Shown here: positions 1-50,117 of the stretch, piece by piece
Layout of the letters: every line of letters begins with the position of its first letter
How positions within the stretch are numbered: the first letter of the stretch is position 1
DNA from: a virus
Length of the DNA: 50,117 nt
Strand: one strand, 5' to 3'
Virus record (IMG/VR): IMGVR_UViG_3300022937_000033
Coordinates: 1 to 50,117 of that record
Notes under the pieces: generated by a model
The model's database searches: none
The model's input: only the letters and a program-made list of their open reading frames with translations
What the model was told of the DNA's origin: nothing
Position numbers and translations under genes: made by a program

Positions 1-43
1 TACTCATTGGTGGCATTGTTTTCTTCTTCAAAGTTACTTACCG

Positions 44-394
44 ATGACTGCTTTCGCTGATTACGTTGCCCAGCAAGATGCTCGCAACACGATTGAACTT
101 AACATCGTTAAGTATGGTCTGATGCTGTGTGATGCTCTCGGGCAAGATGCTCCCGATGGTTATCACTACTCCCTTGATTCTTCGGGGCGTAAGTATCACA
201 AAGTCTTTATGCACATTGGTGATCGTCGCGACAGTATTCACGCTTTCATTGATAAGAAGTCTGGTTCTGTGTATAAACCTGCCAGCGTAAAAGCACCTGC
301 TAAAGGTGAACGTTACAACGTTCTTGTTATTGACTCTCGTGAGGAAATGTTTGAGCGTTGTGATTGGTCTGGAGGTTATCTCTACGCTCGTTGA
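44..394 (+). CDS. conserved cyanophage-type small protein, function unknown
   Basis: Encodes 116 residues from ATG to TGA. The middle and end, with the motifs HAFIDKKSGSVYKPASVK and DWSGGYLY, resemble a small protein that I recall as widespread in marine cyanophages and related phages; no function is known to me. No signal peptide or membrane segment is visible. The gene has no Shine-Dalgarno sequence. Its leader carries CTTCTTCAAA (23-32), which recurs in front of the gene at 3750. It is the first gene of a run of small same-strand genes. Family recognition is from memory of motif patterns, not a search. Confidence 0.85.
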   Translation: MTAFADYVAQQDARNTIELNIVKYGLMLCDALGQDAPDGYHYSLDSSGRKYHKVFMHIGDRRDSIHAFIDKKSGSVYKPASVKAPAKGERYNVLVIDSREEMFERCDWSGGYLYAR

Positions 395-433
395 TACAAA
401 CTCTCTCATCATTCACCTTTAATTGTTACTAAA

Positions 434-850
434 ATGGACACCCGAGTTACCCTGAATCGAGTTGTTAACACTCTGCAATCTGCACTTGATGTTATGACTG
501 ACGCAAGCAATCCTGATGGGCAGGGTTATGCTTATGCTTCTGGATATGCTAGAGGTTCTATGAATCAAGCGATTGACGAATTGTGTGATCTCCTTGATAG
601 TATGGAACCCATTCGTTATAGAGTAACTGAGGTGCAGTTTGACTTTCAAGATGAAGATTTTGAACTGCCTGTGCAACAACAACTTGAGTTGATCCAAGAT
701 TGTAAGAATACTGTGTGGACTGTTGATGAAGAAAGTGAATTGGTTGATGTTATAACTGATCACTACGGATGGTGCGTCCAAAGTATAGAATATGAGGAAC
801 AGGGTGTGCCAGTTGCCGAACCGCCTACCATTCACCCCTTTTTCCCCTGA
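434..850 (+). CDS. hypothetical protein, acidic, 138 aa
   Basis: Reading frame of 138 residues, ATG at 434, following the previous gene by 39 bases with no Shine-Dalgarno sequence. The N-terminal 60 residues look helical (VVNTLQSALDVM, MNQAIDELCDLLDSM); the rest is strongly acidic and ends with a proline-rich tail (EPPTIHPFFP). I do not recognise it. The last 45 bases overlap the upstream part of a promoter-like element (805-868) that recurs elsewhere, so the proline-rich end may be partly shaped by regulatory sequence. Confidence 0.75.
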   Translation: MDTRVTLNRVVNTLQSALDVMTDASNPDGQGYAYASGYARGSMNQAIDELCDLLDSMEPIRYRVTEVQFDFQDEDFELPVQQQLELIQDCKNTVWTVDEESELVDVITDHYGWCVQSIEYEEQGVPVAEPPTIHPFFP

Positions 851-868
851 TGGGTGCCATACTATAAG
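805..868 (+). promoter_or_regulatory. candidate early promoter of the TGTGnCAGT class (divergent copy)
   Basis: TGTGCCAGTT (805-814) is followed 55 bases later by TACTAT (860-865), within the run TACTATAAGGGTC. It aligns well with the element at 2478-2541, including the end of the -10 region. It differs from the other three copies in having 55 rather than 53 bases between box and -10 and in lacking the GCACA block. It would drive the gene at 927. Confidence 0.5.
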
Positions 869-926
869 GGTCGAGAGGGAGAGAGCAATTCTTTCTCTCT
901 CGGTTCACAATCTTACTTCCTGAAGA

Positions 927-1109
927 ATGACCAAAGCACAAGCACTTTCTGAGTTCCGTTATGCCTGGAAAGGCGTTGTTGCTGCCTATCCTAGACTGAA
1001 GAATGACACGGTTTGGAAGCGTGAAGAGTGGAACAGTTTCACCGATGCACTATGCAAAGGTGGAGAGATTACTGAGAATCAATATAACAACTGGACCAAC
1101 CCTTTCTGA
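927..1109 (+). CDS. small WTN-x-F family protein (copy 1)
   Basis: Encodes 60 residues starting MTKAQALSEF and ending NNWTNPF. I recall proteins of this type (TKAQAL at the start, KREEWN in the middle, NWTNPF at the end) as frequent in marine cyanophages; their function is unknown. A diverged paralogue lies at 1919-2086 with the same helical plan and the end RWTNVF. The leader contains ACTTCCTGAA (915-924), three bases before the start codon, in place of a Shine-Dalgarno sequence. The gene follows the candidate promoter at 805-868. Confidence 0.85.
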   Translation: MTKAQALSEFRYAWKGVVAAYPRLKNDTVWKREEWNSFTDALCKGGEITENQYNNWTNPF

Positions 1110-1115
1110 ATACTA

Positions 1116-1361
1116 ATGAAAAACTTCACTGACAATTACTTCACTTTCATTCAAAAGATGATGTTTCACGTTGCTACCATCCTCGCATTTTGGGTTGGTG
1201 TTGTTACTTACGCTGCCAAAGGTGTGCGTGAATGGTATAGCAATGGTGGGCAAGAAAGCATCGCATTGTTCACAATGAAGGTGCTGCAATTCATCAACTC
1301 GGTATCAGAATCCCTCTACTATTCTGTGGAGGAAACTGTAGACATTCCCCGAGAGGTGTGA
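1116..1361 (+). CDS. small membrane protein, 81 aa
   Basis: Encodes 81 residues with one clear hydrophobic segment at about residues 16-34 (MFHVATILAFWVGVVTYAA), so it is probably a single-span inner-membrane protein. The rest is amphipathic, with an acidic C-terminus. It starts six bases after the preceding stop and is probably co-transcribed. Its stop codon lies in the 5' arm of the inverted repeat at 1360-1378. Function not recognised. Confidence 0.75.
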   Translation: MKNFTDNYFTFIQKMMFHVATILAFWVGVVTYAAKGVREWYSNGGQESIALFTMKVLQFINSVSESLYYSVEETVDIPREV

Positions 1362-1415
1362 CAGTTCCCCAAACTGTCTACCAAACCCGCACAGACCCCC
1401 TAAATGCCCTATATT
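1357..1415 (+). promoter_or_regulatory. candidate early promoter, TGTGnCAGT class with inverted repeat
   Basis: TGTGACAGTT begins at 1357. The perfect inverted repeat GACAGTT (1360-1366) / AACTGTC (1372-1378) has a 5-base centre. GCACA starts at 1389 and a -10-like TATATT lies at 1410-1415. The distances from the box (53) and from GCACA (21) to the -10 are identical to those of the copies at 2478 and 3633. There is no TTGACA-like -35. The element overlaps the stop codon of the upstream gene and would drive the genes from 1463 on. Confidence 0.6.
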
Positions 1416-1462
1416 GGTCACATCGGGGGGGACTGCTCCCCACACTTCCTTAAGACTCTCAA

Positions 1463-1690
1463 ATGACTATCACCGTGACCAATCCTGAAGGCAAAAAGTA
1501 TATCTCTCTCGTGGAAGATCGTGCTTTTATGAGTGCAATTCAAGGACTCTACGCTTTCACTGTTGATAACAATGCCGATTGCGATATGGCATACGATTGG
1601 GTATGTGATCAGGCAGAATGTCACTCCTTTGTTTGTGACGGTCCCGCGTGGGATATGTTCTACGATACCTGGGAATCTGCACTCTCCTGA
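1463..1690 (+). CDS. hypothetical acidic protein, 75 aa
   Basis: Encodes 75 residues with many Asp, Trp and Cys in the second half (NADCDMAYDWVCDQAECHSF). The three cysteines and a histidine could form a metal site, but this is only a composition observation. The leader carries ACTTCCTTAA (1444-1453) ten bases before the ATG and no Shine-Dalgarno sequence. The stop codon overlaps the next start codon (TGATG). Not recognised. Confidence 0.75.
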   Translation: MTITVTNPEGKKYISLVEDRAFMSAIQGLYAFTVDNNADCDMAYDWVCDQAECHSFVCDGPAWDMFYDTWESALS

Positions 1691-1917
1691 TGTATTCTGA
1701 TCCCTGCACAATCGCCCTTCAAACTGATAACAAACTGATGACAATTCACAATCCCTACGTTGCAACTCTCGTTGAAATGGGTTACGACGAAGCAGACTGC
1801 CGAGTGGTAGCAAATGCTGGTGTTAAGAAGACTTTTCCCCTTAACATTCACGGTCGCATTTTTGATACTCAAGAGGAGTATGATGAGGCACTCGCTGACT
1901 ACATCAACGGACTCTGA
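1690..1917 (+). CDS. hypothetical protein with UBA-like helical segment
   Basis: I place the start at ATG 1690, which overlaps the previous stop as TGATG and gives 75 residues; an in-frame ATG at 1738 would give 59 residues beginning MTIHNPYV. The segment VATLVEMGYDEADCRVV resembles the first helices and the MG[FY] turn of UBA/TS-N-like three-helix bundles. The C-terminal part (GRIFDTQEEYDEALADYI) is acidic and helical. The UBA resemblance is a weak pattern match. The next gene follows immediately. Confidence 0.65.
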   Translation: MYSDPCTIALQTDNKLMTIHNPYVATLVEMGYDEADCRVVANAGVKKTFPLNIHGRIFDTQEEYDEALADYINGL

Positions 1918-1918
1918 G

Positions 1919-2086
1919 ATGATTACTTCCAAAGCACAAATGCTCAAAATCATTGCAACTTGTGCTCAACCACATACTCTAACCCGAGAGGAAAAGTTTC
2001 AGGTTTTTGTCAATGTGTGTGACAATATGCTTGCTGAGGGTAGACTGAGCAAAGCAAATCACAAACGTTGGACTAACGTTTTCTGA
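1919..2086 (+). CDS. small WTN-x-F family protein (copy 2)
   Basis: Encodes 55 residues from ATG 1919, which overlaps the end of the preceding gene's context by one base after its TGA. A longer reading frame exists upstream but runs through the previous gene. The sequence MITSKAQMLKII at the start and RWTNVF at the end matches the layout of the protein at 927-1109: Lys-Ala-Gln near the N-terminus, a REE motif, a Gly near the middle of the last third, and Trp-Thr-Asn-x-Phe at the end. This indicates a diverged duplicate. Function unknown. Confidence 0.75.
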   Translation: MITSKAQMLKIIATCAQPHTLTREEKFQVFVNVCDNMLAEGRLSKANHKRWTNVF

Positions 2087-2113
2087 TCTAATCAACCACA
2101 CTTCCTTAATACA

Positions 2114-2482
2114 ATGCTGGTCAAACTTTCCTTCCCGTCTAAAACCAAGAAGACTACTTGCATCGCAGTTTATGAGTTTGCAGATGGGCGAACTCTCGAT
2201 GCTTGTGTAGCAACTCTGAAGGCAACTAACGCTAAAAGAGCAAACAAAGAGACCACAACTTTCGAGGTGATTGATTCTCACTCTGGTCCTATCTATCGGT
2301 GGGATACTAATGCTAACAAGTTTGTGAGTGAGCGTAAGCAACTCGAACGTGCTTACTTTACAACCAAGGTGCAAGAATATCGTGCTGTGGTTGATAAAGT
2401 TATTGATGATAAAATCTCCGAGTTCTTTACTGAATGGATGGAAGATTATCGCCTTTTGCATAAACCAATGGGTGCTGTGTGA
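2114..2482 (+). CDS. hypothetical protein, 122 aa
   Basis: Encodes 122 residues, Lys-rich, with a mixed N-terminal half (TTCIAVYEFADGRTLDACVA) and a helical C-terminal half (YRAVVDKVIDDKISEFFTEW). The leader is ACTTCCTTAA (2100-2109), five bases from the ATG. The stop TGA forms part of the inverted repeat of the next promoter element, exactly as for the gene ending at 1361. Not recognised. Confidence 0.75.
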   Translation: MLVKLSFPSKTKKTTCIAVYEFADGRTLDACVATLKATNAKRANKETTTFEVIDSHSGPIYRWDTNANKFVSERKQLERAYFTTKVQEYRAVVDKVIDDKISEFFTEWMEDYRLLHKPMGAV

Positions 2483-2541
2483 CAGTTGGTCAAACTGTCT
2501 ACTAAACCCGCACAAGCGCCCAAAAGCGTGTATTCTATAAG
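2478..2541 (+). promoter_or_regulatory. candidate early promoter, TGTGnCAGT class with inverted repeat
   Basis: TGTGACAGTT begins at 2478. GACAGTT (2481-2487) pairs with AACTGTC (2493-2499) around a centre that differs from the 1360 copy, so the arms are conserved while the loop is not. GCACA starts at 2510 and TATTCT lies at 2531-2536 (or TATAAG at 2536-2541). Positions 2477-2515 match 1356-1394 at nearly every base outside the loop. It would drive the gene at 2562. Confidence 0.6.
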
Positions 2542-2561
2542 AGTCAAAGGAATCGCCCCAA

Positions 2562-3062
2562 ATGACGACACAAACTCCTGAAGCACGTTTCCAACAACTT
2601 TTCGAGGAAATGTATGCTCTATGTGATGAGCAAGGTTGGGGAGATCCCTTCTCTTATGCTCGCTCCCGTGAGATTCACTTAGCAGGCGTTCTTGGACATA
2701 AAGTTGCAGACACCTATTCTGGTGCTGATGCTTATGACGAAGATGGTCCCTGTGAGTATAAATCTACGATCGGTGACAAACTAACTGCAACGTACAATGG
2801 CATTAGTGTACAGAACTCGTGGGAAGAGCAAGAGCGTTACTTGATCGAAGATAAGATCGGTAAGTATCAGAATCACTATTTCGGTCGTTACTCTAACGGC
2901 AAGATTGTTGAGGTTTGGAAGATGGATGCTAACGATGTTCTTGCTGTTCTGCTACCTCAACTGAAGAAGAAGTTTGGTACAGTCAAGAACCGCAAAGATC
3001 CTCGTCTGGGTTACACTATCCCTAACAAGGTTATTAAGCAATTTGCTACCCAAATCATCTGA
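2562..3062 (+). CDS. possible PD-(D/E)XK nuclease-like protein
   Basis: Encodes 166 residues. Residues 45-70 contain GHKVADTYSGADAYD followed by CEYKST, which has the form of a PD-(D/E)XK nuclease core: a conserved Asp (D56 or D59) in SGADAYD and then E65-x-K67 in a hydrophobic strand. An upstream acidic helix (REIHLAGVLG) and a later strand (GKIVEVWKM) fit the fold of restriction-endonuclease-like proteins. The C-terminus is basic (LKKKF, KDPRLGY). The role could be host-DNA degradation or phage DNA processing; that part is inference. It is the first gene after the promoter element at 2478. Confidence 0.6.
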   Translation: MTTQTPEARFQQLFEEMYALCDEQGWGDPFSYARSREIHLAGVLGHKVADTYSGADAYDEDGPCEYKSTIGDKLTATYNGISVQNSWEEQERYLIEDKIGKYQNHYFGRYSNGKIVEVWKMDANDVLAVLLPQLKKKFGTVKNRKDPRLGYTIPNKVIKQFATQII

Positions 3063-3099
3063 CTCTCGTTTCACCTCTCACCGTCACACTTTTCCTCCA

Positions 3100-3279
3100 A
3101 TGATTCAAACTTCCATCGACCTCCTCGCTAACACCTATATGGACAGACTGCAGGAGCACGTTGATAACAATGACATCGCATCTTCTGATGCAATCTTCTC
3201 TGAGTTTGTTGTCGATGGTGTAGATCCTGAGGATGGCAATTACGAGTGGTTGTATGTTCACGACCTGATCAACAACTGA
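3100..3279 (+). CDS. small acidic protein, 59 aa
   Basis: ATG at 3100 gives 59 residues, very acidic (DGVDPEDGNYEWLYVHDLI). A longer frame begins inside the upstream gene, but the pyrimidine-rich leader TTTTCCTCCA directly before this ATG favours the short form. Not recognised. The acidic character is shared with the next gene. Confidence 0.65.
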   Translation: MIQTSIDLLANTYMDRLQEHVDNNDIASSDAIFSEFVVDGVDPEDGNYEWLYVHDLINN

Positions 3280-3319
3280 TCTCTCTGATACACTAACCAC
3301 ACCACACATTTCCCACTTA

Positions 3320-3610
3320 ATGACAATGACTCTCCTGCAAATCGACTCCAATCGCCGTAATGATCTCACCGACACTTATGTGTGGGATATGATCAACCAG
3401 ATGAATAATGATATGCTTGAGCAACTCTGCCACGATCTACTTATGGAGTCTATGACTAATCTTTCTGACTATGAATTGTGTGAGGAAGTGTATGACTACC
3501 TGGGGCAATCTGAAGAGACTTTCAAAGAGTTTGCTGAGCAATGTTTGACTGATGATGAGGTTAACTCCTACTTGGATGATGCTAACGTCGTGAGCGAATC
3601 TCGCAACTAA
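3320..3610 (+). CDS. hypothetical acidic protein, 96 aa
   Basis: Encodes 96 residues, predicted largely helical and rich in Asp, Glu, Met and Asn (MINQMNNDMLEQLCHDLLM). A second ATG two codons later is possible. The leader is CCACACATTTCCCACTTA with no Shine-Dalgarno sequence. No recognised family; small acidic early proteins of phages are often inhibitors or DNA mimics, but nothing here shows that. Confidence 0.75.
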   Translation: MTMTLLQIDSNRRNDLTDTYVWDMINQMNNDMLEQLCHDLLMESMTNLSDYELCEEVYDYLGQSEETFKEFAEQCLTDDEVNSYLDDANVVSESRN

Positions 3611-3632
3611 TTGAAGAGAAATCAAGGGGGGT

Positions 3633-3691
3633 TGTGCCAGTCAACTAAGTGGCACACAACGGTGGCACAGCGCCCCGAAATCGGGTATCTT
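3633..3691 (+). promoter_or_regulatory. candidate early promoter, TGTGnCAGT class with inverted repeat
   Basis: TGTGCCAGT begins at 3633. A different inverted repeat, TGTGCCA (3633-3639) / TGGCACA (3650-3656), surrounds a 10-base centre. GCACA starts at 3665 and TATCTT at 3686-3691. Box-to-(-10) is 53 bases and GCACA-to-(-10) is 21 bases, the same as in the copies at 1357 and 2478. It would drive the genes at 3750 and 4109. The 139-base gap from 3611 to 3749 holds nothing else that I can see. Confidence 0.6.
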
Positions 3692-3749
3692 AAGGGAGTG
3701 GAGGGGAGCACACCCCACACGCTAACCAAACTCACTCAACTTCTTCAAA

Positions 3750-4100
3750 ATGCGTAAGATCGAAAAGCAAATGTGTGCCGCTGTTCAGTCTAACTCTGAC
3801 TGGAAATCTGGTAACACTCGTGTAGAGTTTATCGCTGAAACTGGTGAGTCTAAAGTGTATTTGCACGACAATCTCATCGCTATCATTGATGACACTTCGA
3901 TGCAAATCTTTGACGGTGGTTGGCAGTCTGTGACCACAAAGTCTCGCCTTAATGCACTCTGTGATGAGTTTTGTATTGCTGGCGAAGGAGTTTTTCAACG
4001 CAACTTTAAGTGGTTCGTTCACAAGTTGGTCGGTCAATCTTCCATCACTGGTAAAGTCTTCAACGAAGAACCTTTTGTTAACGGTTACATCTTCGCCTGA
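3750..4100 (+). CDS. hypothetical protein, 116 aa
   Basis: Encodes 116 residues with a strand-rich pattern (TRVEFIAETGESKVYLHDN, LIAIIDDTSMQIFDGGW) and no membrane segment. The start is preceded directly by CTTCTTCAAA (3740-3749), the same leader motif as for the gene at 44. Not recognised. It lies first behind the promoter element at 3633 and eight bases before the next small gene. Confidence 0.75.
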   Translation: MRKIEKQMCAAVQSNSDWKSGNTRVEFIAETGESKVYLHDNLIAIIDDTSMQIFDGGWQSVTTKSRLNALCDEFCIAGEGVFQRNFKWFVHKLVGQSSITGKVFNEEPFVNGYIFA

Positions 4101-4108
4101 GAGTTAGT

Positions 4109-4294
4109 ATGATCAAAGCACTCACAAAACGCCGTTCTGCTAACTACTTCGCGAATCAAGTGAAAGTTCTTCTCCTCATTCTGATTGGTGTCCTTATCTA
4201 TCAATCAAAGGATGCACGATTCTTTATCTCAGACCGCCTCAATGATGCTTCTGAGATGATCCGTCCCGATCCACAGTTCAATTTTCGCTATTGA
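4109..4294 (+). CDS. small membrane protein, 61 aa
   Basis: Encodes 61 residues with a basic N-terminus (KALTKRRSANYF) and one hydrophobic span at about residues 20-33 (VLLLILIGVLIYQ), as in a single-pass inner-membrane protein with its N-terminus in the cytoplasm by the positive-inside rule. It follows the previous gene by eight bases. Transcripts from upstream would end at the terminator at 4322-4346. Confidence 0.75.
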   Translation: MIKALTKRRSANYFANQVKVLLLILIGVLIYQSKDARFFISDRLNDASEMIRPDPQFNFRY

Positions 4295-4319
4295 CAATTA
4301 CAACTAGATAGAGTACACT
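4291..4319 (+). promoter_or_regulatory. sigma70-type promoter TTGACA-N17-TACACT
   Basis: A perfect -35 TTGACA (4291-4296) overlaps the stop codon region of the previous gene. A 17-base spacer leads to TACACT (4314-4319). Initiation would fall near 4326, inside the 5' arm of the terminator hairpin that follows, so transcripts starting here should lack a complete hairpin while read-through transcripts keep it. It would drive the gene at 4360. Confidence 0.7.
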
Positions 4320-4321
4320 TA

Positions 4322-4346
4322 GGGGATCAAAACGATCCTCTTTTTT
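4322..4346 (+). terminator. rho-independent terminator
   Basis: GGGGATC (4322-4328) pairs with GATCCTC (4334-4340) as a 7-bp stem with one G-U pair around the loop AAAAC, followed by six T (4341-4346). It lies downstream of the small membrane protein gene and closes the early gene cluster. Confidence 0.8.
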
Positions 4347-4359
4347 ATTGTCCAAACCA

Positions 4360-4992
4360 ATGAACTTATCTGATAATTTTGAGAACATTGCACAGTCAAA
4401 TGTCTACGGATTGTTTATGATGCCCGTGGGAGTTTTCCACAATCCAGATCATACTGAGCACAAGCAACTTATCCTGGATTATATACAAACTCTCGATTCT
4501 GAAACTGTCACCTCAGCACGACAATCTATCTCCCACGGTATTCTCCAACTCGGTCCCTCTAATATACTTGACCAACCCGAACTATCCCCAATAAGAGAAA
4601 CGATCTCACAGGCGATTCTAGACATCAATGCCAACGCTTTTGCATACGATCTACAATCCCCAACCATTACAGATTCCGTTTTAGAAGTACATCAAGAAGG
4701 ATCATTTCTCGCTCCACACGAGTATGCAAACTGTCTCTATTCTGGCATCTATTTCATTAACTACGATCGCGAAGAACACTCCCAACTAAAGTTCAAACGC
4801 ACAATCGCCTCTCCATTCTATTCAATCATTCAAGCACCTCAAACTACACAAACGGCGTTTAATCTACTCGATACAAGTGTACCTTACTCAGAAGGAGATA
4901 TTGTCATTTTCCCGTCTAATCTCTCACACGGGTATGAATCAAACTCTCACGCTAATCGTATCACTCTCTCCTTCAACATTCCCCCATTTTAA
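4360..4992 (+). CDS. 2OG-Fe(II) oxygenase-like protein (putative)
   Basis: ATG 4360 gives 210 residues; an upstream TTG would add four and is not needed. The C-terminal half follows a double-stranded beta-helix oxygenase layout: H120 in LAPHEYANC, the strand LYSGIYFINY, then GDIVIFPSNLSH with H190 and NRITLSFNI with R200. The last block matches the FPS-x-L-x-H and R-I-x-x-S-F-N pattern I associate with TIGR02466-type phage proteins. The second metal ligand is unclear: the expected acidic or His residue two positions after H120 is Tyr, with Glu directly after H120. The enzyme may be atypical or inactive. Substrate unknown. A TTTTCCACA box lies inside the gene at 4433-4441. Confidence 0.75.
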   Translation: MNLSDNFENIAQSNVYGLFMMPVGVFHNPDHTEHKQLILDYIQTLDSETVTSARQSISHGILQLGPSNILDQPELSPIRETISQAILDINANAFAYDLQSPTITDSVLEVHQEGSFLAPHEYANCLYSGIYFINYDREEHSQLKFKRTIASPFYSIIQAPQTTQTAFNLLDTSVPYSEGDIVIFPSNLSHGYESNSHANRITLSFNIPPF

Positions 4993-4994
4993 TA

Positions 4995-5333
4995 ATGAAC
5001 CCATTTACCAAGATTAACGATAATACGTTCAAAGATGCTGAAGGAACGTTATACAAACCCATTCCTAATTACGAGGATTATTATGTCTCTAATACAGGAA
5101 ACATTTACTCCACAAAGTATGGTAAATGGAAACGCCTTAAAACTCATCTCAATGAGAATGGATACAGAAGAGTTACTCTAAGACAGAATGGGCGGACTGT
5201 AGTAAGAAGATGCGCCAGATTAACCGCATTGGCGTTTATACCTACGGAACTCAATGATTGCAACGTTTTTCACATTGATGGGAACAAAGTTAACGATCAT
5301 TCTACTAATCTAAGGTGGGTGAGTTCTGTATAG
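4995..5333 (+). CDS. HNH endonuclease with NUMOD4-like N-terminus
   Basis: Encodes 112 residues, two bases after the oxygenase gene. Residues about 20-45 (YKPIPNYEDYYVSNTGNIYS) match the NUMOD4 DNA-binding motif of phage homing endonucleases. The C-terminal segment VFHIDGNKVNDHSTNLRWVS has the HNH_3 layout with the His, Asn and second Asn in place. It is short for the family (often 150-200 residues), but both conserved parts are present, so I treat it as intact. Such genes are usually free-standing, selfish nucleases in T4-like phages. The stop lies one base before the first TTTTCCACA box. Confidence 0.88.
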   Translation: MNPFTKINDNTFKDAEGTLYKPIPNYEDYYVSNTGNIYSTKYGKWKRLKTHLNENGYRRVTLRQNGRTVVRRCARLTALAFIPTELNDCNVFHIDGNKVNDHSTNLRWVSSV

Positions 5334-5529
5334 TTTTCCACAGGTTTTTCCACAAAGGGGATTATTTTCTGTGGAATAAAAATGGTCTAATAAATATACC
5401 TTACTGTTTTGTTAATCGTGTTAGAATCCCTCTGAGAAGTGCAACCTTAGACTCTACTCTATCGATCGAGAGTTGTCAACACTCAGAGGACACACGAAAA
5501 ACTGTCACAATGGGTTGACTTTTTCCACA
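5334..5529. other. cluster of TTTTCCACA (DnaA-box-like) sites with AT-rich segment
   Basis: Three exact TTTTCCACA sequences occur at 5334-5342, 5346-5354 and 5521-5529, with a one-mismatch inverted copy TGTGGAATA at 5370-5378. TTTTCCACA is, as I recall, the DnaA-box consensus of Synechococcus and differs from the E. coli box at one base. Positions 5361-5420 are AT-rich. There is no convincing gene in 5334-5584. The cluster could be an origin-like region, a host DnaA-controlled regulatory site, or a titration site; this is inference. Confidence 0.5.
5429..5489. repeat. nested inverted repeat
   Basis: CCTCTGAG (5429-5436) is repeated in inverted form as CTCAGAGG (5482-5489). Between them lies a second dyad, ACTCT (5456-5460) / AGAGT (5469-5473), around the palindrome TCGATCGA (5462-5469). 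There is no T-run, so it is not an ordinary terminator. It lies between the AT-rich stretch and the promoter at 5515. Confidence 0.5.
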
Positions 5530-5543
5530 GTCTCCCTTATACT
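5515..5543 (+). promoter_or_regulatory. sigma70-type promoter TTGACT-N17-TATACT with embedded TTTTCCACA
   Basis: TTGACT (5515-5520), a 17-base spacer and TATACT (5538-5543) form a near-consensus promoter for the gene at 5585. The spacer begins with TTTTCCACA (5521-5529), so a protein bound to that box would compete with RNA polymerase. Confidence 0.75.
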
Positions 5544-5584
5544 TTCAAAGTCCCTCAAAGTTAACCAAATTCACCTCTAATCTA

Positions 5585-5779
5585 ATGGGTCGCACATACA
5601 AACGGAACGACACTTATAGAAGTAATCGTCCGAAAAGTCTGCGTGAAAAGCGTAACAATCGTCCACGTGGTAAGTATGAACAATTGGACAATTATGAGTC
5701 CAATTCATATAACAAACAGAACAAGACTAATCGACAACAATCGGAGTATGATTTGAATGGAGATGACATCTATGGTTGA
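5585..5779 (+). CDS. small basic, Arg/Asn/Tyr-rich protein
   Basis: Encodes 64 residues dominated by Arg, Asn, Lys, Tyr and Ser with almost no hydrophobic residues (MGRTYKRNDTYRSNRPKS at the start). It is probably disordered and nucleic-acid binding by composition. It sits about 35 bases downstream of the expected start of transcription from the promoter at 5515 and overlaps the acidic gene that follows by eight bases. Not recognised. Confidence 0.7.
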   Translation: MGRTYKRNDTYRSNRPKSLREKRNNRPRGKYEQLDNYESNSYNKQNKTNRQQSEYDLNGDDIYG

Positions 5780-5918
5780 CCCTAATGTTATTCAAACTCT
5801 AGACACAGATTGGGTAGATGAGATGCTCGAAGATGACTCGGAGGATCTATACGAAGAGTCGCTCTATGATGATACATCAGGCATCGAAATTGAGATCGAA
5901 TACACTACAGACTATTGA
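5772..5918 (+). CDS. very acidic 48-aa protein
   Basis: ATG 5772 to TGA 5918 encodes 48 residues with 18 Asp or Glu (WVDEMLEDDSEDLYEESL). It overlaps the basic gene upstream by eight bases, and its stop overlaps the next start. The tight overlap on both sides and the continuous open frame support a real gene. The adjacent basic and acidic products could interact; that is speculation from charge alone. Confidence 0.6.
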   Translation: MVDPNVIQTLDTDWVDEMLEDDSEDLYEESLYDDTSGIEIEIEYTTDY

Positions 5919-6100
5919 TTAAATTCGATGCCTATTCGAGACTCTATGAGGAGGGTAATCTTCCTCCTCAGGAGTTCATCGAGTGGATGCAATATCTGAT
6001 CGATTGTGAACCCGAACCTGACTACAGTAAGCATAAGAAACTGAGAGAATATTGCATCCTCGAAGGGTTATGCTATGATGTCAATGTAGGGGACGATTAG
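5915..6100 (+). CDS. small hypothetical protein with TTG start
   Basis: The frame opens at TTG 5915, overlapping the previous stop (TTGA), and encodes 61 residues. The first part contains YEEGNLPPQEFIEWMQYLID, a helical pattern common in small phage proteins. The only in-frame ATG (at about residue 25) would remove half of it, so a coupled TTG start is the better reading. The C-terminus is acidic. Function unknown. Confidence 0.6.
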   Translation: MIKFDAYSRLYEEGNLPPQEFIEWMQYLIDCEPEPDYSKHKKLREYCILEGLCYDVNVGDD

Positions 6101-6262
6101 ATACACTTGGCGTATATTAAAAGGGGTCCCTATGTGTAACCTACAAAAGTATAGGGTCGAGCATATTATCGAAACCGCTTTGAGGGTCCCCCCATATACA
6201 AAAAATTTTCCCCAGGTAAAAATCCCCCAGGAGGTCGTTTAGAATTTCCCAGTTCCTCTGAG
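6101..6262. other. non-coding gap with imperfect hairpin
   Basis: No gene seen in these 162 bases. CCCTAT (6127-6132) can pair with ATAGGG about 17 bases later, and GGGTCCC occurs twice (6124-6130, 6184-6190). A -10-like TATATT (6113-6118) lacks a good -35. AGGAGG (6229-6234) is a strong Shine-Dalgarno match but lies about 28 bases before the next ATG, too far for direct use. Confidence 0.4.
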
Positions 6263-6502
6263 ATGAGTCACCTGCAGATAACCTCGGATAATAAAAAAAA
6301 ACTTCCTATATACTGCAAGAATGTAACGGACGGTATCAGAATGTCTCGTAGGTTTATACTAAGTGTTGAAGAGGACGAACACGGGGATTGTTTCATTACA
6401 TTACCCGATGAGTTACTTGATGAACTCGGATGGCAAATTGACGATGTTCTAGAGTATACTGTTGAAGGAGAAAACGTTTATCTCAGTAAAGTTGATGAGT
6501 GA
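6263..6502 (+). CDS. AbrB/MazE-like small protein (putative)
   Basis: Encodes 79 residues from ATG 6263, or 53 from the in-frame ATG 6341 that begins directly at the conserved part. That part, RRFILSVEEDEHGDCFITLP followed by DELLDELGWQIDDVLEYTVE, has the layout of the swapped-hairpin AbrB/SpoVT fold: strand, acidic turn, a LPDELL helix, then GW-x-x-GDVLE-like residues. Similar proteins occur in marine phages, where I recall no proven function. DNA binding as a dimer would be expected if the fold is right. It overlaps the next gene by eight bases (ATGAGTGA). Confidence 0.7.
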   Translation: MSHLQITSDNKKKLPIYCKNVTDGIRMSRRFILSVEEDEHGDCFITLPDELLDELGWQIDDVLEYTVEGENVYLSKVDE

Positions 6503-6656
6503 ATTCACTTATGAGCAGCAGAAGTTAATCTTCGATGCTGTGCGGCACTATCAAATGAATCATAATGGTTCACAAGCACATTATGACAAGTGTCAGAAAC
6601 TATTGAACAGTATTGATGTTAGGGTGAGTCACAATGAAGTCGAATGCGACATTTGA
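6495..6656 (+). CDS. hypothetical protein, 53 aa
   Basis: ATG 6495 overlaps the previous stop and gives 53 helical, His- and Gln-rich residues (YEQQKLIFDAVRHYQMNH). A longer frame starts inside the upstream gene, but the ATGAGTGA overlap supports this start. The 3' end overlaps the following oxygenase gene by 23 bases. Not recognised. Confidence 0.65.
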   Translation: MSEFTYEQQKLIFDAVRHYQMNHNGSQAHYDKCQKLLNSIDVRVSHNEVECDI

Positions 6657-7185
6657 AGTAATTGACAACTTCCTTCCTAACGAAGTATTCAATACAATAT
6701 ATCGACAGATCACTGGAGATCAGTGTTTTCCTTGGTATTTGAATCACGCTAAGGTAATGCACGTCAGTCGTATGATAGATCCTGAGTTACAAGCGAAGGA
6801 GATCTACAACTGGCAGATGGTACATAAGTTTTATGAGATGGGTAGACCCCAGTCCCAGGAATGGGAAATACTTCTCCCACTCATCAATGCTTTACAACCA
6901 CGTGCTTTGATACGAATCAAAGCGAATCTAAATCATCACACAGACAATCTGATTGAATACGATTATCACACAGACTGTGGAGAGTACGGTACAGACCAGT
7001 TTGCGGGAGCAACAACTGCTGTATACTATCTCAATGATTGTGATGGTTACACGTTCTTTCAGAGTGGTGAGAGAGTGTATTCCAAGGCGAATCGATTAGT
7101 CAAATTCCCTGTCAACACACCTCACGCAGGTACATCAACAACTGATGCGAAATTCAGGTTTGTAATCAATTTGAATTACTTCTGA
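6634..7185 (+). CDS. 2OG-Fe(II) oxygenase, phage type
   Basis: Encodes 183 residues. The C-terminal half has a full set of expected active-site residues: H112-x-D114 in DYHTDC, the distal H164 in NTPHAGT and R175 for the 2-oxoglutarate carboxylate, with the strand VYYLNDCDGYTFF between them. The start FEVIDNFLPNEVF is typical of prolyl-hydroxylase-like phage and cyanobacterial proteins. The enzyme would couple 2-oxoglutarate decarboxylation to hydroxylation of an unknown protein or nucleic-acid substrate. Such genes are common in T4-like cyanophages. It is the last gene before the terminator at 7220. Confidence 0.9.
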   Translation: MKSNATFEVIDNFLPNEVFNTIYRQITGDQCFPWYLNHAKVMHVSRMIDPELQAKEIYNWQMVHKFYEMGRPQSQEWEILLPLINALQPRALIRIKANLNHHTDNLIEYDYHTDCGEYGTDQFAGATTAVYYLNDCDGYTFFQSGERVYSKANRLVKFPVNTPHAGTSTTDAKFRFVINLNYF

Positions 7186-7219
7186 ACCGTTACCCCCCGC
7201 GAACGTTGTAACTATTCTA

Positions 7220-7253
7220 ATGGTAGTAGAGAAAACTCTATTGCCATTTTTTT
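7220..7253 (+). terminator. rho-independent terminator
   Basis: A 12-bp stem (7220-7231 with 7236-7247, two G-U pairs) around an AAAA loop is followed by a run of T to 7253. It lies 35 bases after the oxygenase gene. Its 3' arm includes TTGCCA, the -35 of the next promoter. Confidence 0.85.
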
Positions 7254-7269
7254 ATGCTTATGGTATAAC
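7241..7269 (+). promoter_or_regulatory. promoter TTGCCA-N17-TATAAC with extended -10
   Basis: TTGCCA (7241-7246) and TATAAC (7264-7269) are separated by 17 bases, and TGG precedes the -10 as an extended element. It would start transcription about 25 bases ahead of the HNH gene at 7295. The -35 lies in the terminator stem and the T-run forms most of the spacer's start. Confidence 0.6.
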
Positions 7270-7294
7270 TATTATTACATTCATACACTAATAT

Positions 7295-8113
7295 ATGAAA
7301 ACACTGCAACAGCAACTCAATATCGACAATAGAATCGATGCCTATGATTTTTGGCATCTGTATGAACCCAATTTCAATCAACCACGTAGAAGTAGTGCCA
7401 ATATTGAGGTTCGTAAATCGATTGGTTTAGACACTGCTCGTCCTGGTGATTTAATTACCTCTCTAGAGGGAGAGATGTGGCGTATTGCTATTCACGTTGA
7501 GAATGGTCAGGAAGTGACTCTCCCCTGGATGCACGTTTCCAACTTTGGGCGTGTGATTAGTCACGTGTACCCTAGTGCCACTCAGAAGCGTCTTGGCAAG
7601 AGATGGGATCCAACATACCATCGTCTGTGTGACGGCAAGTTGAAGCGTTATAGCGGCACCGATGAGAAGACTTCTGGATGGAAGTTACTTATCAAAATGC
7701 CTCATATGGGGAAGTTGGAACCAGTGTGGTTGGATGACGAATGTACTGTTCAAAGTGCAGCATCCAAACGACAGGAGCGTGATATTGCCATTCACACTTT
7801 AGTTGCAAATACCTGGTACCCTATCTACGAAAATGTACCTGATGTGGATCCTCGAATGCTGAAAGCATTGAGATGGGATACTGCATCTAAGGAAGATAAA
7901 TTGTGGATGCAAGAGTTGTTTGAGGTTGATCATAAGGATCAGAACCCATTAAATAACTATGCCACCAACTTCCGTCGAACTACAGGTAAGGAGAACAATC
8001 GTGCAGCACTACGTGCACGTGGAGGCAACCACGCTAATCATCGTGGTACTACTATCAATGTTGATGTTGAACCATCCAATAATCTTATGGAGTTGTTTAA
8101 TGGAAATTCCTGA
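7295..8113 (+). CDS. HNH endonuclease (putative homing nuclease)
   Basis: Encodes 272 residues. The segment at residues 208-226 (LFEVDHKDQNPLNNYATNF) carries the HNH signature: D-H at 212-213, then two Asn-containing positions spaced as in NPLNNYATNFR. Residues 77-90 (LPWMHVSNFGRVISH) resemble a NUMOD4-like VSN-x-G-R-V-S motif. Between them is a basic region that may bind DNA. It has its own promoter and terminator boundary, as expected for a mobile free-standing gene. The target site is unknown. It overlaps the next gene by 14 bases. Confidence 0.85.
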   Translation: MKTLQQQLNIDNRIDAYDFWHLYEPNFNQPRRSSANIEVRKSIGLDTARPGDLITSLEGEMWRIAIHVENGQEVTLPWMHVSNFGRVISHVYPSATQKRLGKRWDPTYHRLCDGKLKRYSGTDEKTSGWKLLIKMPHMGKLEPVWLDDECTVQSAASKRQERDIAIHTLVANTWYPIYENVPDVDPRMLKALRWDTASKEDKLWMQELFEVDHKDQNPLNNYATNFRRTTGKENNRAALRARGGNHANHRGTTINVDVEPSNNLMELFNGNS

Positions 8114-8339
8114 GTTTGAATCTTATCAAGAAGAACTTGAGTGGAGATTTGATCGTATTGCTGATACTTTGAAGGTATTAGCAGAACGTAGTCAACGTGC
8201 AGAACAGTTTCTGAGCAGGGGTGCTGATATGATTCAGTACAAGATTCCTGGACACGACGAGTATTCCAATCTAAAAGGGATCTTTGATGATCTCTATATG
8301 CGAATAAATACTCTGGAAGAGAAACTAAATGGTGACTAA
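8100..8339 (+). CDS. small coiled-coil protein, 79 aa
   Basis: ATG 8100 lies within the end of the HNH gene and gives 79 residues. The sequence is mostly helical with heptad-like spacing (WRFDRIADTLKVLAERSQRA, LYMRINTLEEKLNG), so a coiled coil is likely. Its stop overlaps the start of the structural gene (TAATG), and a late-promoter-like ATAAATA lies inside it at 8304-8310. It may belong to the virion module; function unknown. Confidence 0.7.
   Translation: MEIPEFESYQEELEWRFDRIADTLKVLAERSQRAEQFLSRGADMIQYKIPGHDEYSNLKGIFDDLYMRINTLEEKLNGD
8304..8310 (+). promoter_or_regulatory. candidate T4-type late promoter ATAAATA
   Basis: ATAAATA, preceded by A, lies 29 bases upstream of the structural gene start at 8339, a spacing like that of the other late-promoter motifs in this window. 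It falls within coding sequence, so chance is possible. Confidence 0.45.
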
Positions 8340-11300
8340 TGCCAGCCTATATCATTGAAACTGGTCGTAGTTATGAAAACCCCGTAGATTCGGATGATTA
8401 CTATAGGACGTGGAACTCGTCTGATCATCCGTCTCTCGGCGGTGGTTATCAAATTACATTCCAAGATGCTGGTCCTGGTTCCTACAATTTTGGTAGGGAC
8501 GAAGTATTTTATATTGGTGCGCCTACAGAAACTTGTGTAGCAAACTGCAATTCTACACGTAGGGGTGTTTGGAGATACTACTCTGGATCAAATGAAGATC
8601 ATTTGTATTGGGTTGATGAGAGTATCCCAAAGAACGATACCTTTGATAGAAGATCATATAATCACGAACCACGCAATAAGAGAAGATATTTTCAACTCCT
8701 AAAAGAGTCTGTTGGTAGTGCAGTTGGGGTATATCTGCATTTTAGTAATGGAAATAAGAATTCGTATCTGTCTTCTAGTAGTAGTGGAGCAGTTCGTTTC
8801 TTAGGATATGCATATTCTTCCCAATCTGCTGCCAATTCTGCTGGAGTAACCAATCCTGGCGAATCTGCAATACCTTTGTATCACTATCGGAAGAATAATT
8901 CCAATGGATACGATGATTTTTACACAATCAACCCTGCAACAGAGGTAAACTTACAAATTGGTGTCCCTGGAGTGCCCGATCCAGCGGAAGCATTGAATCA
9001 AGAGTACCAATATATTGGAATTTACGCTTGGGTGTTTGATGGATCTGCACCTCAAGCAAAAAAACGCTTTGAATCGACAGGAAAAGCATTCAATACAGGT
9101 GAAGTTGACCGTTCTGGATGGTACAACTACAATACAACGTGGTCTAGAAGACGATATGAGGATGAACCCACTGATACACCTGCTGAGCAGGGGTGGGGTG
9201 AACCAACTAGCGTTGCTCTAGCATCTACTGATGCCAATTTTGAGTGGTTCTATGGTAAAAATGGTGCTGTTAAAGCGTGTATGCCAAGATTCCTTGGTTT
9301 TCACGATGCATTTGAAGGACAATTCTTATATTATCTCTACGATACATCATTTCCGTTTAATGGTCCCATCTATGGTATCAATTTTACCACTACAGATGCT
9401 CCCTGCTGTCCTGCACGGAGTGAAACCCCGTGTGTACCCAACGTAGAATACCACTCATACTACTATGAGATGCGTGAGGATGCCTGGGTAACCCAGAAAA
9501 CACGTATTACTGTGGATGTGCCTGGAAAGGGCGCTGCAGAGTCATTCTGGGCGGTAGGAACGGATGATCCAATGATCTTTTTCCGCTACACCTCGTCCAG
9601 TGGTGCATTTAGACTTGGCGAAACCCTGAATGGGTGGGAAATACAAAGAGTTCGTTACTTTGGGGATGAATTGAAGTGTGGTTATATGACACTCAAGGGC
9701 ATTTCATCACAGTTTGGTAATGCATTCACATATAACCAGTCTATTACGTCAAATGACGGTGCTACAGGGGTTGTTTTAGCGGGTTATGGCATCAAAGATA
9801 AGGCAGCATTCTTTGGAATTTACGAATTTCCAAAACAACTGTCATATTATAAGGTTGAACTCGACAATAAAGCACTGATTCCGAACAGAACTTTGGATGA
9901 GGCGGTATTAGAGGCAATCGTAAACAGTAAAGGCGAAATTGATCACGTAAACATTGTTAATTCTGGTAGAGATTACAGAAATCCAACCCTTTCATTCTCA
10001 CTTCCTGACGTTATTCGTGAAGAAGGATTCTCTGATGCCGCAGAAAATATCCCAGAAGCGTTTGAAGATGATGTTTCTGGAGAAATTGCACTCTCACTTG
10101 AGTCCAGTGATGAATTTGAAAGTGGTGATTACTCAACCAGAAAGATTGGTAGAAACGTTTCTAAGCAAAGATACGTCACACAGGACGATTTTACGGGAAC
10201 TCTGAGGCAGGCTAAGGGTTATGCAGTCTTAAATGAGATCGGATGTATCAAACAGGTCGTTATTACAGACAAAGGAGCAGGGTATCAACCTGGGGAAAAG
10301 GTAGAAATCTACGTTGTAGATCGTTTAACCGAGACTCGGGAAGACACTTTTGTTGGTCCTGGCGCTGCTGACATCAAAACAAAGGTCGATTCTTCGGTGG
10401 GAAGTGGTGAAATTGGTGATTCTAGGGTGAGATCTGCATTTTCTGAGATGCAAGAGATCGCTGGAACTGCTCTAGATGTCCTAAAAGAACCAGTTTTATC
10501 AAATTATACCGTTGGATACATTAGAAATACGGATGTAAACAACTATGAGAAGACAAAATTCTGCGATGATGTGATTCCATCGATATGTTTAGACCTAGAT
10601 ATGGGATCTCAGTGGGCAGATGTGAACACTTATACAGATGTGAGTTCACTTTGGGGCGAAGTTAACAATGCAAATCCAAATTGGAACCAAAATAATGAGT
10701 TTTTTGCGGATATTCAAACAAATTCATCTAAGAATCAGCAGATAATCAACACTAAAATGAACAGTGGACTGCCTGGAATCTTTGGTGGACCGTGTATTGA
10801 GACAAATCAAGCAAATTTGTATACGGTAAAACGCTTTGTTGACCTTCCTTGCCCGTATGTTGCATACGATCCCAATGGGGTTGAGAAGGTTTTTGGATAC
10901 TTACCCTTCAAATATTGCGGTAATGATCAAGAATTTGCAACTGTTAGAGTCACATTGTCAGTAGAAGGTGATGTTTCTGGTGTTAGTTCGGCAGTTAATG
11001 AGCGTTTTATGGACTGGTTGAGTTGGTTACCCAAACCAACATTAACTCCTGCACGTCAAGTTGGGGGTGGTGTGAAGTGTCACCCGTGTGTTAGAGGTGC
11101 ATATAAAGGTAAATGTTATGAAACTGCCAACGGTGAGTACACATTTGTACCTCGTTCTGGGGATGAAAATACATTTGATTACAATGGACCTGGCGCAACA
11201 CTGTCAACTTCAAATGAAGAGTTGGGTCAATTGAGCACTTGGATCGGTGACAACGTAAATGTTTACACTGGAATGTTCTTCACTCAGACAATTGTTGATG

Positions 11301-11767
11301 CAAATGACAATCCACTGTATACCAATGACGTTCCATACACGCAACTCACTCTAGATCCGTGCACAAATGGTAAATTTCCTAATGATTGTTGGCACAATTT
11401 TGTGGCAGATGGGGTTTTGGATGTGTATTCTGGGTATGACGGCAATGGAGACGGAATTGCATCTGACGATATTTGCTCTGGATACCCGTTTAGATCCTGT
11501 GGTGGGTCTCTAACAAGCGGAGATCCCGAAGATCCAATCAACAATCCACCAGTTTATGCCGCTGGTAGTTGGGCATTGAGGAATGTTATTCACTCAACAG
11601 TCGCATTTGACACAGAAAAGCGAGCAGAAAACAACCCATACATAGAATTGGGACCGTTTTCTGGTGATATGCAGTGGGTAAATTGGAAAACTGGTGCCGT
11701 ACGACTATTGGATAAGGCATATGAACAATACGGAAACCCATTTTTTGAGGAGTGCGACTTAGAATAA
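8339..11767 (+). CDS. large virion structural protein, 1142 aa
   Basis: Encodes 1142 residues and overlaps the neighbours on both sides by one base (TAATG). The first third has repeated segments of the type GVWRYYSGSNEDHLYW, IPLYHYRKNNSNGYDDFYT and YQYIGIYAWVF, which recall the repeats of DUF5648-like domains (LYR-x-Y...HFYT...Y-x-GIAGYVF). The middle contains two copies of the GxGY repeat also found in the giant protein (NSGRDYRNPTLSF, DKGAGYQPGEKVEIYV). Cys pairs are frequent. Its place just before a PAAR-like tip protein and gp25 suggests a baseplate hub, spike or fibre component. No enzyme motif seen. The exact role is inference. Confidence 0.85.
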   Translation: MPAYIIETGRSYENPVDSDDYYRTWNSSDHPSLGGGYQITFQDAGPGSYNFGRDEVFYIGAPTETCVANCNSTRRGVWRYYSGSNEDHLYWVDESIPKNDTFDRRSYNHEPRNKRRYFQLLKESVGSAVGVYLHFSNGNKNSYLSSSSSGAVRFLGYAYSSQSAANSAGVTNPGESAIPLYHYRKNNSNGYDDFYTINPATEVNLQIGVPGVPDPAEALNQEYQYIGIYAWVFDGSAPQAKKRFESTGKAFNTGEVDRSGWYNYNTTWSRRRYEDEPTDTPAEQGWGEPTSVALASTDANFEWFYGKNGAVKACMPRFLGFHDAFEGQFLYYLYDTSFPFNGPIYGINFTTTDAPCCPARSETPCVPNVEYHSYYYEMREDAWVTQKTRITVDVPGKGAAESFWAVGTDDPMIFFRYTSSSGAFRLGETLNGWEIQRVRYFGDELKCGYMTLKGISSQFGNAFTYNQSITSNDGATGVVLAGYGIKDKAAFFGIYEFPKQLSYYKVELDNKALIPNRTLDEAVLEAIVNSKGEIDHVNIVNSGRDYRNPTLSFSLPDVIREEGFSDAAENIPEAFEDDVSGEIALSLESSDEFESGDYSTRKIGRNVSKQRYVTQDDFTGTLRQAKGYAVLNEIGCIKQVVITDKGAGYQPGEKVEIYVVDRLTETREDTFVGPGAADIKTKVDSSVGSGEIGDSRVRSAFSEMQEIAGTALDVLKEPVLSNYTVGYIRNTDVNNYEKTKFCDDVIPSICLDLDMGSQWADVNTYTDVSSLWGEVNNANPNWNQNNEFFADIQTNSSKNQQIINTKMNSGLPGIFGGPCIETNQANLYTVKRFVDLPCPYVAYDPNGVEKVFGYLPFKYCGNDQEFATVRVTLSVEGDVSGVSSAVNERFMDWLSWLPKPTLTPARQVGGGVKCHPCVRGAYKGKCYETANGEYTFVPRSGDENTFDYNGPGATLSTSNEELGQLSTWIGDNVNVYTGMFFTQTIVDANDNPLYTNDVPYTQLTLDPCTNGKFPNDCWHNFVADGVLDVYSGYDGNGDGIASDDICSGYPFRSCGGSLTSGDPEDPINNPPVYAAGSWALRNVIHSTVAFDTEKRAENNPYIELGPFSGDMQWVNWKTGAVRLLDKAYEQYGNPFFEECDLE

Positions 11768-12297
11768 TGGCAGGATTACTAAAACCAGTAGCAAGTTTGA
11801 ATGGGATGCCTTGTTCTGGACACGGTATTCCAGTTCCTACTGCAGTTCATACTCAAGAACCGTGTAAAAAACCACCAACAAAGTTACCGATTGTTGTAAA
11901 AAATCTAACTTGTTTTTGGCCACCCACACCACTCACCCCAATCAATGCGATAAATCCCCAGAGAGCGACAGTTTTGGTAAACGGATTCCCGATTATGATT
12001 GCTGGTGATACATTTACACCGCATATTTCTGTGACGACAAACATTGTGAACTATGTTTGCCCGTGTGGACCCAATACTTGCATCATCCCAACGCCATTTC
12101 CCTGCTCAGAACTTACAATTGAAGACAGGGGAGGAACAGGACATCCTAGAACTGTGGTTCCTACTAGCACAACAACCCTCGCCTTTAAGGTTCCTGTAGC
12201 AAGATTATTGGATCCTTTGGGTGTTGGTGCACCAGGTGCAAGTTTGCCGTGTTCCAGTGTTGTTGCTTATGGATCACCTACTGTACTTGCCTCATAG
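11767..12297 (+). CDS. PAAR-like spike-tip protein
   Basis: ATG 11767 (TAATG overlap) gives 176 residues rich in Pro, Cys, Gly and Thr. The sequence has PAAR-type blocks: MPCSGHG near the start, ATVLVNGFPIMIAGD in the middle, and PCSSVVAYGSPTVLAS at the end. PAAR proteins form a zinc-bearing cone that sharpens the central spike of contractile tails; T4 gp5.4 is the equivalent. Conserved Cys and His residues (PCSGHG, CPCGPNTC, PCSS) could hold the metal. The position beside baseplate genes agrees. The family is called from motif layout. Confidence 0.8.
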   Translation: MAGLLKPVASLNGMPCSGHGIPVPTAVHTQEPCKKPPTKLPIVVKNLTCFWPPTPLTPINAINPQRATVLVNGFPIMIAGDTFTPHISVTTNIVNYVCPCGPNTCIIPTPFPCSELTIEDRGGTGHPRTVVPTSTTTLAFKVPVARLLDPLGVGAPGASLPCSSVVAYGSPTVLAS

Positions 12298-12300
12298 ATA

Positions 12301-12309
12301 TGCTATAAT
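12301..12309 (+). promoter_or_regulatory. extended -10 promoter TGCTATAAT
   Basis: TATAAT (12304-12309) with TG one base upstream is a consensus extended -10. No good -35 was found at 16-18 bases. It lies 24 bases ahead of the small gene at 12333. Confidence 0.55.
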
Positions 12310-12332
12310 TTCTCTGTTCTACAAATTCGATT

Positions 12333-12482
12333 ATGGCACGAGCAAAAGTTGGTCTTTCTGGCAAGAAAATCATTGAGTCGAAACCCAAGACCACTCGTCA
12401 GGGAAGCAGTAAGAATACCAAGTATTCTGCAAGTTCTAGGAATGGTGCTCCCAAACGGTACCGTGGTCAAGGTCGGGGTTGA
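12333..12482 (+). CDS. tiny basic protein, 49 aa
   Basis: ATG 12333 to TGA 12482 encodes 49 residues rich in Lys, Arg, Ser and Gly, beginning MARAKVGLSGKKIIESKPK and ending PKRYRGQGRG. Similar tiny basic proteins occur near baseplate genes of T4-like cyanophages, as far as I recall. The stop overlaps the next start (TGATG). Probably disordered; nucleic-acid binding is possible from charge. Confidence 0.75.
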   Translation: MARAKVGLSGKKIIESKPKTTRQGSSKNTKYSASSRNGAPKRYRGQGRG

Positions 12483-12673
12483 TGCGTCCTGAAACTCGTA
12501 AGTCAATGGAAATGCTCTTCGCTGCTAAATGGAACCTTCCTAAAGCAGCGAAGAACTGCAATCTCAGTGAAAAGGAAATGAAAATTACTTTCAATGAGTA
12601 TTGCAATTTCCACCCACCAACTTATAAGGTAACGGTAGACTTCCGCGATAAACAATTGGGATTCGACTTCTAA
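12482..12673 (+). CDS. hypothetical protein, 63 aa, helix-turn-helix-like
   Basis: ATG 12482 gives 63 residues. The segment FAAKWNLPKAAKNCNLSEKEMKITF, named here only by its ends FAAKWNL and EMKITF, has the spacing of a small helix-turn-helix (AAKNCNLSEKEMK). The C-terminus ends VDFRDKQLGFDF. I recall conserved cyanophage proteins of this form, which would suit a regulator, but no function is established to my knowledge. The CTAAATA late promoter overlaps its stop codon. Confidence 0.7.
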   Translation: MRPETRKSMEMLFAAKWNLPKAAKNCNLSEKEMKITFNEYCNFHPPTYKVTVDFRDKQLGFDF

Positions 12674-12676
12674 ATA
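12670..12676 (+). promoter_or_regulatory. T4-type late promoter CTAAATA
   Basis: CTAAATA overlaps the stop codon of the gene ending at 12673 and precedes the gp25 operon. The 57 bases that follow hold a weak hairpin (TTCTA / TAGAA) and no other gene. Confidence 0.65.
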
Positions 12677-12733
12677 CATCAGGCGATAGCAACCGCCATA
12701 AAAGTTCTACTTGTAGAATTCAGGTAAACGATT

Positions 12734-12922
12734 ATGGCAAACAGTCCTATTCCTGATCAGGGACAAGATTTTATCGATTCTGGAATGGTTTTAATAACCG
12801 ATCCGCGCTCTGATAAATACTTGAACCGAACGAAACCCAACGATCCTCCCAAGGATCGTCTAACTAGACAATGTGGCGGTGCTGGTGGTTTCGACGATTA
12901 TGTCGAACGCTTTAATTCTTAA
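12734..12922 (+). CDS. hypothetical protein, 62 aa, upstream of gp25
   Basis: Encodes 62 residues, polar and Asp/Pro-rich (SPIPDQGQDFIDSGMVLITD) with a C-terminal GGAGGFDDYVERF. Its stop overlaps the gp25 start (TAATG), so the two are translationally coupled and it is probably a late protein. I recall similar short proteins before gp25 in cyanophages; no function known. Confidence 0.75.
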   Translation: MANSPIPDQGQDFIDSGMVLITDPRSDKYLNRTKPNDPPKDRLTRQCGGAGGFDDYVERFNS

Positions 12923-13329
12923 TGGCATACCGTTTCAAAACAGAACGAAATTTAAGTCGTCAATTTAGAGACCTCAGTATTGGGATGTTGGCAAACCCCA
13001 ATACTGAGGATTTTTCTATGGTAAAAAATGAGAATGCTATCAAGCAATCTATTAGAAATTTGGTATTGACACAATTTGGCGAAAGACCTTTTCAACCAAA
13101 CAGCGGATCTAGACTCAAATCTATGCTTTTTGAGAACTTTGATGTGTTTATGCTGGAAGATCTCAAAAGTGAAATTGTCAGTGTTGTTAGTCGTTTAGAA
13201 CCACGAGTTGAACTTACTGACGTAATTGTTAAATATGAAGGTGGTACTGAAATTGAGGTTGAAGTGGAATATAGAATTATCGGTGAAATCCTTACACAAA
13301 CTGTAGACTTCCTGCTGGAGCGCACGTAA
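12922..13329 (+). CDS. gp25: baseplate wedge protein gp25
   Basis: Encodes 135 residues, close to the T4 gp25 length. It carries the family's core NENAIKQSIRNLVLTQFGER and the EPR triplet at residues 93-95 (RLEPRVEL), which is the signature of gp25-like proteins (GPW_gp25 family). In T4-like particles it links the inner baseplate wedge to gp6 and sheath assembly. gp6 follows two bases after its stop, the T4-like cyanophage arrangement. Confidence 0.96.
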   Translation: MAYRFKTERNLSRQFRDLSIGMLANPNTEDFSMVKNENAIKQSIRNLVLTQFGERPFQPNSGSRLKSMLFENFDVFMLEDLKSEIVSVVSRLEPRVELTDVIVKYEGGTEIEVEVEYRIIGEILTQTVDFLLERT

Positions 13330-13331
13330 AA

Positions 13332-15416
13332 ATGGCAGCAATCCCATCAAACTTAACTGCTCTTGACTTCACAGAGATCAGAGAATCTATTAAGTCATAT
13401 CTAAGAACTCGTACAGAGTTTACAGATTACGACTTTGAGGGATCTGCTTCGTCTTATCTCCTGGATGTCTTAGCATATAACACATATTATGCCGCGTTTA
13501 ATGCCAATATGGCAATGAACGAAGCATTTCTTGAGTCAGCAACTATCAGAGATAATGTTGTCAAGATTGCTAAGCAATTGAATTATACGCCGAGATCGAT
13601 CAAAGCAGCAAAGGCGTGTGTTAGATTTGCGGTTCAAACCAATTATATTGGTACATCAACGACATATCCCGCAACAGTTACATTGAAAAAGGGTGATGTC
13701 TTCGTTTCCAGCATTGGTGGAGAAGCTTTTACATTTACTTTGCCTAAAGATCTCCAAGAATCTGTCGATCAAGCGACAGGACAAGCGGAATTTGCACAAG
13801 TAGTCATATATCAAGGCAATTCTCTTTCGTTCAAGTATACCGTAAGCGACGTTAAGCAAAGAGCATACGTTGTTCCCAGCGACAATGTTGATACAGACCT
13901 TCTTACAGTGTCAATTTCCCCCAATGCACAGTCAGAAGAAATTGACACATATAATTTGGTACAAAATATTGTCGATGTTGATGGCACCACTCGGGGATAT
14001 TTCCTGGAGGAAACTGATGATCTGAGATACAAAGTTGTTTTTGGTGATGGTGTTATTTGTCGTCAACTCATCTCGGGCGAGGTCATTACATTTGACTATG
14101 TTCGTACCAATGGGTCTGCAGCAAACGGATGTAAGAAATTCAACTTCATTGGTCGTTGCATCGACTCCGAGAACCGATATATCAGTCCCGCAAACATCTC
14201 TCTAGCGGTCGTAGACGGCGCTCAAGATGGTGAAGACATAGAGAGTACCTTAAGTATCAAATACAACGCTCCTAGGGCGTTTAACAGTCAAAATAGAGCG
14301 GTTACAGAGTCGGATTATGAGTACATTACCAAGAAGGTGTATCCTCAGGCAAGATCTGTTACCGCATATGGTGGTGAACGCTTGAATCCACCCGTTTACG
14401 GTAAAGTTTACATTGCGATCAGAACAAATTCTGGTGCAAACTTGAATAGTAGCACAAAAAACAGAATTAAGACAAACCTACTAAAGTATTCCATCGCATC
14501 TATTGAACCAGTCATTGTTGATCCCACAACAATGTACATTCGTCCTAAAACCTGGGCGTTCTTCGATGGAACTAGGACAAGTTTGTCTAATAATGAACTT
14601 GCATCTAAAATTCTTGCTGCTGTAGATCAGTACAATACGCAGTCTTCTTCCACAAGATTCAATGGTCGTATTGATATTTCTAAGTATCAAGCGATGATTG
14701 ATAATTCTGATTCTGCAATTAGTGGCAATGTTACCCATATGACATTGGGTATGAACATTAGCGGATTCAACTTTGGTGACACATTTACTCAGTGTTTAGA
14801 CTTTAACAATGAAATTTCCAATCCGAATGATCTTTCTGGAGGATCAAAGGGTTCCGATGCTGCAACAAGTGGTACCTGCACACCAAAGTATTCTACTGTG
14901 AAGAGTGGAACATTCTATTCCACGGGTTATACAGAAGGTCTTCTTGCACTACAATCATCTGCTAATGCAACGCAATTATCAACATCAGTTCTTTTGCAGA
15001 ATGACACTTCCGCGTATCTTCCCGTAAATCTTCGTGATGATGGATATGGAAGATTGATTATGGTTACCAAACAAGATGAAAAAGAGGTGATTCTCAAAAC
15101 TAATGTTGGTACTGTTGATTATAAGAATGGTATTGTTTGCGTTGGTCCCGTAAGTGTTGCTAGCACTCCTGATGGGACTGACCGTATTCCAGTGACGGTT
15201 CTTCCCGCATCTTCCAACATTAACGTTGGTACTGGTACCGATCCAACAATTTTCAACCCAACTGTTCAAACAATCGATTACACCATTGATGGAACCAATG
15301 TTCCCACCTTCGATCCGTTTGATTTTACGCCAATTAACTTCGATGGTACCTCACTAAATATCATTGATTACCCAACAGTTGTCTACGAACTCCCCGAGTT
15401 CAACTCCTGTTTCTAA
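13332..15416 (+). CDS. gp6: baseplate wedge protein gp6
   Basis: Encodes 694 residues, slightly longer than T4 gp6 (about 660). The N-terminus TEFTDYDFEGSASSYLLDVL and NTYYAAFNANMAMNEAFLES is the conserved start of gp6/baseplate_J-type proteins, and the middle region EITFDYVRTNG, YNAPRAFNSQNRAVTESDYE is the typical J-like core. gp6 forms the iris of the baseplate and dimerises between wedges. It follows gp25 closely and precedes the giant gene. Confidence 0.95.
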   Translation: MAAIPSNLTALDFTEIRESIKSYLRTRTEFTDYDFEGSASSYLLDVLAYNTYYAAFNANMAMNEAFLESATIRDNVVKIAKQLNYTPRSIKAAKACVRFAVQTNYIGTSTTYPATVTLKKGDVFVSSIGGEAFTFTLPKDLQESVDQATGQAEFAQVVIYQGNSLSFKYTVSDVKQRAYVVPSDNVDTDLLTVSISPNAQSEEIDTYNLVQNIVDVDGTTRGYFLEETDDLRYKVVFGDGVICRQLISGEVITFDYVRTNGSAANGCKKFNFIGRCIDSENRYISPANISLAVVDGAQDGEDIESTLSIKYNAPRAFNSQNRAVTESDYEYITKKVYPQARSVTAYGGERLNPPVYGKVYIAIRTNSGANLNSSTKNRIKTNLLKYSIASIEPVIVDPTTMYIRPKTWAFFDGTRTSLSNNELASKILAAVDQYNTQSSSTRFNGRIDISKYQAMIDNSDSAISGNVTHMTLGMNISGFNFGDTFTQCLDFNNEISNPNDLSGGSKGSDAATSGTCTPKYSTVKSGTFYSTGYTEGLLALQSSANATQLSTSVLLQNDTSAYLPVNLRDDGYGRLIMVTKQDEKEVILKTNVGTVDYKNGIVCVGPVSVASTPDGTDRIPVTVLPASSNINVGTGTDPTIFNPTVQTIDYTIDGTNVPTFDPFDFTPINFDGTSLNIIDYPTVVYELPEFNSCF

Positions 15417-15435
15417 TAATCGATTATAACAAGAG

Positions 15436-18400
15436 ATGAAGGCAGTAACCGTATCGCAGAGAATTCAGGATCAAATTCCTGCATTCATTAAAGAAGACAA
15501 CCAGCAGTTTGTAAAATTCTTAGAGGAATATTACAAATCGCAAGAGAAAGTTGGGCGTCCGTATGACATCCTAAACAATATCCTGAATTATACGGATATT
15601 GGTTCGGATGAGTTCGATCCAAATTTCTTGTCTTCGGAATCTGCGGTGTTGGAGAAGGTGGATCCGACACAAAACAAGATTATTGCCGAGAATGTAAAAT
15701 ATTTCCTTGAGAAGGATGGCACTCTCAAGATTGATAATGAAGTCATTTACTATGAGTCGATTACTCACTCACCTGACATAATCTTCACTCCTGGTGTAAA
15801 CAAGCAGGAGTTCGATCGCAAAATTCAAGAATTTGAATCGATTTCTTCTGAGTTTAACGGTTCCAAAACTCTGTTTAATCTGAGACTGCTTGGTAGTCCT
15901 GTTACTCCACAGTCTGCGGAGCACCTTCTTGTCATCGTTAACAACGAATTTCAGTTCCCGAATAGAGATTACTTCCTTGAGGGAGACAAGATTCGCTTCC
16001 AGACCCCTCCACAATCGCCTACAGGCAGTCTGACGGGTGCTGTCAATATCATTAGGTATCTGATTGGTTACACCAACGTTCCAGTCCGTTATTTGGACCC
16101 TATTGTTGTTCCTCAGGATAGTTCTCAGACTGAGTTCAATTTAACTCTGCAAACACAACTGTACACTCCCCTGTCTACAGTGTCTTCGATTGTTATCGTC
16201 AATAGATCTGAAAAGGTCCCATTTGCAGATTACACCGTATTCCAAAACAAGATCATCTTTAAGGAAGCACCTGTTCCTGGGTCCCAAATTGATGTTCTTT
16301 CTGTTGAATTGATTGCTCCCGAATTTGGATCGGGGGCATCGGCAGTTTCTAAAATTGTTGATGGTCAACTTGATGATATTATTGTCAAAAATGGTGGATC
16401 CAACTATAGACTGAGCTTTGCGCCCAAAGTCAACATTTCTTCGACTCTTGGACCTGGTGAAAATGCAACTGCAGAAGCACTTGTTAATGGCATCAAAAAT
16501 GTCACTCTCCTTGCTTCTGGTCAAGGTTATACCTCCGCAAACCCACCTCTGGTCGAAGTAGACGCACCTGCAAATGCTGAGGGGCAAGTGGCAAGACTTA
16601 CGGCTACTGTTTCCGATGAAATTGAGGGAGTCATTTCTCTTAATGTCATTTCATCGGGTTCTGGTTATGATCGTATTCCTTCCATCAAATTCATTAATCC
16701 TGGTGGAGCAAAAATCAGTAACCCAACAATTACTAATGGTCGAGTAGATCTTGGATCTATCCAAGTTATTGATCCTGGTTTTGGATACACAACAGCACCT
16801 AGAGTGTATCTTGATCTTCCGACTGGGGATAATGCCATCGTTGCATCTCTTCAAGCAGTTCTTGATGATACGGGAAGATTGTTAAGAGTTGATGTTTTGG
16901 GTCAAGGGCAGGGTTATGAAACTGTACCTAGAGCACGTATTATCGATCCTGTTGGTGCTCAGATTCTCGATGTTAATGTTACTGGTGGCAGAGTCACCAA
17001 CGTCGAACTTCTGACTGGTGGTAGAGGTTACACGGATGCTCCTTCGGTGTACATCGTTGATAACCGTAAAGATATTGCTGGTAACCCGATTGGTGGTACT
17101 GGTGCAACTGCAGTTGCTACGATCTTTAACGGCGAAATTACAGATATCAACATAACCAGTTTTGGTACTGGTTATTCCGATACCGAACCTCCTCAAATTT
17201 TTATTGCAGCACCACCTTCACCTGCAGCATCTTGCGATGTTGGATTTGGTGAGGTCACTGGTTTCACAATTCACAATGCTGGTCGTGGATACGAACCTTC
17301 TGCGTTTGTGAATTGCAGCCGTGGTGTGTCCGCAGTTACAGAATATGATCAGAAAGGTAATCAGGTTTATAGTTTGGAATCTGACACCGTTCAATCCTCT
17401 CACGCTGTTGGCGCAACAATCTACAACATAGACAATCTGTTCGCTAAAGAACTTTACAGAAGATACGTCAATCAATATCTCCCGAACGCGGATATTGACT
17501 ATACCAAGGTCAATGCTCCGCAGATTATTAAGACTATTAGCGATTTTTACGCTTCAAAGGGCACCAAAATTTCGACTCAGTATCTGTTCAAGATGCTGTA
17601 TTCGGAGAATGTTGATGTTTCTTACCCCAAGGATGAGATTATCAAACCATCTGCCGCAACTTGGAACGTAGATACCGTTCTTCGTGCGGAACTTATTTCT
17701 GGAGATTCGCGCAATCTTCAGGATTCTCAACTGTTTCAGTTTGCAGATGCGGTAGACCCAACTATTAAAGACGCATCGGTTCTTATTGAAAACGTCATCG
17801 CCATCAATACTGGTGTGGGTACCGTGTATGAACTTGCAATTTCTGAGGAAACTTTGCAAGGTACATTCTCAATTCCGTATAAGACAACTCTTGTTGAGGC
17901 ACTTGATACGGATACATCAATCATTACCGTTGACTCTACCATTGGTTGGCCAGAGAGAAACGGTACTATCCGCATTAACGATGAAGAAATTGTTCAGTAC
18001 AAGGAAAAGACTCTCAACCAGTTCATCGAATGTACTCGTTCTAAGAATGGTGTTGTAGAGGATTGGGATGCTGGTACCCCAATATATGCAGATATGTTTG
18101 TCTATGCCAACTATGGCACCAGCACCGAATGTAAACTGCGTGTTCTGGGTATTGCAGACGCTAAGTCTACAGTTCTTTCTGACACAGGTTCTTACTATCT
18201 GCCTGGTGACAAGCTGAATGTTGCATCTCTTGGTTCAACGACTGATGACCAGAGAGTCACATCCTGGTTGTATAACGTTAAGAAACTGATCAGTGTCAGT
18301 CAAATTGTACCTGGAGGTCTCAACAACCAGACAGCAACAGTTACCTGTGTAAACAATCACGGTCTTCTGGTTGGTGACTCCGTTACAATCTACGGTGCTA

Positions 18401-21400
18401 ACCCGACAGTGTTTAATGGTACATTCTTGGTTACCTCTCGTTTGAGCAATACCGTATTTGAATATACCATTCCACAACCCGCAGCGAACGAACCCCAAGG
18501 CAATATCCTGCTGTCCGTTGATTTGAACAAGGGCAAGTCTTCCGAACCAGGTATTGATGTTGCTGTTAGGAATTTTACGACAAACGTACAAAATACCTTC
18601 TTCAACGATCAGTATTCATATATTGCATCGTCGGGTATTCCAAACTATGAAGTGGGTCCTTTCCTTGGATCTGCACTTCTTCCAGGCAACCAGCGTAAAC
18701 TGATCCGTATTCCCAGAGTAATTAATACGGTTTCCAGACGCGAAGATATCCAATTTGGTCCTATTGGATCTTGGGTTAATGGTGTTTCTGCGTGGTCTTA
18801 TAAGTCTCAAAATAAAATTAAGTTTGGTGGTGTGACAAGCATCACCATTGATAATCCTGGAACTGGGTATGACGCTGCAGTTCCTCCAGTTATCGAAATT
18901 ACTGGTGGCGGTGGTTCTGGTGCATCTGCAACGGTTGTTGTTAATGGATCTTTGTTTGAAATTGAAGTAACTGCTGGTGGTACTGGATATACATCTTCAC
19001 CGCTTGTTTCTATTGTTGGCGGTGGTGGTTTTGGTGCAACCGCAACTGCAGTTATAACAAATGGTAGAGTTAGTAGGATTCTTGTCGAATCTCCTGGTCA
19101 AGGATATACATCTCAACCCACAGTTTCGGTTTCTGGTGGTGGCGGCACTGGATGTACTGCTGTTGCTACCGTTAGAGGTCCAATTCAATCCGTTGCTACT
19201 ACTAGCAGTGGTTCTGGTTACACATCTTCACCCACACTCAAACTAAACTCTGGTGAAGGTGCGGTTGCACAACCGATCATCATTAATGGTCGTATTGTTT
19301 CTATTGCTATCATTGCTGCTGGTAGAGGATACACCACTGCACCTCGTGTGATTATCAATGGTGATGGTTATGGTGCTGTCGCTAAAGCAACTATTGGTAC
19401 TGTTGGTGAAGATAGGGGCAAAGTTATTGGTGTTACTATCATTAACCGTGGTATTGGTTATAGCACAGGTACAACAACTGTCCGTCTTGAAGCGATTGGT
19501 CAAAGCGCACAATTCAGTGCAAACGTATTTGAGTGGACTCGTAACCTTCAAGATCAACTGGCATTAAACTTTGATGCTGCTCGTGGTTATGTGTTTGCTG
19601 GTTATAACACACAATATGGTGGTGAATATGCACACGTTTCTGATCCCAAACAACTGAGATATGTTCTTGGCGATAATGTGTTCAGAAATCCTTCTACTGG
19701 TCAACTCCAAGAACTTTCCACTGGTTATGTTCACTCTCCCATTTTGGGTTGGGCATTTGATGGTAACCCGATTTATGGTCCTTATGGTTACATCGATGCT
19801 ACGGACCAGTCTTCTGGTATTCGTCGTATCAGGTCTTCATACAGTGTTAAGTCACGTCTTGTATATGATGCAGATACTAATCCAGTGCCTCTGCGCGAAG
19901 ACGGTCCTCTCCTTTCAGATTACCCTGCTGGATCTTTCATCGATGACTATGAATATGTGTTCCAATTGGGAGACCTAGATCAATATAATGGTCGTTTTTG
20001 TAAGACACCAGAATACCCTGAAGGTGTGTATGCATATTTTGTTTCCATTGATGCATCTGATTTTGGTAATCCAGTTTTCCCATATATTTGTGGTCCTCAA
20101 CTGTATTCTCAACCAGATACTTGGAATTTCTCTCAGGATGCTGTTCAAACCAACATTCCTTCTGACGTGGTTCGCTTCCGCGATCCATATGAAGATGTTG
20201 ATATTGACATTGATCGTCAACCAAACGCAGCCACAGACACGTTGGTCACTGAATTTGGTGAAGACTTGATCTTTGAGATTGAAGATCTCAACAGAGATGG
20301 TCTTATCAACAATCTTGAAGCAACCGAACCTCAGGTTATCACTGAAGAACCCGTTCTGCAAGTATTTGATTACTATCCGAGAGTTTCCGTTCGTTCCGAA
20401 GTTGATATTGATATTGAGACTACGACGAAATTTGAAGATGCTAAGATTGACGGATTTGTGATTGAAAACCCTGGCGTTTCTTACAAAGTCAGTGATAAAC
20501 TGTACTTTGATAATGAAGGTACAGAAGGTTTCGGTGCATCGGCAAAAGTTTCTGCAGTTAAGGGTCTGACCATTGCTGGATATACCAGCTATATGAGCAA
20601 TGACGAACCTTATGGTCAAATCACAACCGATGGTGAGCACGAACTCCGCGTTGGTGATGAAGTTATTGTTAATAGCACACCAATTCTGGACGAAACAAAT
20701 AAAACTTTCCGCGTTAAAGTTATCTCTGGCGTGGAACAGGTTGATGTTGTGCAAGCAGGTCTCGGATATTCCGAGGAAATTCCCCCAACATACGAAATTA
20801 TCACTTCTCAAGGGCAAGATTTTACAATTGAACTCCCAAGAACTGAGGCTGGTGGCGTTAACAAGGTCAACATCATCAATTCTGGTTCTGGATATGATGA
20901 GGATAATCCTCCAGAGATTCGCGTCACACACCCACAAAGATTTAAGAAGGCAGCGTATTTCCTGTCTTTCTTGGAAGAAAATAATTCCGTCACAACTATA
21001 AACGACATTCAAATTGCCGATGACAGAACCATCTATGTTTGTGGTAAGACATCGGTTGAAGATGGAGACACTGCTGGTGTTCTTGCCAAATTCAATAGTG
21101 ATGGTCGTCTCTTGTGGAAGCGTACTCTTATCCCAACAGTTCCTAATGCTCAGGACAAGAGTCTTGTTTGGAATTCTCTGTATGTTGAAAATTCCAATCC
21201 ACATAACATCTATGTCGTTGGTGAAACAATTCCGAACGTTGGTAATTTGACACACAATCCTGATGTGGTTGTTGCCAAGTATCAATCTGGATTTGATAAT
21301 GCAAATAATCCTGATGGCATCATCCAATGGCAGCGCGATATTGCTGGCATTTCTGGTTCGACCAGACGCGATTATGCCACGACAATTCGCCTCGACCAAG

Positions 21401-24400
21401 AAGGTCGTGTGATGATTGGTGGTTACACTGATGCAAACTCCATATCACCCGATGATATGTGGGTGTCTCTCCTCGATCTTGATGGTTCTGTTATGGAGAA
21501 GCGGAAAATTGCTTCTGCTTCTGGTACTGAGCATCTGCATCAATTGGAGTGGAAGAGTAACGACACATTCCTGTTCTGCGGAATTTCTGATCCCAATGGT
21601 ACTGGAGACATTATTATTGGTGAAACTTACTATGATACCGCGACTATTGAGATTCAGTGGTCTAAATCTATCGTAAGCGGACCCGTTTACAGATATTCCA
21701 ATCCATCCTTCACTGTTGATGATTATGGTGCTGTTTATGTTACTGCAACCGTAATCAATTCAGACGACAAGAACTATGGTGTTATGTACACCAAGTTTGA
21801 TGGTAACAATTGGAATACTGCATTGACTAGCAAACTGTATGTTCCCCAAGGAACATATGAAAGTTGCGAATCTGCAGGGATTAAATTTGACATTTTCGGC
21901 AATATTGATCTTGGTGTTTTTGTCAAGCGAGCATTTAACCAGTGCGAATCCGTTACATCCAAAATCTCTTGGAATACTGGAAATATCATAACTTCATCAA
22001 CTCTTGTTGAATCTAGTGGAATTGGATATCATCCAATCGCAATCTCTAGTGATAATTCTGGAGATACCATTGTTGCTGGTAACAAGGTTGAATCGGATCA
22101 ACTTGCAATCTTTAATTGGGATACTGCAAGTAATGTGTTTGAGGAGACATACAACGATACTCTCAAGACTGGAACCAATACTCAATGGTATGCAAGTGGG
22201 AATGCCATTATCGATACAAACAAGTATTATGATGGGGTTTCTTCAATTCAACTGGATGCTCCCAATTCGTTGGCACTCCAATATGGTAGTGATTTGTCAA
22301 ATCAGTGGACTCTTGAAGCATTCTGGGCACTATCCACAGCACAATACTCGGCAAACAATACCGATCCAGAATTCTATTCGGTTTCGGACTCTCTTGGTAA
22401 TACTGTTTCTTGTGGTGTTATCGGTGATAATACTGATCCCAATTATGGAAAGGTTTATGTAAATCTCTCTGGAACAACAACGTATTCGACTGGTTCTACA
22501 TTCTGGTCTCCATTTAATGCAGAAACATTCGCTCACGTATCCTTGTCTAAAGAGCGTGCTGGGGTTGGTTCGTACACATACCGTGTGTTTATCAATGGCA
22601 ACCTTGCACATTCCGTAACCAGCACAACAATTGACGTTCTACTTAAAGATGCATCCCTTGGTCCTCAGGCAGCACCCACCAGCACAACTGGTTGGATTGG
22701 ATGGATTGACAATTTTGTAGTTTCCAATTCCACAAAGTATACAGCAGCATTCACCCCCGCAGTTGTTGTTGGTTCTAGTTCTTCCGTCAAATCCTTCATC
22801 TACAAGGTAGATAAAGATAGAACAAAACTGGGAACATTTACTCTTGATGATGTTGAGTCTGGACACACCATCACAATTTCCTCCAACACAAGTTATACTT
22901 TTAATACCCTCAACCAAACTATTACTGATTGGGCACTTGGTCCTGCAGGTATTCAAATCCTTGATTATTCTGACGTTGCCGCTCAGCACGTTCCTGGTAT
23001 CTTTACATTTACTGATACTAGCGAAACATATGCTGAGAGAACAGCAACTATTCCTACTGTTGGTGGTAAGAAACTTCTGCTTCAGGCAACAGTTATCCCG
23101 AAATTCTACTTTAGGGATGCTAAGTATAGCAGCATTGACCTTGTTAAGACTATTACGTTCAACCAAGAAGCAACCTTCACCAAAGGTTCTATTCTCCAAC
23201 AGTATCAAGTAATTGGTGGCGATGATGTTATTTCTGCATATGGAACGATCGTTGAGGTTGGAACCAATTCCTGTAAGATTGGTAAAATTATCGGCAATTT
23301 TGATACCCAAAAACTGCTGAAATCTTCTGCTGGCGACGTTAACACTCTTGATCGTAATTTCTCTGCTGCAACAACAGTCCCCCAGTGGCAAGAGAATTTC
23401 TCATACACAACAGGTGATGAAGTTTATAATGATGGCAAGATTTATACCGCAACATCTACTGGCATCTCTGGTCCCTTAGATCCTACCCATACCACAGGCA
23501 TCGTCACCGACGGTAATGTAAATTGGGCGTTTACTGCAGTTTCTGGGACATTTGTTATTGATCTTGCTAATACTGCATATAGTGGTGGTACACTGTCGGA
23601 CTTTGCTTCCTGGAGAGCTTTTTCACCTCAGGACTACACAATTAAGATTGAATCGATTTATGACGATTCATCCTTCATTAAGGGTGACACTATTGATGCA
23701 GATGCAGTCAATCTAACATTCTCCGTTGATACCACTGGCAAAATTGCAACTTTCGGTGGACTGATTGGTGTCAAGTCTTTCACCTTGGTCGCGACCCTGG
23801 ATAAAGATGTTATCCCTTCTGCGGCACTGACTAATACCGATCTGGTGTTCTGTTCTTCTACGAGTAGACACAACTTTGAAGAGAATGACATCATCTTTAC
23901 AGAAAGATTTGCAACCAATGATTATAATGGTTCGTTCTTCATTGAGGAGGTCTTCAATTCAAGAGAATTTACCTTCCGTCTGAGAAGCACCGCTGTTCAA
24001 GATCCCACGTTCTCTGGTACTGGTTCTTCTGTTGGTAACATCAACATTTATGCGAAGCATCCCAAATTCCTGTTTGTTCGTTATCACCAGTACATCTTTG
24101 ACTTGGATGATCCTTCCAACTTTGGTTACTATCTGTCGTTCTCCAAGGATAACCAATACAAACTGGAATATCCGTTCATCAACATCATCAGAGAAGGTAC
24201 TCCTGGTCTAACTGACGACGATTCTCCGACTCCTCTGGTCAAGTTTGTTGTGACCGATGCTGTTACAAACATTTCGTACTACTTCGATCCCTCCAGAACT
24301 GGTACAAACTCCCCTGTGGGTGAAGGTTCGTTCATCGACGTTATCACAACTCCATATGCAGGGACTTTCCGAGTCAGTGCTACTGGAAATGTTGGTACAA

Positions 24401-27400
24401 CCTTCGACTTCAAACTTTTCAACGAACCAGAGAAGACAACTGCTCCTGTCGGTAATAATGAGTTTGGCAATCCAAGATCTTATTATTCGACAAGTTCTCT
24501 CAAAGCAATTGGTCCTATTGCAGACATTAAACTGGTTAACCCAGGTGGTTTCTATCAGAAACTCCCCATTGTCACAGATATTGCGTCGAACAGAGAGATT
24601 GAAAAGGTTCGTATTCTGAATGGTGGTACTGAATATGTCAACGGCGTGTACTACAACGTACCCATTCAGGGTGACGGTGAAGGTGCATCCTGTAACATCA
24701 CCGTTCAAGACGATGGCGATTTCACTGGGGTTATTACCGATGTTGTTCTGACATCTGCTGGTGAAGGTTATAAGACTGCATACATCGATGTTGATGGCAT
24801 CTCTGGTATCCTCGGACCTCTGCTCGCAGGTTCTGGTGCACAACTTGAGGTTGTGATTCCTGATGAGGGTTCTGGCGCATCGGTCTTCCTGCAAGGTAAG
24901 AGCATCGGTAAGATCAAGAAACTGAAGAACAATGAATTTGGTTTCGGTTATTCTCACGATTATACTCTGAGACCCGAAATTACTTTCCCTGTGAACCTTC
25001 AACTGTTTAATACCGCTATTCTGTCGGAGATCAAGATCACTGATCCTGGTTCTGGTTACACATCTGTTCCTGCAGTTGTGATCGAAGGTGGTGGTGGTAC
25101 AGGTGCTGAAGCGGAAGCAGTTGTCAAGAACAATCGTCTTTCGGAAATCATCATCAAGAATCCTGGTGCTGGTTACTCTTCGGAACCGACTGTTACCCTG
25201 AAGTCTGAATTTAACTACGTTGTTAACGTTGACTTGGGTTATCTGCAGTTCAACTTCCCACACGGTATCACCACTGGTGCAGAAGTTCAGTTGAGAGCAG
25301 AAGATCTTGGTTCTACGGTTGGTATTCTGCCGAAACCGAGTTCTGCAGGTTTGGTTAGCTTGAACCCGAATCAAATCTACTATGCAATCGCTGGTGAGCA
25401 AAACTCCTTGGAATCTGACCAACTTCGTATTGCACTGACCAAACTTGACGCAGAATCTGGTTCTTTCATCACATTCTTGACCCAAGGTGAAGGTCGCCAA
25501 GTGCTGTTGACCGAAGTGTTTGGTGGTCAAGCAGAAGCTATCGTAGAAACCTCCAGATTCCTTGAAGGTGAACTTGTTTATCAGGGTTCTTCACTGGAAC
25601 TTGCATCTGCAACTGGTTACGTTTCCACTAACGAAGGTTGGCAGATTGGTCCTCGCATTCTTAAGTTGGAAAATTATGATGGCATTTGGAAAGATGGTGA
25701 GCGTGTCACTGGTCAGGTGTCTCGTGCATCTGGTTTGATTGATAACCTCTCCATTGCTCGCGGTACTCTGAATATTGCTTCTCTGACCACAACTCCTGGT
25801 CAGTTTATCGATGACGTTGGCAAACCCTCCGAAATCGTTCAGAAGATCCAAGATTCCTACTTCTATCAGAACTTCTCTTACGTTATCAAGTCTCAGACTC
25901 CGATTAACGAATGGAGAAAGTCCATCCTGGAAACAAACCACCCTGTTGGTTTCAATATGTTCGGTGAACTTGCTATTTCTGGTGGTAAGGATATTTCTGG
26001 TCGTAAAGTTATTTCTGACCTGGTTAAGGAAGTTAATATTAGTTCCTATACCAACATTAATCAAATTACATCGTTTGCAAACGCACAACCAATCTACACA
26101 GAGTTCAACAACACTGAAGTTCTGTTCAGACGTAAGCGTCTGACCAACTCTGAGGAAATTCTCACATCTATCGTCAAGAAAATCGATGATATTTCATCAG
26201 ACTTTAATGGTATTAGAACTCAGTTCCCCCTGAACGTTGAAGGTGAATCCATCACCGCAACCGAAACTCAGATGTTCGTGCTGATCAACGGTGTTGCACA
26301 GGCACCTGGTGATGCATTCTCAACTTCTGGTCCTTCGATTGTCTTCACTGAAGCACCGAAAGCACCTTCCAGAATCAAATTCCGTGAAGTTGATTATGCT
26401 CAGATTGAAATTACCCGCCTGACATTTAGCAACATTAGTGGTATCTTCCCACTTCTGGGATATAAAGTTCGCGGTATTGTTTCCGAAGCAATTGCAACTG
26501 TCATCGACTCTGGCGTTGACTACATTGATGTGATTAACGTTGAAGGAACATTCCAAATCAACGAAAGCATTCTTAGCAGTCAAACTGGATTCAACTCGGT
26601 TCTTTCCAACGTCGCTACTGTATCCCAGAAGACAATTTACGAACAGGGTGAGAGAATCACCAACTTGAGTGGCGATTTTGCAATCATTGAAGAAAGTAAC
26701 CTGCAAGATGGTACAATCACATCTCACTTGGTTGTTTCTCGTACATCTGGTACCGATAAGTATGAAACTGGCGAATTCAATATCAAGTTCAACGATATTA
26801 TTTACTCTTCCCGTTCAAAGATTGCTGCAAGAGTGACTGTTATCGCACCTTACAGTGATGATGTTTCTGGTCAAATTATCGACCAGGTTGACCTGTCTCC
26901 TGCATCTTCCTTCTTTGCACTGGTCTTCCAGAGAGTTCCTTCAACGACATTCCCGAACGTCATTCTTGACAATATTGGTGATACCGTTATCAATCCCACA
27001 GAGATCGATAGCACAGAATCTAATAACCAAGACTTCCTTGATTTTGAGCGTGTTCGTAACCAAGAAATTCGCTACACCAATCTCGCAGGCAATGACTTTG
27101 CTCCTGGCACCGATATTCGCCTGAAGAAGATCTATTTCGGTAACTCTTCGTTGAGAACCGTCAAAGATCCTCGTGCAAATAACGCTTCCGAGTCAATCCT
27201 GAAGAACCTTGACTTTATTGCTGAGGAAGCAGTGGGTAAGATGCTTGAATTCTATCCTTCCTTCCAGATTCAAAGCGTCGGTGGAAATAGTGACTGTCAG
27301 GACGATATTAAGGATATCCTAACGGCTATCGCGTGGCAATTGGAATATGATGGCAACTCTGAAATTTGGGATGCTGCGAATACCTACGTTCAAGGCAACA

Positions 27401-30400
27401 GTGTGTACCACCTGGATGGTGCTGTTCCCCAAACAGTTTATGCAATGGAACAGGCACGTGATCTTGCGATAAAGTGTATCAATATGATCACTATCAATCC
27501 TGAGCACACCAGATTGAGTCAGTGGAAGGATCTGACGGTTACTCCCGAGTACACAGTGATCGACAACAGTCACGCTGACGCTCGCAATCTGATCCTTGCT
27601 AATAAGTGGTTCATTGCACACGAATCTCTCTACTACGCTAAGCAGCAAAATCCTGGTCTGGTTGTGCCTGGTGGCGATGTGAACTGCCTCTCCGACATCG
27701 TAGATGTCTTGGAAGCAATGACATATAACCTGGCACACGGTGGCAACGACTTTATGTACGACGCTACTGAGCGTTATCTTACGGGTGCACACGTTGCTGG
27801 TTATGAAGATGATACCGTGAATGCCTTCACCAAGGCACGCGATATGGCAATCGAAGTGATGAGAAACAATGCTATCACCAAGCAAGATACTTCTCACGGT
27901 TGGGTTCAGTCTTTCGACCTCACCATCACAGCAGATACTCAATCTCCCGCCTGTCAGCAGGTCGCATCGTCGATTACAACTCTAATGGGTATGCTGATCA
28001 CTTCGATCGGCACTACAGCATCTCCTGGAACACTTGCCGCATTTGAGGCAGCGTATACTGAAACTGCACCTTCTCCGACATACAACACAAATCGTGAGGC
28101 AATTCCTTACGAAAATGCGTGTGTCAACCAGACTTCTGCAGTTACCAATTTCTTCCATATCATCACGGATTCGCTTCAGGATCCCACTGGTGCTGATCCG
28201 ACTACCTATCAGTGGTCCATCAGCAACTTGACTCGTGTTGAACCCCCGTATGCGTTTGAAGACGGCGAAACGATCCGTTCTATCAAACACAACTACAAGA
28301 ACAAGTCTTCAGGTGGTTTCTTCAACTTTGGTGATACTATTCGCGGTATGTCATCTGGAGCAACATCTGAAGTTATCGGAACCAATGCTGGTAACAAGTG
28401 GATCTACACCAAGGCAGTTACTGGAGCATACTCTGCAAACGAGTATATCACCAACTCTCTAATGACCGCAACTAATGCTTCAGTTGATTTATTGATGTCC
28501 AAAGTTGGATCTGGATCTGTTTCCTTCACAGGAACTGGTAGCAAACTTGAATTCCCCGCAGACGAGAGAGTTGATTTCGGTACTGCAGACTTTACCATCG
28601 AAGCTTGGATTCGTCCCTCGGGCGTAAGCGGTGTCCAAAGAATCATTGATTGTCGTGCATCTGGCACTGACGTTGCAGTTACTCTCTTTATGAGTGGAAC
28701 TTCTCTCCGTTACGGTACAGGTGCTGGTGATCACATTACTGCTACCAGTGCTATCACAACTGCAAACCAGTGGTACCACATCGCAGTTTCTCGCGCTTCC
28801 AACACCACAAAACTGTTTGTTAATGGCGTTCAGGTTGGTTCTGACTACACAGACAACAATGATTATGCAGATAATGCATTTAAGGTTGGTGCTTCTTGGA
28901 ACAGTGGTGAAACATTCGCTGGTCATATTGACGAATTCTTGATCAGAAAAGGAACCGCCTCGTACGGTTCTGGGTTTACTCCCCCCATTGTCTATAACTA
29001 CAGCGGATTGGATATTTCCTTCGCGTTCAATGGCAATACTCCTTTCCCGATCGAGCATACTGCAATCTACGCAACGTATCTGCAAACTATCATCTCGTCT
29101 GCAACGGCAAACGGTGTCGAATTGTTCCGTCAAGAAATTATGACGGAAGAGGTTGATACTGGTAGAGACGTATATCGCGACTGTGCCGATATTATTGAGA
29201 AGAACCGTTACTGGATTGCTGAGGAAGCAGTTGGTCGTATGAAGGCGACTTACCCAGAGTTTGTGATGCCTGGTGACTATGGAAACAGCACACAAGGTAC
29301 AGATTACTGCCTGCGTGATACTCACTCATTCATTCTGCCCGCAATCATTAATGATCTTCGTTACGGTGGTAACTACAACACAATCGTTGCTGGTCGTGGA
29401 TACCTTGAGGGTTCGGGTGCACTGAAGCATATCAATGGTGAACTCCTGCAGTCCATCTACAGTTGGCGGGAAGTTGCAAAACTTTGCATCAAAGTCATCA
29501 CCGAAGATGAAACTGATCTGAGTGGTGAGTATACCGACAGAATTCGTGTTCCCAACTACTTCAGTTCTCCTGCATCTACACAAATCCAGAACTTCATTAC
29601 CGATCTGGTTGACGATATGTTGGATGTTCTGGGTCCGACTGGACACAGATTCCGTGATGGTGCTGATCTACTGTACTTCAACCGTAAAGCGATTGCTGAC
29701 GAAGCAGTCTATATGCTGGAAGAAAAGTGGAAGGTCAATATCGCATTCTACGAACAGAATAAACTCTCCATCCCTGGTGGTCGTGAGAAGTGTGTTCGCG
29801 ACGTTCGTGACTATATTGTTCCCGCTGTTGCTGGTGATCTCTTGACTGGGGGTAACTCCAATATTCAGGGGATTATTGATTTCTATCTTGATGCTCAAAG
29901 CAATATCAATCACGTTGAGAGTGAACTGCTCCCGATGCTGGATGCAATTGAATATGTGAAGATGCTTTGTGGTTATGCGATTGAGAACCTGTTGATTTCT
30001 CGTAGCGAGAATATCGCAAACTTGACTGGTACAAGTCCTCAAACTATTGACGACTTCTACCAATTCCAATACACCGACTTCGCTGCATTCCGTAAGGATA
30101 CTGCAGTTGAACCCACGTTCCTGGGAGATCCTAAGATCTATCAAGGTGACAACTATGCAATCGATGCTTCCAACCTTCTGGAGCAGAATGCACGTACAAT
30201 TGCTGAAGAAGCAATTGATCTGGTTACCAAGACCAGTGCATTCCAACATTCCAACTTCAGAGTTCCTGGCGGTAAAGTCAACTGTGAAGATGACATCGTT
30301 GGATTCATCGAAGCAGTTATTCACGACTTGCGTTTTGCAGTTAACGAGAAATCTTACGATGCAGCAATGCTCTATCTGAACACAGATATGGGTCTGCAGC

Positions 30401-33400
30401 ACGTGACAAATCAAGCAGAAGAAACTGTCTATGCTTATAAGTTGGCACGTGATATGTCGATTCTCGCGATTCGCAATAAGCTTGGGTTTAATCCCTTGGA
30501 GGATGATCCTACTCTGCCTCCTCGTGGTGATTATGATTACAATGCAAACGGTAACGGTTTCTATGATGCAGCAAATGAAATCAGAAATAATCTGAGATTC
30601 ATTGCTACCACTGCTGTCGGACGTGGCATAACAAACTATCCTTCTCTCGTCATCCCTGGTGGTTATCAGAACTGTGTTGACGACACTGTTGACATCCTTG
30701 AGAGATTGATTTTCAACCTCGCTCACGGTGGCAACAATATGATGTACTACGCGACCGAGTTCTATATCACTAACGCGAATGCAATCTCGCACGTAACCTC
30801 TCAGGCAACAGAAACCAAGTACATTTTCGAGCAGGCACGCGACATCGCAATTCAAGTGATGCGTGGTCAATCTGTTACAACCAACGGCACAACCGAAGGT
30901 ACTCAACTGATTGATACCACGATCACTGCCGATACCGCTAACCCAACTTGCCAAAACGAAGCTGCTGCTATCAACACCCTAATGGGTATTGTGATTAATC
31001 TGTTCACAAATACTGGCGATCCTCAGGGTTATCTGAATGGTATTTCTAAGACTCTGCCTGGCGAATGGCCGCTGACTGGTGAGCGTGCAATCCGTCGCGA
31101 TCTGACTATCACGTATGACCAGTCTGGTATGGGTCTGTGTGCTGTGGTTTCTTCCACAATCGATACCCTGTTTGGTTATGTTATCAATGTTGTGGATACT
31201 GCTGCTCAAGGTAGTGGCAACTATCTGTCCAACCAGGGCATTACCAAGACAGTTGCTTCTACTTCCAATACCCTGACTTCTGGCGCTGGTCTCTGTTATA
31301 ACGTCAAATCTGCTGCAAATGTTCTTTTCGATCTTCTCGAAGACACTCTCGGACGTGCACCTGAGATGTATCGTCAAGCAGCACGTTTGGTTCTGATCAA
31401 CGATAACTACATCAATCGCGAATCTTACTACAAGACCCTCAACACATACTCTGGTTATGGTGGAGATGAAACATTTGGCGATTCTATCCGTAAAGCATAC
31501 GCATATGATCTCCTGACGGATGGTAACGCTAAGACTCTCGCACTGGTGAACTCTTGGTTTGATGCTGAAGGCAACTTCATTGCATTCCCTGGAACATTCA
31601 GAACCTATCTGATCTTCCACGCGAATGCAGTCAAAGATTTAACCAAGCAAATTGTTCTGCAAACAGCAGCAAATCCTGGTGCATATAACTTAGAACCTGT
31701 TTACACAAATCTCGAACTTCGTGTAAATCAGTCTGCAGCGGATAAGATTGATCAGTTGGATCACCTGGTCCAAACTGCTCTCGTCAGGTCTAAGCCCCCA
31801 ACAACACTTCTCAAGTACAACTTTGATGCTGGTGTTGCTGTTAACGCGAATGGTTCCATCACTGTTGTTGGCACCCATCCATTTGAGGCGTACGACATTG
31901 TTAACTACTCTGTCCTTGGAACTTCTATCGCCGAACTTAATCGTGCACAGTATTACATTCACCCCGATACAACTGCATCTACCATCTGGTTGGCAGAATA
32001 TATCGATGGTGAAAAGATCAGATCTCTGACTCCTGGAACTGCAGGTCAAATTCATACCCTGGCAGTTAATAGGAACACTGGTATCACTAGAATTCCTACT
32101 ACATATGGTGATCGCGACATTCCTACGCCAATATCTGGTGGTATTCAGGCAGCGGATGTGTTCTATGGAACAAACACTGGTGCATACGCAGAAGTCATTC
32201 GCATTCAGGACAACCTCGCGAGCGTGCTTTACAATATCAAGCACCTCACAATCACCCACACAACTCCCGAACAGAAGTTCTTCAATAATGAAACGGTCGT
32301 TGTGAATGGTGCCACAGCAAATACGGGCACAATCCTTTCTACTGATGGTGAGACCTACGTCAAGGTCATTGTGAATGGTGGTGCCTTCTCCAATGGCGAC
32401 ACCATCGAAGGTATTGATAGTGGTGCTCAAGGCAATGTGACTTTGGATCCCGACAATCGTCTTCTGGTCAATTTCCGTCGTGGCGAATTCATTGCAACCG
32501 ATGTCTTCTTCTCTAAGCAAGACACTGGTTCTGCAAACGCTCTGATCGTTCGCAATAATGATGGTGCTTTGACGGATAACCAAAATGGTCGCGTCACTTT
32601 CGATATTGAGACCGTTACTGGTGAATTCAAACCATCTGACGTGATCTACGGTTCTGTTACCGATCAGATCATTGAGATTGAGAGTTTCAATGTCACTCCT
32701 GGATTTGGTGAGTATATTCACTCCACCGAAATCACAAGATTCACATATGGTGCTCTTATCACAGATACAGGCGTTACCGATACATTCCAAGTTGGTGATG
32801 TTCTGCAACTCCAGAATGCAGGTCAGACAGTGGGTCACACCTTCGTCGTTACCGAACACGACATTGATAATAACTACGTCTATCTCGCGAATGAGACTAG
32901 TCGTTTCTCCTTGATCGGTTCAGACCTCACCGTGATCGCTGGCGATCCTGCTTACACTCTCGCGAAGATTCCTGTAGGATCAAACTTCCCCAGTGTCTAC
33001 ACTGACGTTATCACGCAAGTTACCATCACGCCTACAACTGCATATGGCAAGATTGCTAAGATTGAGCAAATCGGTCTTCGTGCAATTCTACACCTAGAAG
33101 ATTGTAGTGGAACATTCTTGAAGAACTCTCAGATCATTGGTGACAATGGATTCCGTGGTGCTTGCTCACAAGCAAGAGAACTTCGCGGGCGCGTGAGAAG
33201 ATTCTTCAGAGGTTTCGACGGTGTTCAAACCAACTTCAAACTGACCACTGGTAATGGTGATCCTTACTTCCCAGATCCCGCTGGTCATATGATGATCTTT
33301 GTGAATGGTATTCTGCAACCTCCTGGTGGTAGCAACGCCTACACAGCGTTCTCCGACAACATCCAGTTCACCGAAGCACCTGCCGTTGGTTCTACTTTCC

Positions 33401-34500
33401 ACGGCGTCTACGTGGGTAAACTGAGACAGTTGGATGACATCTCCTTCGACTTCGACTCGCTGAGAAACTCCTTCAACCTGAAACTGGGTGGCGTGTTCTA
33501 CTCGCTGACACTGACTGATGGTGTTCAGTCCAACACGATCAAACCTGAGAACAACATCATTTGCCAGTTGAACGGTGTTATTCAGGAACCTGGAATCGGT
33601 TTCGAGATCGTTGGTTCTAGAATCATCTTCTCTGAGATTCCTCGCGCAGGTTCGACCTTCGTTGCCTTCTCATACATCGGTTCTGACGTTGACGTTATCG
33701 CGGCAACGGTTGTTCCCCCGATTGAAGCGGGTGATATTCTCCAGATCGAAGGTGAAGATGAGTCTAGAACTGTCGCTCTGATCGAATCTTCCAACTCCTT
33801 GATCACGTTTGAATACTCGGGCGCAGTTCGCGGTCGTAATGGTCAGGCATTGGCAGAAATTGAGAAGGGTCGTGTGATTGAAGCAATCCTCACCAATTCT
33901 GGTGATGGTTATAGCGACAGACCTCAAGTCGATGTGGTTTCCTCCTCTGGTTTTGGTGCTCGCATCAAGGCACTTGTTGGTCTCGCACGCATCGACGTGA
34001 AGAATGCTGGTCAAGGTTATACATTGCCCAGAGTCGCAGTTAATACAACTGTTCCCGACACATTCCTTGGTCCCACAGGTGCTGCGTTGAACGGTGGTAT
34101 TGACATCTATGATCCCAACTACGTTCCCCCTGGCGATGAAACTCCTCAGGGTGAGAGAGCAATCGTGATTGAATCCCAACCCGTTAACACCACAGTCAAC
34201 CAGGGTGAGACCGCATCCTTTACGGTCATTGCTTCCACAAACCCCACTGGTGGGTCTATCGCCTACCAGTGGCAGAAGAAGGACTATGGATCTACAGAAT
34301 GGATCAACATTGATGGCGCTACATCACCCACTTACGTTACTCCTGCAACCACTCAGGCAGATGGCGGTGATGAGTATCGCGTTGGTATCACATCGCCTGG
34401 CGCAACACCTGTCCTGTCCAACTCTGCAGTCCTCGGTATTAACATTGGTGCTACGGTGATCTCTGGATTTACCGCTGACCAGATCTTTGACGACAACTAA
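15436..34500 (+). CDS. giant multidomain virion (baseplate/tail) protein, 6354 aa
   Basis: A single uninterrupted frame of 6354 codons. The N-terminus (QIPAFIKEDNQQFVKFLEEY) is typical of long cyanophage baseplate proteins. Approximate order by residue: two or more FNG...F-x-L binding-type repeats at 130-290; GxGY beta-repeats at 310-640; a GWP/KTLxxF module at 816-887; GxGY repeats at 1130-1360; a YHYH-like domain at 1425-1540; more GxGY repeats at 1665-1835; a propeller-like region at 1837-2230; a LamG-like domain at 2236-2445; a CBM5/12-like segment near 2650-2700; GxGY repeats at 3030-3255; six Cys-containing helical repeats at 3925-5148, interrupted by a second LamG-like domain at 4355-4518; more FNG-type repeats at 5925-6060; GxGY repeats at 6148-6208; and an Ig-like domain at 6244-6342. 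The position between gp6 and gp8 is that of T4 gene 7 (wedge initiator), but no sequence likeness to T4 gp7 is visible. Confidence 0.93.
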   Translation: MKAVTVSQRIQDQIPAFIKEDNQQFVKFLEEYYKSQEKVGRPYDILNNILNYTDIGSDEFDPNFLSSESAVLEKVDPTQNKIIAENVKYFLEKDGTLKIDNEVIYYESITHSPDIIFTPGVNKQEFDRKIQEFESISSEFNGSKTLFNLRLLGSPVTPQSAEHLLVIVNNEFQFPNRDYFLEGDKIRFQTPPQSPTGSLTGAVNIIRYLIGYTNVPVRYLDPIVVPQDSSQTEFNLTLQTQLYTPLSTVSSIVIVNRSEKVPFADYTVFQNKIIFKEAPVPGSQIDVLSVELIAPEFGSGASAVSKIVDGQLDDIIVKNGGSNYRLSFAPKVNISSTLGPGENATAEALVNGIKNVTLLASGQGYTSANPPLVEVDAPANAEGQVARLTATVSDEIEGVISLNVISSGSGYDRIPSIKFINPGGAKISNPTITNGRVDLGSIQVIDPGFGYTTAPRVYLDLPTGDNAIVASLQAVLDDTGRLLRVDVLGQGQGYETVPRARIIDPVGAQILDVNVTGGRVTNVELLTGGRGYTDAPSVYIVDNRKDIAGNPIGGTGATAVATIFNGEITDINITSFGTGYSDTEPPQIFIAAPPSPAASCDVGFGEVTGFTIHNAGRGYEPSAFVNCSRGVSAVTEYDQKGNQVYSLESDTVQSSHAVGATIYNIDNLFAKELYRRYVNQYLPNADIDYTKVNAPQIIKTISDFYASKGTKISTQYLFKMLYSENVDVSYPKDEIIKPSAATWNVDTVLRAELISGDSRNLQDSQLFQFADAVDPTIKDASVLIENVIAINTGVGTVYELAISEETLQGTFSIPYKTTLVEALDTDTSIITVDSTIGWPERNGTIRINDEEIVQYKEKTLNQFIECTRSKNGVVEDWDAGTPIYADMFVYANYGTSTECKLRVLGIADAKSTVLSDTGSYYLPGDKLNVASLGSTTDDQRVTSWLYNVKKLISVSQIVPGGLNNQTATVTCVNNHGLLVGDSVTIYGANPTVFNGTFLVTSRLSNTVFEYTIPQPAANEPQGNILLSVDLNKGKSSEPGIDVAVRNFTTNVQNTFFNDQYSYIASSGIPNYEVGPFLGSALLPGNQRKLIRIPRVINTVSRREDIQFGPIGSWVNGVSAWSYKSQNKIKFGGVTSITIDNPGTGYDAAVPPVIEITGGGGSGASATVVVNGSLFEIEVTAGGTGYTSSPLVSIVGGGGFGATATAVITNGRVSRILVESPGQGYTSQPTVSVSGGGGTGCTAVATVRGPIQSVATTSSGSGYTSSPTLKLNSGEGAVAQPIIINGRIVSIAIIAAGRGYTTAPRVIINGDGYGAVAKATIGTVGEDRGKVIGVTIINRGIGYSTGTTTVRLEAIGQSAQFSANVFEWTRNLQDQLALNFDAARGYVFAGYNTQYGGEYAHVSDPKQLRYVLGDNVFRNPSTGQLQELSTGYVHSPILGWAFDGNPIYGPYGYIDATDQSSGIRRIRSSYSVKSRLVYDADTNPVPLREDGPLLSDYPAGSFIDDYEYVFQLGDLDQYNGRFCKTPEYPEGVYAYFVSIDASDFGNPVFPYICGPQLYSQPDTWNFSQDAVQTNIPSDVVRFRDPYEDVDIDIDRQPNAATDTLVTEFGEDLIFEIEDLNRDGLINNLEATEPQVITEEPVLQVFDYYPRVSVRSEVDIDIETTTKFEDAKIDGFVIENPGVSYKVSDKLYFDNEGTEGFGASAKVSAVKGLTIAGYTSYMSNDEPYGQITTDGEHELRVGDEVIVNSTPILDETNKTFRVKVISGVEQVDVVQAGLGYSEEIPPTYEIITSQGQDFTIELPRTEAGGVNKVNIINSGSGYDEDNPPEIRVTHPQRFKKAAYFLSFLEENNSVTTINDIQIADDRTIYVCGKTSVEDGDTAGVLAKFNSDGRLLWKRTLIPTVPNAQDKSLVWNSLYVENSNPHNIYVVGETIPNVGNLTHNPDVVVAKYQSGFDNANNPDGIIQWQRDIAGISGSTRRDYATTIRLDQEGRVMIGGYTDANSISPDDMWVSLLDLDGSVMEKRKIASASGTEHLHQLEWKSNDTFLFCGISDPNGTGDIIIGETYYDTATIEIQWSKSIVSGPVYRYSNPSFTVDDYGAVYVTATVINSDDKNYGVMYTKFDGNNWNTALTSKLYVPQGTYESCESAGIKFDIFGNIDLGVFVKRAFNQCESVTSKISWNTGNIITSSTLVESSGIGYHPIAISSDNSGDTIVAGNKVESDQLAIFNWDTASNVFEETYNDTLKTGTNTQWYASGNAIIDTNKYYDGVSSIQLDAPNSLALQYGSDLSNQWTLEAFWALSTAQYSANNTDPEFYSVSDSLGNTVSCGVIGDNTDPNYGKVYVNLSGTTTYSTGSTFWSPFNAETFAHVSLSKERAGVGSYTYRVFINGNLAHSVTSTTIDVLLKDASLGPQAAPTSTTGWIGWIDNFVVSNSTKYTAAFTPAVVVGSSSSVKSFIYKVDKDRTKLGTFTLDDVESGHTITISSNTSYTFNTLNQTITDWALGPAGIQILDYSDVAAQHVPGIFTFTDTSETYAERTATIPTVGGKKLLLQATVIPKFYFRDAKYSSIDLVKTITFNQEATFTKGSILQQYQVIGGDDVISAYGTIVEVGTNSCKIGKIIGNFDTQKLLKSSAGDVNTLDRNFSAATTVPQWQENFSYTTGDEVYNDGKIYTATSTGISGPLDPTHTTGIVTDGNVNWAFTAVSGTFVIDLANTAYSGGTLSDFASWRAFSPQDYTIKIESIYDDSSFIKGDTIDADAVNLTFSVDTTGKIATFGGLIGVKSFTLVATLDKDVIPSAALTNTDLVFCSSTSRHNFEENDIIFTERFATNDYNGSFFIEEVFNSREFTFRLRSTAVQDPTFSGTGSSVGNINIYAKHPKFLFVRYHQYIFDLDDPSNFGYYLSFSKDNQYKLEYPFINIIREGTPGLTDDDSPTPLVKFVVTDAVTNISYYFDPSRTGTNSPVGEGSFIDVITTPYAGTFRVSATGNVGTTFDFKLFNEPEKTTAPVGNNEFGNPRSYYSTSSLKAIGPIADIKLVNPGGFYQKLPIVTDIASNREIEKVRILNGGTEYVNGVYYNVPIQGDGEGASCNITVQDDGDFTGVITDVVLTSAGEGYKTAYIDVDGISGILGPLLAGSGAQLEVVIPDEGSGASVFLQGKSIGKIKKLKNNEFGFGYSHDYTLRPEITFPVNLQLFNTAILSEIKITDPGSGYTSVPAVVIEGGGGTGAEAEAVVKNNRLSEIIIKNPGAGYSSEPTVTLKSEFNYVVNVDLGYLQFNFPHGITTGAEVQLRAEDLGSTVGILPKPSSAGLVSLNPNQIYYAIAGEQNSLESDQLRIALTKLDAESGSFITFLTQGEGRQVLLTEVFGGQAEAIVETSRFLEGELVYQGSSLELASATGYVSTNEGWQIGPRILKLENYDGIWKDGERVTGQVSRASGLIDNLSIARGTLNIASLTTTPGQFIDDVGKPSEIVQKIQDSYFYQNFSYVIKSQTPINEWRKSILETNHPVGFNMFGELAISGGKDISGRKVISDLVKEVNISSYTNINQITSFANAQPIYTEFNNTEVLFRRKRLTNSEEILTSIVKKIDDISSDFNGIRTQFPLNVEGESITATETQMFVLINGVAQAPGDAFSTSGPSIVFTEAPKAPSRIKFREVDYAQIEITRLTFSNISGIFPLLGYKVRGIVSEAIATVIDSGVDYIDVINVEGTFQINESILSSQTGFNSVLSNVATVSQKTIYEQGERITNLSGDFAIIEESNLQDGTITSHLVVSRTSGTDKYETGEFNIKFNDIIYSSRSKIAARVTVIAPYSDDVSGQIIDQVDLSPASSFFALVFQRVPSTTFPNVILDNIGDTVINPTEIDSTESNNQDFLDFERVRNQEIRYTNLAGNDFAPGTDIRLKKIYFGNSSLRTVKDPRANNASESILKNLDFIAEEAVGKMLEFYPSFQIQSVGGNSDCQDDIKDILTAIAWQLEYDGNSEIWDAANTYVQGNSVYHLDGAVPQTVYAMEQARDLAIKCINMITINPEHTRLSQWKDLTVTPEYTVIDNSHADARNLILANKWFIAHESLYYAKQQNPGLVVPGGDVNCLSDIVDVLEAMTYNLAHGGNDFMYDATERYLTGAHVAGYEDDTVNAFTKARDMAIEVMRNNAITKQDTSHGWVQSFDLTITADTQSPACQQVASSITTLMGMLITSIGTTASPGTLAAFEAAYTETAPSPTYNTNREAIPYENACVNQTSAVTNFFHIITDSLQDPTGADPTTYQWSISNLTRVEPPYAFEDGETIRSIKHNYKNKSSGGFFNFGDTIRGMSSGATSEVIGTNAGNKWIYTKAVTGAYSANEYITNSLMTATNASVDLLMSKVGSGSVSFTGTGSKLEFPADERVDFGTADFTIEAWIRPSGVSGVQRIIDCRASGTDVAVTLFMSGTSLRYGTGAGDHITATSAITTANQWYHIAVSRASNTTKLFVNGVQVGSDYTDNNDYADNAFKVGASWNSGETFAGHIDEFLIRKGTASYGSGFTPPIVYNYSGLDISFAFNGNTPFPIEHTAIYATYLQTIISSATANGVELFRQEIMTEEVDTGRDVYRDCADIIEKNRYWIAEEAVGRMKATYPEFVMPGDYGNSTQGTDYCLRDTHSFILPAIINDLRYGGNYNTIVAGRGYLEGSGALKHINGELLQSIYSWREVAKLCIKVITEDETDLSGEYTDRIRVPNYFSSPASTQIQNFITDLVDDMLDVLGPTGHRFRDGADLLYFNRKAIADEAVYMLEEKWKVNIAFYEQNKLSIPGGREKCVRDVRDYIVPAVAGDLLTGGNSNIQGIIDFYLDAQSNINHVESELLPMLDAIEYVKMLCGYAIENLLISRSENIANLTGTSPQTIDDFYQFQYTDFAAFRKDTAVEPTFLGDPKIYQGDNYAIDASNLLEQNARTIAEEAIDLVTKTSAFQHSNFRVPGGKVNCEDDIVGFIEAVIHDLRFAVNEKSYDAAMLYLNTDMGLQHVTNQAEETVYAYKLARDMSILAIRNKLGFNPLEDDPTLPPRGDYDYNANGNGFYDAANEIRNNLRFIATTAVGRGITNYPSLVIPGGYQNCVDDTVDILERLIFNLAHGGNNMMYYATEFYITNANAISHVTSQATETKYIFEQARDIAIQVMRGQSVTTNGTTEGTQLIDTTITADTANPTCQNEAAAINTLMGIVINLFTNTGDPQGYLNGISKTLPGEWPLTGERAIRRDLTITYDQSGMGLCAVVSSTIDTLFGYVINVVDTAAQGSGNYLSNQGITKTVASTSNTLTSGAGLCYNVKSAANVLFDLLEDTLGRAPEMYRQAARLVLINDNYINRESYYKTLNTYSGYGGDETFGDSIRKAYAYDLLTDGNAKTLALVNSWFDAEGNFIAFPGTFRTYLIFHANAVKDLTKQIVLQTAANPGAYNLEPVYTNLELRVNQSAADKIDQLDHLVQTALVRSKPPTTLLKYNFDAGVAVNANGSITVVGTHPFEAYDIVNYSVLGTSIAELNRAQYYIHPDTTASTIWLAEYIDGEKIRSLTPGTAGQIHTLAVNRNTGITRIPTTYGDRDIPTPISGGIQAADVFYGTNTGAYAEVIRIQDNLASVLYNIKHLTITHTTPEQKFFNNETVVVNGATANTGTILSTDGETYVKVIVNGGAFSNGDTIEGIDSGAQGNVTLDPDNRLLVNFRRGEFIATDVFFSKQDTGSANALIVRNNDGALTDNQNGRVTFDIETVTGEFKPSDVIYGSVTDQIIEIESFNVTPGFGEYIHSTEITRFTYGALITDTGVTDTFQVGDVLQLQNAGQTVGHTFVVTEHDIDNNYVYLANETSRFSLIGSDLTVIAGDPAYTLAKIPVGSNFPSVYTDVITQVTITPTTAYGKIAKIEQIGLRAILHLEDCSGTFLKNSQIIGDNGFRGACSQARELRGRVRRFFRGFDGVQTNFKLTTGNGDPYFPDPAGHMMIFVNGILQPPGGSNAYTAFSDNIQFTEAPAVGSTFHGVYVGKLRQLDDISFDFDSLRNSFNLKLGGVFYSLTLTDGVQSNTIKPENNIICQLNGVIQEPGIGFEIVGSRIIFSEIPRAGSTFVAFSYIGSDVDVIAATVVPPIEAGDILQIEGEDESRTVALIESSNSLITFEYSGAVRGRNGQALAEIEKGRVIEAILTNSGDGYSDRPQVDVVSSSGFGARIKALVGLARIDVKNAGQGYTLPRVAVNTTVPDTFLGPTGAALNGGIDIYDPNYVPPGDETPQGERAIVIESQPVNTTVNQGETASFTVIASTNPTGGSIAYQWQKKDYGSTEWINIDGATSPTYVTPATTQADGGDEYRVGITSPGATPVLSNSAVLGINIGATVISGFTADQIFDDN
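27208..31352 (+). repeat. six Cys-containing helical repeats within the giant protein
   Basis: Units of roughly 95-105 residues encoded at about 27208-27500, 27598-27876, 29199-29500, 29680-29990, 30180-30485 and 30588-30880. Each has a start like IAEEAVGRM, a P-G-G segment, a conserved Cys before a D-D/D-x motif (NCLSDIVDVLEA, NCVDDTVDILER), then a helical part with N-L-A-H-G-G-N or a variant and an end like ARDMAI. Four shorter related units (about 27919, 30912, 31100 and 31272) contain T-I-T-A-D and a Cys before TLMG. The repeats are diverged at DNA level. Confidence 0.8.
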
Positions 34501-34503
34501 ATA
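34497..34503 (+). promoter_or_regulatory. T4-type late promoter CTAAATA
   Basis: CTAAATA overlaps the stop codon of the giant gene and lies 14 bases ahead of the next start. Confidence 0.6.
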
Positions 34504-34516
34504 GTTAAAAAAGGAA

Positions 34517-36295
34517 ATGGCAGCTACTGGTAGTTACAATGCAGTAACAGACATCCTTACCGTAACAGGGGATGGTATACCCACCCCTGTTGGGTATGGT
34601 ACTTTTCCTAATGTAAACAACCCCAATTCGGTAACTAGTTATTCGTTTCAACACGCCTTTACGGAAAGGGGTGGTGATAATACAACGAATAGTCAGTCAA
34701 TTCCATTGGGGATTGTTGGTATTAGTGCGAATGGTGTCGCATTCTTCAACCCGAGTGCTGGCGGCGGCGGAAATCCTCCCCAAGGATTTCAATATGTCGC
34801 TGCTGGTAATGAAGCACAAATAAGTTTTGGCGAAGATGATTGTGGTGGTCACCCCGAGCAGTCTGGTCAATATCACTATCACGATTCTCACTTTCTAGAT
34901 TGCTGGAAAGAGAATCAGGTGATGGCTGGATATAATGATTACTATGGATCGTCCCAATACAAGGGCGATAATATGCGTCACCCTGATGGACATTCCAAGA
35001 TCCTTGGTTATTGCTTTGATGGGTATCCTGTGTATGGACCATATGCATATAATGATCCAAATAATAATGAGTCCCCAATTACAACTATGGGGACTGGATA
35101 TAAGTTGCGGGAGACTGAAGCAGTAAATCGCCCATCATACGGGACTTATCCTGCTGGCGCATTCATTGAAGATTACATTTATGATGTAGATCTTCCTGGC
35201 AGACATTTGGATCTTTATAATGGTCGTTTTGGAGTTACCCCAGAATATCCCTCTGGAACATTTGCATATTTCGTATCTGTTCATAGAGATGAAACTGAGA
35301 CAGTCACGTATAATGTGACTGTCACTGCTGAGGATGATGGGAATAAGTATCGTCTCAACGGTAATCTTTATCCAGATCTTGAACTGATCCGTGGTAGTAC
35401 ATACATATTCAATCAGGACGATTCCAGTAACAATGTACACCCATTCCATTTCAGCACATCTGAAAATGGTATTCACGCATCGGGATCTCCTTACAATACT
35501 GGCGTGACCTATTACCACGATGGTGTAGAGGTGACGTATGAAGAATATTGGAATATTAGTAATTTTACCAACGCCGCGACTCGTAGAGTACATTTTACTG
35601 TACCCAATGATGCACCAAATACTTTGTATTACTGGTGTTATTGGCACGCCAATATGGCAGGGTCTTCCACAGTTACTGTTAGAGATAATAAGTATGGAAT
35701 ACCCCAATTCCCATTTATATTTGGTTTAGCATCGAAAGAGCAGTTATCAATTCCTGCCAATCAAGGTATTGGTCAGGGTGAAACAACTCCGCCCCCGTCT
35801 GGAGGTGGTGGTGAGCCAGAAGTGCCTTCACTTGTCATCAACAATCAACCGACAAACTCAACGGTTTCGGCATCGAGTCCAGTTTCTTTCACAGTCGTTG
35901 CTGAAGTGCAACCCGAAAATGGTCCGATCAACTATCAATGGCAAGTCTCATCTGATGGTGGATTTTCCTGGTCCAACATAACAGGTGCTCATTCATCAAC
36001 ATATACCTTTATTGCTCTGTCGTATATGACAGGATATAGGTATCGTGTCATCCTTACTGGTCCTATTGGAGCACCTGCATCGGCATCTAACTCTCCACTA
36101 GCATCGAACCTGGTGATCTTGACGGTCACTGGTTCGGATAGTGAAATCGATCTAACAGCAATCCTCAGATTGGATAGTGGTGATGGTCGATTTGATATGA
36201 CGGCAGTCACTGTAGATAGAGATAATAACAACCCAACTTTTGCAACAACAACAGTTAGATTCGATGATTCTAGCTATGACTTTGACCTTACATAA
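34517..36295 (+). CDS. YHYH / cupredoxin-like / Ig-like virion protein, 592 aa
   Basis: The N-terminal domain carries the literal YHYH motif at residues 119-122 and the block DGYPVYGPYAY...YPAGAFIEDY...DLYNGRFGVTPEYP (about 168-250), matching YHYH-family proteins and the giant protein's own domain. Residues 290-390 resemble a small blue-copper fold: H308 in NNVHPF, then C374-x2-H377-x2-M380 in YYWCYWHANMAG. Residues 437-538 form an Ig-like domain (YQWQVSSDGG, then YRYRVILTG) similar to the C-terminus of the giant protein. The preceding late promoter and the neighbours indicate a virion component, perhaps a fibre or adhesin. Copper binding is a prediction. Confidence 0.88.
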   Translation: MAATGSYNAVTDILTVTGDGIPTPVGYGTFPNVNNPNSVTSYSFQHAFTERGGDNTTNSQSIPLGIVGISANGVAFFNPSAGGGGNPPQGFQYVAAGNEAQISFGEDDCGGHPEQSGQYHYHDSHFLDCWKENQVMAGYNDYYGSSQYKGDNMRHPDGHSKILGYCFDGYPVYGPYAYNDPNNNESPITTMGTGYKLRETEAVNRPSYGTYPAGAFIEDYIYDVDLPGRHLDLYNGRFGVTPEYPSGTFAYFVSVHRDETETVTYNVTVTAEDDGNKYRLNGNLYPDLELIRGSTYIFNQDDSSNNVHPFHFSTSENGIHASGSPYNTGVTYYHDGVEVTYEEYWNISNFTNAATRRVHFTVPNDAPNTLYYWCYWHANMAGSSTVTVRDNKYGIPQFPFIFGLASKEQLSIPANQGIGQGETTPPPSGGGGEPEVPSLVINNQPTNSTVSASSPVSFTVVAEVQPENGPINYQWQVSSDGGFSWSNITGAHSSTYTFIALSYMTGYRYRVILTGPIGAPASASNSPLASNLVILTVTGSDSEIDLTAILRLDSGDGRFDMTAVTVDRDNNNPTFATTTVRFDDSSYDFDLT

Positions 36296-36298
36296 ATA
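36292..36298 (+). promoter_or_regulatory. T4-type late promoter ATAAATA
   Basis: ATAAATA overlaps the stop codon of the YHYH gene and lies 24 bases before the next start. Confidence 0.6.
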
Positions 36299-36321
36299 AC
36301 ACCGTAGGAACCCTCCCAATT

Positions 36322-37995
36322 ATGGCTAAGCAGAACCTCAATATTGGCGTCTCCGCTAACGACGGAACAGGTGATACTCTAAGAGATGGCGCTATTAAAC
36401 TAAACAACGTCATCAACGAGTTGTATAATTACCTCGGAGATCAGACCAATCTGCAAATCAGTATTGGTTCTCCTTCGACGAACCAAGTTCTGAAGTGGAA
36501 CGGCAGCGTTTTCACTGAGGGTCAACTTGCACTATCAAACCTCACCGACATTGATGTTGGTGGTTTGACCAATGGTCAGGTTCTGAAGTGGAATGATGCA
36601 AACTCTCGCTGGCAACCTGGCGATGACCTTCAGGGTGGTACTGGTGGTACTGTAATTGACAACCTTGCCAATAATGGCAGCGGCGACATTGTTGTTAGTG
36701 CAGATATTCTTCCAAACAGCGATGTTACATATGATCTGGGTTCCCCTACACTCAAGTTTCGTGACATCTATCTGAGTGCAGCAACCATCTGGTTGGATGA
36801 TTCTGGTCTCAGTACAGATACTGCAACTCAAGAAATCACCAAGAAAAAGAAAGGGCAGCATCTAGTCAATAGCATTGATACTGGTGCAACTCGCACTATT
36901 GCGGCAAAACTCACTACCGAAAACTCTACTGAGCAAGAGAAGTTCCACAATCGCTTCTCTGTTATGAAGGCAAATACCAAGTTGGAACTCATCGATTCCG
37001 CTGGTCTAAAAGCGTCCGTTACATTTCTCGATTATACAGCAGAGAGTGGTCCTGCTCGTGCGTTCATCAGAGTCTCTGCTACTGGTCTAAACGCATCTCA
37101 AGAACTTTCGGTTACCAACCCGATTCACATTGTATCCCTCAACCGTATGGTTTCTGAGGATGAAGAGGGTAAAATCGATCTGGGTGGTGACCTCACCTTT
37201 GGTACTGGTCGCTCAATGAAGATTGATGAGGATGGTATTCTTGAACTCCCCGCAAGTGGGTCTATTCGTTTCGGTGATCAGGCATCAACAAAGACAATTG
37301 CTCTCGATGTTGATGGTAATTTGGATCTTGCTGCTGGCACAGAGATTCGTTTTGGTGGCGATGCTAACAAGGCAATTAAGTTCGATTCCAACGGCAACTT
37401 AGAAATTCCAGAATCTTCGGAAATTCGCTTTGGTAATAGTGGAACCAAGAAATTAGCGATGGATGAGAATGACAATCTTGTCCTCCCAACAGATGCAGAA
37501 ATTAAAGTTGGTACTAAGCGTATCAAAATTGATACCAATGGTGAACTTCAAGTTGCAAATGACGGTACAAACTTTGAAGATTCTGACGGTGGATTCCGTC
37601 GTCAAATCAACAACGCTCCTGGTGGTTCGTCGTTGATTAAGGGTCACGATAATGCGACTATCTACAAACCATCCCCAACACTTCTGTTCAGATTCTCTGG
37701 TGTTGGTAGCACTGCATACAATGTTCAAGGACCAGGTTTCCCTGGAAGTGGTACTCAGAATGCGACCATAGTGTTATATCGTGGTTTTACTTACGATCTC
37801 CATAGTGTTTCTGGTGCTACACACCCCCTGAGAATCCAAGCAACAACTGGTTTGGGTCAGTCTGCATATACCACTGGAGTTACTGGTTCTGAGTCTGGAT
37901 TGCAGTCCTTCACAGTTCCTATGAACGCTCCCAATACACTGTATTATCAGTGCACAGTCCATAGCGCAATGAACGGTACATTCGATATTCGTTGA
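36322..37995 (+). CDS. fibre-like protein with C-terminal cupredoxin-like domain, 557 aa
   Basis: The N-terminus (NLNIGVSANDGTGDTLRDGA) is a common start of cyanophage fibre-type proteins. Residues about 60-100 contain the paired repeat QVLKWNGSVF / QVLKWNDANSRW. Residues about 295-415 hold five units of 23-28 residues of the form IRFG...K-x-I-x-x-D-x-x-G-x-L-x-L, as in trimeric fibre shafts. The C-terminus has a complete type-1 copper ligand set: H501 in THPLRI and C544-x2-H547-x2-M550 in YYQCTVHSAMNG, spaced as in amicyanin. It probably forms a trimeric fibre with a cupredoxin-like tip; that is inference. Confidence 0.85.
   Translation: MAKQNLNIGVSANDGTGDTLRDGAIKLNNVINELYNYLGDQTNLQISIGSPSTNQVLKWNGSVFTEGQLALSNLTDIDVGGLTNGQVLKWNDANSRWQPGDDLQGGTGGTVIDNLANNGSGDIVVSADILPNSDVTYDLGSPTLKFRDIYLSAATIWLDDSGLSTDTATQEITKKKKGQHLVNSIDTGATRTIAAKLTTENSTEQEKFHNRFSVMKANTKLELIDSAGLKASVTFLDYTAESGPARAFIRVSATGLNASQELSVTNPIHIVSLNRMVSEDEEGKIDLGGDLTFGTGRSMKIDEDGILELPASGSIRFGDQASTKTIALDVDGNLDLAAGTEIRFGGDANKAIKFDSNGNLEIPESSEIRFGNSGTKKLAMDENDNLVLPTDAEIKVGTKRIKIDTNGELQVANDGTNFEDSDGGFRRQINNAPGGSSLIKGHDNATIYKPSPTLLFRFSGVGSTAYNVQGPGFPGSGTQNATIVLYRGFTYDLHSVSGATHPLRIQATTGLGQSAYTTGVTGSESGLQSFTVPMNAPNTLYYQCTVHSAMNGTFDIR
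37210..37560 (+). repeat. tandem shaft repeats in fibre-like protein
   Basis: Five successive units encode variants of KIDEDGILELPASGSIRFG, ALDVDGNLDLAAGTEIRFG, KFDSNGNLEIPESSEIRFG, AMDENDNLVLPTDAEIKVG and KIDTNGELQV. The regular D-x-x-G-x-L-x-L spacing is that of a beta-structured fibre shaft. Confidence 0.8.
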
Positions 37996-37998
37996 TAA

Positions 37999-39873
37999 AT
38001 GGCAAGAACAGTTCCTGGATCTGGTGCAATCATTGTTCCAGTCTTTAATAGCATTTATGGTGTTAAAGACGTTTTTGTGGAGGATGGTGGTTCTGGATAT
38101 AATCCATCCGATCCTCCACAGTTGAAGATTGCAAACTGTGGTGCGCCCATTCGCGAAGCGGTTTTAGAACCAGTAATCGCGAATGGGCAAATTGCTGCGG
38201 TCAAAGTGTTAGACCCAGGTGAAGGATATGATCCATTTAGAATCGAAATCGATACTGATGGTATTGGAACTGGTGCTGTTGCAAAAGCAATTCTATATGA
38301 AGAAGATAGATTTGATATTAACGGCAACCTGATTGCACCAGCAGGTTCGATTCAATACATTCAAGTCCTTTCAAATGGCGATGAGTATTATAATTCTCCA
38401 ACAACAGCAACGGTAAGAGGTGGTGGTGGATCTGGTGCCGAACTTCGTCCTGTTACTGGTCTTGTTACTGGTCTTAGTTTAGAGAATCCTGGATCTAACT
38501 ACGAACTTGGTGACATTAACCTCATCATCTCTGGTGGTGGGGGTCAAGGTGCAACGGGTGTTGCTGAAGTCGATGAATTCGGGGTTGTCAAACAAGTTAG
38601 AGTAACCAATCCTGGAGAATTCTATGAAACTCCCCCCGTTATTCTATTAAATGGTGGTGGTGGATCTGGCGGTAAAGCAATAGCAAACTTAAATCTTGGA
38701 TCTATTTCATCTATCGATATTACAGATCCTGGCGGTGGATATTCGTCATCACCATCAGTGCTGTTTACACGAACAACAGACTTAACCAGAGCATCTAGAA
38801 ACAGACAGTCATTCAACTCAACTCTGTATAACATTACTGGTTTGTTGGCGGATGTTAACGAAAATGATGATACAGTCTATGTTCAAACAACCACCCCATA
38901 TCCAGGATCGGGTAAAATTCTTATCGGAAGAGAAATTATCCGTTATACAGGTAAAACACTTACATCATTTACTGGATGCGATCGTGCACTCAACTTCCGA
39001 TATGATCAGAAGGTAACTCTAGATTCTCTCGCTAACGACAGTTACGGCATATCCCAATACAACTTCAATGTTGGTGATAGAGTTGTTAGGACAAATGAAA
39101 GTGCATCCAACAAAATTGCTCGCGTTTATGATTGGATTCCAGAACAAAGAGCACTATTTCTCACCTTTGAGGTTGACGAACTAGCATTTATTGATGGTGG
39201 TTCGTCTCAAGTTAAGTCCCAGGTGATTGACTTTAGTGGTGGTGTTGGATCTGCAACCGCTACAGGTGTGTCTCCACACACAATTGTTGATAGAGCAAAT
39301 AGCAGAATTGTCACACTGACTGTTCCCATTAGTTATATCCAAGATAAAGCATTTGAAGATATTGCCGAATTGGATGGTCTTGGCGATGGTATTCCTGATC
39401 TGATTAACGCGAATACCGATTTTGAGGGTGAGATTAGTCTTGACGGTGGTATTGCATCTTCACTATATGGTATTGAAGAAACTGTGGGTGGTCAGAATAC
39501 AACCCTATTTGCAGTTGGCGATCAGATGACTGATAGTTCTATACCCCCATTAGCACCTACAGTTTCCGTTGCAGGTGATCTTGGTGATGGTGATGTACAC
39601 GATGCTGTAGTTATATTTACATTCCGTGTTATTGCTCCAACTACAAGCAATTATGTGATTGGTGAAACTGTAACTGGATCTATTACGGGAATCACTGGAA
39701 CAGTTGAGTCCTGGAATATTGAAACTATGGAATTAACGATTGGTAGTGTTGTTCCCAGTTCTGGCAATTACCTTTGGAATAAGAATGAAACTGTCACAGG
39801 ATCGCAATCTGGCGTAACTGGAACCATACAACAAATTAACTATCCATCATTTGTCAGAAACGAACCCGACTAA
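37999..39873 (+). CDS. GxGY-repeat virion protein, 624 aa
   Basis: The first half holds about six GxGY beta-repeats, with units such as DGGSGYNPSDPPQLKI, NPGEFYETPPVILLNGGGG and DPGGGYSSSPSVLF, closely matching arrays in the giant protein. Residues 284-344 repeat another of its modules (ILIGREIIRYTGKTLTSFTG). The C-terminus carries two GETVTGS...GITGTV units of a second shared family. It starts three bases after the previous stop. The layout suggests a protein built from parts of the giant protein's modules. Its virion position is unknown, probably baseplate-associated or fibre. Confidence 0.85.
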   Translation: MARTVPGSGAIIVPVFNSIYGVKDVFVEDGGSGYNPSDPPQLKIANCGAPIREAVLEPVIANGQIAAVKVLDPGEGYDPFRIEIDTDGIGTGAVAKAILYEEDRFDINGNLIAPAGSIQYIQVLSNGDEYYNSPTTATVRGGGGSGAELRPVTGLVTGLSLENPGSNYELGDINLIISGGGGQGATGVAEVDEFGVVKQVRVTNPGEFYETPPVILLNGGGGSGGKAIANLNLGSISSIDITDPGGGYSSSPSVLFTRTTDLTRASRNRQSFNSTLYNITGLLADVNENDDTVYVQTTTPYPGSGKILIGREIIRYTGKTLTSFTGCDRALNFRYDQKVTLDSLANDSYGISQYNFNVGDRVVRTNESASNKIARVYDWIPEQRALFLTFEVDELAFIDGGSSQVKSQVIDFSGGVGSATATGVSPHTIVDRANSRIVTLTVPISYIQDKAFEDIAELDGLGDGIPDLINANTDFEGEISLDGGIASSLYGIEETVGGQNTTLFAVGDQMTDSSIPPLAPTVSVAGDLGDGDVHDAVVIFTFRVIAPTTSNYVIGETVTGSITGITGTVESWNIETMELTIGSVVPSSGNYLWNKNETVTGSQSGVTGTIQQINYPSFVRNEPD

Positions 39874-39878
39874 CCACC

Positions 39879-39885
39879 ATAAATA
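39879..39885 (+). promoter_or_regulatory. T4-type late promoter ATAAATA
   Basis: ATAAATA lies in the 34-base gap before gp8, 23 bases from its start codon. Confidence 0.65.
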
Positions 39886-39907
39886 AAGAGAAGGCAGAAA
39901 CTGTCCA

Positions 39908-41443
39908 ATGGCACTACTTACCGACCAATTTAGAATTTTCACAGCAGAAAAATTCATTAAGTCGCTTGAAGGTCCTGATAAGAACCAAAGCGATATTGCT
40001 GCTGGTGCGAATAGAGATCGTCTTTATGTTTTCATTGGACGCCCTCAGGAATGGGATAACGAGAATAATCCTCCTACACCAGTTGACTCTTTCCAAGAGT
40101 TTTCTGATTCATTCGATGATATGATCTCGATGAAGCGTGTTCTTGCGAACGATGCTATTCAGGTTATTCGTCGTATCGACTGGATTCCCCCCGAGCAAAC
40201 TACTGGTGGTTTGGGTTATGTGTACGATATGTATCGTCACGACTATTCTTCCTCCAAAACTGCATCTTCTGGTGCAACCAAACTGTATGATTCTGACTTC
40301 TACGTGGTTAACTCCTCGTATCAAGTCTATAAGTGCATCTATAATGGTACCTCCCCCAGTGATCCCAACGGTAAGCCTTCAACCGTTGAACCCACTGGCA
40401 CTTCAACTTCCATTATTACCACTGCTGATGGGTATCGTTGGAAGTATATGTATACTGTTCCTGTCGGTCAGGTGCTGAAGTTCTTTTCTGGCGACTATAT
40501 GCCAGTGTTGAGTGATACTGCGGTTATCTCTGATGCTGTTGGTGGAGAAATCGACACGGTTGTTATCCAGTCTTCTGGTTCTGGTTATAACAATGGTACC
40601 TACGAAAATGTTCCTATCAAAGGCGATGGTACTGGTGGTCGTATCTCTATCGTTGTTGATGGTGGTCGCATCGTTTCTGCAACAGTGACCTCTGGTGGTT
40701 CTAACTATTCTTTCGGTAAAGTTATTATCGATGAAGTGAATGGTATCGGTTCTGGTACTGGTTCTGGTGGTGCTATCGACGTTATCATTCCCCCGAAAGG
40801 TGGTCACGGTTCTGGTCCGCAAGTTGAACTTGGCGGTTTCCGTGTGATGATTAACACCAAGTTCACCTATGATGAAGGTTCTGGCGATTTCCCAACTGAC
40901 AACGACTATCGTCGTATCGGTTTGGTGCTGAATCCTCTGAAGTATGGTACCGAAGAATTGGCAGACGCTATCACAATTTCTGCTACAAATGCTGTGATCT
41001 TCTCGCCAGATTTCACAGGTTCGTTTAACACTGACGAAATCATCACTCAGACACGTACTATCGGTGGTCAACAAGTGACTGCTCGTGGACGAGTGGTTTC
41101 TTGGAATAACACAACAAAAGTTTTGAAGTATTATCAAAACCGCATTGACGGTATTTTCCCAGAAATTTCTGGTAACAAGACTGTCTTTGACGGTGGTAAT
41201 ACAGTTGTGGGTTCTGGTTCTGGTACTTCTGCCGATCCAGACATCAACTTCCCAATTGTTCCTGGTGATGGAACTCGTATTATTAACAACACTGAATATG
41301 ACTTGGGTATGTCTTTCACTTCTGGTTATGCAAGACCCGAAGTTAAAAAAGACTCTGGAAAAGTTATCTACATAGATAATAGGAGAGCGATCTCTCGCGC
41401 TGGCGACCAAATCGAAGACATCAAGATCGTAGTAGAGTTCTAA
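39908..41443 (+). CDS. gp8: baseplate wedge protein gp8, enlarged
   Basis: Encodes 511 residues, against 334 for T4 gp8. The N-terminal 190 residues have the layout of cyanophage gp8: YVFIGRPQEWDNENNPPTP near the start, then VVNSSYQVYKCIYNG and DGYRWKYMYTVP. Residues about 215-295 contain two GxGY repeats (SSGSGYNNGTYENVPIKG, SGGSNYSFGKVIIDE) followed by a Gly-rich link, apparently accounting for part of the extra length. The C-terminal part returns to a wedge-like sequence. gp8 bridges gp10 and gp7 in T4. Its presence after several inserted genes marks the standard order gp25, gp6, [extra genes], gp8. Confidence 0.92.
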   Translation: MALLTDQFRIFTAEKFIKSLEGPDKNQSDIAAGANRDRLYVFIGRPQEWDNENNPPTPVDSFQEFSDSFDDMISMKRVLANDAIQVIRRIDWIPPEQTTGGLGYVYDMYRHDYSSSKTASSGATKLYDSDFYVVNSSYQVYKCIYNGTSPSDPNGKPSTVEPTGTSTSIITTADGYRWKYMYTVPVGQVLKFFSGDYMPVLSDTAVISDAVGGEIDTVVIQSSGSGYNNGTYENVPIKGDGTGGRISIVVDGGRIVSATVTSGGSNYSFGKVIIDEVNGIGSGTGSGGAIDVIIPPKGGHGSGPQVELGGFRVMINTKFTYDEGSGDFPTDNDYRRIGLVLNPLKYGTEELADAITISATNAVIFSPDFTGSFNTDEIITQTRTIGGQQVTARGRVVSWNNTTKVLKYYQNRIDGIFPEISGNKTVFDGGNTVVGSGSGTSADPDINFPIVPGDGTRIINNTEYDLGMSFTSGYARPEVKKDSGKVIYIDNRRAISRAGDQIEDIKIVVEF

Positions 41444-41447
41444 AACA

Positions 41448-44400
41448 ATGCCTCAGAATACCAATCTGAATATCTCCCCTTACTTCGACGATTTCGATAA
41501 GGCGGACAATTTCTACCGAGTGCTTTTCCGTCCTGGGTATCCCATTCAGGCACGAGAACTCACAACGATGCAATCTCTGTTGCAAAACCAGATTGAATCG
41601 TTTGGTACCCATATGTTTAAGGATGGCTCGATGGTCATCCCAGGTCAGGTTGGTTACGATCTTGATGCGAAGGCAATTATACTTCAAGAGTCTTTCCTTG
41701 GTGCTGACATTGAGCAATACAGAGCACAACTTGACGGCAAGATCATTGAAGGTCTGACGACAGGTGTTAAAGCAAAAGTTCTGTTCTCTATCCCAGCATC
41801 CGAATCTGATAGAGGTTACATTACAATTTACCTGAAATATTTGACATCTGGCGGTGAAGATAATGATGTTGCCACGTTTGTTAATAACGAACAACTCATT
41901 TGTGAATCGGAAATTACTTATGGCAATTCTCTAATCGAGATTGGCACACCATTTGCACAGATGCTCCCAACCAATGCTACAGCAATTGGTTCTACAGCAT
42001 CCATTGCTGCTGGTGTCTACTTCATCCGTGGTTACTTTGTTGACGTTTCTGCTCAAACAATTGTTCTTGATCAGTACGGAAACAACCCCTCATATCGTAT
42101 CGGTCTGGAAATCTTTGAGTCTATTGTTACTCCAGAAGACGATCCAGAACTCAACGATAACGCAACTGGCACTTCTAACTACTCTGCTCCTGGTGCTCAC
42201 CGCTTCAGAATCAGAACTTCCTTGGTTAAGAAGGTTATCGATGATGATACCGATAAGAACTTCCTCGAACTTCTGAGAATCAACAAATCTCAGATCGAAT
42301 CTTTTGTTGAAAGAAGCGCATATAATGAAATGGCAAGAGAACTTGCCAGAAGAACATATGATGAGTCTGGTGACTATACCGTCCGAGATTTTGATGTTCG
42401 TATTAGAGAACACCAGAATGATGGTATCAATAATGGCGTATATCTCCCTGGCGAGGTTTCCCCTGGTGGAATCTCATCTTCGGAATCTTATTATTCTGTT
42501 GAGGTTGGTCCTGGTAAAGCATATGTTCGTGGATATGAGTCAGAAACTCTGACTCCGACCTTTGTTGACCTGATCAAACCCAGAACTACTGTCGGTCTGC
42601 AGAACTCGATCATTCCGTTTGAACTCGGCAACTATATGCTGATGAATAACGTGAAGGGTTCTCCGATTGTAAACGGTAATAACATCACTGCAAACTATCA
42701 AGTTGTTGAACTTCGTGACGTTGCACCTAATAATGTTCTGACTGCATCTGGACGTGTTATTGGTTATGCACGTGTGGCAGCATATGAGTATCATAGTGGA
42801 ACAAATGTCAACTCAACTTCGACTGTTTTCAAAGCATACCTGTTTGACATTCAACCGCTCACACTATTTAAGATGAGCAATAATGTGACTCTTTCGCAGG
42901 GTCACGTTATTCGTGGTCGTACTTCCAGAGCAAAAGCATTTGTCGAAGGTGATGTTGCTGGTGGTAGCCTGTTTAGTGTTTATCAGGTTTATGGTACTTT
43001 CCGTGCTGGTGAAGTTATCGAACGTGATGGCGTTGAAATTGGTACCTTGGATGACCTCTTCCAATATGAGGTTACTGATGCAAAAGGTATTACTGGTAGA
43101 GATCCCGACACTAATGCAATTGTCTTTGCAGGTGATTTTGTTCTCGATCAAGAAACAGTTATCCTCGGAACAAACTTCAGTGTCCCCAACACTGGCAGTG
43201 GCACTTTGACTGGTACACAATCCAATTTCACGTTGGATCTGCGTCCTGGTGATATTCTCACTGCAAATGGCAGTACCACACTACAGGTCAATCTTATCAA
43301 TACCAGTGGTAGTAGTATTGCCAATAAAGTTACCAATGCGACTACGGTGGGGTATTCTAGTGGAAGTGTTGTAGCAGATGATTATGCATTCTTGGTTCGT
43401 CGTCGTGTACAAGTTTATGATCGTGAGACTGCCGATCTTCTGATCGAGATGCCCAAGGATTCGATCAATAATATTTCTGACGAATCTGCAATCGTTGCAC
43501 GCTCTTTTGATGACATCACGGTTACTGGTGCAAACGACTTTACGATCTCTCTACCTGCTGACGAACAGTTCCTGGCATATGATAAGGACCATTATCAACT
43601 GGTGTCTCTTGCACCTACCACAGGTACATTGATTGATATTGAAAATAATATTACATTCAATACAACTGGTACACCCAGAACATCTCTGACTGTTTCTGGT
43701 CTTGCTGGTATCACTTCTTGCCGTCTCATTGCTTCTGTGTCTAAAAACCAGGCAGAGAAGAAACTGAAGAATGCTACCGAAATGGAAGTGATGAAGGTTG
43801 AGCGTACTGCAAATTCTTCAGATAACGTTAAGTATGGTCTGACATACGGATCTCTATATGGTACCCGTATTGAAGATGAAGAAATTTCACTTGGTTGTAC
43901 AGACGTTTATAAGATTCACGCAGTTTATGAATCCGCAGATGACAATGCTGCTGTGATTCCCAACCTGACAATGCAAGATGCTACCATCTTCCAAAAGGGT
44001 ACCATCATTGAAGGTCAAACATCTAAGGCAAAGGCAAGGGTTGTAAACTTCAATCCAGTGTCTTATGTTTGCCACTTTGTGTATGAGAATGATTCGTTCT
44101 TTATCCTCGGTGAGACAATCCGTGGATTCGATGCAAACAATAATGTCATTACTGGTTTGGTAAATGATGCTGAGGGATCTGTCAATAATGGTTCTCGCAA
44201 CATTACCGATTCTTTCTTCCTCGATGTTAACCAGCAAGGACATTACTATGACATTTCTAAACTGATTCGATATGCTGGATCGACATCACCGTTGCGTAAG
44301 TTGATGGTTGTCTTCAACAGATTCACTCACGAAGCAACTGGCGACTACTTTGCATCCCAATCTTACGTCGGTATCGATTATAAGGATATTCCGACGGTCA

Positions 44401-47400
44401 AATTCAATGGTGAAACACGTAATCTTAGAGATGTCCTTGATTTCAGACCTGCTGTTACTCCTGTTCTATCTGGTTCTGGTACTGTTGGTAGTCCGTACTA
44501 TGTGAACTGTGCATCTTTGGACTTCAAAGATCGTGGTTTCTCCTCTGGTGGTGTGGCTAATAACGCTACGGTCATTGATATTCCGAAACCCGAATCCGAT
44601 TTCCGTTGCGACTATGACTATTATGTTGGTCGTATCGATAAACTGTTCCTGACTGATCAGCAAGAGTTCAAGGTTGTTAAGGGTATCCCTGGTGAAAAAG
44701 ATGATATTCCTACAAACATTGATAATGCGATGCTTCTGGCAACATTCTATCACGAAGCATATGGTTATAGACCCGAAAACGTCCACATCATTCGGGAAAA
44801 TAATCGTCGTTTCACGATGAAGGACATTGGTTATATTGAAAGACGTGTTGACAACCTCGAATATTACACCTCGCTGAGTCTCCTCGAACTCGAAACTGCT
44901 CAATTGTCCATTAAGGACAGCGATGGTTTCGATAAGTTCAAGAACGGATTCCTGGTTGATAACTTCACATCTTTCGATTCTGCAGATACTTCACAACAAG
45001 ATTTTGCTTGTGCACTGGACTTTGGTGAAGGTCTTCTGCGTGCATCTCACTACACTACAAATGTTCCCCTCGAATTTAATGTAAATGCATCTTCTGGAGT
45101 TACTCTCCACGAAACTGGCACTCTGACTCTTCCATACGAAGAAACTCAGTTCATTGTTCAACCATATGCATCTCGTGTTGAGAACGTTAACCCGTTCAAC
45201 GTGTTTGCATACATCGGTCGTCTTGATCTCTTCCCCTCGTCTGACGACTGGGTGGATAGCAGAAGAGCACCCGATCGTGTGGTGAACCTGGAAGGTGATT
45301 TCACGGCAACAATGCTTCGCCTTGGTGCTGACCAGAATACAGGTTTTGCTCCTGTTCAGTGGAACGCTTGGAGAACTAACTGGACATCAAACTCCAGTAG
45401 ATCGAGTTCTCAGTTTATGCGTCGTGGTAACTGGCCGTTCATTAGAAGAATCAACAGCACAACATCTACAAGCGTTAGTTCTCAAACAAGATCTGGTCTT
45501 AGAACTCGTGTTGTTCCCAGAATTGACCGTCAATCTCTTGGAGACAATGTGATTGAAAGAACGGTGATTCCTTTCATCCGTTCTAGAAATATTGCATTTG
45601 CTGTTCAGCGCCTCAAACCATACACCAGATTCTATGCATTCATTGACAATGTTGACGTAAATTACTACTCAACTCCCAAACTGCTTGAAGTAACGAAGAA
45701 CCCAGTTGACGATGTTCGTACAAACGATACACCGTTTGTTACTGGAGAAACCGTTATCGGTCAACAATCTGGATGTAGATTGAAGATTGTGAATCCCAAT
45801 GAGGGATTTGATGATGGTCTGTCTCCTTACGACAAGTCGGAACTTCCTTCCTCTTATGCTTCTACCACACCTCTACTGAATATCGACACTAAGATTATGT
45901 CGGAGACGGTTGCTGGTGACTACTATGGTAACCCAATTGAAACCGAGATTCTGGTGGGTCAAACCTCTGGTGCTCGTGCTGTGGTCAAGAAAAAGCGTTT
46001 GGTTGCAAATACCAACGGTGACCTCAACGGCATTATGTGGATTCCCAATCCTGCGGTCAATACTAACCCCAGATTTGCAACTGGCACTCGTGTCATCCGT
46101 CTGACAACTTCTGCTACAGATTCTCGCATTCCTGGTCAAGTTGACTCTGCAGCATCTGCAAACTATGTTGCATCTGGTATCTTGGAAACCAAGCAGCAGA
46201 CAATTCTTGCAGTTAGAAATGCAGATCTTGTAAGAGATACTGTGACACAGAACCGTGTTGTTTCTAGTAGCAGCACATCCACTCGTGATACTGGTTGGTA
46301 CGATCCCCTGGCACAATCCTTCTTGGTTGAGTCTAAGGGTGGTGCATTCCTGACGGGATGCGAACTGTATTTCAATACAAAGGATGAAAGAATTCCTGTT
46401 TCTGTGCAGGTTCGTGAGATGGCAAATGGTTATCCAACCACCAAAGTTTTGGCATTCTCCGACGTTACTCTGCTTCCCTCTCAGGTCAACCTTTCTGAGA
46501 ATGGTACCGTTCCTACCAAGTTTACATTCCAATCTCCAATCTATGTGACAGAAAATCGCGAGTATTGCCTCGTTGTTCTGTCCGACTCTAACGAATACAA
46601 ACTCTGGATCTCCAGAATGGGTGAGGATGATGTAACTAGCGATAGAACGATCTCCGAGCAACCTTATGCTGGTGTTCTGTTCAAGTCTCAGAACGCATCT
46701 ACTTGGACTGCTGACCAGTACGAAGACCTTAAGTTTATCCTGCATAAAGCAGAATTTGCTACTGGTACTAGCGGTACTGCAGTGTTCAACAACGCTAAAC
46801 TTGCATTGGGTAACTCTGGTATTGCACAACTTCGCAATAATCCAGTCACCACCTTGAAACCTCAAGTGAAGATTGTTCTTAGCGATCACGCTGCAAACTT
46901 CACTATCGGTGCTGAGATCACTCAAACTGATACTTCACCTGTTCCTTCTGCGATTGTTCGTGAAGTTGTCCAAGGTGTTCAAGGTTCATCGAACGCATAT
47001 ATCATCGTTGATGATGTGAATGGCACCTTCCGTGAAGGTGTTGCTTCTGGTTCGTCGTTCATCTATAGATTGGTTTCTTCCAGATCTATCGCAAACATCA
47101 CTTTGACTGGCGTTACTGGAACTTTCACTGTTGATGAACCCATCACAAATGGTTCTGGTGCATCTGGTATTGTGACTAATTGGAATTCTGGTACTGGTGT
47201 TGTCACAATCAAGTCTGTGACTGGCACCTTTGCTGATGGTGATCCTGTTACCCAGGAAATTAACCAAGTTACTACTGGTTCTGGTACCATCGGTTCCAGC
47301 GGAGTTGCTCTGAGTGGTGATGACATCAACGATTATCCCGCTGCACCAATTTCTTACTTTAATGATGCTAAGGAAATCACGATTGCACACGCAAACCACT

Positions 47401-48659
47401 GTATGCACGATGTTGCAAACAACGTGAGAATCAGCGGTGTGATCTCGGAAGTTTCTCCAACCGTAGTTGACTCTGCTTACCATACCAATGGTATTACTGC
47501 AACAGATGGTGTTAGTGGAACATTCTCACTTCACGTTAATGACGCGGCTGCATTCCACACCGTGATCAACGGTGCTGGTGTTTCTACCAGCAATCCTGGT
47601 TATATCGTGATTCGCGATCCTGAAATTGGTCAGCGTCATTTTGAAATCATTGAATATAGTAGCATTTCTTCTGACGGTAAGATTATCACCCTCCCATCTG
47701 GTTCTCGTGGTAAGGATGGTACAGCTGCACTCGCACACAGTGCCAACAGCATTGTTGAGTGCTACAACCTTGATGGTATCCCACTAACAGAAATCAACCG
47801 CCTACATACCCAAGTTGGATCTCCAACATTGGATAGTTATAAGTTGGCAGTTACCTCGGTTTCCAGCAGTGGCATCACAAATGGCGGATCTAACGTGACG
47901 GCAACTCAGAACATTCAGTTTGAGCAATTCCTTCCTCAAATTCAGATGAACCAGTTCCCAGAGACTGATGTTATTCCAAGATTGAACGTTGTTTCTGGTA
48001 CTTCTATCAAGGATGGTGCAAATGTTGATGATGCATCGTTCATTAACGATGGTGTGTATCTTGATTGTATTGCAAATGAGGATAACTATCTGACATTCCC
48101 CAAACTGGTATGTTCGCAAGTTAATGAGGATGCGAAGTTGAGTGGTTCCAAGTCTCTCAATATGCAACTTTTGCTGAGCACAGAAAACAGTGCACTTTCT
48201 CCCGTGATTGATACTGATCGTTGTTCACTCATTACAACATCAAACAGAATCAATGAAGTTGCTCAAGGTAATAGTGATGCTGAGAAGAACGCTGGTGACA
48301 AGAACGATGCAGTTTACATCACTAAGGTGATCAATCTGTTAAATCCTGCAAATACTTTGAAGGTTCAGTTTGAAGCTTGGCGTCATCCTGAAACTGAAAT
48401 TTATGTGATGTATCGCATTCTTCCTATTGGTACTTCCCTCTCCTTCGATGAGATTGGATATACATATTTTAACGGGAACGGTAAAGAGAACAAAACAGTT
48501 CAAAAGACTGAATCGTATCTCCTCCGCGATCTGGAGTATACTCTAGAGTCTTCTCAAGAGTTTACATCTGCACAGGTTAAGATTATTATGACATCTAAGA
48601 ACCAAGCATATGTTCCCAACATTAAAAACCTTCGCGTTCTTGCACTGAGTGACCTCTAA
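41448..48659 (+). CDS. very large DUF4815-type virion protein, 2403 aa (gp10 position)
   Basis: Encodes 2403 residues, four bases after gp8. The N-terminus (NISPYFDDFDKADNFYRVLF, then FRPGYPIQARELTTMQSLLQ) and VGPGKAYVRGYE at about residues 355-365 match the DUF4815 family of T4-like cyanophages. Several units of the form GxxIxGxTSxAKAxV occur (near residues 482-541, 848-908, 1430-1520 and 1817-1945). Residues about 1615-1730 hold a conserved block (DPLAQSFLVESKGGAFLTGC, YVTENREYCLVVLS). The C-terminus (VINLLNPANTLKVQFEAWRH) is also typical. The position after gp8 matches T4 gp9/gp10, so a baseplate or tail-pin role is likely; I do not assign a T4 number. Confidence 0.92.
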   Translation: MPQNTNLNISPYFDDFDKADNFYRVLFRPGYPIQARELTTMQSLLQNQIESFGTHMFKDGSMVIPGQVGYDLDAKAIILQESFLGADIEQYRAQLDGKIIEGLTTGVKAKVLFSIPASESDRGYITIYLKYLTSGGEDNDVATFVNNEQLICESEITYGNSLIEIGTPFAQMLPTNATAIGSTASIAAGVYFIRGYFVDVSAQTIVLDQYGNNPSYRIGLEIFESIVTPEDDPELNDNATGTSNYSAPGAHRFRIRTSLVKKVIDDDTDKNFLELLRINKSQIESFVERSAYNEMARELARRTYDESGDYTVRDFDVRIREHQNDGINNGVYLPGEVSPGGISSSESYYSVEVGPGKAYVRGYESETLTPTFVDLIKPRTTVGLQNSIIPFELGNYMLMNNVKGSPIVNGNNITANYQVVELRDVAPNNVLTASGRVIGYARVAAYEYHSGTNVNSTSTVFKAYLFDIQPLTLFKMSNNVTLSQGHVIRGRTSRAKAFVEGDVAGGSLFSVYQVYGTFRAGEVIERDGVEIGTLDDLFQYEVTDAKGITGRDPDTNAIVFAGDFVLDQETVILGTNFSVPNTGSGTLTGTQSNFTLDLRPGDILTANGSTTLQVNLINTSGSSIANKVTNATTVGYSSGSVVADDYAFLVRRRVQVYDRETADLLIEMPKDSINNISDESAIVARSFDDITVTGANDFTISLPADEQFLAYDKDHYQLVSLAPTTGTLIDIENNITFNTTGTPRTSLTVSGLAGITSCRLIASVSKNQAEKKLKNATEMEVMKVERTANSSDNVKYGLTYGSLYGTRIEDEEISLGCTDVYKIHAVYESADDNAAVIPNLTMQDATIFQKGTIIEGQTSKAKARVVNFNPVSYVCHFVYENDSFFILGETIRGFDANNNVITGLVNDAEGSVNNGSRNITDSFFLDVNQQGHYYDISKLIRYAGSTSPLRKLMVVFNRFTHEATGDYFASQSYVGIDYKDIPTVKFNGETRNLRDVLDFRPAVTPVLSGSGTVGSPYYVNCASLDFKDRGFSSGGVANNATVIDIPKPESDFRCDYDYYVGRIDKLFLTDQQEFKVVKGIPGEKDDIPTNIDNAMLLATFYHEAYGYRPENVHIIRENNRRFTMKDIGYIERRVDNLEYYTSLSLLELETAQLSIKDSDGFDKFKNGFLVDNFTSFDSADTSQQDFACALDFGEGLLRASHYTTNVPLEFNVNASSGVTLHETGTLTLPYEETQFIVQPYASRVENVNPFNVFAYIGRLDLFPSSDDWVDSRRAPDRVVNLEGDFTATMLRLGADQNTGFAPVQWNAWRTNWTSNSSRSSSQFMRRGNWPFIRRINSTTSTSVSSQTRSGLRTRVVPRIDRQSLGDNVIERTVIPFIRSRNIAFAVQRLKPYTRFYAFIDNVDVNYYSTPKLLEVTKNPVDDVRTNDTPFVTGETVIGQQSGCRLKIVNPNEGFDDGLSPYDKSELPSSYASTTPLLNIDTKIMSETVAGDYYGNPIETEILVGQTSGARAVVKKKRLVANTNGDLNGIMWIPNPAVNTNPRFATGTRVIRLTTSATDSRIPGQVDSAASANYVASGILETKQQTILAVRNADLVRDTVTQNRVVSSSSTSTRDTGWYDPLAQSFLVESKGGAFLTGCELYFNTKDERIPVSVQVREMANGYPTTKVLAFSDVTLLPSQVNLSENGTVPTKFTFQSPIYVTENREYCLVVLSDSNEYKLWISRMGEDDVTSDRTISEQPYAGVLFKSQNASTWTADQYEDLKFILHKAEFATGTSGTAVFNNAKLALGNSGIAQLRNNPVTTLKPQVKIVLSDHAANFTIGAEITQTDTSPVPSAIVREVVQGVQGSSNAYIIVDDVNGTFREGVASGSSFIYRLVSSRSIANITLTGVTGTFTVDEPITNGSGASGIVTNWNSGTGVVTIKSVTGTFADGDPVTQEINQVTTGSGTIGSSGVALSGDDINDYPAAPISYFNDAKEITIAHANHCMHDVANNVRISGVISEVSPTVVDSAYHTNGITATDGVSGTFSLHVNDAAAFHTVINGAGVSTSNPGYIVIRDPEIGQRHFEIIEYSSISSDGKIITLPSGSRGKDGTAALAHSANSIVECYNLDGIPLTEINRLHTQVGSPTLDSYKLAVTSVSSSGITNGGSNVTATQNIQFEQFLPQIQMNQFPETDVIPRLNVVSGTSIKDGANVDDASFINDGVYLDCIANEDNYLTFPKLVCSQVNEDAKLSGSKSLNMQLLLSTENSALSPVIDTDRCSLITTSNRINEVAQGNSDAEKNAGDKNDAVYITKVINLLNPANTLKVQFEAWRHPETEIYVMYRILPIGTSLSFDEIGYTYFNGNGKENKTVQKTESYLLRDLEYTLESSQEFTSAQVKIIMTSKNQAYVPNIKNLRVLALSDL

Positions 48660-48882
48660 AAAATACATTCCAGTTGACGGACATCCCGACTTAGTTCGGG
48701 ATTCCTCTTCTGGTGCCATTCTAAATACAAAAGCGACACCTCCTGGCACTGCGGCAAAAGCACGTAGAGCCAAAGATAGAAAAGTCGATGACTTGAAATC
48801 CGACGTGGATGTGCTAAAATCTGATATGTCGGAAATCAAAACCCTACTGAAAACATTATTGGAGACAAAAAATGACCGCTGA
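48649..48882 (+). CDS. small conserved cyanophage protein, GTG start
   Basis: Encodes 77 residues from GTG 48649, overlapping the end of the large gene by 11 bases. The N-terminus YIPVDGHPDLVRDSSSGAIL is a pattern I recall from small conserved T4-like cyanophage proteins (DGH...LVRD-x-x-SGAI-x-N). The C-terminal half is a Lys/Asp-rich helix with heptads (DLKSDVDVLKSDMSEIKTLL), probably a coiled coil. No ATG in frame would keep the conserved start. It may assist assembly of the neighbouring structural proteins. Confidence 0.8.
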   Translation: MTSKKYIPVDGHPDLVRDSSSGAILNTKATPPGTAAKARRAKDRKVDDLKSDVDVLKSDMSEIKTLLKTLLETKNDR

Positions 48883-49078
48883 TGTGACTGAAACTGTTGA
48901 CCAGGAAAAACTCCTTGGTGATTTCAAAGCACGCTACCAACAACTTCTTGAAGATAATAAGAAAATGGTAGAGCAAATTAAGGCAAACGAAAGTCAAGCA
49001 CTTAAACTTCTCGGCGCAATTGAAACTCTGGAATACCTTACGCAAGGACCAGAAGTTGATAATGTAGACGCTGAATAA
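48872..49078 (+). CDS. small coiled-coil protein, 68 aa
   Basis: Encodes 68 residues, overlapping the previous gene by 11 bases. It is almost wholly helical with heptad spacing (LLGDFKARYQQLLEDNKKMV, then EQIKANESQALKLLGAIE) and an acidic tail, so a coiled-coil oligomer is likely. It is the last gene before a strong terminator and probably shares translation with the two preceding genes. Not recognised beyond that. Confidence 0.75.
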   Translation: MTADVTETVDQEKLLGDFKARYQQLLEDNKKMVEQIKANESQALKLLGAIETLEYLTQGPEVDNVDAE

Positions 49079-49084
49079 ACTCTT

Positions 49085-49106
49085 GGACCCGCAAGGGTCC
49101 TTTTTT
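49085..49106 (+). terminator. rho-independent terminator
   Basis: GGACCC (49085-49090) and GGGTCC (49095-49100) form a GC-rich 6-bp stem with loop GCAA, followed by six T (49101-49106). It closes the gp8-DUF4815 transcription unit six bases after the last stop codon. Confidence 0.92.
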
Positions 49107-49112
49107 AATGCG

Positions 49113-49120
49113 TATAAATA
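49113..49120 (+). promoter_or_regulatory. T4-type late promoter TATAAATA
   Basis: A perfect TATAAATA octamer, identical to the T4 late consensus, lies just after the terminator and 50 bases ahead of the fibre gene. Confidence 0.85.
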
Positions 49121-49169
49121 TCTGAGAGGCATATCCTGTCCGTCCACGGATACTTCCACCTGATTTCAA

Positions 49170-50117
49170 ATGGCAAATAGAATTCAATTAAGGCGTGATG
49201 GTGCTCAGCAGTGGGCGAACATCAACCCAATCCTTGCTCAAGGCGAACTCGGAATCGAAATTGATACGTCACGTATTAAGATCGGAGATGGTGTTACGCC
49301 GTGGAACTCTCTTAAGTATGAGCGACCACTAGAGACTGAATCAAACGCTGCTAATACTCTTGTTAAGCGTGACGCAGACGGTAACTTCCAAGCAGGTGCC
49401 ATTACTGCTACGTTGATTGGTAATGCCTCTACCGCAACTCGTTTTGCTAACGCACGTCAAATCCAGTTAACAGGTCAAGTTACTGGTTCTGGTTCTTTCG
49501 ACGGTTCTGCGAACCTATCACTGAACACTGACCTGTCGCTTATCACAACACTACCACACTACGATCCCAACAACCCCAACGCAGAGGCACTTTATACACG
49601 GGTTCGCGTTAATTCTCAGGGTCGTGTTGTTGGTGCTGAACTTGCGTCTACTCTTGCAGACTATGGTATCACCGATGCTCAGGGATTGGATGCTGACCTG
49701 ACATCTCTTTCCGATTTGACAACCGTTGGCATTCTTGTTCGTGCCTCTCAGGGTAATATTGTTACAAGAACACTGACTGGTGGTGGCGGTAGAATCATCT
49801 TCACCGTTCCTGACGGTACTTCTCAGAACCCATTTATTGACTTGGCAGATACCACGGTTGTGGTGGGTTCTTACAACGTTGAATCTCTCACATCTGTTGG
49901 AACTGGTAGTGAGACGGTTAACGCTACAAGATTCACTGTTGATAGATACGGTCGTCTTACAGCAGCACTTACTGTTCCCATTGCTACAGCGACTGAAGGT
50001 AGTAAGTATGCCGCATATGATGCAGGCACTGCATATTCCCGTTACGATATTATTGAAGAGGGTGGAAAGGTATATCAAGCATATGTTGACATCGTTGCTG
50101 GTGCAGGTTCACCTACC
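49170..50117 (+). CDS. tail fibre-like protein with Mtd-like N-terminus (3' end outside window)
   Basis: The frame opens at ATG 49170 and is still open at the window end (316 codons seen). The N-terminus RIQLRRDGAQQWANINPILA, followed by GELGIEIDTSRIKIGDG and WNSL, matches the N-terminal domain of the major tropism determinant (Mtd_N) and of many phage fibres. Then follow fibre repeats (GNFQAGAITATLIGNASTAT) and a Thr/Ser/Gly-rich region. Near the window end, AAYDAGTAYSRYDIIEEGGK and VYQAYVD resemble a CBM5/12-like unit. It is probably a receptor-binding fibre or its proximal part. No stop is seen, so the length is unknown. Confidence 0.9.
   Translation, partial: MANRIQLRRDGAQQWANINPILAQGELGIEIDTSRIKIGDGVTPWNSLKYERPLETESNAANTLVKRDADGNFQAGAITATLIGNASTATRFANARQIQLTGQVTGSGSFDGSANLSLNTDLSLITTLPHYDPNNPNAEALYTRVRVNSQGRVVGAELASTLADYGITDAQGLDADLTSLSDLTTVGILVRASQGNIVTRTLTGGGGRIIFTVPDGTSQNPFIDLADTTVVVGSYNVESLTSVGTGSETVNATRFTVDRYGRLTAALTVPIATATEGSKYAAYDAGTAYSRYDIIEEGGKVYQAYVDIVAGAGSPT

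Follow-up and report, generated by a model that had tools for sequence, protein, structure and literature searches.

Promoters of the P2 Ogr/P4 delta type carry a dyad, TGT-N12-ACA, near -55 and have no -35 element. In T4-like cyanophages, a novel regulatory element that controls the early genes of Syn9 and P-TIM40, and that is conserved across this phage group, was reportedly described by Doron et al. in 2016 (ISME J). A 2010 review called it unclear how early transcription starts in T4-like cyanophages, which do without Alt, Mod, MotA and AsiA; motA and asiA are absent from cyanomyoviruses, and host-like σ70 promoters have been proposed for the early genes of S-PM2 and Syn9 (all PMC2984593). 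T4-like phages also have cassettes that combine an early promoter with a stem-loop (PeSL), as cited in PMC4503421.

Here, we describe a putative promoter unit in IMG/VR record IMGVR_UViG_3300022937_000033, a T4-like cyanomyovirus contig that was analysed over its full 50,117 bases (the window). The nearest named relatives of the window are the T4-like cyanophages S-RIM50, S-RIM8 and S-RIM4, and its first 13 kb match the small-gene module, made up of hypothetical genes, that is sited before baseplate genes 25 and 6 in Syn9 and S-RIM50. The unit consists of an approximately 24-bp dyad, TGTGnCAGTYnnnnRAsTGnCACA, with a second arm that often reads AAsTGTCCAC, and of a TATnnT hexamer 52-54 bases from the box TGTGnCAGT. 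Measured against a canonical T4-type σ70 early promoter, the TATAAT-like -10 is found, whereas the -35 TTGACA at 16-18 bp is not a general feature.

Putative promoters in the window

The box TGTGnCAGT is located on the plus strand at 805, 1357, 2478 and 3633 (sites A to D; Table 1), as the initial annotation of this DNA had it. The distances given there for sites B, C and D were also exact, as in each of these three promoters the first base of the -10 lies 53 bases from that of the box, and GCACA begins 21 bases ahead of the -10. The window contains three copies of the pattern Box-N44-TATNNT, whereas 300 first-order Markov shuffles averaged 0.01; for the box by itself, the enrichment is not strong (6 vs. 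3.06). Site A had been set apart as an exception with a distance of 55 bases, based on the hexamer TACTAT. We instead take CATACT as its -10, at 53 bases and in the same -10 context as in Syn9 and S-RIM50, and site A thus becomes a regular member of the class; its gggtgcCATACTataag is found again in Syn9 at 47204 (spacing 53) and in S-RIM50 at 43128 (spacing 54). An inverted repeat had been noted at every site; three of the copies fold well as RNA, and the dyad of site A is weak and does not fold. The box of this site lies within the 3' end of ORF 434-850. The overlap of two boxes with an upstream stop codon was correctly recognized.

Promoter D and the Kyano_Gp96 gene behind it are kept as a pair in three phages, i.e., the window, S-RIM50 and Syn9. 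The dyad of site D is identical in S-RIM50, and both of its arms are recognizable in Syn9, ahead of the Kyano_Gp96 gene; the conserved part of the intergenic stretch before this gene comprises the dyad, the -10 and the start region. A further site (site E), which had been overlooked, can also be read on the opposite strand, where no clear ORF follows; this opposite-strand pattern could be coincidental or mark a divergent promoter.

Table 1. Dyads, -10 hexamers and associated features of the putative promoters in the window
Feature	Position	Strand	Remarks
Dyad site A: TGTGCCAGTTGCCGAACCGCCTAC	805..828	+	second arm weak; model score 28.1
-10 of promoter A, CATACT	858..863	+	53 bases from box start; predicted +1 ~870
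Dyad site B: TGTGACAGTTCCCCAAACTGTCTAC	1357..1381	+	arm 2 displaced one base; overlaps stop codon of ORF 1116-1361
GCACA, promoter B, at -35 position	1389..1393	+	
-10 of promoter B, TATATT	1410..1415	+	predicted +1 ~1422; ORF start 1463
Dyad site C: TGTGACAGTTGGTCAAACTGTCTAC	2478..2502	+	overlaps stop codon of ORF 2114-2482
GCACA, promoter C, at -35 position	2510..2514	+	
-10 of promoter C, TATTCT	2531..2536	+	predicted +1 ~2543; ORF start 2562
Dyad site D: TGTGCCAGTCAACTAAGTGGCACA	3633..3656	+	strongest site of the window; model score 45.8
GCACA inside TGGCACA (third half-site-like copy), promoter D, -35 position	3665..3669	+	
-10 of promoter D, TATCTT	3686..3691	+	predicted +1 ~3698; Kyano_Gp96 ORF start 3750
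Kyano_Gp96 family ORF (PF23790)	3750..4100	+	behind promoter D
Site E: AACTGTCACA (5500-5509), TTGACT (5515), N17, TATACT (5538)	5500..5543	+	second arm ahead of TTGACT; first arm degenerate; before ORF 5585-5779
Opposite-strand reading of site E: TGTGACAGTT, TTGACA, TAGAGT	5451..5509	-	spacing 53

Spacing, anatomy and phage distribution of the element

In the logo of the class, TGTGnCAGTY is followed by a second arm that reads AAsTGnCACA or AAsTGTCCAC; next come a weak -35-position element (GGCACA or TTGACn), TATnnT and, approximately 12-13 bases from the first base of the -10, a conserved GT, which we take as the probable transcription start site. As the distance from the dyad centre to the -10 is approximately 41.5 bases, the centre would be near -53. 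Scans of IMG/VR in which the spacing was free from 34 to 65, tallied over non-redundant dyads, placed TATAAT at 52-55 in 110 of 122 sites (80 at 53 and 22 at 54) and TATTCT at 52, 53 and 54 in 8, 15 and 18 sites, respectively (41 of 56), while CATACT peaked at 54 (13 of 21); the control hexamers TAATAT and TCTTAT had no peak at 53. A separate scan with a free gap had 55 of its 83 matches on two of 31 gaps. A minor class of five TATAAT sites, from approximately two lineages, has the hexamer one helical turn farther away, at 64 or 65; four of these (L403, L404, L410 and L486, with TTGACA) share a lineage, from which L396 is separate, and the sites are only suggestive of a real alternative geometry.

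The -10 hexamer of the class is TATAAT-like, and the -35 position is occupied by GCACA in some promoters and by TTGACn in others. At least four of the six bases of TTGACA were found at 16-18 bp in 101 of 271 sites, as compared to 27 +/- 5 with shuffled spacers; the initial description of the architecture as lacking a -35 thus holds for three promoters of the window (B, C and D) but does not extend to the class as a whole. Dyad strength and -35 quality were not correlated in either direction (rho 0.08), so nothing shows the dyad making up for a missing -35.

Recurrence of the fixed spacing in relatives, which the initial annotation had proposed as a check, was borne out in 797 kb of phage DNA that was fetched by protein similarity and not selected on the motif. 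In these relatives, TGTGNCAGT occurs 142 times, as compared to 8 times for its reversal, and TATNNT after the box peaks at offset 53 (24 vs. approximately 1 per position). Motif models trained on IMG/VR loci only were then run on complete genomes and found 10 sites in Syn9, 18 in S-PM2, 12 in P-HM2, 11 in P-SSM4, 23 in P-SSM2, 10 in S-RIM50 and 10 in S-RSM4, counts in which some palindromic sites are included on both strands; reversed genomes had 0 sites at the threshold used. Pelagiphage HTVC008M has one model site. In S-TIM5, which represents another lineage, there are five sites; their spacing is 54, and their right arm has diverged (AGTGGCCCA or similar). The strict pattern was not found in T4, P-SSP7, Syn5 or Ma-LMM01, and a BLAST search with the consensus returned 149 phage records, every one of them a Synechococcus phage or cyanophage.

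The model sites are mostly located in the early-type module of small genes (in Syn9, 8 of 10 are at 43-53 kb). The sites of P-HM2 run in the direction of the genes, also in an inverted cluster, where minus-strand genes are preceded by sites on that strand at 37649, 38174 and 39315. The late motif NATAAATA was not found in the module of Syn9, P-SSM4 or S-RIM50, where approximately 2-3 copies are expected in each; inside the module, P-SSM2 has six copies, near expectation, and P-HM2 has one. Sequence and position together suggest that the sites are promoters and that these would be early in timing.

Proposed dyad recognition and mode of action

The reading that we consider quite probable is that these are promoters of the early-type module at which a dyad-bound regulator, probably encoded by the phage, contacts the host polymerase. 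Host RNA polymerase with its main σ factor would recognize TATnnT, with weak or variable help from a -35 element, and a dimeric regulator would bind the 24-bp dyad centred approximately 53 bases upstream of the start. The half-site TGTGnCAGT and its inverted copy would be read independently, as DNA sequence, and the bound protein would touch RNA polymerase in the manner of a class I/II-type activator; the regulator itself would most likely be phage-encoded and might be delivered by injection.

Independent reading of the two arms is suggested by the statistical independence of the dyad arms across 238 sites. In any pair of columns, standard pairs exceed expectation by a few sites at most; the largest excess is at columns 4 and 19 (124 vs. 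116 expected, permutation p 0.15), and the commonest pair at columns 7 and 16 is G-G. While the initial annotation had proposed that the dyad matters as such, it is thus the sequence of the half-sites that is conserved and not their pairing, and the lack of covariation points to two DNA half-sites read by a dimeric protein rather than to an RNA hairpin. A hairpin at which the transcript of the upstream gene is terminated or processed, similar to PeSL and with the promoter next to it only by accident, would agree with the good RNA folding of three of the four window copies and with the two overlaps of stop codons. It is nevertheless very improbable, given the absence of arm covariation, the fixed distance to the -10 and the fact that the four window sites have neither a T tract nor a terminator call and the inverted repeat has no match in Rfam; we therefore rejected it. 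Sites B and C are alike over approximately 50 bases, as would be expected if the four copies arose by chance or as an inherited block of paralogous repeats without function, but hundreds of diverged sites, in which the intervening sequence varies freely, are conserved at the same columns, and this explanation is refuted by these data.

With regard to the sign of regulation, the near-rigid distance to the -10 and the rare alternative of one turn suggest a contact with polymerase and hence activation, towards which we lean. Against an activator, it can be said that a phage-made activator with an early role would have to be injected or act as a delayed early one, and that the class at +11 amounts to just five sites in approximately two lineages. 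The dyad could alternatively be the operator for a phage repressor that is made early and silences these promoters at the switch from early to middle expression, a possibility that we see as real but clearly the lesser one. Repression, or else modulation, stays in consideration because the strength of the dyad shows no relation to the quality of the -35, with dyads present also at strong TTGACn/TATAAT promoters, and because, in many relatives as well as in promoter D, the -35 is covered by a third half-site-like copy, TGGCACA. However, the centre of the dyad is upstream of the -35, and steric occlusion would need neither a near-rigid spacing nor an alternative at +11.

The regulator had initially been suggested to be encoded by either phage or host; the site suits a DNA-binding regulator, and the near-absence of the dyad from the 300 host-family genomes makes a phage-encoded one likelier. 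With at most one mismatch, the dyad is present in 7 of these 300 genomes, and Synechococcus WH7803 has no dyad at up to two mismatches; pairs of box and TATNNT in hosts are scattered and, among the matches listed, none has a proper second arm, although the pattern of box and TATNNT alone is too loose in hosts to be informative. These data led us to reject a host regulon and make it improbable that the phage hijacks a host transcription factor by copying its binding site in order to be transcribed right after entry, even though immediate early promoters need a factor that is already in the cell and no recognizable regulator was seen in the phages. A host regulator with sites of such quality is unlikely, and a reader of the dyad encoded by the phage is the better guess.

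Several candidates for a phage regulator were considered. Pfam scans of 115 small Syn9 proteins identified no helix-turn-helix or ribbon-helix-helix regulator among the families listed, and no recognized DNA-binding regulator domain was found in these 115 proteins except for an acidic protein with an AbrB fold. This small AbrB/MazE-like protein is encoded at 6341-6502 in the window and also in Syn9, S-PM2, P-SSM2, P-SSM4, S-RIM50 and S-RSM4, and its model matches AbrB and MazE with a Foldseek probability of 1.00 but with E values of at least 0.09. The positions that contact DNA are basic in AbrB; the phage protein is strongly acidic, at these positions as well, and was not found in P-HM2, a phage that has the dyad, and it is thus a weak candidate that we set aside. 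Also rejected were a protein similar to Syn9 gp85, which is present in all seven motif-bearing phages and modelled as a small beta-barrel with no clear DNA-binding relative, and an Ogr/Delta activator, as PF04606 did not exceed the cut-off in 16 phage records (one sub-threshold match, E 0.08).

Should a phage-encoded activator exist, T4-like marine cyanophages might use an early transcription factor of no recognized fold, injected or made at once, which would turn unmodified host polymerase to phage-only promoters through the dyad near -53 and replace the Alt and MotA routes of T4; we offer this combined proposal as a tentative one. As a dyad that is spaced to almost a single base, comes with exact predicted starts and is nearly absent from hosts, the element provides bait for fishing out the regulator, and the geometry of dyad and -10 allows for prediction of early operons in metagenomic phages as well as for simple testable mutations.

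Comparison with described systems

Similar to the P2 Ogr/P4 delta promoters, the cyanophage unit has a dyad near -55 that would replace or supplement a -35, an analogy to which the sequences set limits, as the cyanophage dyad reads TGT-N18-ACA with a different inner sequence; moreover, the genes served by the P2 Ogr/P4 delta promoters are late, not early. T4 middle promoters, with a MotA box near -30, likewise place a phage-specific element upstream of a σ70 -10. The cyanophage element differs from these in sequence and position, and the logo has GGCACA or a weak element, but no MotA box TGCTTTA, near -30. As in the PeSL cassettes, insofar as these are described where they are cited, an inverted repeat adjoins a putative early promoter between small genes; the cyanophage repeat, however, is upstream of the promoter at a fixed spacing, with no terminator and no pairing constraint. 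The σ70 promoters proposed for S-PM2 and Syn9 agree with our unit in the TATAAT-like -10 and in the probable use of unmodified host polymerase, but not in the upstream dyad at a fixed distance, and most of our sites are without a good -35.

The dyad element is probably identical to the element of Doron et al., with which it shares its occurrence in T4-like cyanophages and its conservation within the group; it is present in Syn9, which holds 10 dyad sites, and also in S-PM2, P-HM2, P-SSM2, P-SSM4, S-RIM50 and S-RSM4. The 2016 element reportedly controls early genes; the dyad sites, for their part, are concentrated in the small-gene module and mostly keep clear of the late motif. The parts of the citing literature that were consulted do not print the motif of the 2016 element, and none of the relevant papers among the top literature matches showed the box sequence. 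As far as checked, the precise geometry, the lack of covariation between the arms, the absence from hosts, the variant in S-TIM5 and the class at one additional turn are new. Given the probable report in 2016, the promoters in the window would thus be a further example of an element that is probably known already and for which the anatomy is now more sharply defined.

Variation in the predicted dyad promoter

Departures from the usual form of the dyad, the inverted repeat ahead of predicted early promoters, affected both sequence and spacing. In S-TIM5, a cyanophage of another lineage (L366-L374, record 163-171 kb), the dyad of five promoter-like sites has diverged to CAGTY...AGTGGCCCA or a comparable sequence, and the spacing is 54; the architecture is thus kept while the half-site is altered. 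At five IMG/VR sites (L403, L404, L410, L486, and L396), TATAAT lies 64-65 bases from the dyad, one helical turn beyond the usual distance, and all of these except L396 have a perfect TTGACA.

Proteins of the small-gene module

Features of the small-gene module and its surroundings
Feature	Record	Position	Remark
Syn9 gp85	L185 (Syn9)	2281-2502	
TTGACA-N17-TACACT, then directly intrinsic terminator (AGGGGATCAAAACGATCCTCT, T tract)	window	4291-4341	
HNH-type endonuclease-like ORF, NUMOD4 motif	window	4995-5333	inside module
Acidic 53-aa protein, predicted AbrB/MazE-type fold	window	6341-6502	
ORF with a match to phage DNA endonuclease V (phrog_274)	window	6634-7185	module end
HNH-type endonuclease-like ORF	window	7295-8113	inside module

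Syn9 gp85 is a small protein of the module with a very wide distribution, and its relatives occur at 57 IMG/VR loci; the structural model is a small beta-barrel. Both HNH-type ORFs are candidate mobile homing genes; DNA endonuclease V is a repair enzyme. A 2OG-Fe(II) oxygenase-like ORF follows the intrinsic terminator.

Comparison with known systems

The AbrB/MazE-type family was found in most examined T4-like cyanophages, including Syn9 (gp92) and S-RIM50 (R290704_087). AbrB contacts DNA through basic residues, whereas acidic residues appear to occupy these places in the window protein, which might alternatively pair with a host AbrB-type protein or mimic that protein's target. The tabulated promoter and terminator form a putative PeSL-like arrangement, PeSL being the early promoter plus stem-loop cassette of T4-like phages.

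Follow-up and report, generated by a model that had tools for sequence, protein, structure and literature searches.

What kind of protein is encoded by a single reading frame of 6,354 codons lying among the baseplate genes of a virus, and which of its parts is unusual? The window analyzed here, an IMG/VR virus record of 50,117 bases, contains an uninterrupted plus-strand frame (15436-34500) that runs from ATG to stop, encodes 6,354 residues without an internal stop codon, and occupies 19,065 bases (38%), which confirms the original prediction of its length and extent. The same prediction saw no stop or obvious frameshift in the gene, and this is borne out by two further contigs and by a relative. 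IMGVR_UViG_3300023180_007262 matches the window over 8,913 bases at 100% identity, and IMGVR_UViG_3300023084_003129 over 13,745 bases at 99.98%, both without gaps and both keeping the giant frame open; together they span positions 23140-36885, covering the C-terminal part of the ORF, and, as they possibly come from related samples, they support the assembly short of proof. The giant protein is also colinear with S-SZBM1_208 over residues 4-3811 (53% identity) and 4273-6351 (43%). Given the gap-free contigs and this colinearity, a frameshift or assembly join is unlikely, and an artefact of this kind was rejected as the origin of the gene. Four long minus-strand ORFs of 389-474 codons lie opposite it (19975-21399, 24208-25530, 29668-30954, and 31690-32859) and probably reflect its codon usage.

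The genes of the cluster are ordered gp25, gp6, giant ORF, a YHYH gene, a gp9/gp10-like gene, a wedge-related gene, gp8, and a 2,403-residue ORF (Table 1). The gp6 protein is most similar to those of S-SZBM1, P-RSM6, P-TIM40, and S-WAM1 (52-59% identity), indicating that the window comes from a T4-like cyanophage of the Kyanoviridae. The giant ORF directly follows gp6, as gp7 does in T4. A profile of the N-terminal part built from seven cyanophages aligned with T4 gp7 over one stretch of ~75 residues (hhalign probability 71%, E 3.7e-5), centered on DFY-S/T-KG and FK-x-L, and a search of PDB sequences with the same profile returned T4 gp7 as its sole match (E 0.017). PF21427 and PF21456, narrow models of gp7 domains V and VI, match T4 gp7, and no match to them was reported for the window protein. 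Orthology to T4 gp7 is thus supported by position after gp6 and by one shared motif, weakly as far as sequence goes, and the proposal that the protein is a wedge component gains from both the order gp25-gp6-giant ORF and the conserved stretch. There are also differences from T4: T4 gp7 has 1,032 residues and lacks a fibre-like arm, and T4 gp8 is directly next to it. The gene had been placed between gp6 and gp8; this is correct as an order, but gp8 is not adjacent, since the YHYH-bearing gene that follows the giant ORF is not gp8 and three genes intervene.

Other genes of the window were noted in passing. The YHYH domain (PF14240) scores 108 bits both in the gene following the giant ORF and inside gp7 itself, so modules are common to neighboring baseplate genes. 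The 2,403-residue ORF at 41448-48659, which has a DUF4815 match, probably corresponds to S-SZBM1_203, a ‘wedge tail fiber connector’ of 2,446 residues. Upstream of gp25, a 1,142-residue protein with a baseplate wedge match (8339-11767, phrog_22792) is followed by a PAAR protein (11752-12297). NUMOD4 and HNH matches at 4995-5333 and 7295-8113 mark probable homing endonuclease genes, and 2OG-Fe(II) oxygenases are found at 4348-4992 and 6634-7185.

The size of the protein was considered as a possible novelty and rejected, because similar or larger proteins are already known from PHROG 701 and several phages. PHROG 701 covers the protein throughout, with profile positions 1-2840 matching in one stretch in the first half and ten stretches from position 2844 in the second. 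The relatives span 6,619 to about 8,570 residues; the equivalent gene measures ~19.9-25.7 kb in the group formed by S-SZBM1, P-RSM6, P-TIM40, and S-WAM1, and 16-21 kb in several others. S-SZBM1_208, named ‘baseplate wedge initiator’, shares with the window protein its position after gp6, its colinear sequence, its modules, and its giant size, and has seven phycobiliprotein-like matches of its own, resembling the array described below; the two differ in domain number and in the segment around residues 3811-4273. Giant virion structural proteins of this same PHROG 701 kind are present in P-RSM6, P-TIM40, S-WAM1, and S-SSM4. S-SZBM1_208 (6,619 residues, 724 kDa) has been detected in virions by mass spectrometry with 71 peptides at 13.5% coverage (PMC9146016). 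S-SZBM1, S-WAM1, P-RSM6, and P-TIM40, all of which carry the giant gene, are reported to lack long tail fibres (PMC9146016).

The composition of the protein becomes clearer by comparison with phages in which its parts are distributed over two genes. The matches of S-PM2 gp7 (3,048 residues) fall within residues 6-3694, apart from one short repeat match near 6023-6069, while the separate S-PM2 tail fibre gene p091 (3,338 residues) matches only residues 3910-5225. In P-HM2, the array lies in the YapH protein and is absent from gp7 (2,423 residues). Like the window protein, S-PM2 p091 and P-HM2 YapH carry phycobiliprotein-like arrays with Cys, but as genes separate from gp7. The PHROGs matched by the middle of the giant protein bear the names tail fibre and short tail fibre. 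Because the matching pieces correspond to two S-PM2 genes, gp7 and the tail fibre, a wedge-plus-fibre anatomy is supported. The N-terminal ~3,700 residues have the anatomy of a wedge component and, by analogy with T4, would assemble into the baseplate beside gp6, while the remainder of the ORF would form a long adhesin-like arm, fused to the wedge part and presumably reaching the cell surface. The suggestion that the wedge component doubles as a very long fibre or adhesin is therefore in agreement with the S-PM2 split, the tail-fibre PHROGs, and the lack of long tail fibres reported for the relatives (PMC9146016); the earlier interpretation is partly borne out by this anatomy, and giant size as such is not new. 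In S-SCSM1, the array protein (5302-9738 of locus L019) is annotated as baseplate wedge subunit and long tail fibre, and its gene adjoins neck genes instead of gp6.

The split also bears on whether the 6,354-residue chain exists in the virion at all, as the product might be processed into several proteins, with wedge and fibre apart. The two parts being separate genes in S-PM2 and P-HM2 would suit such processing, as would the peptide coverage of just 13.5% for the S-SZBM1 homologue (PMC9146016). Against this, there is no positive sign of cleavage, and the S-SZBM1 protein is a single 724 kDa entry, although shotgun proteomics cannot tell a chain from its fragments. We consider processing unlikely; it would in any case be compatible with the explanation of the domains favored below.

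The original prediction listed at least eight module types and many repeats. Both statements hold: chunked phmmer searches separated three repeat families, and about eight module types is a reasonable count, comprising the gp7 wedge part, GxGY beta repeats, a second beta repeat family, YHYH, LamG, a phycobiliprotein-like array, an Ig-like C-terminus, and a weak beta-propeller. The phycobiliprotein-like array had been missed.

Table 1. Features of the giant gp7 gene and its baseplate neighbors in the 50,117-base window.
Feature	Position	Strand	Remarks
gp25 homologue	12922..13329	+	context
gp6 homologue	13332..15416	+	context; directly 5' of giant ORF
Giant gp7 ORF, 6354 aa	15436..34500	+	PHROG 701 end to end; S-SZBM1_208 colinear
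Wedge (gp7-like) region, residues 1-3694	15436..26517	+	piecewise match to S-PM2 gp7
GxGY beta-repeat block 1	16303..17325	+	
Other GxGY blocks	about 18808-19470, 20683-20940, 24493-25215, 33808-34044	+	
Conserved T4 gp7 motif DFYASKGTKISTQYLFKMLYSENVDVSYP (about residues 703-731)	17542..17628	+	hhalign, PDB profile search
YHYH domain (PF14240), residues 1339-1540	19450..20055	+	E 4.9e-31
Phycobiliprotein-like domain 1, Cys3954 (CQDD)	27166..27483	+	
Phycobiliprotein-like domain 2, Cys4084 (CLSD)	27562..27867	+	
LamG/concanavalin-like domain (PF13385), residues 4366-4503	28531..28944	+	E 1.6e-20
Phycobiliprotein-like domain 3, Cys4625 (CLRD)	29164..29505	+	structure-predicted copy
Phycobiliprotein-like domain 4, Cys4786 (CVRD)	29641..29988	+	
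Phycobiliprotein-like domain 5, Cys4950 (CEDD)	30148..30477	+	
Phycobiliprotein-like domain 6, Cys5080 (CVDD)	30550..30867	+	
Seventh, degenerate copy without Cys	31360..31659	+	
Second beta repeat family, residues 5926-6075	33211..33660	+	other copies 15820-16023, 26170-26370
C-terminal Ig-like region (weak), residues 6241-6334	34156..34437	+	phrog_613, phrog_4069
YHYH-bearing gene	34517-36295		next gene after giant ORF
gp9/gp10-like gene	36322-37995		
Wedge-related gene	37999-39873		
gp8 homologue	39908..41443	+	PF09215, 59 bits; three genes between it and giant ORF

Iterated profiles revealed an array of six ~105-residue domains at residues 3911-5144, plus a seventh copy without Cys. At residues around 4600, the match to the Pfam Phycobilisome family (PF00502) exceeds the curated cut-off: the window array scores 43.6 bits (gathering cut-off 22.2; E 4e-11), single copies score lower, and the cut-off is passed by arrays of seven different phages, with an E-value of 1.6e-15 for S-CREM1. 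The alignment of all six repeats proved too diverse for a collection scan, and subsets were used. When a 61-copy profile built from the window and IMG/VR loci was searched against 177,635 PDB sequences, phycobiliproteins accounted for all of the 60 matches listed (best E 1.3e-5). Alignment with 25 cyanobacterial phycoerythrin alpha and beta chains by hhalign (96%, E 3.3e-9) placed the phage Cys on phycoerythrin Cys82 and the Asp on Asp85; sequence similarity to phycobiliproteins is strong solely over the first ~60 positions. For copy 3, AlphaFold gave a model (pLDDT 89, pTM 0.83) with a predicted globin-like helical core, and among the 50 PDB matches listed by Foldseek and VIA there were only phycobiliproteins or proteins derived from them, with superposition at 2.5 Å over 114 of 125 residues (Z 12.9). 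A two-domain tandem model was of poor quality (pLDDT 51).

The resemblance could in principle reflect convergence of small helical bundles, since the Foldseek E-values for copy 3 are just 0.05-0.26, weak when taken alone, and a Z near 13 can arise by chance between such bundles. Homology is firm because of the sequence evidence and not because of Foldseek E or Z: the PDB profile matches are exclusively phycobiliproteins among the 60 listed, seven arrays pass the PF00502 gathering cut-off, and the motif register agrees (conserved Asn, C82, D85, G100). Convergence, already made unlikely by these results, is hardly credible to us. By sequence and predicted fold, then, the six arm domains are homologous to the helical core of phycobiliproteins. 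With phycoerythrin, phycocyanin, and allophycocyanin (PF00502) they share this core and the register of the bilin-site Cys and Asp; they differ in having no X-Y helices, in not keeping several pocket residues, in the loss of sequence similarity over the second half, and in being tandem modules within a virion protein. Since the copy 3 model aligns from chain residue ~27 to 150, leaving the N-terminal X-Y helices absent, we name the domain phycobiliprotein-like and not a complete phycobiliprotein. Two shortened scaffolds of similar length, smURFP (7uqa) and an ApcF-derived biliprotein (6hrk), are both among the Foldseek matches; they were engineered from allophycocyanin, unlike the phage domain, whose bilin binding is putative. 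Both bind bilins despite their shortening, which shows that the X-Y helices can be dispensed with.

The domain is confined to one group of phages. A tblastn search matched at least 345 of 50,697 phage records, all of Synechococcus phages, Prochlorococcus phages, or cyanophages, and a second query matched 322 records, all named as cyanophages except one named just ‘Marine’. Copies were present in all 16 GenBank phages examined, five of them selected on gp6 and the other eleven on the domain, and the proteins carrying the array were always large tail, fibre, or baseplate proteins. No description of a phycobiliprotein domain in phages was found in the open-access literature searched, and the annotations of PHROG 701 and S-SZBM1_208 type that we examined do not mention the array. 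Phycobiliprotein domains in virion proteins thus appear to be undescribed, the Pfam match itself being publicly visible. The giant gp7 is of an already known kind; the array is its unusual part.

Do these domains carry pigment? The common bilin-attachment site of phycobiliproteins is Cys-84, which is residue 82 in the phycoerythrin numbering followed here, and the aspartate of the CxxD motif contacts the chromophore. The 6,354 residues of the giant protein contain exactly six CxxD motifs, all on the bilin-attachment site, and only 35 cysteines (0.55%). Among distinct phage copies with a residue at the site, Cys is found in 370 of 376 (98%), Asp at +3 in 366 (97%), and Arg at +2 in 49%; in the 61-copy alignment, at ~33% identity, the site Cys is invariant. 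Arg91 and Tyr95, invariant in the phycoerythrin alignment, are not conserved in the phage copies.

These observations can be read in two main ways. The domains may have a purely structural role. In that case, a globin-like fold of the host would supply the arm with rigid spacers or with oligomer contacts and carry no pigment, the Cys and Asp being kept for folding. The arrays are tandem and variable in copy number, as spacers would be; copies 1 and 2 of the window fall where colinearity with S-SZBM1 is lost; and other pocket residues are not conserved, one copy even lacking the Cys. However, folding alone hardly explains 98% Cys and 97% Asp at ~33% overall identity, Cys is otherwise rare in the giant protein, and the domains are restricted to phages of bilin-making hosts. 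We regard the pigment-free scaffold as a reading of real but lesser probability. The one that we favor, with slightly better than even confidence, is a gp7 wedge with a fused arm whose six phycobiliprotein-like domains probably carry bilin. The domains may have been taken from the host or may share ancestry with its proteins, and would act as rigid units in the arm; a phycobilin would probably be joined to the Cys during virion production in the host, which makes the pigment, either with the help of a lyase from host or phage or spontaneously. The pocket residues that are not kept and the missing X-Y helices speak against bilin binding; the odds that the phage array cysteines bind bilin are roughly even.

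The bilin-attachment cysteine is served by CpeS-type lyases, while T-type lyases serve a different one. A search of 23 phage records for a CpeS-type lyase (PF09367) gave no match, so the lyase would have to come from the host; as the host cell makes both bilins and lyases, a phage lyase would be unnecessary. CpeT-family genes are present in 18 of 22 array-bearing records and a bilin reductase in 10; with just one array-less record for comparison, and with T-type lyases serving another cysteine, this co-occurrence is uninformative. In S-CAM4 (1941-2465 of locus L014), S-RIM44 (166-705 of locus L015), and S-H9-1 (32008-32511 of its record), the array-bearing fibre gene has a CpeT-family gene resembling bilin lyases a short distance upstream.

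A third reading places the function inside the cell, where the array would interact with components of the host phycobilisome or with bilin lyases, serving as their decoy or sink. The fold is that of the host substrates, and host phycoerythrin rises on S-PM2 infection (PMC10452541), but the carriers are low-copy virion proteins and a homologue is present in purified virions (PMC9146016), which makes this role outside the virion's own architecture very improbable.

Could such an arm respond to light? In darkness, P-HM2 failed to adsorb, and P-SSP7 was able to infect (PMC7112961). Several cyanomyoviruses are reported to depend on light for adsorption (PMC2984593), and even within the T4-like cyanophages responses to darkness vary (PMC7853090). 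The array is present in P-HM2 and S-PM2 and absent from P-SSP7, a comparison of three phages that is confounded with phage family. Light-dependent adsorption of S-PM2 is said to have been described by Jia et al. in 2010; the array-bearing P-TIM40 reportedly needs no light to adsorb, which would weigh against light gating. A link between the array and light-dependent adsorption is possible but speculative. That cyanophage tails are pigmented, with the chromophore state or light energy in the domains gating attachment, seems improbable; if true, it would explain why some cyanophages adsorb in light alone.

Cyanophages are known to carry genes for photosynthesis and bilin synthesis; what the phage gains from them is unclear, above all in phages of Prochlorococcus, a host without standard phycobilisomes (PMC2984593). 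If hundreds of T4-like cyanophages bear in their tails a phycobiliprotein fold whose attachment site is intact, phage bilin genes would have a possible virion client. Such a fold would also provide a concrete molecular candidate for light-dependent adsorption, which has been reported since at least 2005 and for which we found no explanation. Even if no pigment is bound, the array shows that phages have reused host light-harvesting folds as building blocks of their adhesins.
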